Source: Olivibacter sp. SDN3
GTDB lineage: Bacteria; Bacteroidota; Bacteroidia; Sphingobacteriales; Sphingobacteriaceae
Assembly (NCBI RefSeq): GCF_014334135.1
Contig: NZ_CP060497.1
Location: 310,001-374,000, forward strand
Direction: 5' to 3'
DNA: 64,000 nucleotides
Below the pieces are notes generated by a model that saw only the letters and a program-made list of their open reading frames with translations, had not been told where the DNA came from and made no database searches. The position numbers and the translations under genes are program-made. Positions 1-64,000 of the stretch are shown here, piece after piece; the stretch's first letter is position 1, and every line of letters begins with the position of its first letter.

Positions 1-468
1 AAAACGAAGCTTGTTGGTTGCCTTGTTGTATAACTGCTCGTTGGTCACTTTATTTCCCTTCAGCAGTAATAATTCCCGCTGTGCTGAAACCAGTTCAGGG
101 GAGTATATTTGCATGATCAGTTGGCCACGCCTGACAGGCTGATAGTTATATTTTATATACAGTTTTTCAATTCTTCCTCCAACACGGGCGCTGATCGATG
201 TATTATTTCTGGTATCAAGCGTCACTTTGCCGGGAACTTCAACCATCAAAACCTGTATACCGCTATCGGCCTTAGTAGTCGATATACTGGCTTTAATCTG
301 TTCATTTACCGGTTTCAATAACGATTGAAGACTAGTATCTACTGGAGACTCTCCGTGCTGTTCGTGTCCCTTACTCGGAACCTGATCGGGTTTTCCCTGC
401 CGACAACCAATGATCAGAGCCGTCAAGCAAAAAAGCACTATACGCTTATTTATAAAGTTCTTTCTCAT
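1..468 (-). CDS. RND efflux periplasmic adaptor (CusB/CzcB-like), C-terminus off window
   Basis: This is the N-terminal 156 residues of a membrane-fusion protein that would link the inner-membrane RND pump to the outer-membrane channel for copper or other heavy-metal export. The N-terminus is a lipoprotein signal with a lipobox ending in Ile-Ile-Gly-Cys (Cys22). A spacer follows, then the start of the barrel-sandwich region: 'VEVPGKVTLDTRN', 'ISARVGGRIEKLYIKY', and 'YSPELVSAQRELL' leading into the alpha-hairpin. The ATG at 468 overlaps the end of the upstream channel gene by 23 nt, which suggests translational coupling. The frame is open to base 1, so the gene continues outside the window. 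The family is clear; metal specificity (Cu/Ag versus Co/Zn/Cd) is inferred from the copper-type neighbours. Confidence 0.88.
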   Translation of the reverse strand, partial: MRKNFINKRIVLFCLTALIIGCRQGKPDQVPSKGHEQHGESPVDTSLQSLLKPVNEQIKASISTTKADSGIQVLMVEVPGKVTLDTRNNTSISARVGGRIEKLYIKYNYQPVRRGQLIMQIYSPELVSAQRELLLLKGNKVTNEQLYNKATNKLRF

Positions 469-1696
469 AATCTACAATCATTTTGTATAGTTTAAGCTTT
501 TCATCCAATAACGAATTTCTCATCATGGTTACCGCTTCCCAGTCATTGATTACCACGGTGAGCTCCTGTTTATTTTCTTGGTAGGCTTGAAAATTTGCGT
601 CAAGTGCGCGGTTCAGCGACGGAATTACTTTTTCCTCAATAGCGCTGATCTGTTTCTGCATATTTAGTATTTCGTACTGCATTCCATATAGCATACCTTG
701 ACTCTCCACCAACATGCCGGTTCTTTCTTTTTGCATTGCCTGTACGTTCAGTTCCATCGCTTTTACTTCGTTCTTGTACATTTTACTGCTCCAGGGAGCT
801 ATTGGTATACTTACCATTCCCATTATACTATAAGCGTTCGGCATCATTTTTCCCAACGGGGACATATGGTCAAAGCGGATTTTAAAATCCGGTTTTGACT
901 CCTTTTTCATGGATTGTATGTTAAGTTGCATACTCCCTATATCCGCATCCATCTTTGTAATATCTTTTCTTCTTGTAGCCAGAATTGAAGTGTCCAAACT
1001 TGCTTGAGGTGTAAATTCCGGAGAAAAAGTTGTGTCAACTGCGAACAAGGTATTTCCCGGCTGGTTCATTAAGCTATTGAGCCATGCACGTGCTTTGGCA
1101 ATTTCCCCTTCTTGCATGCGGATCATGTTCTCAGTGTCCTCTATGCGCGCATCTGCTTTAAATACGCTACCTAGGGAAGATCTGTTATATTCATAGCGAA
1201 TCCCTTCTATTTCCTTCATGGTTTTCATCAGAACCACATTTTCTCGGAGTATATGGATGCGCTTTTCGGCAACTAACCAGCTATAGTAAAGCATTTTGGC
1301 TTGTGCTTTCAGTTCATTGAGCTTGACCTTTCTTGATTCAAGTTCCGACTTCCCCTGTGAGGCAATAAAATCCCGTTTTCCCCTTAGTTTTGATGGATTT
1401 GGAATATCCTGTTCAAATTGAAGCATAAGCGATCCTTTATCGCTATCCGACATAATTTCTTGTCCCGGATATGGTGTCATAAACGTTCCTACACCAACCA
1501 TTGGAGCCATCCATGAAGTGGCCGCTTTTGCGCTATACTGAAATCCTTCCGCTTTCAACGAATAAGATTTCAGTTGCTCATTTTGCTCATCAATGCGTTT
1601 TAGTATAGTATCTAACCGTAACACAGATGTGTCTTGCCCGTAAGTGAAAACAGGATATAAAACGAGGATAAATAGTAATTTCTTAATGGTTTGCAT
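446..1696 (-). CDS. TolC-family outer-membrane efflux channel (CusC-like)
   Basis: This 416-residue protein is the probable outer-membrane channel of the tripartite metal efflux pump. It begins with a Sec signal ('MQTIKKLLFILVLYPVFTYGQ' region) followed by long helical repeats rich in Lys, Glu, Gln and Met, as in TolC/CusC proteins. 'EQDIPNPSKLRGKRDF' lies near residue 90. The sequence is Met-rich around residues 280-300 ('MSPLGKMMPNAYSIMGM'), which would suit a copper route, though this is inference. It overlaps the pump gene upstream by 14 nt and the adaptor gene downstream by 23 nt, so the three genes form one tightly packed operon. The length is typical of Bacteroidota CusC-type channels. 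Confidence 0.88.
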   Translation of the reverse strand: MQTIKKLLFILVLYPVFTYGQDTSVLRLDTILKRIDEQNEQLKSYSLKAEGFQYSAKAATSWMAPMVGVGTFMTPYPGQEIMSDSDKGSLMLQFEQDIPNPSKLRGKRDFIASQGKSELESRKVKLNELKAQAKMLYYSWLVAEKRIHILRENVVLMKTMKEIEGIRYEYNRSSLGSVFKADARIEDTENMIRMQEGEIAKARAWLNSLMNQPGNTLFAVDTTFSPEFTPQASLDTSILATRRKDITKMDADIGSMQLNIQSMKKESKPDFKIRFDHMSPLGKMMPNAYSIMGMVSIPIAPWSSKMYKNEVKAMELNVQAMQKERTGMLVESQGMLYGMQYEILNMQKQISAIEEKVIPSLNRALDANFQAYQENKQELTVVINDWEAVTMMRNSLLDEKLKLYKMIVDYEKELYK

Positions 1697-3617
1697 CGTA
1701 TATTTCTAATTTTCCGTATTTACGTAATTCATATTCTTTTGTCATCAGAAATATCAACGGAGTGACTAATAGGATGTGCGTAGAAGATGTTAGAACACCT
1801 CCAATCATAGGAAGTACAATAGGTTGCATGACATCGATCCCTACACCATTTGCCCATAGTACCGGCACTAAACCGAACAAAGCGACACTTACCGTCATCA
1901 ATTTTGGTCTGAGGCGTTTTGCGGCACCATGTATTACATATTCCCTTAAATCTTCTTTGGTTATGGTATCGCTACTGTTTCCTTTCAGTTTGACCAATTG
2001 TTGCATGGCATCGTTAAGATAAATGACCATGACAATACCTGTTTCTACTGCAATTCCGAACAGTGCTATAAATCCTACTGCCACGGCTACGGACAGATTG
2101 ACTCCCCAGAAGTAAATCATATAAGCGCCACCTATCAGCGCGAACGGTATCGTCACAAGGCTTAAAAACGCTTCCCGCAGAGAATGAAAGGCAAAATATA
2201 AGGCGAAAAATATAATCACGAACACGATGGGTGCAATCCATAACAATGTTTGCTGCCCTCTGATCAAATTTTCGTACTGTCCGCTCCATTCCAGGAAATA
2301 ACCGTCCGGCATTAACCCCTTGCTGCCGTTGATCCTGTCAATAGCTTCTTTAACCGTACTTCCCAAATCCCTGTCACGAACATTGAACATGACAGCACCT
2401 CGCAGTAGCGCATTATCGGACGTGATCATAGGAGGACCTGCTTCAAACTTGACGTTGGCAACAGAGCTCAACGGAACTTCACCGAATGACTGGCTCTTAA
2501 GAGGAATTCTTTCGATTTTTGTGATGCTGTTTCTATAATCCTGACTTAGCCTCACGTTTATGCTAAATCTCCGACGGCCTTCGATGGTCTGTCCTATGGG
2601 TGCACCTCCTAAGGCCGATTCAACGGTTTGATTCACATCATCGACGGTTAAACCATAACGGGATAGTGCTGATCGGTCAATATCTATATTTAAGTATTTT
2701 CCACCTGTAATAGGCTCCACGTATAGATCCTGTACACCCGGAATCCCTTCCAGAGCGTTTTTGACACGTTCAGATACCGATGCTATGCTGTCCAATTGCT
2801 GTCCATAAACTTTAATCCCCACATCGGTGCGGATCCCCGTTGCCAACATATTAATCCGATTGATAATGGGTTGTGTCCAGCCATTCACCACCCCCGGAAT
2901 CTGAAGCTTCTTATCCAATTCGTCGATGATATCCTGCTTCGTTATGCCTTCTCTCCATTGACCTTTAGGTTTGAGCATAATAATCGTCTCGATCATACTG
3001 ATAGGCGAGTTATCCGTTGAGGTACTTGCCCTCCCCGCCTTTCCCAGCACCTTTTCTACTTCCGGAACACTTTTAATGATTTTGTCCTGGACCTGTAAAA
3101 TGCGTTTCGCTTCACTGTTGCTTATATCTGGAAGCGTAACCGGCATGAAGAGGATGCTTTGTTCATCCAAAGGAGGCATAAACTCGGTACCTAAGTTTTT
3201 AAGTAATGGAATAGTTATTAAAAGAGCGATTACATTAATGGCTATAGTTGTTTTCCGCCATTTTAATACTTTCCGGATAATCGGCTCATAGATTCTGCTG
3301 AGAAAACGGTTGACAGGGTTTGCGTCATCTGGCTTGAACTTCCCTTTCATAAAAAAGGATATCAACACAGGGGCCAGAGTAATAACCAAAAATGCATCAA
3401 CAATCATGATGAAGGTTTTGGTATAAGCTAATGGATGAAACAGTTTTCCTTCCTGTCCAGTCAACATAAAAACCGGCAAAAATGAGGTTATAATGATAAC
3501 GGTTGCAAAAAAGACGCCCCGGCTTACCTGTTTGCTGCTTTTTTCAATTACCTTTATTCTTTCTTCATCAGAAATCCATTGAGGCGATCTTTTGAATATA
3601 TTTTTAAATTTTTTCAT
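1683..3617 (-). CDS. CusA/CzcA-type RND pump, C-terminal part (split gene)
   Basis: These 644 residues correspond to the C-terminal 60% of a heavy-metal RND transporter. They cover the loop and helix after TM4 ('SFLPVFMLTGQEGKLFHPLAYTKT' region), the second periplasmic porter domain ('NRINMLATGIRTDVGIKVYG'), and the final helix bundle ('FALIGGAYMIYFWGVNLSVA', 'LRPKLMTVSVALFGLVPVLW'). The matching N-terminal part is the adjacent upstream frame, which stops at 3619. The ATG chosen here (3617) lies one base after that stop (TAA-T-ATG), the usual geometry of translational re-initiation. An open frame extends upstream to 3689, but it overlaps the N-terminal gene and has no family similarity. The pump may therefore be made as two chains, or the gene may be frameshifted. 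Confidence 0.85.
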   Translation of the reverse strand: MKKFKNIFKRSPQWISDEERIKVIEKSSKQVSRGVFFATVIIITSFLPVFMLTGQEGKLFHPLAYTKTFIMIVDAFLVITLAPVLISFFMKGKFKPDDANPVNRFLSRIYEPIIRKVLKWRKTTIAINVIALLITIPLLKNLGTEFMPPLDEQSILFMPVTLPDISNSEAKRILQVQDKIIKSVPEVEKVLGKAGRASTSTDNSPISMIETIIMLKPKGQWREGITKQDIIDELDKKLQIPGVVNGWTQPIINRINMLATGIRTDVGIKVYGQQLDSIASVSERVKNALEGIPGVQDLYVEPITGGKYLNIDIDRSALSRYGLTVDDVNQTVESALGGAPIGQTIEGRRRFSINVRLSQDYRNSITKIERIPLKSQSFGEVPLSSVANVKFEAGPPMITSDNALLRGAVMFNVRDRDLGSTVKEAIDRINGSKGLMPDGYFLEWSGQYENLIRGQQTLLWIAPIVFVIIFFALYFAFHSLREAFLSLVTIPFALIGGAYMIYFWGVNLSVAVAVGFIALFGIAVETGIVMVIYLNDAMQQLVKLKGNSSDTITKEDLREYVIHGAAKRLRPKLMTVSVALFGLVPVLWANGVGIDVMQPIVLPMIGGVLTSSTHILLVTPLIFLMTKEYELRKYGKLEIYDANH

Positions 3618-3618
3618 A

Positions 3619-4917
3619 TTATATTTCGCTGGACTTTTTATTGGATGATTCCCACTGCTCGTATCGCTCTGACAGATGTTTATACGCATTTTCGCTCATG
3701 ATAATACCATTATCTACGATGACACCTATAGCGAGCGCGATACCGGTCAATGACATGATATTCGATGAAATTCCAAACGCGTTAAGTAATATAAAACTGA
3801 CGGCCAATGTGATGGGTATCTGGATAATGATACTGAGAGCACTTCTCCAATGGAAAAGGAAGATGATAACCACAATGGAAACAACGATCATCTCCTCTAT
3901 CAAGGTACGTTTTATTGATTCGACCGACTCCTTTATCAATTCTCCACGGTCATACACAATGTCAAACTTGACCCCTTCAGGGAGTCCTTTTGCAACTTCC
4001 TTCATTTTCAGCTTGATGCGATCGATCACTTCAGCGGCATTCTCGCCGTAACGCATAACAACAATTCCACCTACACGCTCGCCCTCCCCATCTTGATCGA
4101 AAATGCCCAACCGTGCCTCACCTGTCATCTGGACGGTGCCTATGTCCGATATTTTGATAGGATTTCCGTTTTGGTTGGCAACCGGTATATTTTCGATTTC
4201 TTCTATAGATTGTAGATAACCGCTTGTTTTAATAATATAACCAATATCACTCATTTCGAATTTTCGCCCTCCGCTTTCGTTATTGTTCGTTCGCACGGCA
4301 TTGATAACATCAGGTATAGATAATTTATAATAGAGAAGTCTGTTTGGATCAACGGTAACTTGGTATTGCTTTTGAAAACCACCGAAAGAAGCTATTTCAC
4401 TTACTCCTTGAACATTTTGCAAAGCAAACTTAATGTACCAGTCCTGCACAGCTCGCTGTTCTCCAAGATCTAGTTTGGGTGCATCTAAGGTATACCATAA
4501 AATATGTCCCACACCCGTTCCATCCGGACCGAGCTGTGGGGTTGCACCTGTCGGCAAGGTACTGGAAACAGTACTTAGCCGTTCCAATACACGTTCACGT
4601 GCCCAGTAGATATCGACATCGTCGTCAAAAATGACATAAATAAAGCTCATACCGAACATTGAGCTTCCTCGAACGTATTTTATGCGGGGTAATCCCTGTA
4701 GGTTTGTAACCAAGGGATAAGTGATCTGGTCCTCGATCAATTGCGGTGCCCTTCCCATCCATTCGGTAAATACGATCACCTGGTTTTCAGACAGATCTGG
4801 AATGGCATCGATGGGATTCTTTTTTACCGATATTACTCCCCAGACAAATATGCCCAGGCTTAACATCAGTACGATAAAACGGTTACGTAACGACCACTCG
4901 ATAACTTTATGTACCAT
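3619..4917 (-). CDS. CusA/CzcA-type RND pump, N-terminal part (split gene)
   Basis: These 432 residues correspond to the N-terminal 40% of a heavy-metal RND transporter, which exports metal using the proton gradient. They hold TM1 ('NRFIVLMLSLGIFVWG'), the first porter domain with 'DAIPDLSENQVIVFTEW' and 'YWARERVLERLSTV', TM2 and TM3, and the TM4 signature 'GVIVDNGIIMSENA', in which the proton-relay Asp and the Glu typical of metal pumps are kept. The protein stops at Ser-Ser-Glu-Ile in the cytoplasmic loop after TM4, where intact CusA (about 1040 residues) continues. The rest is the next gene, one base away. The break falls in a tolerant loop, so a functional two-chain pump is possible. Confidence 0.87.
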   Translation of the reverse strand: MVHKVIEWSLRNRFIVLMLSLGIFVWGVISVKKNPIDAIPDLSENQVIVFTEWMGRAPQLIEDQITYPLVTNLQGLPRIKYVRGSSMFGMSFIYVIFDDDVDIYWARERVLERLSTVSSTLPTGATPQLGPDGTGVGHILWYTLDAPKLDLGEQRAVQDWYIKFALQNVQGVSEIASFGGFQKQYQVTVDPNRLLYYKLSIPDVINAVRTNNNESGGRKFEMSDIGYIIKTSGYLQSIEEIENIPVANQNGNPIKISDIGTVQMTGEARLGIFDQDGEGERVGGIVVMRYGENAAEVIDRIKLKMKEVAKGLPEGVKFDIVYDRGELIKESVESIKRTLIEEMIVVSIVVIIFLFHWRSALSIIIQIPITLAVSFILLNAFGISSNIMSLTGIALAIGVIVDNGIIMSENAYKHLSERYEQWESSNKKSSEI

Positions 4918-4989
4918 ATCGATAAAGTAATTTTGCTGTAAAAACTGATTGATGGTTTAATTTGTAGTAACGGAGCAGCCTGAAAAGTA

Positions 4990-5010
4990 GCCCGTGACTA
5001 CGTCACGGGC
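4990..5010 (-). terminator. Hairpin between DUF3347 gene and cusA-like gene
   Basis: A perfect 9-bp inverted repeat (GCCCGTGAC, TAC loop, GTCACGGGC) lies 10 bases after the DUF3347 stop codon. On the minus strand it is followed by TACTTTTC, a weak U tract. It may terminate or attenuate transcription before the RND pump genes, or protect the upstream mRNA end. Confidence 0.5.
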
Positions 5011-5019
5011 GAAATAAAA

Positions 5020-5646
5020 CTAATTAATAACTTCCTTAACAGACCCGCACTTAAGCATTTTACTTCCGAAATATGGATTTTTTATTTCATTCGCTTCCGA
5101 GAGCCACATAGCGCCTTCATTATCTTTTGCCATAGGGCAATGTGCATTATACAATGTTCGTCCGGCTCCGAAGCCTTTGACCAGCGCATATACGTCCTCG
5201 CTCATCATGATGAAATGTTCTCGTTGATGTTTAATATTGCCCACATTTTCACCAATATGTTCCGCATGCTCTTTCAGATCGGCTTCATTCTGGTTATACA
5301 GTGCTGCTTGTTCGGCAGTTAAGACAGATTTATCTAACTGGTTCATGGCTGCGACCATTGCTTCACCGCCACTTGCGGCTTCTTTATCATCATCATTGGA
5401 TAACGCAGTTTTTACATGGATATAATGATCGACGATCTGTTTTATGGATGAGGCCACTTTTGGATCCACATCCGTAAAGCTGGCCTTGATCTCCGTAATG
5501 TTTGTGTTTCCATCGGCCGTTTGATGTTCTACATTTTCCATGGTCTCCATATTTTGATGATCATCGATTTTCTTTTCTGAATTTGAATTACACGCAGCGA
5601 AAGTGAAGGCTGTGACGGCCATCACACCAAAAATTAGATTTTTCAT
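5020..5646 (-). CDS. DUF3347 domain lipoprotein, copper-cluster associated
   Basis: This 208-residue protein has a lipoprotein signal with the lipobox Ala-Ala-Cys near residue 19, a low-complexity Asp/Glu/Asn linker, and a C-terminal DUF3347 domain. The domain is recognisable by its helical core ('ASSIKQIVDHYIHVKTALS') and its end motifs 'YNAHCPMAKDNEGAMWLS' and 'NPYFGSKMLKCG'. The conserved Cys-Pro-Met-Ala and the later Cys-Gly are candidate metal ligands. In Bacteroidota this family is found beside Cus-type pumps and on membrane-fusion proteins, so a periplasmic copper-binding role is likely but not proven. It lies between the secreted HMA protein (18-bp gap) and the split pump, from which it is separated by a hairpin. 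Confidence 0.82.
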   Translation of the reverse strand: MKNLIFGVMAVTAFTFAACNSNSEKKIDDHQNMETMENVEHQTADGNTNITEIKASFTDVDPKVASSIKQIVDHYIHVKTALSNDDDKEAASGGEAMVAAMNQLDKSVLTAEQAALYNQNEADLKEHAEHIGENVGNIKHQREHFIMMSEDVYALVKGFGAGRTLYNAHCPMAKDNEGAMWLSEANEIKNPYFGSKMLKCGSVKEVIN

Positions 5647-5664
5647 TTCAATTAATTTTATTGT

Positions 5665-6054
5665 TTAATGATTATGTTGTTGTGATTTTTCCTGTTGATG
5701 CCCTTCATGCTCACCCTGAGATGCACCTTTGCGATCGTATTGACAACACCCCGGTAGCTTGTCATAGGCAGCATCCGATGCAGAGAGATCTTGTGTATCG
5801 TGCCCAGCCTTGGCGATTTGCTTCTGCACATCTTTTTCGGATACTTTGTCCGTATTGAATGCCAACGTCATCATTTTTGTTTCGACATTCCAGTTTGCGC
5901 TTTTTACACCTTCAATATTGGCGGCCTTTTCAATGCGCTTTTTGCACATTTCACAATTGCCATAAACTTTAAAAGATGTGTTTTTTTCCTGACCATATAC
6001 AGTGGTCCCAATGATAGCCATAATAGCTACTAGCATTAATCTGATAGATTTCAT
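5665..6054 (-). CDS. Secreted heavy-metal-associated (HMA) domain protein
   Basis: A 129-residue protein with an N-terminal signal peptide ('MKSIRLMLVAIMAIIGTTVYGQ' region) and one HMA domain. The metal site is Gly-Asn-Cys-Glu-Met-Cys, the CxxC motif of MerP/CopZ-like metallochaperones, followed by the typical 'IEGVKSANWNVETKMMTLAF'. A Cys-Cys pair ('LPGCCQYDRKG') and a His/Gln-rich tail ending His-Asn-His add further possible ligands. A periplasmic copper-scavenging or delivery role for the adjacent RND pump is inferred. The start at 6054 is preferred over an in-frame ATG at 6093 because the signal peptide begins there. Confidence 0.85.
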   Translation of the reverse strand: MKSIRLMLVAIMAIIGTTVYGQEKNTSFKVYGNCEMCKKRIEKAANIEGVKSANWNVETKMMTLAFNTDKVSEKDVQKQIAKAGHDTQDLSASDAAYDKLPGCCQYDRKGASQGEHEGHQQEKSQQHNH

Positions 6055-6155
6055 GATAAAAAGAATTAAATGTTTAAAGATTATTGCAGGCATATAGAAA
6101 TGCCATCCTATTCGAATCTCAGATGAGATCGAAAAAAAAAGAAGTGGAAATAGTA

Positions 6156-6557
6156 TTAAATTCGGAAAACTTGGTTTTTGAGGTATAATGGTGTTTTGAT
6201 CGCCGCGGGAGGCGAATTGCTTACCGGATTCTCTTCCGTTACCGATGGAATAATCAGATAGTCCGAAATATCATTTGGAATTTTCGGTAATAGGAAACTA
6301 ATTTTTTGGAATTCTAAAAAGGTATTCTCCGAACTTTTATGAACTTTATCCAGTTTTACCTGTTTATGCTCATCCTTGCAACAGTCATTTTTCTTCTTCG
6401 ATTTCTTAGTCATACCGCACACTTCACAGGCATCGTCTTGGCCGTGCCATAAGGAGGTGTCTACCAGTTTTTCCATGCAGTAATGCAGATGCATGGTAAA
6501 TCCGGTAGATGTACCGAGATAGAAAAAGGTCAATATGATAAGTAATATCTTCTTCAC
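6156..6557 (-). CDS. HYC_CC_PP family protein
   Basis: A 133-residue secreted or membrane-anchored protein with the three motifs that name this Bacteroidota family: His-Tyr-Cys after the signal segment ('MHLHYCMEKLVD'), a Cys-Cys pair in a Lys/Asp-rich stretch ('KKNDCCKDEHKQVKLDK'), and Pro-Pro near the C-terminus ('SNSPPAAIKTPLYLKNQ'). An extra 'DACEVCGM' gives a CxxC. No biochemical function is established. It is the first gene of the copper cluster on this strand, and the Cys/His content suggests metal binding, which is inference. Confidence 0.82.
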   Translation of the reverse strand: MKKILLIILTFFYLGTSTGFTMHLHYCMEKLVDTSLWHGQDDACEVCGMTKKSKKKNDCCKDEHKQVKLDKVHKSSENTFLEFQKISFLLPKIPNDISDYLIIPSVTEENPVSNSPPAAIKTPLYLKNQVFRI

Positions 6558-7211
6558 TGCATTGCAAAGTAAATAAAAAGTTTAGATAAAAAATTACATA
6601 ATTCCGTTCTTATTTTACATAATTTTGTAGTGTCGAAGGGCTCGCTTTATCTCATTTGTTGCTTCCTTGATTCCGAAAAATAGAGATTGGCCATTCCATA
6701 AAATGAGTTATCCTTCTTGATAATTGCAACAAGCGATTTAATGCTGAAATGATCGTCGTTAGAATCGCCGAAGATTATAGGACTTTAATTCAGGATTCTG
6801 CTTTTCAATCGCTCATTCGTCAGCTTTTTCATCAAGACACGTGTTCGTGCACACGACGGGAACCATTGAGGTATTTCTGTTTTTTCAGATATCATTAGCT
6901 ATTTAAGACCTGTTTGCATAAGGGGCGTCATGGTAAATAGCTCTGCGCAGTTTTGCAGCAGGGCATGGGGAATATAATGGCTAAACGTTTTAAAACCGCA
7001 GGATTGTGTCAGTCATTCTAGAGAACCTTTACGCCAAGTATTACACTCACACTGTCGCGACAATTTCAGCTTTTTAAGCTAGCTAAAATTTTTCTTCATA
7101 ATTTGAACGACAGGCGTCGTTTGGTTTTTATATTTTTTGACCACTTCCCAATTAGTTGGCAAATTCTTTTTATTAAAATCTACAATATTGTCTATAGTAG
7201 ACAATAAGAAT
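6558..7211. other. 650-bp stretch without a convincing gene
   Basis: No intact gene is visible. Short open stretches on both strands (for example a 50-codon plus-strand frame from an ATG at about 6749, and a minus-strand fragment around 6655-6780) are interrupted by stops and look like decayed DNA between the copper cluster and the recombinase. This position fits the inner end of a mobile island. A promoter for the copper cluster presumably lies just upstream of 6557, but I cannot point to a convincing motif. Confidence 0.5.
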
Positions 7212-7376
7212 ATGGCAAAACGGCTTATAGAAAAACGACATATCACTCCCGAACAGGCTACGAAAATTTTGAATAAAAGAGGCATAGAAGTAAACGAAAA
7301 GCAAGCAAAAATAATTTTGGATTTCTTGTATATTTTAGCTAAATTAACAGTTAATCAATACTTTAGGAAAGATTAG
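7212..7376 (+). CDS. Small orphan protein upstream of serine recombinase
   Basis: A 54-residue basic, helical protein starting 'MAKRLIEKRHITPEQATKIL' and ending 'VNQYFRKD'. It contains 'KRGIEVNEKQAKIILDFLY', which reads like a short helix-turn-helix or helical hairpin. I recall similar small proteins directly before recombinase genes in Bacteroidota mobile DNA, but no function is known to me. The open frame extends upstream only through a TTG at 7137; the ATG at 7212 is the better start. It lies 27 bp before the recombinase and probably shares its transcript. It could be a recombination directionality factor or a regulator, which is speculation. Confidence 0.62.
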   Translation: MAKRLIEKRHITPEQATKILNKRGIEVNEKQAKIILDFLYILAKLTVNQYFRKD

Positions 7377-7403
7377 CATATTCGTTTATTGTAAAAAAAT
7401 ACC

Positions 7404-8966
7404 ATGATACCAACATACCTTTATATCCGAGTAAGTACAGATGAACAGGCAAGACGGGGTTATTCTTTAAGAGAGCAGGAGGACAGACTCCTACAATATT
7501 GTACTTTGAACGGTATAGAAGTTTTAGGTATTGTCCGTGAAGATCATTCAGCCAAGACATTTAACCGCCCAGAATGGAAAAAGTTGATGATAAAGCTAAA
7601 GAAAAAACGTAAGATGGCCGTTCAGATACTTTGCGTCAAATGGGATAGATTCAGCCGTAGTATAGAAGCCGCCTATGAAATGATCGGCGTGTTGAGATCA
7701 TTAAATGTCACTGTTAACTCGATTGAACAACCTGTGGATATGTCTATTCCAGAGAACAAAATGATGCTTGCCATTTATTTGGCAGTTCCGGAAGTTGAGA
7801 ATGACAGGAGGGCACTAAATGTTTTTTACGGAATGAGAAAGGCAAGACGGGAAGGGCGGTGGATGGGAACGGCGACTATAGGTTATATAAACAGAGTTAC
7901 CCCCGATGGGAAGAAATATATCATGCCGAAACAACCGGAAGCAGAAATTATGAAGTGGGTTTTTGAAGAGTTGGCCAAAGGTGTTTATGCCGCTGAGCAG
8001 ATACGTAAAATGGCCAACGAAAAAGGGCTAAAATGTGAAAGAAATAACTTCTGGAAGATTATCCGTAATCCTGTATATTGCGGAATAATCATTGTCCCTC
8101 CTCACAAGAATGAAGAGATGGAATTTGTAAAAGGCCAACATCAGCCGATTATTTCTGAAGTTCTTTTCTACAAGGTACAGGATATATTGAATGGGAACAA
8201 AAGACCTATCGCAACGAAAGTGGTTTCTAAAGACATGTTACCGTTAAGAGGATTTCTTCAATGTCCCAATTGTAGCAGAATGTTAACCGGAAGTGCGTCA
8301 AAAGGACGTCATCGGCACTATTACTATTATCACTGTTCGTCCTCGGCTTGTGGCTGTAGATTTAAGGCAGAGGAAGTGAACGGTTATTTTGAAAGGGAAC
8401 TGTTAAAGTTTAAACTCATGCCTGAAACGGGCGAGCTTTTCAAAATGGTCGTCTTGGACGAATATCGTTCATCTAATCGCGAGGAACTAGATGAACGGGC
8501 CGCGTTGTTTAAAAAAATTGAAGAGCAGGAGGCCATTTTGTCTAATGCTAGGAAAAAATTAATGAAGGATGAAATAGATGGTAATGATTTTAAGATTATT
8601 AAAATGGAGTGTAATGAAGAACTGAAAAAACAGGAAGCACTATTGGCCGATCTCCCAATCAAGTCCCAGAATATAAAAACGATAGAAACCTTATTGGACA
8701 AAGTAGTAGAAACGTATTCAAATATCGATAAACACTATATGGGGGCAGATATTGAAGGGAAGCGTAGAATCATTGGTTCGATGTACCCGGAAAATCTGTG
8801 TTTTGACGGTACAAGACATCGAACCGCTCGACTTAATGAAGCATTATCGCTTATCTTGCTAATTAACAGCGAGTTAGAATCAATAAAAAAGGGGAAAGAT
8901 TCGTTTAATTTGAATCTTTCCCCTGAGGTAGCCCGTAGGGGGATTAAAAATATTGCTTTATCGTGA
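7404..8966 (+). CDS. Large serine recombinase, tail fused across an att site
   Basis: This 520-residue site-specific recombinase has an N-terminal resolvase/invertase domain (about 1-150) with the catalytic Ser11 in 'YIRVSTDEQARRG' and 'KWDRFSRS', and a recombinase domain (about 165-280, 'GYINRVTPDGKKYIMPKQP'). It continues with a zinc ribbon (about 285-325, 'CPNCSRML' and 'CSSSACGCRF') and a coiled coil (about 365-430), the usual order for large serine integrases. The last residues, 'SPEVARRGIKNIALS', are encoded by a hairpin, then by the 15-bp tRNA-Glu-derived repeat at 8927-8941 and then by sequence of the neighbouring element. The native C-terminus therefore ended earlier or differently. 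It is the likely integrase of the DNA to its left; that assignment is inference. Confidence 0.87.
   Translation: MIPTYLYIRVSTDEQARRGYSLREQEDRLLQYCTLNGIEVLGIVREDHSAKTFNRPEWKKLMIKLKKKRKMAVQILCVKWDRFSRSIEAAYEMIGVLRSLNVTVNSIEQPVDMSIPENKMMLAIYLAVPEVENDRRALNVFYGMRKARREGRWMGTATIGYINRVTPDGKKYIMPKQPEAEIMKWVFEELAKGVYAAEQIRKMANEKGLKCERNNFWKIIRNPVYCGIIIVPPHKNEEMEFVKGQHQPIISEVLFYKVQDILNGNKRPIATKVVSKDMLPLRGFLQCPNCSRMLTGSASKGRHRHYYYYHCSSSACGCRFKAEEVNGYFERELLKFKLMPETGELFKMVVLDEYRSSNREELDERAALFKKIEEQEAILSNARKKLMKDEIDGNDFKIIKMECNEELKKQEALLADLPIKSQNIKTIETLLDKVVETYSNIDKHYMGADIEGKRRIIGSMYPENLCFDGTRHRTARLNEALSLILLINSELESIKKGKDSFNLNLSPEVARRGIKNIALS
8891..8923. terminator. 12-bp perfect hairpin inside recombinase 3' end
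   Basis: GGGGAAAGATTC and GAATCTTTCCCC form a perfect 12-bp inverted repeat around a 9-nt loop, preceded by A6. It looks like a rho-independent terminator (better on the minus strand, where TTTTTTATTG follows) yet lies within the open recombinase frame, four bases before the att repeat. It may originally have been the terminator of the tRNA-Glu gene or of the recombinase. Confidence 0.55.
8927..8941. repeat. Distal attachment repeat of the tRNA-Glu element
   Basis: GGTAGCCCGTAGGGG is identical to the tRNA-Glu 3'-end sequence at 23039-23053 and lies in the same orientation. The flanks differ (TGA before and GATTAAAA after, against TCTC and AATCGAAC), so the identity is limited to a crossover-sized core. 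This is the expected distal att copy left by integration into a tRNA 3' end. Confidence 0.75.
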
Positions 8967-8990
8967 CAAAAACAGTGATTTTTAATTTTC

Positions 8991-9015
8991 GGGGGTTCTT
9001 TTTGTGGTTCTTTTT
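8991..9015. repeat. Left-end candidate integrase arm sites
   Basis: Two tandem copies, GGGGGTTCTTTTT (8991-9003) and TGGTTCTTTTT (9005-9015), lie 50 bp inside the left att repeat. The same doublet occurs at 22911-22935 inside the other end, in the same orientation. Tandem repeats flanking the core sites are typical arm-type binding sites for the N-terminal domain of tyrosine integrases. Confidence 0.6.
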
Positions 9016-9033
9016 AGGCAATCAAAGAGAATC

Positions 9034-9306
9034 CTAAAATAAGTCGCTGTGTGTGCCTGTTCTTGTTAATGTAATGAGCCTTATGGCGTCGTCCTGTTCC
9101 CAAACCAACAGCCAATCGGGCTGGATATGGCATTCCCAAAACCCTTTGTAATTACCCGTCAACTTGTGCGGTTTGTTTTTTGGCGGAAGCGTACCGCTTT
9201 CAACCAATTGGGTAACGACTTCATCGAGTAGTCGCATACCCAAACCACGCTTTTTGGCGAGTTTAATATCTTTTTTGAACTTTCCTGTCTGTTCAAGCTG
9301 ATACAT
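9034..9306 (-). CDS. YafQ-type mRNA interferase toxin
   Basis: A 90-residue type II toxin of the RelE/ParE superfamily, YafQ branch, which cleaves mRNA in the ribosome. The residues matching the YafQ active site are present: His47, His60, Asp64-Trp65 in 'CHIQPDWLLVW', His86 in 'RTGTHSDLF' and the terminal Phe90. Length and motif spacing match E. coli YafQ, so the protein looks active. Its ATG shares one base with the antitoxin stop codon (TAATG), which couples translation of the pair. It sits at the left end of the element, where it could stabilise the element in the host. Confidence 0.9.
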   Translation of the reverse strand: MYQLEQTGKFKKDIKLAKKRGLGMRLLDEVVTQLVESGTLPPKNKPHKLTGNYKGFWECHIQPDWLLVWEQDDAIRLITLTRTGTHSDLF

Positions 9307-9500
9307 TACGAGTAAAGTTCTTTTCTAAAATCTTCAAGAGTGGTTTTTGTCGCCTTGCCCGATTTAGCTTCCTTTATCGCCTTTTCAGTATCTTTATTAT
9401 AACGAGGTTCTTCAAGCTCTACAAAAGGAAGTGTTTTAAGGTATTCATAGAATACTTTTGCCTGCTTGCTTCGCTTATCTATTTTTATCGTTATTTCCAT
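9306..9500 (-). CDS. Antitoxin partner of YafQ-type toxin
   Basis: A 64-residue acidic/basic helical protein directly upstream of the toxin gene. It opens with a short beta stretch ('MEITIKIDKRSKQAKVFY') and has a charged C-terminal half ('TEKAIKEAKSGKATKTTLED') suited to wrapping the toxin. This arrangement is common for Bacteroidota antitoxins paired with RelE/YafQ toxins. It does not look like classical DinJ (RHH), so the DNA-binding mode is unclear. An in-frame GTG at 9506 would add two residues; the ATG at 9500 is preferred. Autoregulation by the complex is expected from the family but no operator was identified. Confidence 0.8.
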   Translation of the reverse strand: MEITIKIDKRSKQAKVFYEYLKTLPFVELEEPRYNKDTEKAIKEAKSGKATKTTLEDFRKELYS

Positions 9501-9610
9501 ATCCACATATTTTAATGATACTACCCCAAAGTTACGAAAAAATAAAATTCTTCGCTATTGGCTGGCGAAAGAAAGAAAACGCCCAATATGATGAAAGCTT
9601 TTCACCGTAA

Positions 9611-9970
9611 ATGCCCAAAGCGAGAACAGCCGCGGCCAAGAGCGATGGGGTTTCGCAGGCCACAAATGCGCGGTGGGAACAAGGTATATTTGTCGGTTCT
9701 TTTTCGGATAACTTCGATGAACGTATCGAGCAAAAGATATTTCACTCAGAAATCGTGGTAGATAATGAAAAGGTAGCAGCTCAAACCAAAGCCTATCAGC
9801 AGATACCGCAAATTCTATCTTTTGTAAATGAGCAGGGCGAGGATAAGATGAAACAGGAAATTGAGGGTAACTACAAACAGATAAAATCAGATATCCTGAA
9901 CATTGTTATAAGTGAAATGGAACGCATCAAGAATGACCCGAACTTGCAGCATTTGGTGCAGCAGAAATGA
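9611..9970 (+). pseudogene. Probable C-terminal remnant of MobC/TraG-type coupling protein
   Basis: A 119-residue frame whose residues 25-119 ('FVGSFSDNFDERIEQKIFHS', 'EIVVDNEKV', 'MERIKNDPNLQHLVQQK') resemble, from memory, the C-terminal end of the VirD4-like coupling protein MobC of Bacteroidota conjugative elements. The first 24 residues (Ala/Lys-rich) do not fit, and a stop codon directly precedes the ATG, so the ATPase domain is missing. It is best read as the leftover of a deleted transfer gene, which would explain why the element has a relaxase but no coupling protein. Alternatively it is an unrelated small helical protein; a profile search would decide. Confidence 0.5.
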
Positions 9971-10017
9971 TATATCGTGGCATGGTTGTTTGCACTTTAC
10001 CATTGGAAAGGTTAACG

Positions 10018-10377
10018 CTATTTTCCAATAATCTTTTCCCTATGACTCGTACCCCATTCGCCAAGTGCCGTTATAACGTTATGTAGTGAAAAGCCGTGTT
10101 CGGTCAAGGAATATTCTACGGTTGGGGGAAAAGTATCAAAGACTGTTCTAGCTATAAGTTGATTTACCTCCAAGGCCTTCAATTCTTTTGAGAGCACTTT
10201 GTCAGTAATACCCTGAACATCCCTCGATATTTCCTTAAATCGCTTATTTCCAAATTTTAGCGATATAATGATGGGTATTTTCCATCTCCCGTTTAAAACT
10301 TCTAAAGCGTCTTTAACAGGTAGAATTGCCTTCACGCACTCCTGTTTTTTCTCTTGATTTATTTTATCTGTGATCAT
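10018..10377 (-). CDS. HxlR-family transcriptional regulator
   Basis: A 119-residue winged-helix protein with the HxlR signature 'LNGRWKIPIIISLKFGNKRF', 'GITDKVLSKELKALE' (recognition region) and 'VEYSLTEHGFSL' (wing). Members often sense quinones, aldehydes or other electrophiles and repress a divergent redox gene. Here it is transcribed away from the DoxX-like/azoreductase operon, and a 44-bp palindrome lies 10 bp upstream of its start codon, between the two genes. It carries one Cys (in 'KKQECVKAI') near the N-terminus, where redox-sensing HxlR proteins such as HypR/QorR have theirs. Regulation of the operon and of itself is inferred from layout. Confidence 0.9.
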   Translation of the reverse strand: MITDKINQEKKQECVKAILPVKDALEVLNGRWKIPIIISLKFGNKRFKEISRDVQGITDKVLSKELKALEVNQLIARTVFDTFPPTVEYSLTEHGFSLHNVITALGEWGTSHREKIIGK

Positions 10378-10386
10378 AATGTGATG

Positions 10387-10430
10387 TATTACTATCCCAT
10401 TGGATAGTGCTATCCAATGGGATAGTAATA
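10387..10430. promoter_or_regulatory. Double palindromic operator between hxlR and doxX-like gene
   Basis: A perfect inverted repeat with 20-bp arms (left arm TATTACTATCCCATTGGATA) and a GTGC spacer. Each arm itself contains a smaller dyad, TATCC-4-GGATA, so there are two adjacent 14-bp sites as well as one large palindrome. The position, 10 bp before the hxlR start and 22 bp upstream of a TAnnTTTG element for the divergent operon, fits an HxlR-family operator controlling both directions. Confidence 0.75.
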
Positions 10431-10452
10431 TCTTTTAGATAGCAAATGTAGG

Positions 10453-10460
10453 TAACTTTG
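10453..10460 (+). promoter_or_regulatory. Bacteroidota -7 element TAACTTTG before DoxX-like gene
   Basis: TAACTTTG matches the TAnnTTTG -7 consensus and lies 28 bp before the ATG at 10489. No clear -33 TTTG is seen at the ideal spacing; the region where it would fall adjoins the palindromic operator, so repressor binding there could block the promoter. Confidence 0.5.
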
Positions 10461-10488
10461 CATAGTTAAACAAATAATAATTAAAAAT

Positions 10489-10848
10489 ATGAGAAAAGAC
10501 AAAATCATTTATTGGGTGTCCACTTCACTAACAATCCTGACCGGTGCATCCTCTGCCTTTCTTTACTTTACAGATGCTATGGGAGAAGCGTTCAGGCATT
10601 TAGGCTTTCCCGACTATTTTAAAGTTGAGCTGGCTATCGGCAAAATTATAGGCATTCCACTTTTACTTATCCCTGCTGTTCCCAGAATAATAAAAGAATG
10701 GGCTTATGCCGCTTATGGTATTGTTTTTATGTCGGCAATCATTGCACATACCGTTGTTGACGGCGTTGGAGCGGCGATAACACCATTATTACCACTTATT
10801 TTCTTAATCGTATCCTACCGATACTATCATAAATTAAATAGAGCATAA
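10489..10848 (+). CDS. DoxX-like family membrane protein
   Basis: A 119-residue protein with four predicted transmembrane segments ('YWVSTSLTILTGASSAFLYF', 'AIGKIIGIPLLLIPAVP', 'AAYGIVFMSAIIAHTVV', 'AAITPLLPLIFLIVSY') and the DoxX-like pattern 'FRHLGFPDYFKVELAIGKI'. DoxX-like proteins commonly accompany HxlR/TetR-regulated redox genes, but their reaction is not known. It is the first gene of the plus-strand cargo operon, 83 bp before the azoreductase. The control region upstream holds the HxlR-type operator. Confidence 0.86.
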   Translation: MRKDKIIYWVSTSLTILTGASSAFLYFTDAMGEAFRHLGFPDYFKVELAIGKIIGIPLLLIPAVPRIIKEWAYAAYGIVFMSAIIAHTVVDGVGAAITPLLPLIFLIVSYRYYHKLNRA

Positions 10849-10931
10849 AATATTAGAGCGTTGCACTTATTAGTTGCTAGCGCTTACTAAAGGTAGTCCC
10901 ACAGAAATCATTATAACTAAAAATAAAGAAA

Positions 10932-11540
10932 ATGAAAAAAATATTGCACATCATTTCAAGCATCCACGGAGAAATATCTTCCAGCAGTCAGTTATCAGAC
11001 ACAATCGTTGAGAACTTAAAAAATGCTTATCCTGACAGCCAGGTTAATAAACTCGACCTGTCGGAGTCACATTTCCCTTATCTTGAAGCCAAACATTTTG
11101 AGGCATTTTTTACACCTGCCGAACATCACACTGCAATCCAGCGAGAAGTGTTTGGCCGTTCCGGGCAAGCTATAACTGAATTGAAAGAAGCTGATTTTAT
11201 CGTAATTGGTTTACCCATATACAATTTAGGTATTCCGGCCAGTTTAAAGGGATGGATCGATTACGTGGCGCGAGTTGGCGAGACATTCAGCTACGTAGAT
11301 AATGCACCTATAGGTCTCTTAACCGATAAAAAAGTATATCTGGCCATCGCCTCAGGGGGTATATATAGCGAAGAGCCAATGAAGAGCTATGATTTTACAG
11401 AACCCTATCTAAGGGCAATGCTGGGATTTATCGGCTTGACAGACCTCACAGCCTTCAGGGTGGAGGGAACAGCTATCCCCGGAGTTAAAGAAACTGCCTT
11501 ATCTAAAGCACAGGAAACAGTCAGTGAGTTTACTTTCTAA
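10932..11540 (+). CDS. FMN-dependent NADH-azoreductase (AzoR family)
   Basis: A 202-residue flavodoxin-fold NAD(P)H oxidoreductase. Seen: the FMN phosphate-binding stretch 'SSIHGEISSSSQLSDTIV', the family motif 'GLPIYNLGIPASLKGWIDYV' and 'RVGETFSYVDNAPIGLL', and a third loop 'IASGGIYSEEP'. AzoR enzymes are cytosolic homodimers that reduce quinones and azo compounds by two electrons, avoiding semiquinone radicals. Length is standard. Between HxlR/DoxX and TetR genes it fits a quinone/electrophile detoxification operon; the natural substrate is unknown. Confidence 0.88.
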   Translation: MKKILHIISSIHGEISSSSQLSDTIVENLKNAYPDSQVNKLDLSESHFPYLEAKHFEAFFTPAEHHTAIQREVFGRSGQAITELKEADFIVIGLPIYNLGIPASLKGWIDYVARVGETFSYVDNAPIGLLTDKKVYLAIASGGIYSEEPMKSYDFTEPYLRAMLGFIGLTDLTAFRVEGTAIPGVKETALSKAQETVSEFTF

Positions 11541-11567
11541 GTATTTTGTAATTCAGCATAGATAATA

Positions 11568-12203
11568 ATGGGCAGCAAAGAAAGGATAGCCAAATTAAAG
11601 AGCGAGTTGCGTAAAGACATACTTTGCGCAGCCCTTGCTATTTTAAAAAATGATGGACGCCAATCCCTAAGCCTGCGAAAAATAGCTGACCGCATAGAGT
11701 ACTCTCCACCAGTAATATATTCTTACTTTAAAAATAAAGAAGCCATTCTAATTGCTCTATGCGAATTATGCTATCAGCAATTTAATGGATGTATCGAGAA
11801 AAATTGTAGAAAGCTGACCAACCCGGAAGAAAGGTTGACAGCAATAGTGACCACATGTTGGAACTTTGCGATTGAAGAGAAAGAAATGTATGATTTAATG
11901 TGGGAGGTTGGCAGCACTTGCACCGATCCTTTTACACAATTCAAAGAGTTGGGACTATTTCTGAATTTTTTAAGTGAAACGCTGAAAAATCTGTGCGGCA
12001 AGAAAGTATGTACAGAAGAATACCTTTTTCATAAAAGCCAGACTGCCATAGCAGTAATGCATGGGCATATTTGCTTGAATTATACGTTGTCAAATGCTGA
12101 TCCGAAATTAAGGAGTAGAATGCTGAACGAGACTATACTTTACGTAATGAATCTTATAAACGACTATAATCTGACATCGCGTGAACTCAATAATCATTAT
12201 TGA
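11568..12203 (+). CDS. TetR/AcrR-family transcriptional regulator
   Basis: A 211-residue regulator with an N-terminal TetR helix-turn-helix (about 14-60; 'SLRKIADRIEYSPPVIYSYF' and 'KNKEAILIAL') and an all-helical ligand-binding C-terminal domain containing several Cys residues. It lies inside the plus-strand operon, 27 bp after the azoreductase and 22 bp before the oxidoreductase. It may therefore control the downstream half of the operon or be co-transcribed for autoregulation. No separate operator was recognised. The ligand is unknown. Confidence 0.9.
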   Translation: MGSKERIAKLKSELRKDILCAALAILKNDGRQSLSLRKIADRIEYSPPVIYSYFKNKEAILIALCELCYQQFNGCIEKNCRKLTNPEERLTAIVTTCWNFAIEEKEMYDLMWEVGSTCTDPFTQFKELGLFLNFLSETLKNLCGKKVCTEEYLFHKSQTAIAVMHGHICLNYTLSNADPKLRSRMLNETILYVMNLINDYNLTSRELNNHY

Positions 12204-12225
12204 GAGTGTGAAATAATAAAAGAGA

Positions 12226-13305
12226 ATGAATAAATCGAAAATTCGTATCGGATTTATTGGATTAAATCCAGACAAACAATGGGCTTCAATAGCTCATATA
12301 CCCGCACTGGGAACGTTGGTTGAAGAATTTGAAATTGTAGGGGTTGCAAACTCTACTTACCAGAGTGCCAAAAAATCAGCAGAAGCATTCCAGATTCCTT
12401 TAGCCTTTGAAAATGCCCAGGCGCTGATACTATCAGATGAAATCGACCTCGTGGTCATCACCGTCAAGGTGCCTCATCACTATGAATTGGTTAAGGCTGC
12501 ATTGGGAGCAGGCAAGCACGTCTATTGTGAACATCCATTGGGCAATGGCCTGGAAGAAACAAAAGCATTGGCTGCATTGGCCGCCCAAAAAAATGTAGTC
12601 GCCGTGGTCGGCACTCAACTAGTTGCTGCTCCAGAGTTGCTTTATCTACAGCAACTCATTAATGAGGGATATGTGGGGAGGGTTTTATCTTCTACCTTGA
12701 ACGGTTCTGTTAATAACTGGGGGGATAACGTAATTTCTCATAATTACTATATTAATGATAAGTCATTTGGAGCGACATTATTTACAGTTCCATTCGCGCA
12801 CACCTTAGCAGGTGTCATAAAAGTATTGGGAGGTTTTGGGAAATTTAAGGCAGAAATGTACAATAATTTCACCTCTGTAAAAGTAACCGATACAGACGAA
12901 ATTAAATCTAAAACAACTGAAGACCAGATACTGGTTATTGGTGCATTTAAAAGCGGAGCTGCTTTTTCTGCTCATTATCGCGGCGGTATCAACGCAACCA
13001 GCCTAGTATGGGAAATTAATGGAACCGAAGGAGATATACAAGTTACCAGTTCTTCAGGACACGCACAGTTGCTAGGACTCAAAATACTTGGAAAGAAAAG
13101 CGACGAAAAAGAATTGAAAAACTTGATTCCACCTGCTGAAATGTACCAGGGTCTACCAGATGATCCTTTGGTTAGAAACGTTGCCGCTATTTACCGGCTT
13201 GCAGCTGGTGATATCCGAAACGATACCCGTAACGCCCCTACATTTGAGGATGCAGCAAAATTGCACCAAGTTCTATCTTCAATTGAGAAATCCGCGTCAA
13301 TTTAA
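12226..13305 (+). CDS. Gfo/Idh/MocA-family oxidoreductase, Gal80-like
   Basis: A 359-residue protein with an N-terminal Rossmann domain ('RIGFIGLNPDKQWASIAHIP', then 'VVITVKVPHHYELVKAALGA') and a C-terminal GFO/IDH domain ('VGTQLVAAPELLYLQQLINE', 'GYVGRVLSSTL'). The usual catalytic Glu-Lys-Pro motif is Glu-His-Pro here ('YCEHPLGNGLEETKALA'), the kind of change seen in Gal80-like members that bind NAD(P) but may not catalyse. Either an enzyme of altered chemistry or a dinucleotide-sensing protein is possible. It is translated in the middle of the redox operon, just after the TetR gene. Confidence 0.85.
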   Translation: MNKSKIRIGFIGLNPDKQWASIAHIPALGTLVEEFEIVGVANSTYQSAKKSAEAFQIPLAFENAQALILSDEIDLVVITVKVPHHYELVKAALGAGKHVYCEHPLGNGLEETKALAALAAQKNVVAVVGTQLVAAPELLYLQQLINEGYVGRVLSSTLNGSVNNWGDNVISHNYYINDKSFGATLFTVPFAHTLAGVIKVLGGFGKFKAEMYNNFTSVKVTDTDEIKSKTTEDQILVIGAFKSGAAFSAHYRGGINATSLVWEINGTEGDIQVTSSSGHAQLLGLKILGKKSDEKELKNLIPPAEMYQGLPDDPLVRNVAAIYRLAAGDIRNDTRNAPTFEDAAKLHQVLSSIEKSASI

Positions 13306-13360
13306 GTAAGTATAACAAAACGAAACTCCGAATGGATATTTCGAAGATAAATAAATCATT

Positions 13361-14356
13361 ATGGCATATCAATTTAAAGGATTATATATTACCGAAGAAC
13401 AAGGTGAATTTAAAGCGAACTTAACGGAACTTTCTACCGCAGATCTTCCAAATAATGAAGTGCTTATTAAAGTAGCTTTCTCGTCTGTTAATTATAAAGA
13501 CGTATTGTCTGCATCGGGAAACAAAGGGGTTACCCAAAAGTTCCCGCATGTACCTGGTATAGATGCGGCAGGCGAGGTGGTTTCTTCCCGTAGCAATAAA
13601 TTTAAAACAGGTGATAAGGTAATTGTCACAGGATACGATCTTGGAATGAATACCTGGGGCGGATTTGGAGAGTACATCAGTGTCCCATCTGGCTGGGTGT
13701 TATCCCTTCCAGAACCATTGTCGCTTTTGGACGCAATGGCTTTAGGCACCGCGGGTCTTACGGCAGGACTATCAATATATGAACTTATCAACTCGGGCGT
13801 TACACCGGAGAAAGGTAAAATAGCGGTGAGTGGAGCAACGGGTGGTGTCGGAAGTATATCTGTAGCTATATTGTCTAAACTAGGATATGAGGTAGTAGCA
13901 ATTTCAGGAAAAAAACAGAATGATTTCCTCACAAGAACATTAGGAGCCAATGCGGTTTTTACCAGGCAAGATTTTATAGATAAGTACGATAAAGACATCA
14001 TGTCAAAGATGGAACTTGCTGGGGGAATTGATGCTGTCGGAGGAAGGATTCTTTCGGGAATGCTTAAGGCCACAAATTATAATGGCACAGTGACCTGTTG
14101 CGGTTTGGTAGCTTCGCCAAATATTGAAACAACTATATATCCATTCATTATCAGGAATGTAACACTTGTTGGAATTGATTCGGTTGAACAACCATTAAAT
14201 CATAAAGAAGCTATATGGAAATTACTAGCAAATGAATGGAAACCCACTGTGCTTAGTCATATCACTAAATTAATTAATCTCGAAGAACTGCCAGCCGCCT
14301 TATACGATGTAAGTCAAGGAAACGCAATAGGGAGATATGTTGTGAGCCATGGATAA
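13361..14356 (+). CDS. YhdH/AcuI-type quinone oxidoreductase / acrylyl-CoA reductase family
   Basis: A 331-residue zinc-independent medium-chain reductase of the YhdH/AcuI subfamily. Seen: the GroES-like N-terminus ('NYKDVLSASGNKGVTQKFPH', 'VPGIDAAGEVV'), the subfamily landmark 'GMNTWGGFGEYISVP', and the NADPH-binding 'SGATGGVGSISVAIL' followed by 'LGYEVVAISGK'. Family enzymes reduce the C=C bond of acrylyl-CoA or related electrophilic enones with NADPH. In this operon a role in removing reactive alpha,beta-unsaturated carbonyls is likely. Length is typical of the family. Confidence 0.88.
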   Translation: MAYQFKGLYITEEQGEFKANLTELSTADLPNNEVLIKVAFSSVNYKDVLSASGNKGVTQKFPHVPGIDAAGEVVSSRSNKFKTGDKVIVTGYDLGMNTWGGFGEYISVPSGWVLSLPEPLSLLDAMALGTAGLTAGLSIYELINSGVTPEKGKIAVSGATGGVGSISVAILSKLGYEVVAISGKKQNDFLTRTLGANAVFTRQDFIDKYDKDIMSKMELAGGIDAVGGRILSGMLKATNYNGTVTCCGLVASPNIETTIYPFIIRNVTLVGIDSVEQPLNHKEAIWKLLANEWKPTVLSHITKLINLEELPAALYDVSQGNAIGRYVVSHG

Positions 14357-14447
14357 CTAATTTATTTTCTGAGTAAAATAAAAATAGTTGTTGTAATAGG
14401 AATTATTAGTTTAAAAAATACAATGTTAAATTTTAAAAGCAAATAGT

Positions 14448-15353
14448 ATGGACATAAAAAATGTCACAGTCTTTGGTGCAGGCGTATTGGGTGCGCAAAT
14501 AGCGTTTCAAACAGCCTTTCATGGCTATAAGGTCACTTTATATGATATCAAAAAAGAATTCCTTGAAAATGCTCGTAAAAGGTTTGAGAATCTACGTGAA
14601 TCCTATAAGGTTGATATTGATGCCACGGATGAGGATTTGGATATAGCTTTCAATAATTTAAGTTATACTACAAATCTTGCGGAATCGGTTACAGATGCTG
14701 ATATTACCATAGAAGCCATACCTGAAAACCTAGAAGTTAAGAAAGAATTCTATGTCAAATTGAGTACTTTGGCACCCCAAAAAACTATTTTTTGCACGAA
14801 TTCCTCCACATTACTCCCAAGTGATTTTGCTGCTGAAACAGGCAGGCCACAGCAATTTTTAGCACTACACTTTGCCAACCTTGTTTGGAAGTACAACATT
14901 GTGGAAATCATGGGCCATGCCGGCACGGATGCCAAAAACATCGAAATCATTCTTGCATTTGCAAAAACAATTGGGATGGTGCCGGTTGTCATTCAAAAAG
15001 AAAATCCCGGCTACATCATGAATGCACTATCAGTTCCGTGGCTAATGACTGCATTAGATTTGTTGATAGAAGGGGTCGGAGATGTAGAGAGTATTGATAA
15101 GACATGGATACTGACACCAATTGGAAACAGGTCTATCGGACCTTTCGCCCTTTTGGACATCATCGGACTGACGACTGCATATAATGTTATTACCAATAAT
15201 GCAGAGAAGACCGGTGAAAATACTTGGATCAAAAGAAAAGAATTTATTAGAAAAAATTTTATAGAGCCCAATAAACTCGGAGTGTCCACAGGAGAAGGTT
15301 TTTACAAGTATCCAAACCCGAGCTACGAACAGGAAGCTTTTCTAAAACCCTAG
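14448..15353 (+). CDS. 3-hydroxyacyl-CoA dehydrogenase (NAD-binding, HBDH-like)
   Basis: A 301-residue protein with an N-terminal NAD-binding domain ('VTVFGAGVLGAQIAFQTAFH', GxGxxG) and the C-terminal helical domain of 3-hydroxybutyryl-CoA dehydrogenases. The catalytic His-Glu pair is visible as 'ALHFANLVWKYNIVEIMGH'; the usual Pro after His-Phe-x-Asn is Leu here, and the substrate motif reads 'NPGYIMNALSVPWL'. It would interconvert 3-hydroxyacyl-CoA and 3-oxoacyl-CoA. Next to an acrylyl-CoA-reductase-like gene it could act on small acyl-CoA intermediates, but the altered motif leaves the substrate open. Confidence 0.85.
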   Translation: MDIKNVTVFGAGVLGAQIAFQTAFHGYKVTLYDIKKEFLENARKRFENLRESYKVDIDATDEDLDIAFNNLSYTTNLAESVTDADITIEAIPENLEVKKEFYVKLSTLAPQKTIFCTNSSTLLPSDFAAETGRPQQFLALHFANLVWKYNIVEIMGHAGTDAKNIEIILAFAKTIGMVPVVIQKENPGYIMNALSVPWLMTALDLLIEGVGDVESIDKTWILTPIGNRSIGPFALLDIIGLTTAYNVITNNAEKTGENTWIKRKEFIRKNFIEPNKLGVSTGEGFYKYPNPSYEQEAFLKP

Positions 15354-15400
15354 AATAATTATTAAAAAATATTCCAACTAACATAATACAAAATTCAAAT

Positions 15401-16033
15401 ATGTCTTTAATTGAAAATCTTAATTGGCGATACGCCACAAAAGCTTATGATCCTACGAAAAAGGTAAGCGAAAAAAATTTATATAAGATTCTGGAAGCTG
15501 CCCGATTGGCACCCACATCGTCTGGCTTACAGCAATATAGGGTATTGGTCATTTCTAATCAGGAATTGAAAGAAAGATTAAAAGAAGGTTCGTTTAATCC
15601 TGAATCCATGAGAGATTGTTCCTATGTTCTTGTATTTGCAGCCTGGGACAACTATACAGATGAACGTATAGATAAGATATACAATCATACGACACGGCAA
15701 AGAGGCTTGCCGGACGGACAATTTAAAAGTTATACCGATAAGATAAAAGCCATTTTCGCTTCTCAAACCATCGAGGAAAATTTTGACAATGCTGCCCGTC
15801 AGTGCTATATCGGCCTGGCAATGGCATTAGCTCAAGCTGCAGAGCTAAAGATAGACAGTACGCCTGCTGAAGGGTTTGACAATGCTCAGGTAGATAAAAC
15901 GTTGGAATTGAAAGTGAAAGGTTTAAAAAGTGTGGTTTTAATGTATGTGGGCTATCGTGCAGAACATGATTGGCTGGCTCCAATGAGAAAAGTTCGAAAC
16001 CCGATGGATGAGTTTGTAACTTTTATTGGATAA
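15401..16033 (+). CDS. NAD(P)H-dependent nitroreductase (NfsB-like)
   Basis: A 210-residue FMN nitroreductase. Seen: the N-terminal 'NWRYATKAYDPTKKVSEKNL', 'AARLAPTSSGLQQYRVLVIS' (FMN-binding Arg/Ser region), and the C-terminal 'RKVRNPMDEFVTFIG'. Such homodimeric enzymes reduce nitro compounds, quinones or enones using NAD(P)H. It is the last gene of the cargo operon; a strong hairpin terminator follows at 16071-16095. The family is clear; the substrate is not. Confidence 0.88.
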   Translation: MSLIENLNWRYATKAYDPTKKVSEKNLYKILEAARLAPTSSGLQQYRVLVISNQELKERLKEGSFNPESMRDCSYVLVFAAWDNYTDERIDKIYNHTTRQRGLPDGQFKSYTDKIKAIFASQTIEENFDNAARQCYIGLAMALAQAAELKIDSTPAEGFDNAQVDKTLELKVKGLKSVVLMYVGYRAEHDWLAPMRKVRNPMDEFVTFIG

Positions 16034-16070
16034 GGCAATTGAATAATCCTTCAACTTGATGATCCGCATT

Positions 16071-16095
16071 AAGCCTAAATGTACCGTTTAGGCTT
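16071..16095 (+). terminator. Terminator of the redox cargo operon
   Basis: AAGCCTAAA and TTTAGGCTT form a perfect 9-bp stem around a 7-nt loop, followed by TTCTATT. It lies 37 bp after the nitroreductase stop and before the RteC gene, so the operon probably ends here. Confidence 0.75.
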
Positions 16096-16136
16096 TTCTA
16101 TTAATAAATCAAACATCAATATTGCAAACTAAGGGG

Positions 16137-16991
16137 ATGGAAAAATTCTACAATGAAACACATCTTAAATTGGAAACTGCAATTCAAGAAATAGGAAGTG
16201 AAGCTGACTGCCCTACAAAAAGTATCGAAGCTGTTATACAGCTCATCATCAAAAGCCTTTCGGATTTAAAGGATTTTATACTTAAGAAAGATTTTAAGAA
16301 CACGGAAGAGGAAATCTATTTTTTCAAATACCAAAAACCTCTTATTGTTTCAAAACTCATCTACTATAATGCCATTTACAAAATCGAAACCAGAAAACCG
16401 TACGGAGTCAAACGCACCAGGAAATATCTTAATAAAGAACTGAAGAAACTAAAAAGGTTCTTTGATAATAACCTTGATTTTTATAAATATTACCGAAGCA
16501 ATAACTCTTTCCTTGATGAGAGCCTTTTTGTACGTGGAAAACACAATATTGGGCTATGGTTAGATACTTTTTATTTTGAGGCAGACCATCGCTTTTCAAC
16601 GTCACATGACTATAAGGTCGCCAAAATTATTGCGAACGATCTTATACAGGTCTATCTTGAAGACCAGCTAAGTAATAACAAACAAAAAAACACTTCTGAA
16701 AGCTATCCTTTAAATTGGACTGCAAATAAAACCGCTTTAACAGAATTGATTTATGCACTCCATTCACAAGGGGTATTTGACAATGGAAATGCGGACATCA
16801 AACTCATTGCTAGAACATTTGAACTAGCCTTTAATATCAACTTGGGTGATTTTTACCATACCTATATGGAACTTAAAAGTCGAAAAATAAACCGGACAAA
16901 ATTCCTTGACGGTTTGCGTGATGCTCTGATTAGGAAGATGGAGGAAGAAGACGGGAAAGATAATATTTTATTCTTTTTAGGTTTAGGTTGA
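16137..16991 (+). CDS. RteC-domain regulatory protein
   Basis: A 284-residue helical protein of the RteC family. Visible family features are the central 'KYQKPLIVSKLIYYNAIYKI', the basic 'GVKRTRKYLNKELKKLKRFF' and the C-terminal 'ALTELIYALHSQGVFDNG' followed by 'FNINLGDFYHTYMELKSRK'. In CTnDOT-type elements RteC activates the excision operon. Here it probably regulates element excision or mobilization, though no RteA/RteB two-component genes are present. The ATG at 16137 follows AAGGGG; a TTG 15 bp upstream is less likely. Confidence 0.85.
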   Translation: MEKFYNETHLKLETAIQEIGSEADCPTKSIEAVIQLIIKSLSDLKDFILKKDFKNTEEEIYFFKYQKPLIVSKLIYYNAIYKIETRKPYGVKRTRKYLNKELKKLKRFFDNNLDFYKYYRSNNSFLDESLFVRGKHNIGLWLDTFYFEADHRFSTSHDYKVAKIIANDLIQVYLEDQLSNNKQKNTSESYPLNWTANKTALTELIYALHSQGVFDNGNADIKLIARTFELAFNINLGDFYHTYMELKSRKINRTKFLDGLRDALIRKMEEEDGKDNILFFLGLG

Positions 16992-17016
16992 TCCGGATGA
17001 CACAGTTCGCGTTACA

Positions 17017-17583
17017 CTACCGCTCTTTCAGCCGTTCCAATTCTTGCTTTGCCCGCTCTGCCTGTTCCGTGGACTGCCTTGCGTTTTCCTCGGCTTTTCT
17101 AATCGCAAGCAATCTTTCTTCCTCCTGCTTCACCCAAATTTTAAGTTGTTTGGGATTGGTGTTGTAGATAGAATCTATATCCAAAGACACCTGCGGATAA
17201 AGCAATCTCACCATACGGATTTTGATGTCATTGTCGTACAAAGTTGAATTTTCCTGCCAAAGCTGAAAGCTGGCGAAAAGAGAAAGCACCGACACAAGCA
17301 ACAAGACAGCTACCGTAATGATATACGGTAGCTGTCTGCCCGTAATGCGATGCTCTATGGTCATCTTTGTTTTCTGTGGCATTTCACCTATCAGTTTCTT
17401 TTGTTCCTCCACTGCCGTGACAAGGTAACCGGTTGCCTCGACATGCTTTAGGATGGATGCTTTCATGCCAGTAAGCGTTTCATCCTTTATATTGTTTTCT
17501 TCCATTTTTTGCAAGCGTTTATCCACTTGCACCAATATTTCCTGTGTGTCTTTCAGTATGACCAATAATTCCTGTTCGTTCAT
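17017..17583 (-). CDS. Coiled-coil membrane protein of the mobilization operon, unknown function
   Basis: A 188-residue protein with an N-terminal helical/coiled-coil part (1-80), one transmembrane segment near 85-110 ('LPYIITVAVLLLVSVLSLFA'), and a C-terminal part ending in a Glu/Arg/Ala-rich coiled coil ('AEENARQSTEQAERAKQELE'). It begins 12 bp after the relaxase stop codon and shares its operon. I do not recognise a named family. Position and topology suggest anchoring the relaxosome at the membrane or at a helper mating channel, which is inference. Confidence 0.7.
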   Translation of the reverse strand: MNEQELLVILKDTQEILVQVDKRLQKMEENNIKDETLTGMKASILKHVEATGYLVTAVEEQKKLIGEMPQKTKMTIEHRITGRQLPYIITVAVLLLVSVLSLFASFQLWQENSTLYDNDIKIRMVRLLYPQVSLDIDSIYNTNPKQLKIWVKQEEERLLAIRKAEENARQSTEQAERAKQELERLKER

Positions 17584-17595
17584 GTTTTTTATGAT

Positions 17596-18558
17596 TTATC
17601 GTGATACTCCCCTTGACTGTGCTTCCTGTTTTTTCCTCTTTCGCCTGCGCCTTTCCGCATCGCTCATGCTCTCGGGTTCGGGCGGTGTGTACGTGTCCAA
17701 TAGTGCTTCGAGCAATCCCAATCCCTGCGGTTCGTATGCGTGCGACCGCTGTTCCTGTGGCTGTTGCAGTATCTCCCTAATCTGTTCGGCGAGCGGACGG
17801 CTGTCCGTAATCGGTTGGGTGGCTTCCATTACTCGGTTTTCTTTCAACTGTCTGTCCATGCCTGCAAAACTAAATTTGCGGTCGATTGCCGAACCTTTGA
17901 ACTTCACGCCGTCCTTTTCAAAGGAAATGCCCTGCACTTCATTTGTACCGCTACGGTATTTGTAATGGATAGCGATGCCCTGCCCTGCAAGCATCGTTTC
18001 CACCTGCTTCCATGTGGTGGCTTTTGCCATGATGGATTTAAGGGCATCGTGTATGGCATAACGAAGTTTGTCGTTGCCCCGAAGTGCCTGCCTGTTAACC
18101 TTTGCCTTGCCCTTGCCGATATGGTAACCGTAACGCTCCGTCATCTCCCTGCATATCTTTCGGCTCTTGTGCCAATGGTTATAGTTGCCAATAGTCTTGC
18201 CCTCATTGTCCACACGGTTGTACACGAGATGAAGGTGTGGGTGTTTCTTATCCGTATGCAGTACGGTCACGTACTGGGCATTCTTGATGCCCATTTTTTC
18301 CATATACTCCCTCGCATGCTGTGCCATCTTCTCCACCGTGAGCTTTTCCCTGTCCTCGTTGCTCCAGCTTAGCACGGTATGCCCTACGGCATTGCCAAGC
18401 TGTGGACGCATCTTCCGCTGTGCGTTGAGGTCGGCAACAATCGCCTTGATGTTATAATCCCTAACGCCTGCCGAATCCAGAACAAAGGATTTTTCACGTT
18501 CCAACAGGTAGCGCACACAACCGCCGAAACTCTTGCCCGTGATTACCTTAGCTATCAT
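17596..18558 (-). CDS. Relaxase / mobilization nuclease (MobB-like)
   Basis: A 320-residue relaxase that would nick oriT and lead the transferred strand. Seen: the N-terminal 'MIAKVITGKSFGGCVRYLL' and the metal-binding three-His motif in 'HTDKKHPHLHLVYNRV' (HxDxxHxHxHxxxN), with 'GNAVGHTVLSWSNED' before it. The C-terminal third is charged and Pro/Gln-rich. The ATG at 18558 overlaps the end of the upstream mobilization gene by 11 nt; a TTG three codons earlier is possible. The protein is shorter than many Bacteroidota relaxases (about 400 residues) but retains the whole catalytic region. Confidence 0.88.
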   Translation of the reverse strand: MIAKVITGKSFGGCVRYLLEREKSFVLDSAGVRDYNIKAIVADLNAQRKMRPQLGNAVGHTVLSWSNEDREKLTVEKMAQHAREYMEKMGIKNAQYVTVLHTDKKHPHLHLVYNRVDNEGKTIGNYNHWHKSRKICREMTERYGYHIGKGKAKVNRQALRGNDKLRYAIHDALKSIMAKATTWKQVETMLAGQGIAIHYKYRSGTNEVQGISFEKDGVKFKGSAIDRKFSFAGMDRQLKENRVMEATQPITDSRPLAEQIREILQQPQEQRSHAYEPQGLGLLEALLDTYTPPEPESMSDAERRRRKRKKQEAQSRGVSR

Positions 18559-18928
18559 CCTTACCAATCCTTTCCATTAATCGCTCCACCTTGTTAAGCA
18601 ATTCGCGCAGATCCGTCATGATTGATACAAGCCCTCCCTTGTGCGCAAGCTTGGTCAACTGGTTGAGGTTGTTCGCCATGCCCGACAGGGTACGCAGGTA
18701 GCCTGTTTCTTCTGTTGAAAGCCTCGGCCTTATGACAGAGGTCTTTGCGGACTGCCGGAACCAATCGCTTACCCGCATGCCTGCGTTCCTTGCTTTACCT
18801 GCAATCGCCAAACGTTCGGTGGGGGTCAAGCGGACAACGAGCGAAACGCTTCGGGTGATGGCTTTTTTCGGACGGCCACGCCTGCGTGTTTTCCCGTTCG
18901 TCCCTTTTTCTTTCGCCAATTTTTTCAT
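18548..18928 (-). CDS. Mobilization accessory protein (relaxosome, MobC/MobA-like)
   Basis: A 126-residue basic protein. The N-terminus is Lys/Arg-rich ('TRRRGRPKKAITRSVSLVVR') and runs into a ribbon-helix-helix-like stretch ('LTPTERLAIAGKARNAGMRV', 'SDWFRQSA'). The C-terminal half has 'LSGMANNLNQLTKLAHKGGL', the hallmark of plasmid mobilization relaxosome proteins that bind oriT. It overlaps the relaxase gene by 11 nt and is the first gene of the mobilization operon. The candidate oriT lies immediately upstream. It helps melt or position oriT DNA for the relaxase, by family. Confidence 0.85.
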   Translation of the reverse strand: MKKLAKEKGTNGKTRRRGRPKKAITRSVSLVVRLTPTERLAIAGKARNAGMRVSDWFRQSAKTSVIRPRLSTEETGYLRTLSGMANNLNQLTKLAHKGGLVSIMTDLRELLNKVERLMERIGKDDS

Positions 18929-19214
18929 TGGCGAACCTCCCCAAGTTTACGGACTGCGACCATCGGGAGCATCCGCCGTTCCCCACACCGCGGAGCGTGG
19001 GGAAACGGTTTTTTGCATTGCAAAAAAATAAACTTGCTCCCTACAGGGCGACAAAGGTTTACCTTTGGAGAACTGACTGCGGATGGTCGGTCTTTCCGGT
19101 ATTCTTTCCGGCTGACACCATGCTTTTGGGCGAGGTGGCTACTTATCTGCATGTGCAGAAAAGTAGCTAACGGAATAGCTGGATATATCATTATATCATT
19201 TCTCCGATATACCA
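18929..19214. other. Candidate oriT region
   Basis: This 286-bp gap upstream of the mobilization operon contains several dyads: TTCCCCAC/GTGGGGAA with a 10-nt loop (about 18978-19003), TTTTTTGCA/TTGCAAAAAA (about 19010-19028), the short CCCTACAGGG, and AAGGTTTACCTTT. Such clusters of inverted repeats next to mob genes are typical of transfer origins. No nick site can be assigned by eye, and the open frames crossing the region look like noise. Confidence 0.5.
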
Positions 19215-19517
19215 TCATTTCATCCCCTTTCCGCTCTTTGCAAGAGCATCACGGATGGCCTCGTCCGAGTAATAAACCTTTCGGCCGATGCGTCGGGGTA
19301 CGAGGATGCCTGCCTTTTCCCAATAGTGCATGGTGGAATAGGCTACGCCGAGCATGAGCCGTGTTTCTGCTCTCGTCCTGTAACCTATGTTCTGTGGAGG
19401 TGGGGTCGGCTTTTCTGCCGTGTCTCCGTGGAGTGCCTCTCTAACGGCCTCCTTTACATTCTCGGATAGGATTTCCTTGAACTCCCTGTCCGAATAGCTT
19501 GTGAATATCTGCGCCAT
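19215..19517 (-). CDS. Excisionase-like helix-turn-helix protein
   Basis: A 100-residue protein with an acidic, helical N-terminal half ('SDREFKEILSENVKEAVREA') and a C-terminal MerR/excisionase-type winged helix ('YRTRAETRLMLGVAYSTMHY', 'WEKAGILVPRRIGRKVYYSD'). Proteins of this type in Bacteroidota elements act as Xis-like directionality factors or regulators. It lies between the candidate oriT and the nucleotidyltransferase gene. The ATG at 19517 is preferred to a TTG at 19541. Role in excision is inferred from family and context. Confidence 0.78.
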   Translation of the reverse strand: MAQIFTSYSDREFKEILSENVKEAVREALHGDTAEKPTPPPQNIGYRTRAETRLMLGVAYSTMHYWEKAGILVPRRIGRKVYYSDEAIRDALAKSGKGMK

Positions 19518-19639
19518 ATCAAACGTGTTTGTATGGTGCAATGTTCGGGGGGATTCAAAGGGGGATTGGTCACTATTTCATTTTTGTTCGATAGGATGCC
19601 CTGCGGTACTGTTTAATATATATATCGGGCATGTATCGG

Positions 19640-20140
19640 CTATCTTCTTAGTCCTCTTTTCCTTTGGTTAGGCTCTTTATCCGCCTGTTGCTTTTTCAGT
19701 TTTTCAAGTGCTTCGATATCCCCAAGGTCTTTGGGTCTTCCCACGTTCCGCTTGTTGCGGATAAGGTCATTGGCACTGATAAACGATATTTCCAGACCGT
19801 CTATTTCGGTTTGCAGACGTGTATGGTATGCCTCATCGAAGTCGACACCCGATATGGCGTTAAGGATGTCTATGCGCAACGGCGGATAGCCCAATTGGGT
19901 AACGTAGTTTTCCCGTAGGAAGTCTTCCTCGGTAAGCCCAAGCTGACCAAATCCGAACTCCGCTATCACCTTGACCATTTTGCCTGCGTTCTCCGCATCC
20001 GGTTTTATCCATATATCGAGGTCACCCGTGTGCCTCGGCCTGCCGTGAAAGGAAAGGGCATAAGCACCTACCACCATGTACTTCACTTGGTGGTCGTTCA
20101 GAAGCTGGACGAAGTCGGTAAAATCCTGTTCAAATATCAT
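19640..20140 (-). CDS. Nucleotidyltransferase (DUF6036/AbiEii-like), possible toxin-antitoxin or defence role
   Basis: A 166-residue protein with the nucleotidyltransferase core 'YMVVGAYALSFHGRPRHTGD' and 'DLDIW': a Gly-x-x-Ala-Leu helix and the catalytic Asp40-x-Asp42 pair, then 'PPLRIDILNAISGVDFDEA', whose Asp is the usual third carboxylate. This places it among small polymerase-beta-fold transferases that include AbiEii and MNT-type toxin or antitoxin proteins. It overlaps the preceding 68-residue gene by 11 nt, and the two form a recurrent pair in Bacteroidota as far as I recall. The real target (protein, tRNA or other) is unknown. All catalytic residues appear intact. Confidence 0.78.
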   Translation of the reverse strand: MIFEQDFTDFVQLLNDHQVKYMVVGAYALSFHGRPRHTGDLDIWIKPDAENAGKMVKVIAEFGFGQLGLTEEDFLRENYVTQLGYPPLRIDILNAISGVDFDEAYHTRLQTEIDGLEISFISANDLIRNKRNVGRPKDLGDIEALEKLKKQQADKEPNQRKRGLRR

Positions 20141-20336
20141 CTTTGCGCTGGGTTACTGTTTTTTCCATGTGTTGGGGGTATGTTCCGAGCAACCAACTGT
20201 AATATGCCCTGCGCAGGCGTGTCACTTCGGCTATCCGTTCGGAAACTGGGCGGTCTAACCAAAACTGGATATCCCGTAGGTCTTCCTCGTCTATCTTTAC
20301 ATGGCCTACAACCATTGCCATCTTCCTTTTTTTCAT
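20130..20336 (-). CDS. Small partner protein of the nucleotidyltransferase
   Basis: A 68-residue protein with the pattern 'IDEEDLRDIQFWLDRPVSER' and 'IAEVTRLRRAYYSWLLGTYP'. This resembles short proteins ('...WLSKTPEERLEAIE.LR..Y...') encoded directly before small nucleotidyltransferases in many Bacteroidota. It overlaps the transferase start by 11 nt, so the two are translationally coupled and probably form a complex. No function is established; an antitoxin or adaptor role is a hypothesis. Confidence 0.72.
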   Translation of the reverse strand: MKKRKMAMVVGHVKIDEEDLRDIQFWLDRPVSERIAEVTRLRRAYYSWLLGTYPQHMEKTVTQRKDDI

Positions 20337-20407
20337 GTTCTCTTTACAGACATTGTTAATGTAAATATACGGAATTTCGGACAGAAATAAAACAGGGCAA
20401 AGAGTGT

Positions 20408-21466
20408 CTATCCGTTCCTGCCCGTGTTCTTTCTAATGTCGTTGACGAACCTGCCTTTGGGAAAATCCGTGTCGGGGCAAACGCTTTTCAGATAGTTAAG
20501 TACCTTATCTTCGTTCTTGGCTTCAAAATCCTTTAGTTTGGCACTTCCCGTCGCATTGAACAGTTTGACATCACGTTCGGCCGTATCCGCCTTGATGGGT
20601 TTGCCACCGAGGATTTTCTGTAGAATCTTGCCCATTTGTCCGTATGTTAGGCCGTCGTTCCAAATGGACTTGTCAAGGAACCCCAGCTTGTAAAAGAAGT
20701 ACATGCGGAGCCTGCCGTTCTCTATGGGGCTGGATGGGTCTATTACCGCATTGTCCGCTTCTTCTTCCTCCTTTCTGTATTCCGACAGTATTCCCTCCAA
20801 CGTGCGGTTGCGCTCCGTAACGGCGGTTATCTCGTCCTGCTGTTCCTTTACGGTTCGGGCAAGCTCCATGCGCCCAGCATCCTGCACGGCCAAAAGGGCA
20901 TTTTTTTCCTGTAACTCGGTTTCAAGTTCCTTTAGCCTGCTTTCAAGCTCTCTTATTTTCTCCTGCTCTGCGGAAGTGTAACGGTCGAGTACTTCCCTTA
21001 TGCCGTGCATGAGGTAGGAACGGATTTGGTCGGGGTCTCCGTCTATGAAATAGGTGTCACGGATATCGTCATCGTCCTGTATGATGTCGAAGATAATGCC
21101 GTCCCCACTCAATTGCCGTAACTTCGTTTCGTAACGTTTGAATTTCTCCACGTCAATGCGCACCTTTATCTTGTGCATACCCTGTTCTACGCTCATGACA
21201 TCCAGTTCGACAAGCAAGGGGTTCAACCGTTCCGCTACCTCTTTCCGAAAGTGCGATATGTAAGGCGCATCGGTGATGGCCTCGACCAAGCGGTGGTAAG
21301 TGCCATCGTTGATGCCCTTGAAAAATTCCATCCAAGCGGTGGCAAAGTAATCCCGTCCGCCGATGGCATCCCATTCCAGCCCCGTACCCGTTTGCAGAAA
21401 GGTACGTCCGAACCAAGTGAAATCGGCAAGTAGGCTGTTCAGATGTTTTAAGTCGTTTAATTTCAT
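20408..21466 (-). CDS. Coiled-coil protein of unknown function beside the integrase
   Basis: A 352-residue protein I do not recognise. Residues 1-150 form a mixed domain ('LADFTWFGRTFLQTGTGLEW', 'HKIKVRIDVEKFKRYETKL', 'DIIQDDDDIRDTYFIDGDPD'). A long coiled coil covers about 165-235 ('QEKIRELESRLKELETELQE'). The C-terminal 110 residues ('GRLRMYFFYKLGFLDKSIWN', 'YGQMGKILQKILGGKPIKAD') resemble the replication-associated or RteC-like helical tails seen in Bacteroidota mobile DNA. It lies 16 bp after the integrase stop and is probably co-transcribed with it. A regulatory role in integration is possible but unproven. Confidence 0.68.
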   Translation of the reverse strand: MKLNDLKHLNSLLADFTWFGRTFLQTGTGLEWDAIGGRDYFATAWMEFFKGINDGTYHRLVEAITDAPYISHFRKEVAERLNPLLVELDVMSVEQGMHKIKVRIDVEKFKRYETKLRQLSGDGIIFDIIQDDDDIRDTYFIDGDPDQIRSYLMHGIREVLDRYTSAEQEKIRELESRLKELETELQEKNALLAVQDAGRMELARTVKEQQDEITAVTERNRTLEGILSEYRKEEEEADNAVIDPSSPIENGRLRMYFFYKLGFLDKSIWNDGLTYGQMGKILQKILGGKPIKADTAERDVKLFNATGSAKLKDFEAKNEDKVLNYLKSVCPDTDFPKGRFVNDIRKNTGRNG

Positions 21467-21482
21467 GAGCGTTGTCTTTTGG

Positions 21483-22841
21483 TTATCCTGCCTTTTCCAG
21501 TTCTATTTTTGCGGTCACCGTATCGAGTATGAGCTGTGCGTTTTCCTCGCGGGTCATCTTGATATATTTAAAGAAATTGGTTTCCGTAGTATGCCCCGTT
21601 ATCTTCATGATGGTGAACGTTGGAAGCCTGTAATGCTTGTACATATTGGTGGCGAACGAACGCCTTGCCGTATGTGTTCCCATAGCATCATAGAAAGGAA
21701 TGGTCACCTGTACCCGTGTACCGCCCTGCGGTACGGTAATGCTGACAGGCTGGGTAAGTCCGGCCATCTTCCCGATAATCTTGATGTAATCGTTCAGCTT
21801 TTGGTTGCTTATCGGCTTTGGATAAAGATAGGTTCCATCTTCTTGGCGGTAGCTTTCCAGTATTTCACGGGTGACGGGCAATATCGGAATCGCAACGAAA
21901 ACCCCTGTTTTTTCCGTTTCAATGTGGATAAAGTCGCCATGAACCCGTGCTTTCTCCGCTAATACCGAATAGTCTTGAAAGCGTAGTCCGCTCCATGCGC
22001 CGAGCAGATAAAGGTCTCTCGCATTCTTTAGACCTGGATGGCCTGTTAGGTCAACGGAATGTATCGCCCCTAACTGTTCTATATCGTTATACACCGCATC
22101 GGTTTCCTCCTCCACCTTGATGAATGCCTTTGACTTGTATATTTCATTCGCGTGCCAACCGAGTTCCTTTGCCTCTCCCATGAACAGCTTAACGTGCTTG
22201 ATGACCTTTCCGAAGTAGTTGAGCGAAAAACTCCTGTCAGTGAACATATAATTCCGCAGGTCATAATAGAAATCCATTGTCACGTTATCGAAGTTCAGCC
22301 TTTTCAGCTTCCTATGCTCCACATACTCCTGCAATAGCGTTCGGCTACCCTCGTAGGAGCGTATGGTGTTTTCCCTGTAACGCATCCCTGCACGTTTGCC
22401 TTTCAGCACGGTTCGCTTGCCCTCACGGCTAAGTTTTACCTGTCGGTCGAAAAAAGAAAGAAGCGACTGGCTGGGGTCGGATGCCTTTACCGTGGTTGCC
22501 CCTGCAAGTAGCCCTATTACCTGTTCCTTAAAGATAGCCTTATCGGGGTAGCTCTGGAATTTGTTCACGAATGTACGGTATTCGGTTTCCACCGTTGCCT
22601 TTACGGTTGCAAGTTTTTCGATGATGGCTTTTGCCTCGGCCGAATCAAGCCCTTTTAGTCCGCCGATGGGTCTTTCCTTTTCGGGGTTCCATTTGGCGGG
22701 GTGTACCTTTGTTCCCGTGGGTATCTTCACCACGGGCTTGCCGTTGTACTCCACGAAGCACGTTATCGGCGTGGGTTTGGTGGCCCCCGTTTCCCGTAGA
22801 CGGAAACTGATGCCACATTCGATTTTTACCGTCCTGCTCAT
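21483..22841 (-). CDS. Tyrosine site-specific integrase of the tRNA-Glu element
   Basis: A 452-residue tyrosine recombinase with an N-terminal arm-binding domain ('PITCFVEYNGKPVVKIPTGT'), a SAM-like core-binding domain (about 125-235) and the C-terminal catalytic domain. Active-site residues are seen: the first Arg in 'GAWSGLRFQDYSVL', His390-x-x-Arg393 in 'HTARRSFATNMYKH', His417 in 'ITGHTTETNF' and the nucleophile Tyr426. It is complete and looks active. It lies 198 bp from the tRNA-Glu 3' end and reads away from it, the normal position for the integrase of a tRNA-inserted element. Candidate arm sites (22911-22935) lie just upstream of its start. Confidence 0.93.
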   Translation of the reverse strand: MSRTVKIECGISFRLRETGATKPTPITCFVEYNGKPVVKIPTGTKVHPAKWNPEKERPIGGLKGLDSAEAKAIIEKLATVKATVETEYRTFVNKFQSYPDKAIFKEQVIGLLAGATTVKASDPSQSLLSFFDRQVKLSREGKRTVLKGKRAGMRYRENTIRSYEGSRTLLQEYVEHRKLKRLNFDNVTMDFYYDLRNYMFTDRSFSLNYFGKVIKHVKLFMGEAKELGWHANEIYKSKAFIKVEEETDAVYNDIEQLGAIHSVDLTGHPGLKNARDLYLLGAWSGLRFQDYSVLAEKARVHGDFIHIETEKTGVFVAIPILPVTREILESYRQEDGTYLYPKPISNQKLNDYIKIIGKMAGLTQPVSITVPQGGTRVQVTIPFYDAMGTHTARRSFATNMYKHYRLPTFTIMKITGHTTETNFFKYIKMTREENAQLILDTVTAKIELEKAG

Positions 22842-22910
22842 AATCCTCTGATTTTAAACCGTTAAACAATAATGCAAGATAACAAATATAGGGCGGACAC
22901 GCAAGGTGTC

Positions 22911-22935
22911 GGGGGTTCTTTTCGGGGTTCTTTTT
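22911..22935. repeat. Right-end candidate integrase arm sites
   Basis: GGGGGTTCTTTT (22911-22922) and GGGGTTCTTTTT (22924-22935) are tandem copies of the motif found at 8991-9015. They lie 70 bp upstream of the integrase start and about 104 bp from the tRNA-proximal att repeat. They could also allow the integrase to regulate its own promoter. Confidence 0.6.
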
Positions 22936-22973
22936 GTCGAATTTGGGTGAATTTCAGCGAACCCTATAAAATG

Positions 22974-23007
22974 AAAACCGCCTTTAAACGTATTTAAAAG
23001 CGGTTTT
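22974..23007. terminator. Hairpin between integrase and tRNA-Glu
   Basis: A 15-bp inverted repeat with one mismatch (arms AAAACCGCCTTTAAA and TTTAAAAGCGGTTTT) and a 4-nt CGTA loop. It sits 31 bp past the tRNA-Glu att repeat, inside the element. It can serve as a terminator for tRNA-Glu transcription on the minus strand, insulating the integrase from it. Confidence 0.65.
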
Positions 23008-23038
23008 TGAATCTTCTTGGCTCTCTTTGGAGCCTCTC

Positions 23039-23053
23039 GGTAGCCCGTAGGGG
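23039..23053. repeat. tRNA-proximal attachment repeat
   Basis: GGTAGCCCGTAGGGG covers the 3' acceptor strand and part of the T-stem of tRNA-Glu and is repeated exactly at 8927-8941. Integration at this site leaves an intact tRNA gene. Confidence 0.75.
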
Positions 23054-23112
23054 AATCGAACCCCTGTTTCCAGAATGAAAATCTGGCGTCCTAACCCCTA
23101 GACGAACGGGCC
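23041..23112 (-). tRNA. tRNA-Glu (anticodon TTC)
   Basis: The minus strand reads GGCCCGTTCGTCTAGGGG at its 5' end and ends CCCCTACGGGCTA, folding into a standard cloverleaf. The acceptor stem is GGCCCGT/ACGGGCT with one G-U pair, the anticodon arm is CCAGA-TTTTCAT-TCTGG with anticodon TTC, and the T arm is AGGGG-TTCGATT-CCCCT. The 72-nt gene has discriminator A followed by CC rather than an encoded CCA. Its 3' end is the integration site of the mobile element. Confidence 0.96.
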
Positions 23113-23230
23113 TCTTTGCTTCGAAATAAAATTATTTCGTTTCGGGACTGCAAAAATAGCGCTTAGTTTCAATATTCAAAAAAAAATGTAAATATTTTAT
23201 ATTACATACTGATTATGAGCAAGAAAAAAT

Positions 23231-26200
23231 TCACCTACCATATAATAGTGCCATATCGGATATCCAACGGAACGTAGCTTTGTCCAATTGTTTCTTCTTC
23301 AATCGCCATTTCCAGTTAGACCCAGTAGTGGCAGGTTTATTCGTCCGAGTCTCTCCGCTTAGCCCCAGCACGTCCTGCATGGGTAAAATAGCGATATCCG
23401 CTACAGATGCATATGCCAGACGAGCCATAACTTCGTGTACATTCTTTTCAGTTACTTGTTGTCCGCTATAGGACGTCAATTGTTTCCTGGTACGTTGATC
23501 AATGTCCTCTTGGTACCAACCAACAACAGTATTATTATCATGTGTGCCGGTGTATCCCACAAACTTAGGGCTATAATTATGTGGAGCATGTGGTGAATGG
23601 GGAAGATTTTTTCCAAAAGCAAACTGCAACACCTTCATGCCCGGCATATGCAGATCGTCCCGTAAAGTATATACACCGTCTGAAATATCCCCTAAATCTT
23701 CAGCAACGAAAGGCAATGCACCAAGCGCGTTCTCAAGCACTTGAAAGAAAGCTATACCTGGGCCTTTCTTCCATCTTCCGGCTTCTGCAGTTTTTGCATT
23801 GCCGGGCACTTCCCAATAATCGTAAAATGCACGAAAGTGATCAAGCCGCACCAAGTCATACAACTCCATATTTTTCTTCACCCTTTCGATCCACCACTGG
23901 TATCCCGTTGCTTTCATCTTATTCCAGTTAAAAACAGGCATTCCCCATAATTGTCCTTCCGCATTAAAATAATCAGGAGGCACACCCGCAACCCCGCGCA
24001 TTTTGCCGTTTTTATCTAAGAGGAAAAGTTCCCTGTGGCTCCAAACATCAGCCGAATCATAGTTGACGTAGAATGGTATATCGCCAAAAAACTGAATACC
24101 TAAACGATTGCCATAACGTTTCAACTGCTGCCATTGTTGAAAGAATATATATTGCTGCCATTGCACATTACGAATAGCTTCCCTTTCGTTCGCTTTAAAT
24201 TTTTCGATAGCAGCAGGATGCCGTTCCTTAAAGCGTTCTGGCCATTTATACCAAGGCTGCTGCTTATGCTTAGCTTTAAGCACCGCATAAATAGCAAAGT
24301 CTTCAAGCCAAGTCTCTTCCTGTTTACAAAAATTATCAAAATCCATTACCCGATGATCTTGTTCGGGCAATAACGAAAACTGGTGATAGGCCTTTTTTAA
24401 AAGACTATGTTTTGCCTTTTCAGCCATTGCATAGTTAACCTCATCTGTAGCCTCAACTACCATTTGAAGGAGATCTTCTTTTTTTAAGTATCCGTTAGCT
24501 ACGAGCTTTTCCATACTGATATAAAGTGGACTTCCAGCCATTGCGGAGATCGCACTATAGGGTGAATAAAATTCATTTTTGCCACTCGGATTCAAGGGCA
24601 ATAGCTGCCAGTAACGTTGTTTTGCATCTGCTAAATATTGAATAAACTTCTGCGCGTAATTACCAAAGTCGCCCAAACCGAATGGCCCCGGTAAAGAGAA
24701 AACGGGCAGTAGCACACCAACGCTGCGTTCACTTGGCTCTTCGTTAGCCTCTAGAACCGCTAAAGGAAAAGTATCGAAAATATCCTTCAATAGCACTTTT
24801 TTGTTTGCAGTCCCCTCTTTACCATCGAGTACATTTCTATAAGTAACCGGCGCTCCCTCCGGCCAACTTATTGCAGTATCCTTCCAATGAAAGGTTTCTA
24901 TTGCGGTAAGATCGCCGTTCCATATATGCGCTATATGCAGAGGAATCACCGTAATACTCCAATGCTGTTTATAACGGCGCGCGAAAGCTAAAACATGATC
25001 ACGATATCGTCCGCTGACTTTAAGCGGAAGATAGAAGCCGTCAGCAAACAAAAAAGGTCGTTCCCGACGGTATCGAAGCAACAATTGCAGTAGATATAGC
25101 TTAATGCGCCCACTTTCCCGGTCTTTCCATAACGTATCTAATGAAACACCTCTACGATAACTTTCTAAAAAGTGTATTCTTTTTTCATAATCAACAGACC
25201 TTCTATTATCAGGATCGACCAAGCTCAAATCCCACAATTCTGTTCCCTGATAGATATCAGGCACGCCAACAGCCGTTAACTTTAACACCAATTGCGCCAA
25301 GCTATTTATCATACCACAATCTTGTATTTCTTGGATAAATGGCAGAAGTAAAGTCCAAGATGATCCTTCCATTAAAGAAACCGCAAAGGTGTGAGCTGCA
25401 TGCTCGTAAGTCTCATTTGGATCTGTCCACCCACTATGTACTTTCGCTTCCCGCAAGGCTTTCTGCAGGTACGTTTTCAACCGCTCTTCTTTAAATGTGG
25501 GTAATTCCGCTTTTTCCACAGGATATGTACCTATCAATGTCTGTACGACAAAATAGGCATCATTCCAATCGATATCTAGTATAGGATGTTCTTTTTTGAT
25601 CTGCTCAAACACTTCCAGCCATTGACGATAAAGCGAAGCAATAACTTGAAGCCTTGCCCTAACGTCCTCTCCCCTTTTAGTATCATGCGTGGAAGTACCG
25701 TTCATGGCAAATGGCCACTTAAGTAATCTTTTTTGCATCCATTGATGATAAGCATCAACAGGCATAGAAAAGAACGTAGGATGATCTCCCACCTCATTGT
25801 GCGCAATAAATCGGTTATAGGTATACATCAACGTATCTTCTACCCCTTTGGCCATAAGCGGGCCACTGAACTGCATAAGCCGTTGATAAAACAATGCTAC
25901 CTTCCTTTTATAGGATGTACTTTTACGGGATTGATTACCGATAAATAGTTCAGCTAAAAACTGAAAAGCATCTTGAAGAAGGGGATGCTCATTCGTCAAG
26001 CGGATAAAGAGAGACCTAAGCAATTCCTGCTCGGTTGCATCTAATGGCAGTGCATTGCCATAAAAACGATATACCGGGAAAGCTGTCCAAAATTGAGCAA
26101 TAGCTAATCGGACATGCTCCTGATAGGTTTTTCCTATTTTGCTAGGTAAAAGTTTCAGTCGTTTCAAATACCGAAAAATATTATCCAGCTCTCCTTGCAT

Positions 26201-27427
26201 ATGCTCCTTCAAAATCAGCATTTTCTTTTCCGGAACCTGTTCCGTAGCTTGCTTTTCGTCCGCAATAAGGCTCGTATAATAATTGGTGATTTTTTTTTCT
26301 GCACCCGCTTCCGTAAACAGTTTATTGGTACACCCAAGGTAATCGTATCCTGAAGTTCCCGCTATCGGCCAATATTTCGGTAACACTTCATCATGTGCCA
26401 GAATCTTTTCAACCACGATATACACTTCTTCTCCCACAAATGACCTTAACTGATTCACGTACGCGGTGGGGTCCGACAATCCATCTATATGATCAATACG
26501 AAGCCCCTGTATTAAACCTTCGTCAAGCAACGTTTTAGGTAAACGATGCACGGCTTCAAAAACTTCGGGAAGGTGCACGTTTAAACATATTAAGCTATTA
26601 ACCGTAAAGAAACGACGGTAATTTATGCGCTTATCCGTTTCTTGCCAAAAGCAGGGCTCGTAATATTGAGCGGCTACTATCTTTTTTAATTGAACGGGAG
26701 TGTTTGCCTCCTTTAAACGTTGCTTTAACCACTTTTTAAAATTTGCTTTTTTCAAAGCTTCAATGAAGGCCTCTTCAAACGCAAGCAAATGTTCCTGAAA
26801 CACGCTCCCCTCGTCATTTTCGTTCAAGTGTGCTAAAACCGACTGGATTTGCGTTATGCCGGCGGGCATTTTTGCCGCTCCTTCCGTCAATACCAATTGA
26901 TAGGTATGAAAATTTACGGGATAATAGTTATCGTAATAACTTAAAACCAACGCGTTACCCTCTAAGGCAAGTTGTAGCTCTCCCTTTGCAATGGCTTCTT
27001 CCAACGGCACGCCCAAAAAAGGTACCATCAAAGGGCCTTCAAAATAATCACTGCCCATAGCCGTATCGAAATAGGAGGCATAAGCCGACTGTTTGCCCTT
27101 TTCGAGTACATCCATCAGCCAGATATTCTTCATATGGAATGCCATGTGGTTTGGCACAATATCTTGCACCCACCCAATGTTGTGCTGCTTAAGTAATTGA
27201 ACCAAGGCTTTAAATTCCGGCATACTACCGATTTCAGGATTGATTTCTTGCGGATTTATCACATCGTATCCATGCATGCTTCCCGGCGTAGCTTTAAATA
27301 TAGGCGAAGCATATACTGCGTCCACACCCAAAGCAGCTAAATAGGGTACAATTTTTTCGGCATCTTGAAAGGTAAATTGTTTATGAAATTGTAGACGATA
27401 AGTAGATAAAGGATAAAATGTTGCCAT
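23231..27427 (-). CDS. treY-malQ: Fused malto-oligosyltrehalose synthase (TreY) and 4-alpha-glucanotransferase (MalQ)
   Basis: A 1398-residue two-enzyme protein. Residues 1 to about 870 are a complete TreY (GH13): 'TYRLQFHKQFTFQDAEKIVP', 'VQDIVPNHMAFHMKNIWLMD', 'GLRIDHIDGLSDPTAYVNQL', 'AKGVEDTLMYTYNRF' and 'GTSTHDTKRGEDVRARL'. TreY turns the reducing end of maltodextrin into a trehalosyl unit. From about 890 to the end lies a complete MalQ (GH77): 'GPFGLGDFGNYAQKFI', 'VRLDHFRAFYDYWEVP' (nucleophile Asp), 'PFVAEDLGDISDGVYTLRDD' and 'YTGTHDNNTVVGWYQ'. MalQ rearranges maltodextrins, so the fusion could recycle the short glucans left by TreY/TreZ. The gene starts 2 bp after treZ ends and closes the operon. 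Confidence 0.93.
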   Translation of the reverse strand: MATFYPLSTYRLQFHKQFTFQDAEKIVPYLAALGVDAVYASPIFKATPGSMHGYDVINPQEINPEIGSMPEFKALVQLLKQHNIGWVQDIVPNHMAFHMKNIWLMDVLEKGKQSAYASYFDTAMGSDYFEGPLMVPFLGVPLEEAIAKGELQLALEGNALVLSYYDNYYPVNFHTYQLVLTEGAAKMPAGITQIQSVLAHLNENDEGSVFQEHLLAFEEAFIEALKKANFKKWLKQRLKEANTPVQLKKIVAAQYYEPCFWQETDKRINYRRFFTVNSLICLNVHLPEVFEAVHRLPKTLLDEGLIQGLRIDHIDGLSDPTAYVNQLRSFVGEEVYIVVEKILAHDEVLPKYWPIAGTSGYDYLGCTNKLFTEAGAEKKITNYYTSLIADEKQATEQVPEKKMLILKEHMQGELDNIFRYLKRLKLLPSKIGKTYQEHVRLAIAQFWTAFPVYRFYGNALPLDATEQELLRSLFIRLTNEHPLLQDAFQFLAELFIGNQSRKSTSYKRKVALFYQRLMQFSGPLMAKGVEDTLMYTYNRFIAHNEVGDHPTFFSMPVDAYHQWMQKRLLKWPFAMNGTSTHDTKRGEDVRARLQVIASLYRQWLEVFEQIKKEHPILDIDWNDAYFVVQTLIGTYPVEKAELPTFKEERLKTYLQKALREAKVHSGWTDPNETYEHAAHTFAVSLMEGSSWTLLLPFIQEIQDCGMINSLAQLVLKLTAVGVPDIYQGTELWDLSLVDPDNRRSVDYEKRIHFLESYRRGVSLDTLWKDRESGRIKLYLLQLLLRYRRERPFLFADGFYLPLKVSGRYRDHVLAFARRYKQHWSITVIPLHIAHIWNGDLTAIETFHWKDTAISWPEGAPVTYRNVLDGKEGTANKKVLLKDIFDTFPLAVLEANEEPSERSVGVLLPVFSLPGPFGLGDFGNYAQKFIQYLADAKQRYWQLLPLNPSGKNEFYSPYSAISAMAGSPLYISMEKLVANGYLKKEDLLQMVVEATDEVNYAMAEKAKHSLLKKAYHQFSLLPEQDHRVMDFDNFCKQEETWLEDFAIYAVLKAKHKQQPWYKWPERFKERHPAAIEKFKANEREAIRNVQWQQYIFFQQWQQLKRYGNRLGIQFFGDIPFYVNYDSADVWSHRELFLLDKNGKMRGVAGVPPDYFNAEGQLWGMPVFNWNKMKATGYQWWIERVKKNMELYDLVRLDHFRAFYDYWEVPGNAKTAEAGRWKKGPGIAFFQVLENALGALPFVAEDLGDISDGVYTLRDDLHMPGMKVLQFAFGKNLPHSPHAPHNYSPKFVGYTGTHDNNTVVGWYQEDIDQRTRKQLTSYSGQQVTEKNVHEVMARLAYASVADIAILPMQDVLGLSGETRTNKPATTGSNWKWRLKKKQLDKATFRWISDMALLYGR

Positions 27428-27429
27428 AA

Positions 27430-29304
27430 TTAAAGCTTTTTTGAGCGGTACACACTGATAGATGACGAGGGCACAGTAAGTGTTGACGTTGAAAGTTCAT
27501 TGGGCATATTGCACTTACCTCCCCACTCTTCATCCGAAGAACCAATAAGTTTTTTCCACGGTTCCTGCCCCTGTTCGAGCGTAATAACATGCGATTTGGT
27601 ATCAAAATTCAATATAGCAGCGATCCGGTGCGAACGATCTTCTCTCAATAGGACCAATACTTTTTCCTTTTCCAAACCGCTCACTTGAAATCGCTTTCGA
27701 TCAGGTTTTCTCAATATTTGATTCGTCTTTCTAAATGCTATAAAGACCTTATAGTAGTTGTGAAGTAGTCGATGTCTTTTTTTTGCTAAGAGCGACCATT
27801 GTAATTTCGATCGTTCGAAGGTATTTAAAAGATTGGGATCTGGTGCTTCGGCGCTACCATGAAAATCCTTAAATTCCTTACGCCGCCCCTCCCGTACAGC
27901 ACGTGCAAGCTTTTTTTCGGTATGACTTACAAAATATAGAAAGGGATTGGTTTCTCCATATTCTTCTCCCATAAAAAGCATGGGCATGTAAGGAGACACC
28001 AATATTGCACCCAATAACAGCTTCTGCAGTTCAAAGCTGTACAACTTGGCACTACGTTCTCCCAACATGCGATTGCCCACCTGATCATGGTTCTGTGAAA
28101 AAACCACAAATTGTTCTCCCTTATTTGCCGTCACGCGATCACCAAAATATTTATGGCGATGCCCACTATACTGACCATCAAAGACGTAGGCGTCTCGATA
28201 GGACTTCGCCAGGTCTGTTACTCCCTTAAAATCAGTGTAGTAACCTTTAGCAGGTTCTCCTACGCTCACACGTAAAGCGTGATGAAACTCATCAACCCAC
28301 TGCGCATGCATACCATACCCTCCCTTTTCGGTACTTCGAATATATTTGGGATCATTCAGGTCACATTCTGCAATCAAATAATAAGGGCGTTTGGTATATT
28401 TACTTAGCTGATCTAAGATTAAACGCATTTGCCGCAAAATAGGTTTAGAGCTAAAATCTTTCATCGCATGAACCGCATCTAAGCGTAGGGCGTCTACGTG
28501 AAAGTCTCTGAACCACATCAACATATTCTCGATGATGAATTGCCTCATTCCATCACAATAAGCGTCGTCAAGATTAACTGCTGCTCCCCAAGGTGTTTGA
28601 TATTTCTCTGTAAAGTAAGGCCCGTATGCACCAAGGTAATTACCTTCTGGTCCCAAGTGATTGAAAACGACGTCTAAAATTACTGCTAATCCTTTCTGAT
28701 GACAGGCATCCACCAGTTGCTGAAAATGGTGGGCTCCTCCATAGCTATGCTGTACAGCAAAAGGAAACACGCCATCATAGCCCCAGTTTCGATCACCGGG
28801 AAATTGCGCAATTGGCATGATTTCAATAGCCGTTATACCCAACTCAATTAAGTAATCTAAACGATCTATTACAGCAACAAACGTTCCTTCAGGAGTAAAA
28901 GCGCCGACATGTAGTTCATAAATGATATAACCTCTCAGTGGGTGATTTGTCCATTTTTGATCCCTCCACTGATAGCTGCTGAGATCCGTCACCATCGAAT
29001 AGCCATGTACCCCTTCCGGCTGGGACAAGGAAGCAGGATCCGGATATTCCTGCTCATCGTCTATTTTAAATTTGTATTTATCACCACCATGTAGCCCCCT
29101 TATGTTTGCTTTCCAAAAACCAAAGGAGTCTTTTTTCAAGGGTATCGATTTTCTTTTATCCGCGAAAACGATGCTTATCTTTTTTTTAAGTGGCGCCCAA
29201 CAAGACACCTCTGTGTGCTTTGAACCTAGATTTACGCCCAATGTACGTTGCTTTATATTTACTTCTTCCATCTGTACACCATTAGCTTTTCTTCTACTTG
29301 CCAT
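27430..29304 (-). CDS. treZ: Malto-oligosyltrehalose trehalohydrolase (TreZ)
   Basis: A 624-residue GH13 enzyme that releases free trehalose from maltooligosyl-trehalose. Seen: the N-terminal CBM48-like domain ('GVNLGSKHTEVSCWAPLKKK'), 'ELHVGAFTPEGTFVAVIDRL', 'GDRNWGYDGVFPFAVQHSYG', the nucleophile region 'DALRLDAVHAMKD', the acid/base 'YLIAECDLNDP' and 'FSQNHDQVGNRMLGERS'. The ATG at 29304 overlaps the end of glgX by 11 nt; an ATG at 29271 is an alternative since family similarity begins after it. It is 2 bp from treY-malQ, so the three genes form one operon. Confidence 0.92.
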   Translation of the reverse strand: MASRRKANGVQMEEVNIKQRTLGVNLGSKHTEVSCWAPLKKKISIVFADKRKSIPLKKDSFGFWKANIRGLHGGDKYKFKIDDEQEYPDPASLSQPEGVHGYSMVTDLSSYQWRDQKWTNHPLRGYIIYELHVGAFTPEGTFVAVIDRLDYLIELGITAIEIMPIAQFPGDRNWGYDGVFPFAVQHSYGGAHHFQQLVDACHQKGLAVILDVVFNHLGPEGNYLGAYGPYFTEKYQTPWGAAVNLDDAYCDGMRQFIIENMLMWFRDFHVDALRLDAVHAMKDFSSKPILRQMRLILDQLSKYTKRPYYLIAECDLNDPKYIRSTEKGGYGMHAQWVDEFHHALRVSVGEPAKGYYTDFKGVTDLAKSYRDAYVFDGQYSGHRHKYFGDRVTANKGEQFVVFSQNHDQVGNRMLGERSAKLYSFELQKLLLGAILVSPYMPMLFMGEEYGETNPFLYFVSHTEKKLARAVREGRRKEFKDFHGSAEAPDPNLLNTFERSKLQWSLLAKKRHRLLHNYYKVFIAFRKTNQILRKPDRKRFQVSGLEKEKVLVLLREDRSHRIAAILNFDTKSHVITLEQGQEPWKKLIGSSDEEWGGKCNMPNELSTSTLTVPSSSISVYRSKKL

Positions 29305-31429
29305 TTTTTCGTTCACAGCGAAGGACCATAATCGAACGGCCTTCGATGCTGATAGTCTCTTGCGGATTATAAACTGTACTATCTTCGACCACAAAGGAAT
29401 GCGTATCTACCACCTTAACCCACTCTCTACCATATTTGCTCTTTGGCAGTTTGTAATCCAAGGTATCGTGATGAGCGTTAAAAATGATATAAAAATGATC
29501 ATCATAAGTTTTCTCTCCCTTTTCATTGACCTGACGTATGCCGTCACCATTTAAGTATACACCCAACGACTTAGCAAAATCATGATCCCAGTTTTCATCA
29601 GGCATCTCGATCCCCTCTGGTAAAAACCAAGCAATATCTTCTACACCTAAACCTTTTATAGACTGACCAACAAACCATTTCCTCCGGGAGAAAGTAGGGT
29701 GATTTTTTCGAAGATGTATCATTGCCTTTGTAAAGTTTAACATATCCTGGTCCGTATTTTTCCAATCAAACCAAGAAATTTCGTTATCTTGGCAGTAAGC
29801 ATTGTTATTTCCCTGTTGGGTTCTACTGATCTCATCTCCGCCTAACAGCATGGGAACGCCCTGAGAAAGCAATAGCGTTGCCATTAGATTACGCTTTTGC
29901 CGAGACCTCAATTGATTGATCTCATCATTATCGGTAGGGCCTTCTTGCCCACAATTCCAGGAGCGATTATGATTTTCCCCATCATTATTGTCCTCGTTAT
30001 TTGCTTCATTGTGTTTTTCATTATATGAAACCAGATCATTCATGGTAAAACCATCGTGAGCAGTAATAAAATTAACACTCGCAGTAGGTCTGCGATAATC
30101 GTCCATATACAGATCAGAACTTCCGGTAAAACGCTGTGCAAACTCTCCCAGCATGCTATTGTCACCCCGCCAATAGTCGCGTATACAATCGCGGTATTTG
30201 CCGTTCCATTCTACCCAACCAGCGGGAAAATTTCCTACTTGATATCCTCCCTCTCCTACGTCCCAGGGCTCGGCGATTAGTTTTACCTGAGAGATGACCG
30301 GATCTTGGTGAATGATATCAAAAAAAGCGCTCAATTTATTTACATCGTGAAATTCTCTAGCCAAAGCGGCAGCCAAATCAAACCGGAATCCATCTACATG
30401 CATATCCGTTATCCAATAACGTAAACTATCCATAATAAGCTGTAGCACGCTGGGTAAATTCGCGTTTAAGGTATTTCCAGTGCCCGTATAATCCATATAA
30501 AACCGTGGATTATCCTCTGTTAAACGGTAATAGGAAGCGTTATCGATACCTTTGAAGCTTAAGGTTGGTCCTAAGTGGTTACCCTCCCCCGTGTGGTTAT
30601 ATACGACATCCAGGATAATCTCAATTCCCGCTTTGTGCAAAGCTTTAACCATATTTTTAAATTCGGTAACCTGTTCCCCATTTACTCCAGAGGAGCTGTA
30701 ACGAACATCTGGTGCAAAAAAACCAATTGTATTGTATCCCCAATAGTTACTTAATCCATTTTCAACTAAATGTCTATCGTTTACAAATTGATGTATTGGC
30801 AGCAGCTCGATAGCGGTAATACCGAGACTTTTTAGGTAATCAATGGCTACCGGATGTCCGATAGCGGCATAAGTACCTCTAATTTCTTCCGGTATGTCCG
30901 GATGTTGATTCGTAAATCCTTTTACATGCGTCTCATATATAATGGTTTTATGATAAGGAATTCCCAACAACTGATCGCCCTCCCAATCAAACTGTGGGTC
31001 AATTACTACTGATTTCGGTATGAAAGATGAATTATCACTTTCATTAAAACTCAAATCTTCATTCTCATCACCCACTTCATAACCAAAATTAGCATCATGC
31101 CAGTCAATTACTCCTGCAATAGCTTTTGCATAAGGGTCTATAAGCAATTTATTTGCGTTGAAGCGATGGCCTTCTTCGGGCTTATACTGACCATGCACCC
31201 GGTAACCATATTTTTGTCCTGGCTTAACATCCGGCAAGTAAGTATGCCAAACTTCGTGCGTACGTTCTTCCATCACAATACGTTCTTCTTGAGCATCTGG
31301 CCGATCGGAATCAAACAAACACAGTTCTACTCCTGTAGCGTTTTTAGCAAACAAGGTAAAATTTACGCCTTTGCCATCCCAGGTAGTGCCCTGAGGATAG
31401 GGTTTACCAGGATATATTTTTCTTTTCAT
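29294..31429 (-). CDS. glgX: Glycogen debranching enzyme GlgX/TreX
   Basis: A 711-residue isoamylase-type GH13 enzyme. Features: an N-terminal CBM48 ('GTTWDGKGVNFTLFAKNATG'), 'YETHVKGFTNQHPDIPEEI', the nucleophile segment 'DGFRFDLAAALARE', the acid/base 'KLIAEPWDVGEGGYQVGNFP', and the family-specific Asn-rich region after 'AHDGFTMNDLVSYNEKHN'. It hydrolyses alpha-1,6 branches of glycogen or limit dextrins, giving linear chains for TreY. As the first gene of glgX-treZ-treY/malQ it corresponds to TreX in trehalose operons. Length is typical. Confidence 0.93.
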   Translation of the reverse strand: MKRKIYPGKPYPQGTTWDGKGVNFTLFAKNATGVELCLFDSDRPDAQEERIVMEERTHEVWHTYLPDVKPGQKYGYRVHGQYKPEEGHRFNANKLLIDPYAKAIAGVIDWHDANFGYEVGDENEDLSFNESDNSSFIPKSVVIDPQFDWEGDQLLGIPYHKTIIYETHVKGFTNQHPDIPEEIRGTYAAIGHPVAIDYLKSLGITAIELLPIHQFVNDRHLVENGLSNYWGYNTIGFFAPDVRYSSSGVNGEQVTEFKNMVKALHKAGIEIILDVVYNHTGEGNHLGPTLSFKGIDNASYYRLTEDNPRFYMDYTGTGNTLNANLPSVLQLIMDSLRYWITDMHVDGFRFDLAAALAREFHDVNKLSAFFDIIHQDPVISQVKLIAEPWDVGEGGYQVGNFPAGWVEWNGKYRDCIRDYWRGDNSMLGEFAQRFTGSSDLYMDDYRRPTASVNFITAHDGFTMNDLVSYNEKHNEANNEDNNDGENHNRSWNCGQEGPTDNDEINQLRSRQKRNLMATLLLSQGVPMLLGGDEISRTQQGNNNAYCQDNEISWFDWKNTDQDMLNFTKAMIHLRKNHPTFSRRKWFVGQSIKGLGVEDIAWFLPEGIEMPDENWDHDFAKSLGVYLNGDGIRQVNEKGEKTYDDHFYIIFNAHHDTLDYKLPKSKYGREWVKVVDTHSFVVEDSTVYNPQETISIEGRSIMVLRCERKNGK

Positions 31430-31750
31430 TTAGTAAATATTTTTTCGTCAATATTCAATTAATAGTGCTCAAGAACCAACTAGGCAGCTTTTAACCAGTG
31501 TTAGGCCTCTTGCTTCTCGCTGGCAAGGAGCCTTCGATATTCAAAATTTACTTACTACCATGCTAGAAAAAAAATTCTGCACATGGTTTATACATAAATG
31601 TAATTCATCTGCTGTTCAACTTCCTATTGCTAAATTTACTTAGTGCACTAAGAGCTACTGACTGATCTTTTCATAGGTGATTATACGTTCAATTAATAGC
31701 TTTCACTGTCTTTCTCTAACAGTCTGTTTAGGTCTTTTGTTTAGATCACG
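31430..31750. other. Upstream region of the trehalose operon, no gene seen
   Basis: About 320 bp between the glgX start and the terminator of the S10 peptidase gene. No open frame of note; it should hold the trehalose-operon promoter on the minus strand, but no convincing TAnnTTTG element at a suitable distance was recognised. Confidence 0.5.
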
Positions 31751-31798
31751 TAATAAAACGGGGATGTCTTTTAAATAAGGCATCCCCGTTTTATTACG
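31751..31798 (-). terminator. Strong terminator after S10 peptidase gene
   Basis: A perfect 17-bp inverted repeat (GTAATAAAACGGGGATG and its complement) around a 14-nt loop, with T-rich arms on both sides. It lies 24 bp beyond the peptidase stop codon and could act in both directions. Confidence 0.85.
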
Positions 31799-31821
31799 AC
31801 CATGTGTTAATGAATAACCAG

Positions 31822-33300
31822 TTAGTATTTCGCTGGTTCTCCTTTTTTTATCAAGGTGTTTTTAATAAACAGGCGTAAATCTTCATTTGCCTCTTTTAAA
31901 TCTGGCTGCCGCATATAAATCATATGTCCTGTTCTGTATCCCTTAAAACTCATTCTATCTTGAAATTTACCTCCAGGATCCATCTGCCACATATTATATT
32001 TTGCATTGAAATAGTCGCAAGCTCCATCATAATATCCAGACTGCGTCAATACATGTAAATATGGATTCTGTGCCATTGCCTGTTGCAAGTTTTCACCGGT
32101 GTGATCGTCTGAACGGTCCCAAGGATACACTGATCCAAAAACATTATATTTAACATCTGTTGCAAAATTCAACTCATTCCGCAAATAATGATTGATTGCA
32201 GGTGTAAAAGAATGCGACCAAGAAGTTAGCTCTGCATTGAAATCAGGTCTTTCGCCACCATCTTTTTTGTCGACCCCCAGATAACGCGAATCCAGTCGGC
32301 CAATGGTAAGTCCACGATCTCTGAGCAGTTCTTTCCAAAAAAACCATGTCGATATATCAAAATTCTGCTGCAGCACAACCTTTTTCTCTAAGCCAGCATA
32401 ACGCGCAACCTGTTCGGCAATTTGTTCTCTTTCAGTTTTTGACAGTGAACCGCCTTTGGTTATAGCCGGTAAAAATTCATTTAATGTAAAAGATTCTACT
32501 TCTGGCAGTAAATCATCCAAATCTTTCTGTTGAAGATCCGTACTCAGCGCTTGGTGAAACCAAGCTGCAGCTGCAAAATAAGGCAAGCGTAATGCCGCTT
32601 CCACAGGCCCTTCACGTTTCAATCCCAGATCAGTAGGTGAAACCAACACGACCCCATTTAAATACATCCATTGTGCATTCTGTAACTCCAAAGCTAACCC
32701 AGAGACACGCGTGGTTCCGTAACTTTCTCCAATCAAATACTTGGGCGATTGCCAACGATTTATCCGTGTCACGAAGGTATTTAGCCAAGCAGCTAAATAC
32801 TTTATATCCGCGTTGACTCCAAAGAATAATTTCTTATCTGTATCCTTTTCTAAAATACGTGAATAACCGGTATTGACCGGGTTAACATAGACAATATCTG
32901 CAACATCAAGAATAGAATACGGGTTATCTCTCATCTCACCGTAGGGCTGCACCGGATACCCCTCGTCATCCAAGGTCAGCATTCGTGGGCCTGTGTAACC
33001 GATTTCCATCCACAACGATGCCGAACCAGGCCCGCCATTGAATGAAATAACTAACGGTCTGCTAGCCTTATCTTGGATATCGGTGCGTTCATAATATGTA
33101 TAATTAATAGCAGCAACAGCCTCCCCCTCTTCATTCCAAGAGGGTTGCATACCGGTTTTAGCCTCATAATTCACCCGTTGACCATTGATAGTAGCGCTGT
33201 GTTTAGTACTAACCACTGTATCAATAGGGAGATACTGTTGGGCCAAACCAGATTGGAACAGCATGATGCTTGCAATAATTGTTAAGTAAAATCCTCTCAT
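31822..33300 (-). CDS. S10-family serine carboxypeptidase, secreted
   Basis: A 492-residue protein with a signal peptide ('MRGFYLTIIASIMLFQSGLA') and the carboxypeptidase Y-type alpha/beta-hydrolase fold. Seen: the oxyanion-hole region 'SFNGGPGSASLWMEIGYTGP', the nucleophile in 'YLIGESYGTTR', the Asp in 'TQSGYYDGACDYFNAKYN' and the His in 'FKGYRTGHMIYMRQ'. It would remove C-terminal residues from peptides in the periplasm. It stands alone, with a strong terminator downstream and panB 86 bp upstream on the same strand. Confidence 0.9.
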   Translation of the reverse strand: MRGFYLTIIASIMLFQSGLAQQYLPIDTVVSTKHSATINGQRVNYEAKTGMQPSWNEEGEAVAAINYTYYERTDIQDKASRPLVISFNGGPGSASLWMEIGYTGPRMLTLDDEGYPVQPYGEMRDNPYSILDVADIVYVNPVNTGYSRILEKDTDKKLFFGVNADIKYLAAWLNTFVTRINRWQSPKYLIGESYGTTRVSGLALELQNAQWMYLNGVVLVSPTDLGLKREGPVEAALRLPYFAAAAWFHQALSTDLQQKDLDDLLPEVESFTLNEFLPAITKGGSLSKTEREQIAEQVARYAGLEKKVVLQQNFDISTWFFWKELLRDRGLTIGRLDSRYLGVDKKDGGERPDFNAELTSWSHSFTPAINHYLRNELNFATDVKYNVFGSVYPWDRSDDHTGENLQQAMAQNPYLHVLTQSGYYDGACDYFNAKYNMWQMDPGGKFQDRMSFKGYRTGHMIYMRQPDLKEANEDLRLFIKNTLIKKGEPAKY

Positions 33301-33386
33301 ATTTTTTAGCTAAAAATACATAATAAAAAGACATGACATATTTTATCGCAACATTATTACAAAGAGCCTAGCGTTATTACCAGTGG

Positions 33387-34202
33387 CTAATACTGCTCTT
33401 TTTCGTTTGGAAAAGAAAAAGCTTTGACATCAGAAACATATTGTTCTACAGCCTGGCTGATAACCGCGTGAAGGTCTAGATATTGTCTAACAAATTTGGG
33501 TTTAAACCCCTTGGTCATTCCCAGTAAATCGTTGATAACAAGCACCTGACCATCAGTATCAGGTCCGGCACCTATTCCTATCGTAGGAATTCGTAAATGA
33601 TCAGTCACTTCTTTCGCTAATTTGGCCGGAATTTTCTCTAACACTACTGCAAAACAACCTAATTCATGCAATAATTGAGCATCGGTGTTCAGCTTATGAG
33701 CTTCGTGTACTCCCGTAGCCCGTAGCCCGTAGCCTCCATACGCGTTTACTGATTGCGGCATCAATCCTAAATGCCCAATTACGGGTATGCCGGCATTAAC
33801 TATACATTCGATACTATCTTTTATCTCTGCCCCCCCTTCAAGTTTAATCGCATGAGCGCCTGTCTCTTTCATTACTCTAACGGCAGCATTTAAAGCATCA
33901 TAAGGATTCCCTTGATAGGATCCAAACGGTAGATCTACCACAACCAAGGACCTTTTAACAGCCCTGGAAACGGAAGCTGCATAGTATATCATCTGATCAA
34001 GCGTTATAGGTAAAGTAGTTTCATAGCCAGCCATTACGTTGGCTGCAGAATCACCTACTAAGATAATATCAACTCCTGCCGCGTCCAGAATACTTGCCAT
34101 TGAATAATCATAGGCGGTTAACATTGATATTTTTTCGCCGGCTAATTTCATCTCTAAGATGTTATTCACCGTAATTCGTTTTACATCTTTATGTACTGAC
34201 AT
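33387..34202 (-). CDS. panB: 3-methyl-2-oxobutanoate hydroxymethyltransferase
   Basis: A 271-residue TIM-barrel enzyme that makes ketopantoate from 2-oxoisovalerate and methylene-tetrahydrofolate, the first step of pantothenate synthesis. Seen: '[20 protein letters not shown]', the Mg-binding '[20 protein letters not shown]', '[13 protein letters not shown]', '[20 protein letters not shown]' and '[20 protein letters not shown]'. Length is standard. It is divergent from the MntR-like gene over only 50 bp, and its TACCTTTG element sits so close to the ATG that the mRNA is likely leaderless. Confidence 0.96.
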
Positions 34203-34206
34203 CTAG

Positions 34207-34248
34207 CAAAGGTAATAATCCGGTTGAATACTTTTTTATTTACCTTTG
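34207..34248. promoter_or_regulatory. Divergent panB / mntR-like promoter pair
   Basis: TACCTTTG occurs twice, once on each strand: complement of 34207-34214 for panB and 34241-34248 for the repressor gene. Each lies only 4 bases before its start codon. Because transcription from a -7 element begins about 4-6 bases downstream, both mRNAs would have almost no 5' leader. Confidence 0.6.
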
Positions 34249-34252
34249 CTGT

Positions 34253-34909
34253 ATGTTATCTATCACAGAAGAAAATTACCTAAAGGTGTTACTCCATATT
34301 TCGGAAGAAGGCAACAAACAACAGGAAGCTGGCACAAATCAAATAGCTGCTCATTTAAATGTTAGGCCTGCGACCGCAACCGATATGTTAAAGAAACTTA
34401 AGGAAAAGGGTTTAGTTGATTATCAAAAGTATGGAAAAATATCACTCACCGACCAAGGACGTACCCACGCTATTGCTGTTGTTCGAAAACATCGACTCTG
34501 GGAAACGTTCTTATTTGACAAACTAGGGTTTAGCTGGGACGAGGTACACGAGGTTGCCGAACAACTAGAACACATTAAATCTGAAAAACTTGTTGAACGG
34601 CTGGACAAATATTTAGGCTTTCCACAATTTGATCCACATGGCGACGTGATCCCCTCGGCTGATGGGGAGCTTTTAACTAAAAGTAGAAAAACATTGGCAG
34701 AAGGAGTAATCGGTCAAAAAACGACAGTCAATGGTGTAAGAGACAACAGTCCTGATTTTTTGCAATATGCATCTAATTTAGGAATTGCTATTGGAAATAC
34801 GGTTAATATTATTAGCCGATTTGACTTTGACGGTTCGATGGAAATTATTATTGACAACAAAAAAGTGACCATATCTCAGAAAGTAGCAGAAAATATTTTC
34901 ATATTATAA
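34253..34909 (+). CDS. DtxR/MntR-family metal-dependent repressor
   Basis: A 218-residue metalloregulator. It has an N-terminal winged helix ('TEENYLKVLLHISEEGNKQQ', 'VRPATATDMLKKLKEKGLVD'), a dimerisation/metal domain ('HRLWETFLFDKLGFSWDEVH', 'EVAEQLEHIKSEKLVERLD', with the His/Glu ligands of this family, and 'FPQFDPHGDVIP') and a C-terminal FeoA/SH3-like domain (about 145-218). It would repress uptake genes when Mn(II) or Fe(II) is abundant. No transport gene is adjacent, so the targets are elsewhere. Mn versus Fe specificity cannot be settled from sequence alone. Confidence 0.92.
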   Translation: MLSITEENYLKVLLHISEEGNKQQEAGTNQIAAHLNVRPATATDMLKKLKEKGLVDYQKYGKISLTDQGRTHAIAVVRKHRLWETFLFDKLGFSWDEVHEVAEQLEHIKSEKLVERLDKYLGFPQFDPHGDVIPSADGELLTKSRKTLAEGVIGQKTTVNGVRDNSPDFLQYASNLGIAIGNTVNIISRFDFDGSMEIIIDNKKVTISQKVAENIFIL

Positions 34910-34981
34910 AACTATTTAATCTATCAGCGTGCAAACGCTTGATTGAATAAGTAAAAATTTCCTTATTTTAATATAAAAACT

Positions 34982-35431
34982 ATGTCAAACGACATCAATA
35001 TAAAAAATAAAAAGGCGTACTTTGAATATCATATTTTAGAAAAGTACGTTGCCGGGATTCAATTATTGGGAACAGAAATCAAGTCGATTAGACAGTCTAA
35101 AGCTAATATTTCTGATGCATTCTGTGCTTTTCTAAATGACGGTCTCTATATACGTAACATGCACATCGCAGAGTATTCTCATGGTTCTTTCTATAACCAT
35201 GAATCAAAGCGCGACAGAAAACTTTTATTAACAAAAAGAGAATTGAACAAGCTCAAGGTAAAGGGCGAGGAAAAAGGTTTTACTATGGTGCCGCTCAAGA
35301 TCTTTATGAGTTCCAGAGGTTTTGCAAAAGTTGAGATAGCCCTCGCACAGGGAAAAAAGGACTACGACAAGCGTGAGAGCATTAAAGAACGGGACACTAA
35401 ACGAGAACTATCAAGGGCGCTGAAATTCTAA
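34982..35431 (+). CDS. smpB: SsrA-binding protein SmpB
   Basis: A 149-residue tmRNA-binding protein required for trans-translation. Family marks: 'NKKAYFEYHILEKYVAGIQL', 'GTEIKSIRQSKANISDAFC', 'HIAEYSHGSFYNHESKRDRK', 'LLLTKRELNKL' and the basic C-terminal tail 'KKDYDKRESIKERDTKRELS' that inserts into the ribosomal mRNA channel. Length is standard. No tmRNA gene was recognised in this window. Confidence 0.97.
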   Translation: MSNDINIKNKKAYFEYHILEKYVAGIQLLGTEIKSIRQSKANISDAFCAFLNDGLYIRNMHIAEYSHGSFYNHESKRDRKLLLTKRELNKLKVKGEEKGFTMVPLKIFMSSRGFAKVEIALAQGKKDYDKRESIKERDTKRELSRALKF

Positions 35432-35462
35432 TAACAAGTTTGACGATGTGTATGGTTAGGAA

Positions 35463-36119
35463 TTACCAGGCCTGATGGCCCACTAATGGTACAAAACGAA
35501 AAGTATCAAGTTCTATTTTTTCGTAATCATTTTCTGCCAGTCTTATAAATGTAGTCATTTTCTGCTCCTTCTCGTTACCCACAGGTATAACCAAGATTCC
35601 TCCTATGATTAGTTGCTTGAGCATGATCTGAGGTGCGAAAGGCGCTCCCGCTGTGACAATTATTTTGTTATATGGTGCATGTTCTGGGAGGCCTTTCGAA
35701 CCGTCACCCAAAAAAAAATGAGGATGGTACCCCATATATGGGAGTACTTTAATGGTGCGATCATACAGCGCCTTTTGACGCTCTATGGTATAAACTTCTG
35801 CTCCCAGCTCCATCAAAATACAAGTTTGATAGCCAGAACCTGTCCCAATTTCCAATATACTATCCCCCTTCTTAATATGCAAAAGCTCCGTCTGGTAAGC
35901 TACGGTGTATGGTTGCGAGATAGTTTGCCCATCACCAATAGGAAAAGCTATATCCTTATATGCTTGGTTCCAGAACGTTTCGTCAAAGAAAAAATGGCGT
36001 GGCACTTTCCCCATCGCTTTTAACACACCTTCATCCTCAATCCCTCTTTTCTTAAGAATTTCTACCAGCTGTTTCCTGGCACCTTTTTCACGATAATTAT
36101 CTATAAATTTATAAGCCAT
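35463..36119 (-). CDS. pcm: Protein-L-isoaspartate O-methyltransferase
   Basis: A 218-residue SAM-dependent enzyme that repairs isoaspartyl damage in proteins. Seen: 'KVPRHFFFDETFWNQAYKDI', 'AFPIGDGQTISQPYTVAYQT', the SAM-binding 'ILEIGTGSGYQTCILMELGA', 'YNKIIVTAGAPFAPQIMLKQ' and 'LVIPVGNEKEQKMTTFIR'. The ATG at 36119 ('MAYKFIDNYREKGARKQLVE') matches the usual N-terminus; an upstream in-frame ATG at 36173 would add 18 atypical residues. Confidence 0.95.
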   Translation of the reverse strand: MAYKFIDNYREKGARKQLVEILKKRGIEDEGVLKAMGKVPRHFFFDETFWNQAYKDIAFPIGDGQTISQPYTVAYQTELLHIKKGDSILEIGTGSGYQTCILMELGAEVYTIERQKALYDRTIKVLPYMGYHPHFFLGDGSKGLPEHAPYNKIIVTAGAPFAPQIMLKQLIIGGILVIPVGNEKEQKMTTFIRLAENDYEKIELDTFRFVPLVGHQAW

Positions 36120-36282
36120 TATTCCTCCAAAAATAAGCTTGTTAAAGCACTTTAAGAAGTTTAAATGATTCAAAAAGTCTAATATATTAAAGACTTGAGG
36201 TTTATATTTTAAATATACCCAATTTTACTAAACGACTATTCAGTGTTTTTTTTGTTAATTTCGTGGCATTAATTCTTGCAAG

Positions 36283-37011
36283 ATGAAAAGATACTTATTA
36301 TCCATATTATTTTTACTAGCTGTTTTTATATCACGGAGCCAAGTTGTGCGCATAGATACTGCTTCTCACAATCAAATACATGTACCGAATAACCTGCAAA
36401 AACCCTATTCGTCAGAATTTATGTATTCTGTAGCGCTTAGGGCTTTTGCTTTGGAGCAATTCCCCCAAATATTCAATAATCCGGAGCGAGAGCAATTTTA
36501 CTCCTCAGCCTTTAACGGCTTGACCTTTAAATTTAACGATAATCAGATTAGCTACAGGATAACCGGTATTTATTTTAACAATGACGTATCGTCAAATAAA
36601 AACTGCTTAAACTGCGAACAGATTGGCGGGAAACTGCAAAATACAGCCTTAAAAATAGGTTTTGAAAAGAATATCACCTATACACGGATTCAACCTTATT
36701 TCGGGTTGGATATTGGATATATGAACCAAAAGTATGCTCGTGAAGAATACAATAGTTTAGCGGAACAAAGCCAACAAGAAGTTATTGACAGAAAAAATTC
36801 AGCCTTGGCTTCCCCTTTCATTGGGATAAAGTTCAATGTATTACCTTATTTGACTGTTGTGGCTGAAAGTAATTTTACCATCGCATATAGTTATCAAAAG
36901 ACCGAACGAGCCAGCTCTCCCGATACTCCGCACTCCAGGGAAAAGTGGGAGTATTTCTTTGCACCTGTAGGATCGCTTGGAATACAGTTCAATTTTGGAA
37001 CGCTTTATTAA
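36283..37011 (+). CDS. Predicted outer-membrane beta-barrel protein, unknown function
   Basis: A 242-residue protein with a signal peptide ('MKRYLLSILFLLAVFISRSQ'). Many alternating aromatic/polar strands follow, for example 'QISYRITGIYFNN', 'ITYTRIQPYFGLDIGYMNQK' and 'IGIKFNVLPYLTVVAESNF', and it ends on 'LGIQFNFGTLY', a terminal-strand pattern of outer-membrane barrels. Two Cys in 'NKNCLNCEQIGG' could bind a ligand or form a disulfide. No named family is recognised. It stands alone and ends 9 bp from the convergent priA gene. Confidence 0.72.
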   Translation: MKRYLLSILFLLAVFISRSQVVRIDTASHNQIHVPNNLQKPYSSEFMYSVALRAFALEQFPQIFNNPEREQFYSSAFNGLTFKFNDNQISYRITGIYFNNDVSSNKNCLNCEQIGGKLQNTALKIGFEKNITYTRIQPYFGLDIGYMNQKYAREEYNSLAEQSQQEVIDRKNSALASPFIGIKFNVLPYLTVVAESNFTIAYSYQKTERASSPDTPHSREKWEYFFAPVGSLGIQFNFGTLY

Positions 37012-37020
37012 ATAAAGAAT

Positions 37021-39507
37021 TCAATAGGGGTCGACATCTATTTGAACAAAACATCCCTTATTGGCCTTTTCAGTCTCAAAAGATAATAATGCATTTTGTA
37101 ATGCATTTTTCACCTTATTGATACTCGTTCCGTCGCGTTCGATCTTCAATAATATGGTATAGATATAATAATTCCTTATTCGGCCAATCAAGGGTACTTC
37201 TGGCCCCAACACTCTATCGCCAAAAAGTGTACGTAATGAAGCGCCCAGCCTATGCGCACAGGCATGCGCATGTTGTTGTTCCCTATGTTTAATATCGATT
37301 TTTATTAAACGAAAGAAAGGAGGATAGCTATAGTGTTTCCTCTCGGCAACCTCCGTCATAAACATCCCTTCATAATCATGATTAATCACTTGTTCCAATA
37401 CACGGTGCTTCGTAGCATAAGCCTGTATAATTACTTTCCCTTTTAACCCTCTTCTACCGGCTCTTCCACTTACTTGCGACAATAAAGAAAAGCTTCTTTC
37501 AAAAGCCCTAAAATCCGGATAACTGATCAAAGTGTCTGCATTGATAACGCCTATAACCGTCACTTTTCCGAAATCTAACCCTTTTGCTACCATTTGGGTA
37601 CCTACCAATACATTGAACCGTTGTTCATCAAAATCTGTAATTATCCGCTCAAAGCTATCCTTACCTCTTGTGGAATCCAAATCCAAGCGTCCAACCTTTA
37701 CCTCAGGTAATAAGACAGAAAGCTCTTCTTCTATTCTTTCTGTGCCTATTCCTTTATTTTCTATATGTGTTGAACCACATGCTGGACAAACCTGAATAGG
37801 TTCCTCCTTAAAACCACAGTAATGGCAATGCAGCTTATTATTACTCTTATGATAAGTTAAGCTTACGTCACAATTGGTACATTTAGGTATATAGCCGCAG
37901 GTTCGGCACATGAACATTGATGTATACCCTCTCCTGTTCTGGAAAAGAATGACCTGTTCTTTTCTTATCAGAGCCTGCTTTATTTCATCAATCAATACCT
38001 CACTAAAATAAGACTGATCCGCTTTATTTTTTCCGTCCTCTTTTAGGTTTACCACACATATAGTAGGCAACACGGCACTTCCAAAACGTTCATTCAATTG
38101 AACAAAGCCATATTTGCCGGCTTTTGCGTTATAAAATGTCTCAACAGATGGCGTGGCCGACCCTAGCAACACCTTCGCTTGATGTATATATCCTAAATAA
38201 ATGGCTGTATCTCTAGCATGATACCTTGGAGCAGGATCAAACTGCTTGAATGAAGTTTCATGCTCTTCGTCAACTATAACAGCCGTGAGTTTATTAAATG
38301 GCAGAAAAACAGATGACCGTGCTCCAAGCACCACCTTAATTTCTCCACTAAGCACTTTCTGCCAAACTTCAGCTCTTTCATTATCGTTAAATCGAGAATG
38401 ATAAACCCCTACATGTTTACCGAAATGCAACCTTAAACGCTCAACAATCTGCGAAGTCAAGGCAATTTCCGGAAGTAAATATAATACCGAACCTCCTTTT
38501 TCCAATGCATCTTCAATTAAACGAATGTAAAGTTGTGTTTTTCCTGAAGCAGTTACGCCTTGAAGCAAGACGACATCTTTCTCAGCAAATTGCTTTTTTA
38601 TATCTTCTAAAGCAATACGCTGACTCTCGCTCAATGAAAAAGATGCTTCTACACCCGCATCTTCATCATACAGCCGACTCACTACTTTTTCTTCAACTAT
38701 AAAAACCTTCTTTTCTATTAATGCTTTTAGTGCCGATGTTCCGCATCCACTTGCCTCCAACAATTCGCTTTTCGAGATATGGATTTGCTTCTTTTTTAAC
38801 TGAAAATAGGCTAAGATAGCATCTTGCTGTTTTGGCGCGCGATTCAAACTTTCTACTAAGATTCTTTTTTCTTCCTCACGTTCTAAATCTATGTTTAATA
38901 TCAAAAATGCTTTTTTCTTTGGTATGTAGCGATCTTTTATTTCTTCGGATATAAGAATAGCCCCGCGATTGAGCAGCGTTTTCAATAAAGGAAACACTGT
39001 CTTCTGCCCTAAAAGTTTGACAACATCACCTACTTTCAATTCCCCAGCTACATCTAAAGCATCTAAAATCAGGTATTCTTTATCGCTTAAACGTGAACGA
39101 TCTATTTCACTATTATCAGCAGCAATAATTTTAGTCTCAGAAGCCAATTTCAATGCAGCTGGCATAGCCGCCTGCATTACTTCACCCAAGTGACATAGAT
39201 AATATTCTTTCACCCAATCCCACAAACGTAATTGCTTGGGGGTAATAACTGGTTGATCATCCAAAATATCCAGAATATATTTGGCCTCATAACGATTAGG
39301 GGCCTTAGTTGAGATATCGTAAACAATAGCTGCATAAATCTTGCTTTTTCCAAACTGAACAATCACTCGTTTACCAATTGCCACTTTGTTTTTTAACTCA
39401 TTTGGCACACGATAGGTATAAGTTTTTGAAATAGCCAGCGGCAACACAACATCAACAAACAACGTTACCCGTTCCGGCAAATGTTCGCTTACTTGAAATT
39501 CTATCAT
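37021..39507 (-). CDS. priA: Primosomal protein N' (replication restart helicase PriA)
   Basis: An 828-residue superfamily-2 helicase that reloads the replisome at stalled forks. Seen: the N-terminal DNA-binding domain ('TLFVDVVLPLAISKTYTYRV'), Walker A 'VTASGKTQLYIRLI', the DEEH box 'VIVDEEHETSFKQ', 'LLGSATPSVETF' and the eight-cysteine zinc module from 'CRTCGYIPKCTNCDV' to 'CHYCGF' and 'CPACGSTHIENKGIGTERIE'. 'NVLVGTQMVAKGLDFGKVTV' and 'SQVSGRAGRRGLKGKVIIQA' complete the helicase motifs. Length and motif order are complete. Confidence 0.97.
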   Translation of the reverse strand: MIEFQVSEHLPERVTLFVDVVLPLAISKTYTYRVPNELKNKVAIGKRVIVQFGKSKIYAAIVYDISTKAPNRYEAKYILDILDDQPVITPKQLRLWDWVKEYYLCHLGEVMQAAMPAALKLASETKIIAADNSEIDRSRLSDKEYLILDALDVAGELKVGDVVKLLGQKTVFPLLKTLLNRGAILISEEIKDRYIPKKKAFLILNIDLEREEEKRILVESLNRAPKQQDAILAYFQLKKKQIHISKSELLEASGCGTSALKALIEKKVFIVEEKVVSRLYDEDAGVEASFSLSESQRIALEDIKKQFAEKDVVLLQGVTASGKTQLYIRLIEDALEKGGSVLYLLPEIALTSQIVERLRLHFGKHVGVYHSRFNDNERAEVWQKVLSGEIKVVLGARSSVFLPFNKLTAVIVDEEHETSFKQFDPAPRYHARDTAIYLGYIHQAKVLLGSATPSVETFYNAKAGKYGFVQLNERFGSAVLPTICVVNLKEDGKNKADQSYFSEVLIDEIKQALIRKEQVILFQNRRGYTSMFMCRTCGYIPKCTNCDVSLTYHKSNNKLHCHYCGFKEEPIQVCPACGSTHIENKGIGTERIEEELSVLLPEVKVGRLDLDSTRGKDSFERIITDFDEQRFNVLVGTQMVAKGLDFGKVTVIGVINADTLISYPDFRAFERSFSLLSQVSGRAGRRGLKGKVIIQAYATKHRVLEQVINHDYEGMFMTEVAERKHYSYPPFFRLIKIDIKHREQQHAHACAHRLGASLRTLFGDRVLGPEVPLIGRIRNYYIYTILLKIERDGTSINKVKNALQNALLSFETEKANKGCFVQIDVDPY

Positions 39508-39526
39508 AAGTGCATAAATTAAGACA

Positions 39527-39913
39527 TTATCTACCCTTAAGTGTGGCCAAAAATAATGTTACCCAACCGAGGATAAAAGCAACTCCACCTATCGGAGTCA
39601 CAGGACCTAATATTTGAGTTTCCGAAATACCTGTAATTTCTCTAGTTGATAAAAGATATAATGATCCGCAAAACAACAATATTCCGATGGTAAAAGCAAA
39701 ATATGACACATTTATAAGCGTGTTTTTAGCTCTGGAAAAAGTAGCTAAAAAAAGTAATGCAAGCGTATGATAAAACTGGTAGTTAACTGCTGTATGCCAG
39801 TTCTCTATACTTTGTTCACTAATTTTCCCGGAGAGGCCGTGTGCTCCAAAAGCTCCCAATATAACTGCAATCATCCCAAAGAATGCAGCGGTCAGTATGA
39901 TACGTTTGTTCAT
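39527..39913 (-). CDS. DUF423 family membrane protein
   Basis: A 128-residue protein with four predicted transmembrane helices and the DUF423/YgdD pattern: 'AAFFGMIAVILGAFGAHGLS', 'ENWHTAVNYQFYHTLALLFL', 'FCGSLYLLSTREI' and 'LGPVTPIGGVAFILGWVTLF'. Function unknown. It starts 13 bp before a convergent-free gap and lies 19 bp upstream of priA on the same strand, so the two may be co-transcribed. Confidence 0.92.
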   Translation of the reverse strand: MNKRIILTAAFFGMIAVILGAFGAHGLSGKISEQSIENWHTAVNYQFYHTLALLFLATFSRAKNTLINVSYFAFTIGILLFCGSLYLLSTREITGISETQILGPVTPIGGVAFILGWVTLFLATLKGR

Positions 39914-39982
39914 TAATTGGATTTGTTTTAGCGGCTAATTTAATAAACCTATTACATTTTCACTTGGTCGGCGTTAATTTTT

Positions 39983-39990
39983 TACCTTTG
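39983..39990 (+). promoter_or_regulatory. -7 element TACCTTTG before the 880-residue protein gene
   Basis: TACCTTTG lies 10 bp before the ATG at 40001, implying a very short leader of about 5 bases. It is the same octamer found at the panB/mntR promoters. Confidence 0.5.
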
Positions 39991-40000
39991 CTATGGCACC

Positions 40001-42643
40001 ATGAGAAAAATTATAATACTTACCAGCATATTGTTTGTTGCAGTTATTGCTGCGGCAGTCCTATATTTTAAAAGCCTTCACGATAATAGTCGGTCGCAGA
40101 ATCGTACCATTATGCATATTCCTGCTGATGCGGCTTTTCTTGTTTCTTTTCAAAATGATCAATCATTTTATAATATATTCGATGATTTCGAAATTTTTGA
40201 GGCAGTTATCGGTAAAGAAGCGCAACATGAACTGACTTTTTTACACAAACAAGTATTAAAGCCATCGGATCTCGCTCAGCTAATCGCTAAACAAACACTC
40301 TATTTTTCCTTCCATCCCACTAAAGAAAGGATCGGTTACTTAATTACAATCCCTTTCAGAGTAAAAGTAAATGAGGAAGAAGCTTATGCAAAACTGAATA
40401 CTGCTATAAGAAATATCGGGCAAGCAAAACCAGACAGTATCGCGGAAAACCTTTACCAAGTCACCCTAGATGAACTCAAGAGGCCTTTCTTCATTGCTTT
40501 TAGGTCGGGAACTGCACTGCTGAGCTTTGACAAAAATCTTATAGAAAAAGCCTTAGACGACAAAGAACCACACCTTTCGTCAAACTTTATTCAGGAGCTG
40601 AATGAAAACAGCCACAAAAACAACAATGCTATTTTCAACTTACATCTCAATCATGATCAACTTTTTAAACTCGTAACCGATTTAACGCGGGTTAAACCTG
40701 GCAACAATCTTCAACTATTGGAAGGTCTTAAGGGGATGTCGTCGCTAAACATGAATTTCAAAAGCGACGCACTGATGTTTAACGGCCAAAGCACAGTTGA
40801 TGCCAATAACCAGAGTTACCTAGCTTTATATACCCACCAAAAGGCTAGCGATGAACAACTGAAAGAAATACTTACAGCAAATACTGCTGCTTACGCCGCA
40901 TTTACCTTCTCCGATTACCCGTCTTTCCATAATCAGTTAACACAGTTATTAGATAAAAGAAAACAGTTAAATCGAATAAATGATCAGCTCAACCTCATAA
41001 AATCTTCAAAAAAAGTCGATATTAATGAAGAGCTTTTATCAGCGTGGGATAATGAATTCGCATCTGTGGAACTAAATACCAGAGAAAATATCGGCATAGT
41101 AAAGTTAAAAGATTCCTCGGATTTTGTTAAGATGATTGAAAAGATAAGTAGTCCAGCGGCGGAGAATATGCGACGGTTTGATAATTCTAACCTGCTATAC
41201 TACTCTTTTGGCGACCCAATGCTGCCTTTTCAACGACCGTATTTCACTATTATCAACAACTATATGGTCTGTGCCAATACCATTAGTACACTCCAACAGT
41301 ACCGAAAACAATATGAAGAACAACGGTTATTAGTAAACACATTACCTTATTTAGCGTTTAATAAGTTACGCTCAGACAAATCAAATATTTCCTTTTTTAT
41401 TAATAACGAAAATGCCGCCCGAAACTTAAGACGGACTTTACAAGTCCCGTTTGAAAAAGCGTATAGTGACACAAGCGCCTTCGACTACAAGAATTTCTAT
41501 GCTTTTTCTTATCAGTTATCGGGTTATAACGGAAACTTCTACAGTAATTTTATTGCGAAATACTCGCTACCATCAACAGACGCTAACGAGCCAGTTTGGG
41601 AATTTGGTCTCAACCAAGAGATTAATTATCCACCACAAGTTTTTGCTTACAATGATTCTGCAAATTTTATTATTACTCAGGATCAAAGTAACGTATTATA
41701 CGCATTATCCTCGGATGGGAAAGAATTATGGCGAACTTCCCTTTCTGGAGAAATCTTAGGAAGTATACAGCAATTACCTGATAGGAGTATTATTTTTAAT
41801 ACAGCAAACAGACTTTACCGATTTAATACAAATGGTAATTCATCACCTGGATTTCCCGTTGCAATTCCTCATGAAGCAAGTAATGGATTAACAATATTTA
41901 ACCCTCAACAGAGCGATTTTAAAGTGTTCATTCCTGGTTACCAACGCATCTTCGCGTATGATGAAAATGGCAAGGCTTTATCCGAGTGGGAAAATAAAAC
42001 TGTACAAGGAAATATCGTCCATAATTTAAAAACTGCGCTCCTAAATGATCACAATTACATAATAGCGTTAACAGATATAGGAAATATCTATTATTTCAAT
42101 CATAACAGTAGCTTAATTGATGTAACTGAAAGCAAAAATAAGTTTAAAAATACATTCAGCATTGAAATCACTCCCGGAACACCAGAAGAATCTCGTATAA
42201 TAACAACAGACACCAGTGGAATGTTGCTGAGTTTTTATTTTGACAAAAACCTAACTAGAACGAATTTAGGAAGATGGTCAGAAAATCATCATTTTGAAAC
42301 AGCAAATCTCCTTGGCGATAGTATCCCTGAACTTATTTTTATTGATAAAAAACAACTTCATGTTTATAACAGCAAGGATAGTACATTACACTATGATCAT
42401 ACCTTCGATACCGAAATAAACACCAAACTTCTATATTTCCCTACGACAAATAATCGGAAAACATTAGGCATTTCATCTATGGCAAAACTCCTGTATGTAT
42501 TTGATGAAGACGGTTCTATTATAAAAAGTTTTCCGGTTGAAGGTTTGCCCGATTTTTACTATGGGAAGCTAAAAAACGACGGACACCGATATGTTCTCCT
42601 CAGCAAGGGCGACAAAAAGCTGGCAGCTTATGTCATTGACTAA
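40001..42643 (+). CDS. Large envelope protein with C-terminal beta-propeller-like repeats, unknown
   Basis: An 880-residue protein with an N-terminal membrane anchor (about 4-23). Residues 30-530 resemble DUF3352-type or similar large periplasmic proteins ('TIMHIPADAAFLVSFQNDQS', 'SVELNTRENIGIVKLKDSSD'). From about 545 a PQQ/WD-like propeller follows, with repeats such as 'NVLYALSSDGKELWRTSLSG', 'RLYRFNTNGNSSPGFPVAIP' and 'RIFAYDENGKALSEWENKTV'. No enzymatic motif is seen. It ends in an 11-nt antiparallel overlap with tsaB. Localisation to the periplasm is inferred from the anchor; the function is unknown. Confidence 0.7.
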   Translation: MRKIIILTSILFVAVIAAAVLYFKSLHDNSRSQNRTIMHIPADAAFLVSFQNDQSFYNIFDDFEIFEAVIGKEAQHELTFLHKQVLKPSDLAQLIAKQTLYFSFHPTKERIGYLITIPFRVKVNEEEAYAKLNTAIRNIGQAKPDSIAENLYQVTLDELKRPFFIAFRSGTALLSFDKNLIEKALDDKEPHLSSNFIQELNENSHKNNNAIFNLHLNHDQLFKLVTDLTRVKPGNNLQLLEGLKGMSSLNMNFKSDALMFNGQSTVDANNQSYLALYTHQKASDEQLKEILTANTAAYAAFTFSDYPSFHNQLTQLLDKRKQLNRINDQLNLIKSSKKVDINEELLSAWDNEFASVELNTRENIGIVKLKDSSDFVKMIEKISSPAAENMRRFDNSNLLYYSFGDPMLPFQRPYFTIINNYMVCANTISTLQQYRKQYEEQRLLVNTLPYLAFNKLRSDKSNISFFINNENAARNLRRTLQVPFEKAYSDTSAFDYKNFYAFSYQLSGYNGNFYSNFIAKYSLPSTDANEPVWEFGLNQEINYPPQVFAYNDSANFIITQDQSNVLYALSSDGKELWRTSLSGEILGSIQQLPDRSIIFNTANRLYRFNTNGNSSPGFPVAIPHEASNGLTIFNPQQSDFKVFIPGYQRIFAYDENGKALSEWENKTVQGNIVHNLKTALLNDHNYIIALTDIGNIYYFNHNSSLIDVTESKNKFKNTFSIEITPGTPEESRIITTDTSGMLLSFYFDKNLTRTNLGRWSENHHFETANLLGDSIPELIFIDKKQLHVYNSKDSTLHYDHTFDTEINTKLLYFPTTNNRKTLGISSMAKLLYVFDEDGSIIKSFPVEGLPDFYYGKLKNDGHRYVLLSKGDKKLAAYVID

Positions 42644-43349
42644 AAAAGCGTTTTTTAGGCGTAGTAGGCACAAAGTCTTTCAAATAAAAAGGTTCAAAAT
42701 AAGCTACATCTTCAAATTGATGATTGTTGAATTTTTCTTTTGCTTCTTTTAGCAGATAACGTGCTGAGTTTTGAAATCCACTAACTACTTTAATTCTTTC
42801 TGATTGCTCAAAAAGGCTACTTAATTTATTTGCACCATCGCCAAACAGAACCAGTTGATATTTTTCTGTCAAATGATCAAAAGTATTTTCATCTATTACT
42901 CTAGCTGCTGTAGCTTCTTGTGGCTGCAAATCTAACCGATAAATAGCTGTGTAAACTTCCATTCTACGTGCATCAATCATAGGACAAAATAAACTATCTA
43001 GAGACAAATCATCTTTCCTAAGACTTTTCAGTTGATCTATATAACCAGTCACCATAGCATCCAACGTATTGATCGCAATTAAAGGAATATCCAAAGCATA
43101 ACAGATACCCTTGGCTACTGAAACACCAATGCGCAAGCCTGTATAAGAACCCGGCCCCTTACTAACAGCTATAGCATCCAAATCTTTCATTTCTAGGCCT
43201 GATTTTGCCATAACCTCCTTAATGAAAATTGTTAGCATAGACGCATGCGCATTATGCTCATGGTGATCCCGACAGGAAACCAATACCCCATTTATACTAA
43301 GTGCTACAGAACAGGTGGCGGTAGCTGTTTCAATATGCAAAATATTCAT
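42633..43349 (-). CDS. tsaB: tRNA threonylcarbamoyladenosine biosynthesis protein TsaB
   Basis: A 238-residue ASKHA-fold protein, a partner of TsaD in making t6A37 on tRNAs that read ANN codons. Seen: 'MNILHIETATATCSVALSIN', 'HEHNAHASMLTIFIKEVMAK', the signature 'IAVSKGPGSYTGLRIGVSVA', 'LIAINTLDAMVTG' and 'PMIDARRMEVYTAIYR'. It follows yidD on the same strand with a 26-bp gap; its 3' end overlaps the convergent 880-residue gene by 11 nt. Confidence 0.95.
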   Translation of the reverse strand: MNILHIETATATCSVALSINGVLVSCRDHHEHNAHASMLTIFIKEVMAKSGLEMKDLDAIAVSKGPGSYTGLRIGVSVAKGICYALDIPLIAINTLDAMVTGYIDQLKSLRKDDLSLDSLFCPMIDARRMEVYTAIYRLDLQPQEATAARVIDENTFDHLTEKYQLVLFGDGANKLSSLFEQSERIKVVSGFQNSARYLLKEAKEKFNNHQFEDVAYFEPFYLKDFVPTTPKKRFFSQ

Positions 43350-43375
43350 ATATTATCGAATAATAATAAAATATA

Positions 43376-43624
43376 CTATGGTACCGGATCATGACCATGT
43401 CCGCCCCAAGGATGACAACGGCTGATTCGCTTTAAAGTAAGCCATCCCCCTTTAAACGGACCGTATCTTCTTATTGCTTCTATACCATACTGCGAACAAG
43501 TAGGCGTATACCGACATGTACCCGGAAACAGCGGAGAAATTAACAATTGATATAGTCTGATAACAGCCAAAAAAACGCTACTTATTATCCCTTTAATTAC
43601 TCGATTCCAAAGGTAATTTATCAT
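43376..43624 (-). CDS. yidD: Membrane protein insertion efficiency factor YidD
   Basis: An 82-residue protein with an amphipathic N-terminus and the YidD signature '[20 protein letters not shown]', '[20 protein letters not shown]', '[14 protein letters not shown]', with its three conserved cysteines. It aids membrane-protein insertion with YidC. The gene overlaps the 3' end of rnpA by 32 nt, as in many genomes. Confidence 0.96.
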
Positions 43625-44000
43625 ATTCCACTTGAAATTTCAGCAATGCATCTTTCATCCTGCGGTGTACCTTACGGTACGAAATTATTTCCTTCCCAAT
43701 ATATTGTATCGCTATCAATACGCGTTGCTCCCTCTCACGTAAAAATGGATATAACATAACTTCTTTGTCCAATCTATAGGACTCACGCATTCTTCGCTTA
43801 AGTAAATTGCGATCAACGGCCCGTTTAAAACGACGCTTTGGAACAGATATAACCACCTGAGCAGGGTAAGAAAGATGTTGGACTTTTGTAAAGGTTATTT
43901 TATAAGGATAGAAAATAAAAGAAGAGCCACCTTGAAAAAGACTTTTCAAAAGTCTTTTATTACAAAGTCGCTCTTCCTTTTTAAATGTATATTTTGCCAT
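43593..44000 (-). CDS. rnpA: Ribonuclease P protein component
   Basis: A 135-residue basic protein, the protein subunit of RNase P that processes the 5' ends of tRNAs. Seen: '[20 protein letters not shown]', '[20 protein letters not shown]' and the RNR box '[14 protein letters not shown]'. It lies 74 bp after rpmH on the same strand and overlaps yidD, the conserved rpmH-rnpA-yidD order. Confidence 0.95.
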
Positions 44001-44074
44001 TAGTAACCATGCTAAAGACCATAATCGAAACCGGTGCAGGCTTCGGGTATAAGCTGGGTACCGGAAAAATAAAC

Positions 44075-44233
44075 TTAAGCCTTATGACGGCGTTCGTCAG
44101 AGACTGTTAACCGTTTTCTGCCTTTAGCTCTTCTAGCCGCTAATACTCTTCTACCATTGGCTGAAGACATGCGCTCCCTAAAACCATGCTTATTTCTTCT
44201 CTTACGTTGCGAAGGTTGAAATGTTCTTTTCAT
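44075..44233 (-). CDS. rpmH: 50S ribosomal protein L34
   Basis: A 52-residue protein read from the minus strand beginning '[20 protein letters not shown]' and continuing '[20 protein letters not shown]', the textbook L34 sequence. It is the first gene of the rpmH-rnpA-yidD-tsaB cluster. The tail 'DERRHKA' is of the Bacteroidota type. Confidence 0.97.
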
Positions 44234-44486
44234 CAGTGTAATTTTTTATATTTTAACTACCACAAACTTAAAGCGGTCTTCACCACCACTATTAAATATT
44301 GCTATAAGTGCTTTCTATTGCTTTAAAAAACAAGAGTGCAAATGTAAGGCTTATTCCTTAATAATCAAATATTTTTTTCAATAGAATGTCTTTATTCTTT
44401 ATAAAAGAACAACTACAACTACCACTGGAATTGTAATAAAAAAATATTCACCCTTGAAATTAGAATGATTCTAATTAGTTTTGTTT

Positions 44487-45392
44487 ATGAGATATTTCAA
44501 TTACCAATCATTACTAATAGGCTGCATCTGCCTATTTACAATACAAACATTTCCTATCAATCTCCTTGCCAAACAAGACTCTCTCTTGAACTACAAAATC
44601 TTCGACACAAAAAGGAAGAAGGAAATATCTTTAGAAAAGCTGAACAAAAATTTAAAAAAAATTGATGTAATATTTTTTGGCGAAGAACATAACGACTCTA
44701 TCGGGCATCGTATAGAGCTTGCATTATTTCGGCTTTTAGAGCAGCGTTACAAAAATGTGGCTTTATCTCTGGAAATGTTTCAAAGCGACACTCAACTTGT
44801 ATTGGATGAATACCTTAGTGGTCTAATAACACCGTCTAATCTCGCTAAGGATGGCCGCCTCTGGAATAACTATAAAGATTATGAACCGCTAATAGAATTT
44901 GCACGAATAAAGCAAACACCGGTTCTTGCGGCAAATGCCCCCAGTCGATACACTAATAGCGTAACCAGACATGGCCTCGAAAGTTTAACACACTTAAGCG
45001 AATCGGGAAAGAATTTGCTAGCACCTCTACCTATTGATACACTCATCGGCCCTTATTACGAAAAGTTTGTCCAGATAATGGGTGGACATGATAAACTCTC
45101 CGGGGCGAAGATTTATCAAAGTCAAAATCTATGGGATGCTACGATGGCATACAGAATCAGTAAACTTGCTGACAGCCTAAGAGAAACTAAAATACTACAT
45201 ATCAATGGCCGTTTCCATAGCGATGAAAAACTGGGAACTTTTCAACAATTAAGAAAATACGCTCCTTATCTAAAAGCCATCAATATATCGTGTTTTTCCC
45301 ATGAGGATTTTGAAAAACCACAATGGGAGGATTTTCAAGAACTTGGCGACTATATTATCCTCACCAACCCTAATATCAAAAGAAGCTTTTAA
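44487..45392 (+). CDS. ChaN-family (heme-binding-like) protein
   Basis: A 301-residue secreted protein with a signal peptide ('LIGCICLFTIQTFPINLLAK') and the ChaN/DUF399 fold. Seen: 'VIFFGEEHNDSIGHRIELAL', 'VALSLEMFQSDTQLVLDEYL', 'KDYEPLIEFARIKQTPVLAA', 'NAPSRYTNSVTRHG' and 'ILHINGRFHSDEKLGTFQQL'. ChaN proteins bind heme and are linked to iron uptake. A TTG two codons upstream is possible, but the ATG at 44487 starts a normal signal peptide. No TonB-dependent receptor is adjacent. Confidence 0.85.
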   Translation: MRYFNYQSLLIGCICLFTIQTFPINLLAKQDSLLNYKIFDTKRKKEISLEKLNKNLKKIDVIFFGEEHNDSIGHRIELALFRLLEQRYKNVALSLEMFQSDTQLVLDEYLSGLITPSNLAKDGRLWNNYKDYEPLIEFARIKQTPVLAANAPSRYTNSVTRHGLESLTHLSESGKNLLAPLPIDTLIGPYYEKFVQIMGGHDKLSGAKIYQSQNLWDATMAYRISKLADSLRETKILHINGRFHSDEKLGTFQQLRKYAPYLKAINISCFSHEDFEKPQWEDFQELGDYIILTNPNIKRSF

Positions 45393-45414
45393 AAAAAGAT
45401 GAGTTTTTACAAGA

Positions 45415-45453
45415 AAACCGGTTCTGCCCATACGAACTTAGCAGAACTGGTTT
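45415..45453. terminator. Bidirectional terminator between ChaN-like gene and mscL
   Basis: A 13-bp inverted repeat (AAACCGGTTCTGC and GCAGAACTGGTTT, one mismatch) around a 13-nt loop, with A and T stretches outside. It lies between two convergent genes. Confidence 0.7.
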
Positions 45454-45468
45454 AAACTATAAAATTTA

Positions 45469-45858
45469 CTAGCCTCTGGTCTTCAATAAATCGCGAATCT
45501 CAGCAAGAAGGGTTTCTTCTTTAGATGGAGCTGCTGGTTCTTCCGGAGCTGCTTCCTCTGCCTTTTTAAAATTGTTAATACCCTTTATAATAAGAAAAAG
45601 AGCAAAGGCAATAATAATAAAAGAAATAACCTGCGATATGAAATTACCATATTTAATGGCAGTACCAGGAATTACCAGATCGGCCAAATTATCAAGATTT
45701 GCTGCTTCCAGCGCAGGTGTTAATATCGCTGGGGTAATGATATCCTCTACCAACGAAGTCACAATACGTCCAAATGCACCGCCAATAATTACACCGACAG
45801 CCAAGTCTACAACATTGCCACGCATGGCAAATTCTTTAAATTCTTTTACGAAACCCAT
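45469..45858 (-). CDS. mscL: Large-conductance mechanosensitive channel MscL
   Basis: A 129-residue protein with two transmembrane helices. The first carries the gate sequence '[20 protein letters not shown]' and the second is '[20 protein letters not shown]'. The C-terminal part is an acidic linker ('[20 protein letters not shown]') and helix. It opens under membrane tension to release solutes on hypo-osmotic shock. Length is standard. Confidence 0.96.
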
Positions 45859-46048
45859 ACTCTATTATTTTAGTTAAATATTCATTTGTAACACTAAAGT
45901 AAATATTTTTGTTTATTCCTTTAAAATTTTAAAATAAATAAATAGAAATTACACCTGCCAATATGGCCTACTCATCTAAAATTACGTACTTTTGCACTCA
46001 GATAAAATCTCTCTCATTGAAGATAATCTTAGTGTCAAGTTAAAAAAT

Positions 46049-47524
46049 ATGCTAAAACAAAGTTTACAGCAAAAATTACTTCAAAAATTATCACCTCAGC
46101 AGATCCAATTTATTAAACTGCTGCAGGTCCCCACTGTGTCTTTAGATACCCGCATTAAGGAAGAGTTGGAAGAAAACCCTGCATTGGAAGACATCAGCCT
46201 TGCCAATATGAATGAACCTACCGAAGAATATCCAGATAGAGACCCTGATGAAGATAACTTTAATAGTGAAGATCAAAATGGAGATGCAGACGAATTTAAT
46301 GTGGATGACTATTTACAGAATGACGATATAAGTGATTATGCCGGCAACGTAAACAACAACAGTGATGATGATGAAGATCGAAAAGAGATGCCAATTGCCA
46401 TACAAAATTCTTTTTTTGAAAACCTTCAGCAACAGTTGGATCTCTTAGCATTAAATGATAGAGATTTCTTAATTGGCCAACAGATAATTGGTAGCCTAGA
46501 TGACGACGGTTATCTGCGACGCCCGATTGTTTCTTTGATTGACGATTTAGCGTTTTCACAAAATGTCATAGCTAGCGAGGAAGAAGTAGAGGATATTTTA
46601 AGAATTATACAAACATTCGACCCTCCGGGCGTAGGAGCACGCGATCTCCAGGAGTGCCTGCTGATACAGTTGAGAAAGAAAGATCAAGACAGCGCTATTG
46701 TAAAGGAAGCAATTCTGGTTGTTGAAAACTATTTGGAAGAGTTTACAAGAAAACATTATGACAAGTTAGAGCGCGTACTTAATATTAATTCCGATGAATT
46801 AAAAAAAATTATTGATGAAATTTTAAAGCTAAACCCTAAACCGGGTGATTCTGGGGCTGTCACAGGCAAACAATTGCATATTATCCCTGATTTTCATATT
46901 TCGAACAACGACGGTATCCTCGTGTTAACACTCAATGCACAAAACGCACCCGAGTTACGTGTGAGTCGCTCCTATCAGGAAATGTTTGATCACTATGATA
47001 AGGCCGCTCAAAAAGATAAGAAGATGAAAGAGGCCGTGCAATTTGTCAAGCAAAAACTTGATTCGGCAAAATGGTTTATAGATGCTATTAAGCAACGTCA
47101 ACAAACCTTACTTAAAACCATGAATGCCATAATGAACTACCAATATACCTACTTTTTAACGGGTGATGAACGGAATCTCAGGCCCATGATCTTAAAAGAT
47201 ATCGCAGATAAAATAGACATGGATATCTCGACGGTTTCGAGAGTGGCTAATTCAAAATACGTACAGACAGAATTTGGCACCTTTTTGTTAAAATCTTTTT
47301 TCTCCGAAGCAATCCAAACAGATAGCGGAGAAGAAGTTTCCAATAAGGAAGTTAAGAAAATTCTAGAAGAGTGCATTGCTAATGAGGATAAACGAAAGCC
47401 TTTAGCGGATGAAAAATTGACGGAAATTTTAAAAGAAAAAGGCTATACCATCGCTAGACGTACCGTGGCCAAATACCGCGAAGCTATGAATATTCCCGTG
47501 GCCAGGCTTCGCAAAAAACTTTAA
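46049..47524 (+). CDS. rpoN: RNA polymerase sigma-54 factor
   Basis: A 491-residue sigma-54. Region I is Gln/Leu-rich ('MLKQSLQQKLLQKLSPQQIQ'), the acidic region II is long (about 50-125), the core-binding domain begins near 'ALNDRDFLIGQQIIGSLDDD', and the C-terminus has the DNA-binding HTH ('DIADKIDMDISTVSRVANSK') and the RpoN box 'ARRTVAKYRE'. It directs activator-dependent transcription from -24/-12 promoters. The ATG at 46049 matches the family N-terminus; a TTG at 45992 would add 19 unlikely residues. Confidence 0.96.
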   Translation: MLKQSLQQKLLQKLSPQQIQFIKLLQVPTVSLDTRIKEELEENPALEDISLANMNEPTEEYPDRDPDEDNFNSEDQNGDADEFNVDDYLQNDDISDYAGNVNNNSDDDEDRKEMPIAIQNSFFENLQQQLDLLALNDRDFLIGQQIIGSLDDDGYLRRPIVSLIDDLAFSQNVIASEEEVEDILRIIQTFDPPGVGARDLQECLLIQLRKKDQDSAIVKEAILVVENYLEEFTRKHYDKLERVLNINSDELKKIIDEILKLNPKPGDSGAVTGKQLHIIPDFHISNNDGILVLTLNAQNAPELRVSRSYQEMFDHYDKAAQKDKKMKEAVQFVKQKLDSAKWFIDAIKQRQQTLLKTMNAIMNYQYTYFLTGDERNLRPMILKDIADKIDMDISTVSRVANSKYVQTEFGTFLLKSFFSEAIQTDSGEEVSNKEVKKILEECIANEDKRKPLADEKLTEILKEKGYTIARRTVAKYREAMNIPVARLRKKL

Positions 47525-47680
47525 GTAGATAAAATTTCCTTCGTTGTATTTGGTGTCTATTCATTTCATAGACCTAAAACTTAAAGTACAATTTGAGATG
47601 ATAGTCACCTCCACGAATAATACTATAACTGATGCTATACATTGATATAATCACATTTAAGGCAACAATCTAAAGGATTT

Positions 47681-47716
47681 TTGTTGGTATGGTTTAACAG
47701 TTAAACCCTATCTTTG
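47681..47716 (+). promoter_or_regulatory. Promoter with internal palindromic operator before aguB
   Basis: TTGTTGG (47681-47687) and TATCTTTG (47709-47716) form a Bacteroidota promoter with about 21 bp between. Inside the spacer is a perfect 17-bp palindrome, GGTTTAACAGTTAAACC (47691-47707). A repressor bound there would block RNA polymerase, so the agmatine genes are probably regulated here. The ATG follows 19 bp downstream. Confidence 0.65.
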
Positions 47717-47735
47717 TAAAGAAAAAAAGAGTGAT

Positions 47736-48605
47736 ATGTCTAAAGTCAATATAGGAACTGTACAAATGAGTTGCGTAGCGGATAAAGCCGTTAATTTGCA
47801 AAGAGCATTGGAAAAAATTAAAGAAGCAGCTGAAAAGGGTGCACAAATTGTTTGTTTACAAGAATTATTTACCTCTCTTTATTTCTGCGATGAAGAAAAT
47901 TACGACAATTTCGCTCTGGCTGAGTCGATACCCGGCCCCTCAACGGACGCGCTAAGCAAAATTGCAGCAGAACATAACATTGTAATAATCGCCTCTTTGT
48001 TTGAGAAAAGAACACAAGGTCTTTATCATAACACTACAGCCGTGATTGATGCAGATGGCAGCTATTTAGGAAAATATCGAAAAATGCATATTCCTGACGA
48101 CCCGGGCTTCTATGAAAAATTCTATTTCACACCCGGAGATTTAGGTTATAAAGTTTTTAAAACAAGATTTGCAACAGTAGGTGTTTTAATCTGTTGGGAT
48201 CAATGGTACCCGGAAGCAGCAAGAATTACGGCACTAATGGGAGCAGAGGTTTTGTTTTATCCTACAGCCATAGGTTGGGCTATAACACAGGATGCAGGCA
48301 CGAACACTGAACAGTATAATGCTTGGCAAACCATCCAGCGATCTCACGCTGTAGCTAACGGCATACCCGTAGTATCCATCAACCGCGTAGGCGAAGAAGC
48401 GGGCGTTCGGTTCTGGGGCGGTTCATTTATTTCAAATGGCTTCGGTTCCTTGCTCTACCAGGCACCTCACGATGAGGAAGAAACACAGGTTACCCAGATA
48501 GATCTCAATCAATCTGATTATTACCGCTCGCATTGGCCTTTTTTGCGTGACAGACGAATTGACAGCTATAACTTAATAACGAAACGATTTATTGACGAGG
48601 ATTAA
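47736..48605 (+). CDS. aguB: N-carbamoylputrescine amidase
   Basis: A 289-residue nitrilase-superfamily enzyme that converts N-carbamoylputrescine to putrescine, CO2 and ammonia. The catalytic triad is visible: Glu43 in 'QIVCLQELFTSLYF', Lys in 'GKYRKMHIPDDPGFYEKFYF' and Cys in 'VGVLICWDQWYPEAARI'. 'FPTA'-like 'VLFYPTAIGWAITQDAGTNT' marks the AguB branch. It precedes aguA by 38 bp; together they make putrescine from agmatine. Confidence 0.93.
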   Translation: MSKVNIGTVQMSCVADKAVNLQRALEKIKEAAEKGAQIVCLQELFTSLYFCDEENYDNFALAESIPGPSTDALSKIAAEHNIVIIASLFEKRTQGLYHNTTAVIDADGSYLGKYRKMHIPDDPGFYEKFYFTPGDLGYKVFKTRFATVGVLICWDQWYPEAARITALMGAEVLFYPTAIGWAITQDAGTNTEQYNAWQTIQRSHAVANGIPVVSINRVGEEAGVRFWGGSFISNGFGSLLYQAPHDEEETQVTQIDLNQSDYYRSHWPFLRDRRIDSYNLITKRFIDED

Positions 48606-48643
48606 TTATTAATCAAATAAAAAGTCAAATATTATATACAGAG

Positions 48644-49684
48644 ATGATTGTTCCAAAAGATAAAGGATTTTTTTTCCCGGCAGAATGGTACAAACACCGA
48701 GCCACCTGGTTAAGTTGGCCACATAAAGAAGCTAGCTGGCCAGGCAAATTAAATGACGTTTACAAGCCCTACAGTCAATTTATAAAAACGGTAGCTCAAG
48801 GAGAGAAGGTTTGCATTAATATTTCAAATGATCGGTTACAACATGAAGCTATTAGTCATTTAATCGAGGCGGGAGCAGACATGAACAATATTGTTTTTTA
48901 CAATCATCCAACAAATGATGCGTGGTGCAGAGATCATGGACCGGCCTTTCTCATCAATCCGGCTGGTATGCAAAATAAAGCTATTGTAGATTGGGGGTAC
49001 AATGCATGGGGGGACAAATATCCACCTTATGATTTAGATGATGTAATTCCAACGTTAATAGGAGAGGCACTTGGTTTGCCCGTCTACTATCCAAATATTG
49101 TAATGGAAGGTGGTTCTGTCGATTTTAATGGAGCAGGTTCTGTATTAACTACAACTTCCTGTTTACTTAATCCCAACCGCAATCCCAAATTAAACCAACA
49201 TCAGATAGAAGAATATCTGTGTAATTATTACGGTGTCGAGCAGGTGCTTTGGCTTGGAGACGGTATTGTAGGGGACGATACTGATGGACATGTTGATGAT
49301 ATTACACGTTTTGTAAATCAAGATACAGTAGTAACCGTTATTGAAGAAAATAAAACCGATGAAAATTACGCTCCTCTCCAGGATAATTTAACACTGCTGA
49401 AAGAAATGCGTCTAATTGATGGAAAACAGCTCAACATAATTGAGCTCCCCATGCCATCGCCGTTGATATACGAAGACCAGCGTTTACCGGCGTCATATGC
49501 AAATTTCTACATATGTAATGCTGCAGTAATTGTTCCAACATATCGGGACAAAAATGATCAAAAAGCATTAGACATTATATCATTGTGTTTCCCTTCCCGA
49601 AAGGTTATTGGCATAGATAGCACGGATATTATCTGGGGGTTAGGCAGTTGGCACTGTTTAAGCCAGCAAGAACCAGCCATTTGA
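48644..49684 (+). CDS. aguA: Agmatine deiminase
   Basis: A 346-residue enzyme of the guanidino-modifying fold that hydrolyses agmatine to N-carbamoylputrescine and ammonia. Seen: 'WYKHRATWLSWPHKEASWPG', 'DAWCRDHGPAFLI', 'VMEGGSVDFNGAGSVLTTTS', 'GDDTDGHVDDITRFV' and the C-terminal nucleophile Cys338 in 'GLGSWHCLSQQEPAI'. It is the second gene of the aguB-aguA operon. Length is standard for bacterial AguA. Confidence 0.94.
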   Translation: MIVPKDKGFFFPAEWYKHRATWLSWPHKEASWPGKLNDVYKPYSQFIKTVAQGEKVCINISNDRLQHEAISHLIEAGADMNNIVFYNHPTNDAWCRDHGPAFLINPAGMQNKAIVDWGYNAWGDKYPPYDLDDVIPTLIGEALGLPVYYPNIVMEGGSVDFNGAGSVLTTTSCLLNPNRNPKLNQHQIEEYLCNYYGVEQVLWLGDGIVGDDTDGHVDDITRFVNQDTVVTVIEENKTDENYAPLQDNLTLLKEMRLIDGKQLNIIELPMPSPLIYEDQRLPASYANFYICNAAVIVPTYRDKNDQKALDIISLCFPSRKVIGIDSTDIIWGLGSWHCLSQQEPAI

Positions 49685-49799
49685 GGACCGCATGCGACTT
49701 CATAGATAAAGTGTAAACAGTTAAACACAATAAATATTTAATTATTTGTACTGTCGTATTCTAAAAATACCTAAATTGCTTATCTATAAAACGAAACAA

Positions 49800-50228
49800 A
49801 TGAAACGTCGCAACTTTTTGAAAAAATCATCTAACGCAGCAACGATTCTTGGAATATCCACCATCATTCCACAGGCCTGCAGCAATCCTGTAAAAGAAGT
49901 TAGTGATCGCACTAATGAATCTCAGATTACTCACTACGTTTTATTCTGGTTAAAAGATGATTTATCTGAGGAACAGATAAATGGTTTCTCGGGATTCTTT
50001 GAAGAACTTAGAAAAGTACCCAACGTTAAGTCGCTACATTATGGAAAATCTGTAAACAGTACAGCACGCGATGTTGTAGACAATACTTTTACATATAATC
50101 TACTTGTGTATTTCGATTCTTTGGAAGATCTAGAGACGTACGGTACACATCCTATTCACCTTAACGCTATAGATCAATATAGTAAATATTGGGGAAAAGT
50201 TGTCGTGCATGATTCTGAGCTAAAGTAG
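49800..50228 (+). CDS. Dabb-domain (stress-responsive barrel) protein with Tat-like signal
   Basis: A 142-residue protein. The N-terminus 'MKRRNFLKKSSNAATILGIS' has the twin-arginine pattern and a short hydrophobic stretch, and Cys28 in 'IPQACSNP' could be a lipidation site. The rest is a ferredoxin-like Dabb domain ('ITHYVLFWLKDDLSEEQING', 'VKSLHYGKSVNS', 'YNLLVYFDSLEDLETYGTHP', 'IHLNAI'). Dabb proteins are dimers of varied or unknown function. The ATG at 49800 is preferred over one 54 bp upstream. The upstream gap contains GTGTAAACAGTTAAACAC, similar to the aguB operator. Confidence 0.85.
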   Translation: MKRRNFLKKSSNAATILGISTIIPQACSNPVKEVSDRTNESQITHYVLFWLKDDLSEEQINGFSGFFEELRKVPNVKSLHYGKSVNSTARDVVDNTFTYNLLVYFDSLEDLETYGTHPIHLNAIDQYSKYWGKVVVHDSELK

Positions 50229-50237
50229 CAGTCTTTT

Positions 50238-50269
50238 TTTGTGCAATATTATTTTTTTCCCTATCTTTG
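50238..50269 (+). promoter_or_regulatory. carA promoter
   Basis: TTTG (50238-50241), 20 bp, then TATCTTTG (50262-50269) is an ideal Bacteroidota promoter. Transcription would begin near 50275, leaving a leader of about 178 nt before the carA ATG. Confidence 0.75.
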
Positions 50270-50372
50270 TCCCTCGTGAAAATTGGAGTAAGCGATCTCA
50301 TATCCCCATGTAGTTATAATACCGAATCGTTTTCGGGACACCCAATATTTTTTATTCTTTTAGATAATTATT

Positions 50373-50397
50373 CGGCCTTTCAAGGCCGTTCTTTTTA
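50373..50397 (+). promoter_or_regulatory. Attenuator-like hairpin in the carA leader
   Basis: CGGCCTT-TC-AAGGCCG is a perfect 7-bp GC-rich stem followed directly by TTCTTTTTAT, the form of a rho-independent terminator, yet it lies about 100 nt after the promoter and 56 nt before the carA start. A second small stem (CCGAA/TTCGG, about 50321-50337) lies upstream. Transcription attenuation of pyrimidine/arginine precursor synthesis is the likely role; the signal sensed is unknown. Confidence 0.6.
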
Positions 50398-50452
50398 TAT
50401 AAGGAACTGCAACAACTTAGACGACAGAAAACATAAAATCAGCATATAGAAA

Positions 50453-51553
50453 ATGAGTAATTACACCAAACTGCCTGCAATTTTACTTCTTGAAGATGGC
50501 ACAGTTTATCACGGTAAAGCTGCCGGTAAAATAGGCACCACTACCGGAGAAATTTGTTTTAACACTGGGATGACAGGTTATCAGGAAATATTCACCGACC
50601 CATCTTATTTCGGGCAAATCATGGTGACAACCAACGCCCACATCGGTAACTATGGCACTTCCGATGAAGAAATAGAATCTAATAATATACAGATTGCAGG
50701 TCTTGTTTGTAAAAATTACAGCATTCCTTTTAGCCGTAAGCAGGCCAAGACTTCTATTCAGACCTATTTTCAAGACGGCAATTTAGTTGGTATTTCAGAT
50801 ATCGATACTCGATCACTCGTACGGCATATTCGAAATAAAGGAGCGATGAACGCAATCATTTCTTCTGAAACATTAGATGTTGAAGAATTAACAACTAGAC
50901 TGCGTTCAGTCCCGTCAATGGAGGGGTTGGAATTATCCTCTAAAGTCACTACACAGCAGCCCTACTACTTTGGAAATGAAAATGCCCGTTATAGAGTCGC
51001 TGTATTAGACCTTGGCGTTAAAAAAAATATATTACGTAACTTCTCAGATCGCGACGTGTATGTAAAAGTTTTTCCGGCAAAAACAAGCTTTGAAGATATG
51101 GAACATTGGACGCCTGATGGATATTTCATATCTAATGGTCCCGGCGACCCCGCATCTATGCCTTATGCGCTCGACACGGTAAAGAAAATATTAGCTGCAG
51201 ATAAACCTTTGTTTGGAATTTGTTTGGGGCATCAATTGCTAGCTTTAGCTAATGGCATTAGAACCGAGAAAATGTTTAATGGACATAGAGGAATCAACCA
51301 TCCGGTAAAAAATATTATAGTTGATAGTTGTGAAATAACTAGTCAGAACCACGGGTTCGGTGTGGTAGCGCAAGATGTCGTAGAGTCAGAAAAGGTAGAA
51401 ATTACCCATATTAATCTTAATGATAAGTCCATAGAAGGAATAAGAGTAAAAGGTAAAAAGGCATTTTCTGTTCAATATCACCCAGAATCATCTCCAGGAC
51501 CACACGACTCGAGATATCTTTTTGATGATTTCACCGAGATGTTAGTTGCGTAA
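50453..51553 (+). CDS. carA: Carbamoyl-phosphate synthase small subunit
   Basis: A 366-residue glutamine amidotransferase subunit that supplies ammonia to CarB for carbamoyl phosphate synthesis. Seen: the N-terminal domain ('LEDGTVYHGKAAGKIGTTTG', 'GEICFNTGMTGYQEIFTDPS', 'DIDTRSLVRHIRNKGAMNA') and the class I amidotransferase domain with Cys in 'LFGICLGHQLLALANG', 'TSQNHGFGVVAQD' and the His-x-Glu in 'SVQYHPESSPGPHDS'. carB is not adjacent; eno follows instead. Confidence 0.96.
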   Translation: MSNYTKLPAILLLEDGTVYHGKAAGKIGTTTGEICFNTGMTGYQEIFTDPSYFGQIMVTTNAHIGNYGTSDEEIESNNIQIAGLVCKNYSIPFSRKQAKTSIQTYFQDGNLVGISDIDTRSLVRHIRNKGAMNAIISSETLDVEELTTRLRSVPSMEGLELSSKVTTQQPYYFGNENARYRVAVLDLGVKKNILRNFSDRDVYVKVFPAKTSFEDMEHWTPDGYFISNGPGDPASMPYALDTVKKILAADKPLFGICLGHQLLALANGIRTEKMFNGHRGINHPVKNIIVDSCEITSQNHGFGVVAQDVVESEKVEITHINLNDKSIEGIRVKGKKAFSVQYHPESSPGPHDSRYLFDDFTEMLVA

Positions 51554-51619
51554 TGGTGTAGCATAGTAAAGTAAATGTTATTTTGTTATTCGGCTGAAAA
51601 AGAATATATTTGAACATGC

Positions 51620-51654
51620 AACCGACTTCGTGTAAAAAACACACGAAGCTGGTT
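51620..51654 (+). terminator. Hairpin between carA and eno
   Basis: CTTCGTGT and ACACGAAG form an 8-bp stem around AAAAAAC, extended by AACC/GGTT across a small internal bulge. No T tract follows, so it may be an mRNA-stabilising or partial termination signal; it begins 67 bp after the carA stop and ends 29 bp before the eno ATG. Confidence 0.4.
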
Positions 51655-51668
51655 CAAACCCATATTAA

Positions 51669-52976
<1,308 letters not shown>

Positions 52977-52998
52977 AAGCACGTTTCCTAAAAATATA

Positions 52999-53034
52999 AA
53001 TATCCTGCGAAAAGATTGTATTTCGCAGGATATT
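52999..53034 (+). terminator. eno terminator
   Basis: A perfect 14-bp inverted repeat (AATATCCTGCGAAA and its complement) around an 8-nt loop, followed by TTGTTT, 22 bp after the enolase stop. Confidence 0.85.
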
Positions 53035-53094
53035 TTGTTTACAGAGAAATTTATTTTAGGTTTGTAGTTATATATTGCGTTTTTTAAGACGAAC

Positions 53095-53388
53095 ATGAAA
53101 AATTTATTAAATTTTGCCAAAAACAAATATATTATTGCTACTATTGCTTTTCTTGTCTGGATGCTTTTCTTTGACAGAAACGACATCGCCTCTCAGTATA
53201 AATATCAATCGCAGCTGAAAAATTTAAAAGAGGAAAAGGCGTTTTATATTAAGGAAACGGCTGCCATTAGAACAGATCTTGAAGAACTAACTACAAATTT
53301 TTCCCAACTACAAAAATTTGCTCGCGAAAAATATTTCATGAAAAAAGATAATGAAGATATTTTTATTATTGTTGATAGCAAACAGTAA
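53095..53388 (+). CDS. Septum formation initiator (FtsB/DivIC family)
   Basis: A 97-residue bitopic membrane protein with one transmembrane helix (about 12-25, 'YIIATIAFLVWMLFF'), the motif 'DRNDIASQYKYQSQLKNLKE', a coiled coil and the C-terminal 'KFAREKYFMKKDNEDIFIIV'. This is the Bacteroidota form of FtsB/DivIC, which joins FtsL and FtsQ in the divisome. In many relatives it follows eno, as here. Confidence 0.9.
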   Translation: MKNLLNFAKNKYIIATIAFLVWMLFFDRNDIASQYKYQSQLKNLKEEKAFYIKETAAIRTDLEELTTNFSQLQKFAREKYFMKKDNEDIFIIVDSKQ

Positions 53389-53455
53389 ACACCTATAGTT
53401 CCGAAAAAATAATCTCAGAGACGATCACATCTACTGTTTGCAATTGTGTTAGCAG

Positions 53456-54199
53456 TTACAACATGCCTCCACACACAGACAATACCTGTCCGTTAATATA
53501 AGAGGATAGATCAGAGGCTAAAAATAAACATGCGTTGGCAACATCTTCCGTTTCTCCTGCTCTTTTTAACGGAATGTTAGCTTCCCAACCCGAGACTACT
53601 TTAGGATCCAATATTTCAGTCATCTCCGTGCGTATGAATCCGGGAGCAATAACGTTTGTGCGAATATTCCTAGAACCTAGTTCTTTTGCAACAGACTTCG
53701 AAAATCCAATGATCCCAGCTTTAGAGGCAGCATAGTTAGCCTGCCCAGCATTTCCTTGTACTCCTACAACTGAACTCATATTAATAATAGACCCTTTCTT
53801 TGCTTTCATCATAACTTTGGAAGCAGCTTTTGTCACATTAAATATTGATTTAAGGTTAATGTTGATCACATCATCCCAATTTTGTTCCGTCATCCGCATC
53901 AAAAGTCCATCTTTTGTTATACCCGCATTATTTACTACGATATCTAAGCCTCCAAAATCCTCAACGATCCGATTAATTAACTGCTCCGCCTCGTCAAATT
54001 TTGAAGCGTCAGAACGATATCCTTTCACTTTTGTTCCAAAAGACTGAAGTGCTTGCTCCAACTGCTGCCCTTTTTCTACCGAAGCCAGGTATGTAAAGGC
54101 TACATTCGCTCCCTGCTCAACAAATTTCTCTGCTATTTTCTTTCCTATACCCTTAGAGGCACCCGTTATGAGTGCAGTTTTTCCCTCTAGTAATTTCAT
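53456..54199 (-). CDS. fabG: 3-oxoacyl-[acyl-carrier-protein] reductase
   Basis: A 247-residue short-chain dehydrogenase that reduces 3-oxoacyl-ACP with NADPH in fatty-acid elongation. Seen: 'KTALITGASKGIGKKIAEKF', 'NNAGITKDGLLMRMTEQNWD', the active-site Ser and Tyr-x-x-x-Lys in 'INMSSVVGVQGNAGQANYAA' and 'SKAG', and 'VIAPGFIRTEMTE'. The C-terminal 'YINGQVLSVCGGML' fits FabG. It stands alone on the minus strand. Confidence 0.93.
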   Translation of the reverse strand: MKLLEGKTALITGASKGIGKKIAEKFVEQGANVAFTYLASVEKGQQLEQALQSFGTKVKGYRSDASKFDEAEQLINRIVEDFGGLDIVVNNAGITKDGLLMRMTEQNWDDVININLKSIFNVTKAASKVMMKAKKGSIINMSSVVGVQGNAGQANYAASKAGIIGFSKSVAKELGSRNIRTNVIAPGFIRTEMTEILDPKVVSGWEANIPLKRAGETEDVANACLFLASDLSSYINGQVLSVCGGML

Positions 54200-54578
54200 G
54201 TTATTTGAATAATATTTTAAGGCTTAAAAATAACACATTCTTTAGAACTTTAAAATTAAATACGTCGATACTAACTTATTTACTAATTGATCTCTTATTG
54301 AAAAAGTCTGGCTATTATTCAACCCTTCTTTTAAAAAAAATTTATGTTGCTTTCTACTCAAAAGAAAAAGAGTTTCGAATTCTTAGCAGGCGTAAAAATT
54401 AAAGGTTATGAATGAGGAACCATCCATCGATTCTCTCTTGAGTATTGCCGATAAATGAACGCTAAATTTCTTTCACTGGAAACATCATTTATACCATTCA
54501 TTTGCGCATAATTTACCATACCTAATCGAGAAAGCACCCATATCCCACTTTATAAACTTTCCAAACTATCTTTAAACA
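54200..54578. other. Gap between fabG and thioesterase gene, no gene seen
   Basis: About 380 AT-rich bases with no credible coding frame and no strong hairpin. It must contain the fabG promoter on the minus strand, but no clear consensus could be picked out. Confidence 0.5.
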
Positions 54579-54965
54579 CTAATCTAGAACAGGAATTGGG
54601 TTTTTGTGTTCATCTATTGCTACAAATGTAAAAGTGCCTCGTATAGCCAACTCCCGATCCTCTTCATACATTTGTTCAACAAATATAAGTACTTCAACTT
54701 TCAAACTTGTACGGCCAACTTTCAGAACTTTACCAACAAGTTCTACAATAGTCCCTGCCGGAATAGGCTTAGTAAAATCAATACGATCGGAGGAAACAGT
54801 TACTAGTCGTTTTCTACAAAAGCGAGTACCGGCGATAAAGGCCACTTCATCCATTAATGCCATCGCTGTTCCTCCGTAGAGTGTATCGTAATGGTTAGTT
54901 GTATTAGGGAAAACTGCTTTAAAAATGCTAGTAGTAGATAACGCTATCCGCTCTTCAATAGTCAT
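54579..54965 (-). CDS. Acyl-CoA thioesterase (hotdog fold)
   Basis: A 128-residue single-hotdog thioesterase of the YciA/BACH type. Seen: 'FPNTTNHYDTLYGGTAMALM' followed by 'DEVAF' (the helix carrying the catalytic Asp), 'VTVSSDRIDFTKPIPAGTIV' and 'VGRTSLKVEVLIFVE'. It hydrolyses acyl-CoA to the free acid and CoA; chain preference is not evident. It lies 6 bp from the preceding cysteine-rich gene and shares its strand. Confidence 0.9.
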   Translation of the reverse strand: MTIEERIALSTTSIFKAVFPNTTNHYDTLYGGTAMALMDEVAFIAGTRFCRKRLVTVSSDRIDFTKPIPAGTIVELVGKVLKVGRTSLKVEVLIFVEQMYEEDRELAIRGTFTFVAIDEHKNPIPVLD

Positions 54966-54971
54966 ATATTT

Positions 54972-55181
54972 TTATAGTTTATGCGCTAGTTTATATTCTT
55001 CTTTTAACTCCTCGAGACAACTACAGCATAAACAATTATCGTGCTGTTCACTAATGTACTGCATCTCATTGATAGTAAGCGGCACAGTGCTACAGGAGCA
55101 TTTATTATATGCATTAGCCCTACACTCGAGTTGTGCGCCACAACGCTCGCAGGTAATAACCTCATGTTTTACATAGTGCAT
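54972..55181 (-). CDS. Cysteine-rich CWC-family protein
   Basis: A 69-residue protein with eight cysteines arranged in CxxC-like clusters: 'CERCGAQLECRANAYNKCSC' and 'HDNCLCCSCLEELKEEY'. This matches the small cysteine-rich CWC family, probably a zinc-binding protein; its function is unknown. The ATG at 55181 is chosen because an upstream in-frame start (55241) would overlap the nrdA terminator. It is followed by the thioesterase gene after 6 bp. Confidence 0.8.
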   Translation of the reverse strand: MHYVKHEVITCERCGAQLECRANAYNKCSCSTVPLTINEMQYISEQHDNCLCCSCLEELKEEYKLAHKL

Positions 55182-55245
55182 AAAGCGTTCTAGCTTTAAT
55201 ATTCTGTAATATATCTTTGTAAAAGAATGGCGAAAATACAAAAAA

Positions 55246-55270
55246 GCCAGTAGTTTATGTTACTACTGGC
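55246..55270 (-). terminator. nrdA terminator
   Basis: GCCAGTAGT and ACTACTGGC form a perfect 9-bp stem around a 7-nt loop, followed on the minus strand by TTTTTTGTA. It lies 35 bp after the nrdA stop. Confidence 0.85.
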
Positions 55271-55305
55271 TATTAAAATAGTTTAATGACGCCAATAATG
55301 ATCTC

Positions 55306-57684
55306 CTACGAACCACAAGATATGCAACCTTCTTCCATAGTACATACCTCACCAGTTGGAATATCATCGGCTACAGATTTAATTTTAGCAGGAATAACAG
55401 GTTCCATATTCTTACCAGCCTGATTCTCCACCGTAAATTTGACTGCCTGAGTTGCTGCTTGTGTACGTAAATAATACATACCTGTTTTAAGCCCCTTCCT
55501 CCAGGCATAAAAATGCATAGACGTAAGCTTCGCTGTATTAGGTGCATTCACAAATAAATTGAGCGATTGCGACTGGCAAATATAAGCCCCTCTGTCGGCG
55601 GCCATATCAATAATATTACGCATTTTAATTTCCCAAACAGTCTTATATAGCGCTTTAATATCTGCCGGAACTTCTTGTATATCTTGGATAGAACCATTTG
55701 CAGCTATAATTCTGTTCTTCATATCATTATTCCATAAACCAAGTTCAACAAGATCGCGTAATAAATGCTTGTTAACAATAACAAATTCTCCGCTAAGCAC
55801 CCTTCTTGTGTAAATATTAGACGTATATGGCTCAAAACATTCGTTATTGCCCAGGATTTGCGATGTAGAAGCAGTAGGCATAGGTGCGACTAATAAAGAA
55901 TTACGAACACCATGCTTTTTGATGTCTTTCCGCAAAGCTTCCCAATCCCATCGACCGCTATCCGGCTTAACGTTCCAAAGATCAAACTGGAATTTACCTT
56001 CCGATAAAGGCGATCCTTTGAAACTCTCATAATAGCCCTCTTGAACTGCCAAGTCTTTCGATGCAGTCATGGCGGCAAAATAAATGGTTTCAAAAATTTC
56101 CTTATTTAATTGCTTCGCTTCATCACTCTCAAACGGCATACGCATGAGAATAAAAGTATCTGCTAATCCCTGTACACCTAAACCTACAGGTCGGTGGCGA
56201 AGGTTTGAATTCTTCGCTTCGTCCACTGGATAATAGTTATTATCAATAATACGATTAAGATTAATGGTTACTTGATAAGTAATATCGTATAATTTTTTAT
56301 GATCAAATTCACCATTTTCTACATATCGAGGCAACGCTAAAGAAGCGAGATTACATACTGCTACTTCATCAGGAGAAGTATACTCAATGATTTCAGTACA
56401 TAGGTTCGAACTCTTAATCGTTCCCAAGTTCTGTTGATTAGACTTACCATTCGCCGCGTCTTTGTACAACAGATAGGGAGTACCCGTTTCAATCTGCGCA
56501 TCTAAAATGGCAAACCATAAATCTTGAGCCTTAACTATTTTCCTAGCCCTTCCTTCGTTTTCGTATTGTTCGTATAACTTTTCAAAAACTTCTCCATGAC
56601 ACTCAGCTAGGCCCGGCGCTTCGTCAGGAGAAAACAGACTCCAATCGGCATTCGCTTCTACCCTCTTCATGAATAAGTCGGACACCCACAATGCCAGGAA
56701 TAAGTCCCGTGCTCGTAACTCTTCTTTTCCATGATTCTTTCGCAGATCAATAAAATCATATACATCGGCATGCCAGGGTTCTAAATAAACCGCAAAAGCC
56801 CCTTTGCGCTTTCCCCCTCCCTGATCAACATAACGCGCCGTGTCATTAAACACCCTTAACATCGGGATAATACCATTACTCGTACCATTTGTGCCGCTGA
56901 TATAGGCTCCTGTCGCCCGTACATTGTGTATACTAAGCCCTATTCCTCCAGCACTTTGGGAAATTTTTGCCGTTTGCTTCAAGGTGTCGTAAATGCCTTC
57001 AATGCTGTCATCCTTCATAGTGAGTAGAAAGCAAGACGACATCTGGGGTTTTGGCGTACCGGCATTAAATAACGTAGGGGTTGCATGTGTAAACCAACGT
57101 TCGCTAAGCAAATCGTAAGTTTTTATAACACTGTCGATATCGTGCTTATGAATCCCAACCGCTACGCGCATAAATAAATGCTGTGGACGCTCAGCGATTT
57201 TACCATTAAGCTTCAGCAGATATGATTTTTCAAGTGTTTTGAAACCAAAGTAATCAAAACTGAAATCCCGGTCGTATATAATTTGGCTATCCAATAGCTC
57301 TGCATTTGCTTGGATGACCTCATATACATCATCTGCTACCAATGGAGCAGGCTTAGCTGTTTTAGGGTCGATATAGTTATACAATAAAGTCATTGTTTCA
57401 GAAAAAGACTTAACTGTATTTTTATGCAAATTTGAAACCGCAATACGAGAAGCTAACAAAGCATAATCTGGATGTTTGGTTGTAAGTGATGCTGCTGTTT
57501 CCGCCGCAAGGTTATCCAACTCTGATGTGGTTACACCATCGTATAATCCTTCTATTACTTTTCGGGCAACATCTATTGCATCTACAAGATCCGGATTTAA
57601 ACCGTAACACAACTTTTCTATACGAGCCGTTATTTTATCAAATTTTACGGACTCTGAACGTCCATCACGTTTAATTACGAACAT
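55306..57684 (-). CDS. nrdA: Ribonucleoside-diphosphate reductase, alpha subunit (class I)
   Basis: A 792-residue catalytic subunit making dNDPs from NDPs. Seen: an N-terminal ATP-cone ('[20 protein letters not shown]', 'RIEKLCYGL') giving allosteric activity control, '[20 protein letters not shown]' with the first redox Cys, '[20 protein letters not shown]' 'NLASLALP' with the radical/thiol Cys residues, '[20 protein letters not shown]', and the C-terminal shuttle Cys pair in 'EEGCISCGS'. It is complete. nrdB lies 71 bp upstream on the same strand and is transcribed first. Confidence 0.96.
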
Positions 57685-57755
57685 ATGCTAATATTTTAAA
57701 ATTAATACCCTTCCTATTTTATCATTACTTCCCAGAGAACACTTGTATATCGAAG

Positions 57756-58727
57756 TTAAAAATCCTCGTCTAAAGAAAAACTCGCTTTGCCCTTTTCTCC
57801 GGTAACGCCACTTTTCTGGTAATCGCCCACCCGTTTTTCAAAAAAATTGGTCTTTCCTTGAAGAGAAATCAGTTCCATAAAGTCGAATGGGTTAGCCGCG
57901 TGATAATATTTATCATTCCCCAGTTCCGCTAACCACCGATCAGCTACAAATTCAATATACTGTTTCATGAGATCGGCGTTCATTCCGATCAGTTTTACCG
58001 GCAATGCCTCAGTAATAAACTCTTTTTCTATTTCAACAGCATCTACAATAATTTCTTGTACTCTTTCTTTCGATAATTTACTATCCAACATGCTATATAG
58101 TAAGCACGCAAATTCGCAATGCAAGCCTTCATCCCTTGATATCAATTCATTGCTAAATGTCAACCCAGGCATTAAACCTCTTTTTTTAAGCCAAAAAATA
58201 GAGCAAAAACTACCTGAAAAGAAAATACCTTCAACGGCGGCAAAAGCGACTAAACGTTCGGCAAACGTTCCATTTTCAATCCAACGAAGAGCCCATTCTG
58301 CCTTCTTTTTAACACAAGGTACCGTTTCAATTGCGTGGAAAAGTCTATCCTTTTCTACTGGATCTTTTATATAAGTATCTATAAGCAAAGCATATGTCTC
58401 AGAGTGAATATTTTCCATTGCAATCTGAAACCCATAAAAGCTCCTAGCTTCTGGTAATTGAACTTCACTCATGAAATTAATAGCTAAATTTTCATTTACA
58501 ATACCATCGCTGGCGGCAAAAAAAGCCAACACATGAGAAATAAAATGTCGCTCGCCATCGTTTAAACTCGCCCAGTCTTTTAGATCCCCTGACAGATCTA
58601 TCTCTTCCGCCGTCCAGAAACTTGCCTCATGCTTTTTGTACATTTCCCAAATAGCAGGATAGTTTATGGGAAGGATAACAAATCGGTCTTTATTCTCTCT
58701 TAACAATACTTCGTTTTCTTCACTCAT
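57756..58727 (-). CDS. nrdB: Ribonucleoside-diphosphate reductase, beta subunit (class I)
   Basis: A 323-residue ferritin-like radical subunit. Metal ligands are visible in '[20 protein letters not shown]' (Glu-x-x-His) and '[16 protein letters not shown]' (Glu-x-x-His), with '[20 protein letters not shown]' supplying the first Asp/Glu. The C-terminus '[13 protein letters not shown]' is the peptide that docks on NrdA. It precedes nrdA in the operon. Identity of the metal centre (di-iron or Mn/Fe) cannot be decided from sequence by eye. Confidence 0.95.
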
Positions 58728-59136
58728 GATTATTCATTTTTATGTACTGACACTAAAAGTAGACAAATATCTCAAGGGCTGATTCTGACACTTAATTTTC
58801 CGAATACTGCTTATATTACAATTAAAAAAATGATTGCTACTCACTTAACCTGAACTTAGGTTACACTTGGATCAAAAAGATCTTTACTTTAGACTATTGC
58901 GGAACGGCTAAAAAAAACAAATGTAACAAACACCTTATATGGAGTATTTTTCGAAAAAATTTAACAAGCAAGTAAGTGCATCAAAGAACTTTCCTGTATG
59001 TCTAACAAATATAAGTGTTCGAATCTTCACCCCTAAACGAAGTTTTGCACATACTGTGAGTTATTAACAAAACCATTTAGATGCAACGACTACCAACCGA
59101 TGTAAATATCTTCAAGCACTTGGCTGCCAAAAGACA
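58728..59136. other. Upstream region of nrdBA, no gene seen
   Basis: About 410 AT-rich bases without a coding frame. It holds the nrdBA promoter on the minus strand. One loose dyad, ACACCTTATATGGAGT (about 58928-58943), faintly resembles an NrdR box but is too degenerate to call. Confidence 0.5.
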
Positions 59137-60951
59137 TTAGACGTCTATCTGGAGTCCGATTTTTTTGAGTAAGATAGAAGCATTAAATATATTACAGGCT
59201 CCTTCTTTTAATTTATAATCAAAAAGCATTTCTCCGTCAACAACCTGTATATCAAAATGAAAGTTTTTCAAATATCCGTTATGGGCTTCCTCTAATGCCG
59301 CAAGTTGCAGATCATGGGTAGCCACCATGCCCACCGCTCCGCGCTGTATAAGTGTTTCGATCACTGCTTTTGAGCCTAAATACTTATCTACGGAGTTTGT
59401 ACCTCTCAACATCTCATCTATTAAAAAGAAGGTATGCACTTCTCTTGCCGTCACTTTAAGAACCATTTCCAACCGGTTTAGTTCTGCCTTAAAAGTTGAA
59501 GTACTCTCCTTTAACGAATCTTTTATCCGCATATAGGTAATTACATGCATTACAGTCAGCTCACAAAACTCAGCGTAAACCGGTCCTCCACAAAACGCTA
59601 GGACCATATTGATTCCCACCGTTCGCAGGAAAGTACTTTTACCCGCCATGTTCGACCCGGTAATTAAAGCAATTCTGTGACCGCCTGGATTATAATCATT
59701 GGTCACAACCGACGACGACGAAATTAATGGATGCCCCATCCCCTTTAGCACTAAGTGTTGTTTCTCACCCGTAAGGATAACTGGCCAAGTCCAACGCTCG
59801 TGATTGACATATAAAACCGCCAAGCTCATCAAAGCTTCTAGCTGGGCCACATCATCAAAAGCAGAAATTACTTTGCTACCATGATTTAGTCTCCATACAT
59901 TGATCGCATCAACCTGTTTAAAATCCCATAAGAACAAGCCATTTAATACCGTTCCTATCATCACATTCAAACGTGCGTCGAGCCGATTAATGATATTCCC
60001 TAACTCAGCAATCGATTCGGAAAACTTCGGCTCATGCACAGTTCCATTTTTTGCCAACCTCATTTCTTTAATCAGCATACTTTCCCACTGCCGGTCTTCT
60101 ACGCATTGAAAAGCTCGTCCAAATTTCTGCAACACGCTGCCAGTTTTCCCTATACCTCCTGCAATCAGACTTACTTTGGAGGCAAATCCCATTGCTAAAA
60201 GGATATTTATAATTATTAATGTTATAACAACCTGAGCCATCAAGCTCACGAAAAATGACGCGGCTATACATAGCCCGATTAAGTAAGGACAATAGCTAAC
60301 GTAACCCTTGAGCCAACGATTGCCGATATTATAAATCGGCTTATGGAGATAATTGGCAAGAATGCTTTTATAGTCCTGTCCTTTCTTAAGATTAAAGAGT
60401 AATCTTGCCTGAAAATGCTGGCACCATTCAATATCATTTGCCAGCTCCTTTATCGCCTCCTGCCTTTTCTTTATCACTTCTACCGTTGCGGCCGTGGAAA
60501 GCCATGAAGCCAATGTAGACTCTCCCAAAGGTGTCGCACTTCTGTTTATTTTGTGGTAAAGCGATTGGTTACCAAAAATATCCAAATCACCGCTATATGG
60601 GTGTTGATCCTGTTCAAACTTTACACCCATATCGTATAAGCCCTTCTTATTAGCTATCAAGTCCAATTCATTTTGAACAACGGCGTTGTCATCCAACAGA
60701 TCTTCACGACTTTTTGTTAATTTGCTTTGCCTGGCAACTAGTAAAAAAAACATCAATAACACCAGCAAAATCACGACTAATGTCCACCATACATTTTCAT
60801 ATTGAACAATTTGGAATAGAGCACCCCCCCCCACCACAATCAATACTAATCGGCCGATGGAATATCGGTTAATTACATTTTCAAGGTGTTTTATCTGCTG
60901 TTTGGTTTCCTGTATCTTCTCCTGATAACGGGTAATTATAGATTGTTGCAT
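59137..60951 (-). CDS. MutS-like DNA mismatch repair ATPase domain protein
   Basis: A 604-residue membrane-associated member of the MutS family. Residues 30-75 contain two hydrophobic helices ('IGRLVLIVVGGGALFQIVQY', 'WTLVVILLVLLMFFLLVA') and another pair lies near 220-260. The C-terminal ATPase has Walker A 'ALITGSNMAGKSTFLRTVGI', the Walker B region 'TFFLIDEMLRGTNSVDKYLG' and 'GMVATHDLQLAALEE'. The mismatch-recognition domain of MutS1 is absent. This type is widespread in Bacteroidota, but its role (DNA processing or other) is undefined. Confidence 0.88.
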   Translation of the reverse strand: MQQSIITRYQEKIQETKQQIKHLENVINRYSIGRLVLIVVGGGALFQIVQYENVWWTLVVILLVLLMFFLLVARQSKLTKSREDLLDDNAVVQNELDLIANKKGLYDMGVKFEQDQHPYSGDLDIFGNQSLYHKINRSATPLGESTLASWLSTAATVEVIKKRQEAIKELANDIEWCQHFQARLLFNLKKGQDYKSILANYLHKPIYNIGNRWLKGYVSYCPYLIGLCIAASFFVSLMAQVVITLIIINILLAMGFASKVSLIAGGIGKTGSVLQKFGRAFQCVEDRQWESMLIKEMRLAKNGTVHEPKFSESIAELGNIINRLDARLNVMIGTVLNGLFLWDFKQVDAINVWRLNHGSKVISAFDDVAQLEALMSLAVLYVNHERWTWPVILTGEKQHLVLKGMGHPLISSSSVVTNDYNPGGHRIALITGSNMAGKSTFLRTVGINMVLAFCGGPVYAEFCELTVMHVITYMRIKDSLKESTSTFKAELNRLEMVLKVTAREVHTFFLIDEMLRGTNSVDKYLGSKAVIETLIQRGAVGMVATHDLQLAALEEAHNGYLKNFHFDIQVVDGEMLFDYKLKEGACNIFNASILLKKIGLQIDV

Positions 60952-61003
60952 AAGTATCCGAAGTTAGTGCTAAACCTTTACTTATAAAAGCATTAATGCA
61001 CAA

Positions 61004-61036
61004 AAAATCCCAAACGATAAAAACGTTTGGGATTTT
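61004..61036 (-). terminator. Terminator after the DUF3078 gene
   Basis: A perfect 13-bp stem (AAAATCCCAAACG and complement) with a 7-nt loop and flanking T/A runs, 49 bp beyond the DUF3078 stop codon. Confidence 0.85.
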
Positions 61037-61084
61037 CGACTGCGTTTTAATAGCAGTGACGATTTGCAATAAATCGTTTTAAAT

Positions 61085-62002
61085 CTAAAATTTATAAGTA
61101 AACCCGGCTCCAAAAATCTGTTTAAGTTGCAAGCCTGGTCCCTCTCTTCCATCATCCTTTACCAGTTCGGTATTATCGTCGTAAATCATCTGCACACCAG
61201 CATTGACCGAGATGAAACGATTTACTTTCATGAAAACATTCAGGGTATAATCCACATCTACATTCTGGGGATCTTCCAAATAGTTGGAATACAAACGGAG
61301 AATATTTTCTATGCCTACATTTTCCATAATATCTGCTCGGTAATAGGCATCAAAAGAAGCACCAAATTCAAAACGGGTTTTCTTTCCCGGATCAACTCCG
61401 AATGCACCTCGATTAGATAAAGAATCGTCTAACACAAATACAAACCTAGGCGCGGCAGGAGAAAGATTAAAACGGAAATTATCAGATTCCTTATAAGCAA
61501 AACCAGGTCCGAAACTCAGGTAGGCCGGCGCAAATGCTGTAGAGATCTTCTGTCTAGGATTGTCTCCATCGTAGTTGAACCCATCAGTAAATTGTGTGTT
61601 AAAGTTCATGAAAAAAGTGTACAACCATTTAGGTGCAGCCTGATAGCCCAATAAGCTATTTAATATTATCCTATCATCATTTTTACGCCACCCTGTTTCC
61701 TCTTGTCTAGTTAGTCCAAACCCAGCGATAACTTTGTTATCCCAACTCCATTTTTCTTTTTTGTAATTAAAATCGTAATTCAACAGTATATTACCTGAAA
61801 GTGCATTAACCCCTCCAGCTGCCCAGTTAGTAAACGAACTTTGATTAATTAGAAAAGTATTTTCACCATGTATCTTCCAGGTAGAATCAGCAGCTTCATC
61901 TCGACCATGCATGCTCCAAATAGAATCAGCAGTTTCGTCCTGTGCTTTAACAAAAAAACCTAAGCAAAGCACAAAAAAATTAATAAGTAGAATCTTTTTC
62001 AT
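61085..62002 (-). CDS. DUF3078 family protein, predicted outer-membrane protein
   Basis: A 305-residue protein with a signal peptide ('MKKILLINFFVLCLGFFVKA') and the DUF3078 pattern: 'WKIHGENTFLINQSSFTNWA', 'AGGVNALSGNILLNYDFNYK', 'WSWDNKVIAGFGLTRQEETG', 'FAPAYLSFGPGFAYKESDNF' and a C-terminal 'LKQIFGAGFTYKF', typical of a last beta strand. It is likely a beta-barrel. A near-exact short repeat occurs at residues 27-42 ('DETADSIWSMHGRDEAADST'), which looks like a local duplication. Function unknown. Confidence 0.88.
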   Translation of the reverse strand: MKKILLINFFVLCLGFFVKAQDETADSIWSMHGRDEAADSTWKIHGENTFLINQSSFTNWAAGGVNALSGNILLNYDFNYKKEKWSWDNKVIAGFGLTRQEETGWRKNDDRIILNSLLGYQAAPKWLYTFFMNFNTQFTDGFNYDGDNPRQKISTAFAPAYLSFGPGFAYKESDNFRFNLSPAAPRFVFVLDDSLSNRGAFGVDPGKKTRFEFGASFDAYYRADIMENVGIENILRLYSNYLEDPQNVDVDYTLNVFMKVNRFISVNAGVQMIYDDNTELVKDDGREGPGLQLKQIFGAGFTYKF

Positions 62003-62367
62003 AAGAATAAATGCATTTTTTGAATAGCTGTCAAAATTCAGTTATCACGCTATTCGGTTAAACTTTTGTTAACACCCGATATCCACATCTTTTTAGTGAA
62101 ATAGCAGGTCAACTTGCCAATAAAATTTCCGCAAAGTTAAAAATATAAACGTAATTATAGTTTTAATAGTATATTTGTTTCAGCTTTTTTTGGTAAATGG
62201 GATTCATTGATTAAATAAAGCCTATCATTCAACATTCAGTCGCAATTTCTATTTCTTTTCGAAATGCTAGATAGATCACGCTAACGGAAATACTGCCTTG
62301 ACAATGGTTTTATAACACCAATACGATATTGGCAACTAAACGAACCCAAAAAACAAACCAGACTCTC
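62003..62367. other. Divergent intergenic region before DUF3078 gene and rlmH
   Basis: 365 AT-rich bases between divergently transcribed genes. No convincing coding frame, RNA gene or strong hairpin is visible; promoters for both genes should lie here. Confidence 0.5.
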
Positions 62368-62841
62368 ATGAAAATAACACTCCTTTGTGTAGGAAAAACA
62401 GACGAAGCCTATCTCAGTACTGGTATAGAAAAATATGTTAAAAGACTCAAACACTACATTAACTTCCATTTTGCTATTATCCCTGATGTAAAAAACACGA
62501 AAGGCCTAACAAAAGACCAACAGAAACTTAAAGAGGCAAAAATGATTGTCAAACACATTCAGCCGACGGATACGCTTATCCTTCTAGATGAACAAGGGAA
62601 AAGTTTCCGTTCAACAGAATTTGCTCAGTTTCTTGACAAAAAAATGATAAATAGCACTCAAAATTTAGTTTTTGTTATAGGAGGGCCTTATGGTTTTGAC
62701 ACATTATTAAATCAGTACACTACACAGAAGCTTTCCCTCTCGAAAATGACTTTTTCCCATCAAATGGTTCGGCTATTTTTTATTGAGCAGCTATATAGAG
62801 CCCTGAGTATTCTAAAAGGCGAACCTTATCATCATGAATAA
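62368..62841 (+). CDS. rlmH: 23S rRNA (pseudouridine1915-N3)-methyltransferase RlmH
   Basis: A 157-residue SPOUT-class methyltransferase that modifies pseudouridine 1915 in helix 69 of 23S rRNA. Seen: 'MKITLLCVGKTDEAYLSTGI', 'LLDEQGKSFRSTEFAQFLDK', the SAM-knot 'LVFVIGGPYGFD', 'LSKMTFSHQMVRLFFIEQLY' and the C-terminal 'ILKGEPYHHE'. The ATG at 62368 matches the family start; a TTG at 62329 is unlikely. Confidence 0.96.
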   Translation: MKITLLCVGKTDEAYLSTGIEKYVKRLKHYINFHFAIIPDVKNTKGLTKDQQKLKEAKMIVKHIQPTDTLILLDEQGKSFRSTEFAQFLDKKMINSTQNLVFVIGGPYGFDTLLNQYTTQKLSLSKMTFSHQMVRLFFIEQLYRALSILKGEPYHHE

Positions 62842-62942
62842 TAGCTATCCCTTTTATGGAATTTCAATAAAATTGCATCAAACAAATAGACGTGTTAACT
62901 CTTTTTTTATAAGAAAGCTTTTTTTAACTTAGGAGAACAAGG

Positions 62943-63068
62943 ATGAAATTACCAAGCACAAGAAAGTACCGCTTCAAGGGAGCAAATACCAGTAAAGAAA
63001 GTCAAAATTTATGGCTTATGATTGTTATTGGCATAATATTCGTCGCGATTATAATCTTTTTTTTATGA
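62943..63068 (+). CDS. 41-residue single-pass membrane protein
   Basis: A short frame with a basic N-terminus ('MKLPSTRKYRFKGANTSKES') and one hydrophobic helix near residues 23-41 ('LWLMIVIGIIFVAIIIFFL'), ending at a TGA. It is preceded by AGGAGAACAAGG, a strong ribosome-binding site by the standards of this genome, and lies 101 bp after rlmH on the same strand. No family is recognised. The charged-then-hydrophobic layout supports a real small membrane protein. Confidence 0.6.
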   Translation: MKLPSTRKYRFKGANTSKESQNLWLMIVIGIIFVAIIIFFL

Positions 63069-63072
63069 AGAA

Positions 63073-63097
63073 CGCTTAGCCTAACTTTGGTTAAGCG
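63073..63097. terminator. Hairpin between small membrane protein and DUF5606 gene
   Basis: CGCTTAGCC and GGTTAAGCG pair over 9 bp (one G-T) around a 7-nt loop between convergent genes. T tract is weak. Confidence 0.4.
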
Positions 63098-63144
63098 CCT
63101 TCAAAACAAGCATACCCGGCGATTTTCCCAAGTACCGATAAAAC

Positions 63145-63567
63145 TTAGGTTTCTTTTGTTTCTTCGCCAATAGGTGTAGGAGCGGCCTCTTCAAATAAAG
63201 GAAATCCTTTTAAAATTCCGTACCAACTGATAATTTTTTTAATATCAGAGGTATAAACGCGTTCTTCATCATGCGCTGGTGCTACTTCTCTAAAAAACGC
63301 TCGCAGCCTTTCTCCCTTATCCTTTTTAACGTCTGGCAGGGATGAAACTGCCTTCATTTTTTCTAGTATATCCAAAAGCCTAATATCACCATCGTCACCA
63401 AAAATCGTAATATCTTCCAACGAGGCCATTTTAGCGGTCGATATATTGACAACAGTCTTTATTTTCTTTTCATCAAGGCTTTCTAAAATAAATCCCGATT
63501 TATTTTGTCCAACCAATTTAAACAATCCCGGTTTTCCTGTAACGGACACTATTCCTCTTAAATTCAT
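63145..63567 (-). CDS. DUF5606 domain protein
   Basis: A 140-residue Bacteroidota protein recognisable by its start 'MNLRGIVSVTGKPGLFKLVG', 'GFILESLDEKKIKTVVNIST' and the helical second half ('RAFFREVAPAHDEERVYTSD', 'IKKIISWYGILKGFPLF'). The first half looks like a small beta barrel, the second helical. Function unknown. It lies 26 bp after the cyclophilin gene on the same strand, so the two may be co-transcribed. Confidence 0.9.
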   Translation of the reverse strand: MNLRGIVSVTGKPGLFKLVGQNKSGFILESLDEKKIKTVVNISTAKMASLEDITIFGDDGDIRLLDILEKMKAVSSLPDVKKDKGERLRAFFREVAPAHDEERVYTSDIKKIISWYGILKGFPLFEEAAPTPIGEETKET

Positions 63568-63593
63568 TGACGCTCTACTATAATGGATGTTAA

Positions 63594-64000
63594 TTATTCT
63601 TCTACAATCTCTATACTCAGAATCTTATCGCCCTGCTTGATGTTGTCAATTACTTCTAGGTTTTCAACAACTTTGCCGAAGCAGGTATGATGTCGGTCAA
63701 GGTGGGCAGTATTGTTACGGCTATGGCAAATAAAAAATTGTGATCCTCCTGTATTCCTGCCTCTATGAGCCATCGATAGCACGCCTCGGTCATGATACTG
63801 ATTATCTCCATCTAATTCACAATCAATAGCGTAGCCAGGTCCACCAGCACCGGTACCCGTGGGATCTCCTCCCTGTATTACAAAATCAGGTATAACACGA
63901 TGAAACACCGTACCATTGTAAAAACCCGATTTTGAAAGTTTTATAAAATTAGCGACGTGCCCAGGTGTATCCTTATCATAAAACTGCACGGTCATATCAC
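63594..64000 (-). CDS. Cyclophilin-type peptidyl-prolyl isomerase, N-terminus off window
   Basis: At least 135 residues of a cyclophilin, an enzyme that isomerises Xaa-Pro bonds. Seen: 'VANFIKLSKSGFYNGTVFHR', 'VIPDFVIQGGDPTGTGAGGP' (with the catalytic Arg of Phe-His-Arg), 'RGVLSMAHRGRNTGGSQFFI' and 'HLDRHHTCFGKVVENLEVID'. The frame stays open through the window edge (Asp before the first Met seen), so the true start, expected about 10 residues upstream, is outside. Confidence 0.93.
   Translation of the reverse strand, partial: DMTVQFYDKDTPGHVANFIKLSKSGFYNGTVFHRVIPDFVIQGGDPTGTGAGGPGYAIDCELDGDNQYHDRGVLSMAHRGRNTGGSQFFICHSRNNTAHLDRHHTCFGKVVENLEVIDNIKQGDKILSIEIVEE

Follow-up and report, generated by a model that had tools for sequence, protein, structure and literature searches.

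The window, a 64-kb stretch of DNA (C1:310,001-374,000 of a 6.12-Mb single-contig genome), holds a recombinase gene at 7404..8966 (+) whose 3' end runs through a short repeat of a nearby tRNA-Glu gene. This raises the questions of which element the recombinase belongs to, whether the DNA to its left arrived with it, and how a protein can come to end in an attachment site. Our analysis points, with a probability of about 0.78, to the integrase of a putative ICE (integrative and conjugative element) of ~95.8 kb inserted at tRNA-Glu, with an attP that would lie across the end of the integrase gene, a protein tail that would be swapped upon integration and a tyrosine-integrase insertion that would have followed at the same place.

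The recombinase and the origin of its tail

The product of 520 aa, referred to here as the large serine recombinase (LSR), matched the Pfam domains Resolvase (E 3.5e-24) and Recombinase (E 8.9e-15), followed by a zinc ribbon (E 2.7e-5, with 24.9 bits slightly below the cutoff of 25.3); this domain order is the layout of large serine recombinases. Residues R8, S10, D80, R81, C286, C289 and C314 were invariant among 47 aligned members, which had been picked from the 73 with a writable reading frame. Immediately upstream lies a gene for a small protein of 54 aa (7212..7376, +). Similar sequence was present upstream of the LSR in 24 of the 30 loci searched, in one of them only at E 0.036, and the protein may be a partner or directionality factor of the recombinase.

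The tRNA-Glu(TTC) gene, target of both the older and the younger element described below, occupies 23039..23112 (-). A 15-bp repeat, GGTAGCCCGTAGGGG, was found at 8927..8941 (+) and at 23039..23053 (+), the latter being the 3' end of the tRNA gene; no other copies occurred in the 64-kb window with up to 2 mismatches, for a chance expectation of 0.02. These repeats flank a younger mobilizable element (8927-23053 with the repeats, 8942..23038 between them), which sits between the LSR and tRNA-Glu and carries a tyrosine integrase (21483..22841, -), a relaxase (17596..18567, -), a MobC/NikA-like protein, RteC and an oxidoreductase cargo. The RteC-family protein (16122-16991, +) was identified with an E of 1.9e-82; Bacteroides conjugative elements are controlled by relatives of the RteC-type regulator.

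The final codons of the LSR read S-P-E on the hairpin side, V-A-R-R-G within the 15-bp repeat and I-K-N-I-A-L-S in the younger element, which supplies the last seven codons. This assignment agrees with the initial annotation, where the tail had been ascribed to a hairpin, the tRNA-Glu repeat and the neighbouring element. The same annotation held that the uninterrupted frame would enter tRNA-Glu antisense, and this was borne out: continued over the tRNA copy of the repeat, the frame becomes VARRGIEPLFPE*, and the LSR of Olivibacter jilunii (L021/L039), 92% identical, ends in ...SPEVARRGIEPLFQE* within an intact tRNA-Glu gene. The uninterrupted arrangement of LSR and tRNA thus exists in nature, in a genome of the kind that had been proposed for comparison.

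The description of the tail as encoded by an attachment site stood in part. The tail does span the 15-bp repeat, but this serves as att site to the younger element; it was discarded as the LSR's own site because it belongs to the tyrosine-integrase element and LSR cores are of about 4 nt. The right end of the LSR element shares only ~4 nt (GTAG) with its left end. This GTAG core, the former attR, is found at 8928..8931 (+), and its dyad axis probably falls between nucleotides 3 and 4. Next to it, a terminator of the tRNA strand lies in the LSR frame at 8885..8923 (-; arms 8891-8902 and 8912-8923, T-run 8885-8890) and makes up the right (P) arm of the element.

An older, putatively conjugative element and stacked insertions at tRNA-Glu

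The left end of the LSR element was located outside the window at C1:223,124, where GTAG is followed 21 nt on by TCGAACC and then by the frame ISNRFLDDLRRIAS*. The element thereby spans C1:223,124-318,931 (~95.8 kb). TraM, TraK, TraJ and MobC (all above cutoff), a MobB-like relaxase (below cutoff) and the metal efflux cluster lie between its ends. The cluster (446..6557, -) comprises an outer membrane efflux protein, an RND pump in two ORFs and a DUF3347 protein; 'copper' is the label given to it by the earlier reader and is retained here. Leftward from the LSR, the order is the copper cluster, MobC with the MobB-like relaxase, then TraJ, TraK and TraM. With the left end ~95.8 kb off and beyond the window, the copper cluster counts as cargo that a putative conjugative element carried to tRNA-Glu in an earlier insertion.

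In O. jilunii, a copper cluster 90% identical to that of the window adjoins the LSR of 92% identity at a different tRNA-Glu locus, which indicates that the cluster moves with the LSR. Its DNA is collinear with the older element in long blocks of 88-93% identity and two short ones of ~81%. The suggestion that the copper cluster had come in with an earlier insertion is thus upheld by the left end at 223,124, the conjugation genes between the ends and the joint occurrence of cluster and LSR in the relative. A break in similarity at 290,810 had been considered as the left end and was rejected, since the collinearity with O. jilunii goes on to 232,640.

These observations bear on the reading of the LSR as a resident gene or a degraded stray that abuts tRNA-Glu by chance, with the copper cluster being part of the core genome. 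It draws on the LSR of the window being separated from the tRNA by an inserted element, and on its predicted left end lying far outside the window. However, the same arrangement occurs at an intact tRNA-Glu in the relative and at 12 anticodon types elsewhere, the copper cluster accompanies the LSR to the other O. jilunii tRNA-Glu locus, and conjugation genes fill the space between the ends, so that this reading is already refuted.

Some features of the older element deserve separate mention. Two ORFs that differ in frame, of 432 and 668 aa, encode the RND pump (1683-4917, -); the first has its stop one base ahead of an ATG, and ORFs of these two lengths are also found in the O. jilunii copy. 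IS-like ORFs break up the region between 223,124 and 318,931. Two 276-aa ORFs with the same start are found inside the element (C1:240,444-241,274 and 279,811-280,641) and appear to be transposase-like; since one of them is located beside TraJ, the transfer genes of the older element may be interrupted.

The initial annotation had envisaged a third copy of GGTAGCCCGTAGGGG left of the window. A whole-genome search allowing up to 1 mismatch returned none near the left, its other two copies being those of a second tRNA-Glu locus at 85-102 kb. Degenerate copies of the 15-bp repeat were present at ~222,953 and ~223,124. Between about C1:222,953 and 223,120 (L012), the two ends of a tyrosine-type element are joined without a middle, which we regard as a scar that a previous insertion left at this tRNA. 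Genome position 220,397 holds an older left end of the LSR kind. From these ends and the scar left of 223,124, at least four insertions appear to be stacked between 220.4 and 333.05 kb: the two elements originally described as stacked at this tRNA are in fact more than two.

The second tRNA-Glu locus (C1:85,829-101,612; L005, L006) is stacked as well. There, an element of a third kind, which has a junction of 24 bp and whose integrase-like ORF (86150-87391) encodes 413 aa, is followed by a tyrosine-type element end resembling the younger element of the window. Sites in G015, G037 and G000 (85.8 kb) had at first been taken for empty tRNA-Glu sites; however, ~1.4 kb beside the tRNA is common to all three, and since this stretch holds the third integrase-like ORF in G000, the sites are considered occupied by another element. 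Junctions of 24 nt had pointed to a crossover in the T-loop, near GAACC; this was likewise set aside, as four of these junctions share sequence with one another and that of G000 lies against the third element. Several left ends or tRNA-end repeats also follow one another in tandem on one strand elsewhere (G238:C75 at 1746, 4803 and 10261; G164:C70 at 56790-105071), and repeated insertion at a single tRNA may be common in the LSR family.

A family of elements at tRNA 3' ends

LSR homologues were found in 275 of 399 family genomes searched. Plasmid and phage collections yielded distant homologues only, the best match being below 60% identity for every record. Seventy-seven LSR loci were examined: 30 in a first set that included the window's, 7 with paired left ends, and the next 40 in listed order. 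Six loci stand outside this count, namely G052:C9, which was studied apart, G114:C21, G015:C57, G000:5,835,914, G380 and G205. The LSRs of the last two read into tRNA-Met, and G000:5,835,914 has no recognised tRNA.

In 59 of the 77 loci, the LSR reads antisense into the 3' end of a tRNA gene on the opposite strand, covering 12 anticodon types and nine amino acids (Met 16, Glu 13, His 13, Lys 6, Arg 3, Pro 2, Asp 2, Asn 2, Leu 2). One further locus is at a contig end and 17 were classified as 'other'. Among the latter are two interrupted Olivibacter loci, the window's own and a relative (L037, L038), each followed by another element; three LSRs that enter the left end of another element; several whose tails are tRNA-like although no tRNA was recognised; and a few (L057, L223, L251) that merely end early and match neither form. 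In named Chryseobacterium and Epilithonimonas genomes the LSR reads into tRNA-Arg(TCG) at 8 of 10 loci, the other two having shortened matches with tRNA-Arg further off. This comparison of C-termini among homologues, which the initial annotation had called for, indicates that a tRNA-derived LSR tail is, as far as sequences tell, a trait of the family and not a peculiarity of the window's locus.

A terminator of the tRNA strand, consisting of a hairpin and a T-run, was found within 14 nt of the tRNA end at 57 of the 59 loci (exceptions L243 and L249; median hairpin energy -19.1 kcal/mol) and in 0/59 shuffles. The hairpin of this terminator doubles as LSR coding sequence (…KKGKDSFNLNLSP…). Beyond it, the tails of the integrated form differ according to the tRNA, from ~2 to more than 80 residues, and nothing is conserved in them beyond the tRNA itself.

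Left ends were sought by means of tRNA repeats and then with a motif pattern built on nine tRNA-Glu left ends. A 13-mer from the end of tRNA-Glu, exact matches of which were present in 16 genomes, led to these nine, which all read GTAGCCCGTAGGGGAA, five bases and TCGAA. Among the remaining copies were tRNAs, junctions of the tyrosine or third type, and one ill-fitting LSR-like copy (G164:C70:56790), which lacks TCGAA at that place and was left out of the nine. The pattern matched in 147 of the 399 genomes, with 13 matches for a reversed-pattern control. For G007, G029, G205 and G380, no left end was found by tRNA repeat within 80 kb; motif or protein later provided those of G029, G380 and G205, not that of G007.

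Paired ends share a core of ~4 nt at tRNA-Lys, tRNA-Pro and tRNA-Asp and of up to 6 nt at tRNA-Met, after which the sequence is element-specific; at tRNA-Glu and in G081, the left end itself is tRNA-like over a longer stretch. Counted from the G of the core, TCGAA starts at 16 nt in 12/12 tRNAs tested and at 21 nt in 10/12 paired left ends, the exceptions being G026 (23 nt) and G170C2, which did not fit and is probably mispaired. The spacing of 21 nt was also observed in 9/9 tRNA-Glu left ends and in L194, L216 and L221, where the left end is contiguous with an LSR. This shift from 16 to 21 nt matches the attB/attP rule published for a serine integrase, whose zinc-ribbon motif is, according to Rutherford et al. 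2013 (PMC3783163), displaced inward by 5 bp in attB as compared with attP. Compared as inverted repeats about core nucleotides 3/4, the P and P' arms of 15 elements had an identity of 0.62, against 0.40 in the next best register and at most 0.387 in 500 shuffles, and we infer that core bases 3-4 are the central dinucleotide and that the T-loop sequence of the tRNA serves as zinc-ribbon motif. TCGAA was not seen at the matching places of the P arm, so the 5-bp shift concerns one half-site, the P'/B' side. A rule combining a universal T-loop, a fixed distance and a 5-bp shift is likely, and the shift suggests how so many tRNAs can be targets.

A conserved alternative tail and its possible roles

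Past these motifs, the left ends hold an open frame that is the integrase frame, with a tail mostly of the form V-x6-S-N-x-F-L-x-D-L-x-R-L. The initial annotation correctly described the tail at this locus as derived from tRNA and att sequences, but it missed this conserved replacement at the other end. Among eight distinct tRNA-Glu left ends found by the tRNA repeat alone, pN/pS was 0.28 in this frame, compared with 1.30 and 0.65 in the other two, and only 2 of 2000 column shuffles gave values as low; for ten left ends, two of them known through motif or position, it was 0.30 (0/2000 shuffles). The TTN codon of the tail encodes leucine in 46 of 49 distinct left ends with its third base split between A (24) and G (22), which argues for conservation of the leucine and not of a base. 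These 49 had been collected with the motif, whose pattern partly imposed Phe and Asp on them, though not on the eight. An in-frame stop was present at codon 13-17 in 36/49.

A second tail type, of ~35 aa, belongs to elements at tRNA-Met. Sought in 13 genomes with the L221-type tail, it was present in 6, one of them the source, and gave no match in the other 7; in G080, G087 and G205 it sits upstream of the LSR, sharing contig and strand with it. Of nine Met-type left ends, six have GTAG 21 nt ahead of TCGA or TCAA, one has it 22 nt ahead and two have neither spacing. In L194, L216 and L221, the chromosomal LSR ORF enters the left end of a neighbouring element directly and thereby displays the full-length form of the protein. 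As the left end continues the integrase frame and is contiguous with it in these three loci, attP would lie within the integrase gene. When the contiguous long form was modelled, the tail was possibly a helix, at low confidence (pLDDT under 50).

An open frame in an attachment site can also be explained as a by-product of DNA conservation, the left end being a DNA-binding site or a promoter. TCGAACC and a GGACAA-like stretch are indeed DNA motifs of the element ends and, in part, of the tRNA. Beyond the motif, however, third codon positions vary in 9/12 columns as against 4/12 and 5/12 for the other positions, and changes keep Leu, Asp and Phe (Phe and Asp being those partly imposed by the pattern in the 49), which makes this explanation improbable.

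A stronger, if still doubtful, contender is a tail swap without function: the integrase proper would end before the hairpin, the frame would be open only since attP is located there, and any sequence that comes next would be tolerated. The unconserved integrated tails, the poor order of the tail in the model and the early ends of L057, L223 and L251 are what such a swap would leave. Against it, the left-end tail is conserved as protein (the pN/pS of 0.28), exceeds an attachment half-site of ~25 bp, with ~35 aa in the Met type, and is mostly closed by a stop within codons 13-17.

Our preferred reading, that of an integrase whose attP spans its own gene end, would unfold as follows. The family would consist of Bacteroidota elements that use the 3' ends of a wide range of tRNA genes as insertion sites. 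The predicted attP straddles the end of the integrase gene, its right (P) arm providing the last codons and, for the tRNA used as target, a putative terminator. At the far end of the element, the left (P') arm would begin with a tRNA-like sequence whose TCGAA is 5 bp more distant from the core than that of the tRNA, and would then encode the conserved tail in the integrase frame. The zinc ribbon would read the T-loop sequence, near-identical in all tRNAs, and crossover at the 3'-terminal nucleotides would leave the tRNA whole. From the predicted circle, integrase would be made with the conserved tail; because the far ends encode this alternative C-terminus in frame, integration should swap the LSR tail, cutting the conserved one off and putting an arbitrary tRNA-antisense tail in its place. 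At the present locus, a tyrosine-integrase element would later have entered the same tRNA end, parting the LSR from the tRNA and changing its tail once more. The anatomy of the attachment site is well supported by sequence comparison; that the tail acts as a switch is a proposal amenable to testing.

A tail that is conserved in the putative circle and arbitrary once integrated would make a case for a function at the circle stage. Tentatively, the conserved tail might be an integration licence: integrase made from the circle would insert, and the integrated gene would yield a tail-less enzyme with an arbitrary end. As only tail-less LSR would then be made, the att site itself would set the direction of the reaction or shut the enzyme down, and a separate repressor would not be needed. 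With tail and half of attP in a single stretch of DNA and a universal T-loop, tRNA targets could be changed via a few core bases.

Relation to known systems

The integrases associated with tRNA genes as targets are usually of the tyrosine type. Use of such targets by serine recombinases is called rare in the relevant excerpt of PMC3218068, which mentions phiRSM1 at tRNA-Ser and Mycobacterium AICEs at tRNA-Leu, whereas the sequences examined here suggest a large serine family at 12 anticodon types. The two reported cases use one tRNA each, and the same excerpt describes neither a tail swap nor a T-loop spacing rule (PMC3218068). Site-specific IMEs of the serine type are said to disrupt dispensable genes (PMC5704250). 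Software described in a 2026 paper has linked integrases, among them those of the serine type, with their att sites across hundreds of thousands of genomes (PMC12884075), and sites of the LSR family may already stand unremarked in such tables. Among titles and abstract openings of the open-access literature, subscription papers being outside the scope, no account of this arrangement was found. The T-loop rule predicts target sites and could help to predict new integrase/site pairs, and tRNA-targeting serine integrases with a putative attP over the gene end are a broader subject than the original observation of stacking.

As regards transfer functions, the older element is comparable to the Bacteroidota conjugative elements of the CTnDOT type. 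It shares TraJ, TraK, TraM, MobC and a MobB-like relaxase (below cutoff) with that type but is integrated by a serine and not a tyrosine recombinase. Among large serine integrases, the A118 type of Listeria (PDB 4kis) has the same domain order, and residues 168-416 of the LSR match 4kis. Both use a short core, and the LSR fits the 5-bp zinc-ribbon rule for attB and attP as excerpted from PMC3783163. Unlike the A118 type, the LSR targets tRNA 3' ends with the T-loop as presumed zinc-ribbon motif, the 3' end of its gene falls within the predicted attP, and the P arm is also the tRNA terminator.

Exchange of a C-terminus through integration has a parallel in the integration-dependent immunity of mycobacteriophages, where attP is within a gene and the circle and integrated proteins differ in their C-termini, as outlined in PMC8092301. 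There, it is the repressor gene that contains attP, and integration relies on a tyrosine-type enzyme; here, the gene would be that of the LSR itself. A closer analogy is offered by the archaeal integrases of the SSV type. SSV1 has its attP within the integrase gene, and its target is a tRNA gene. In the 'suicidal' integrases of this type, integration alters the integrase's own gene, and recombinases that disrupt their own gene are called exclusive to archaea in the section concerned (PMC8371274). SSV-type enzymes are tyrosine recombinases whose gene is split in two pieces, while the LSR is a bacterial serine recombinase of which only the tail would be exchanged; on this published account, the LSR family may represent a bacterial, serine-type counterpart of archaeal self-disruption.
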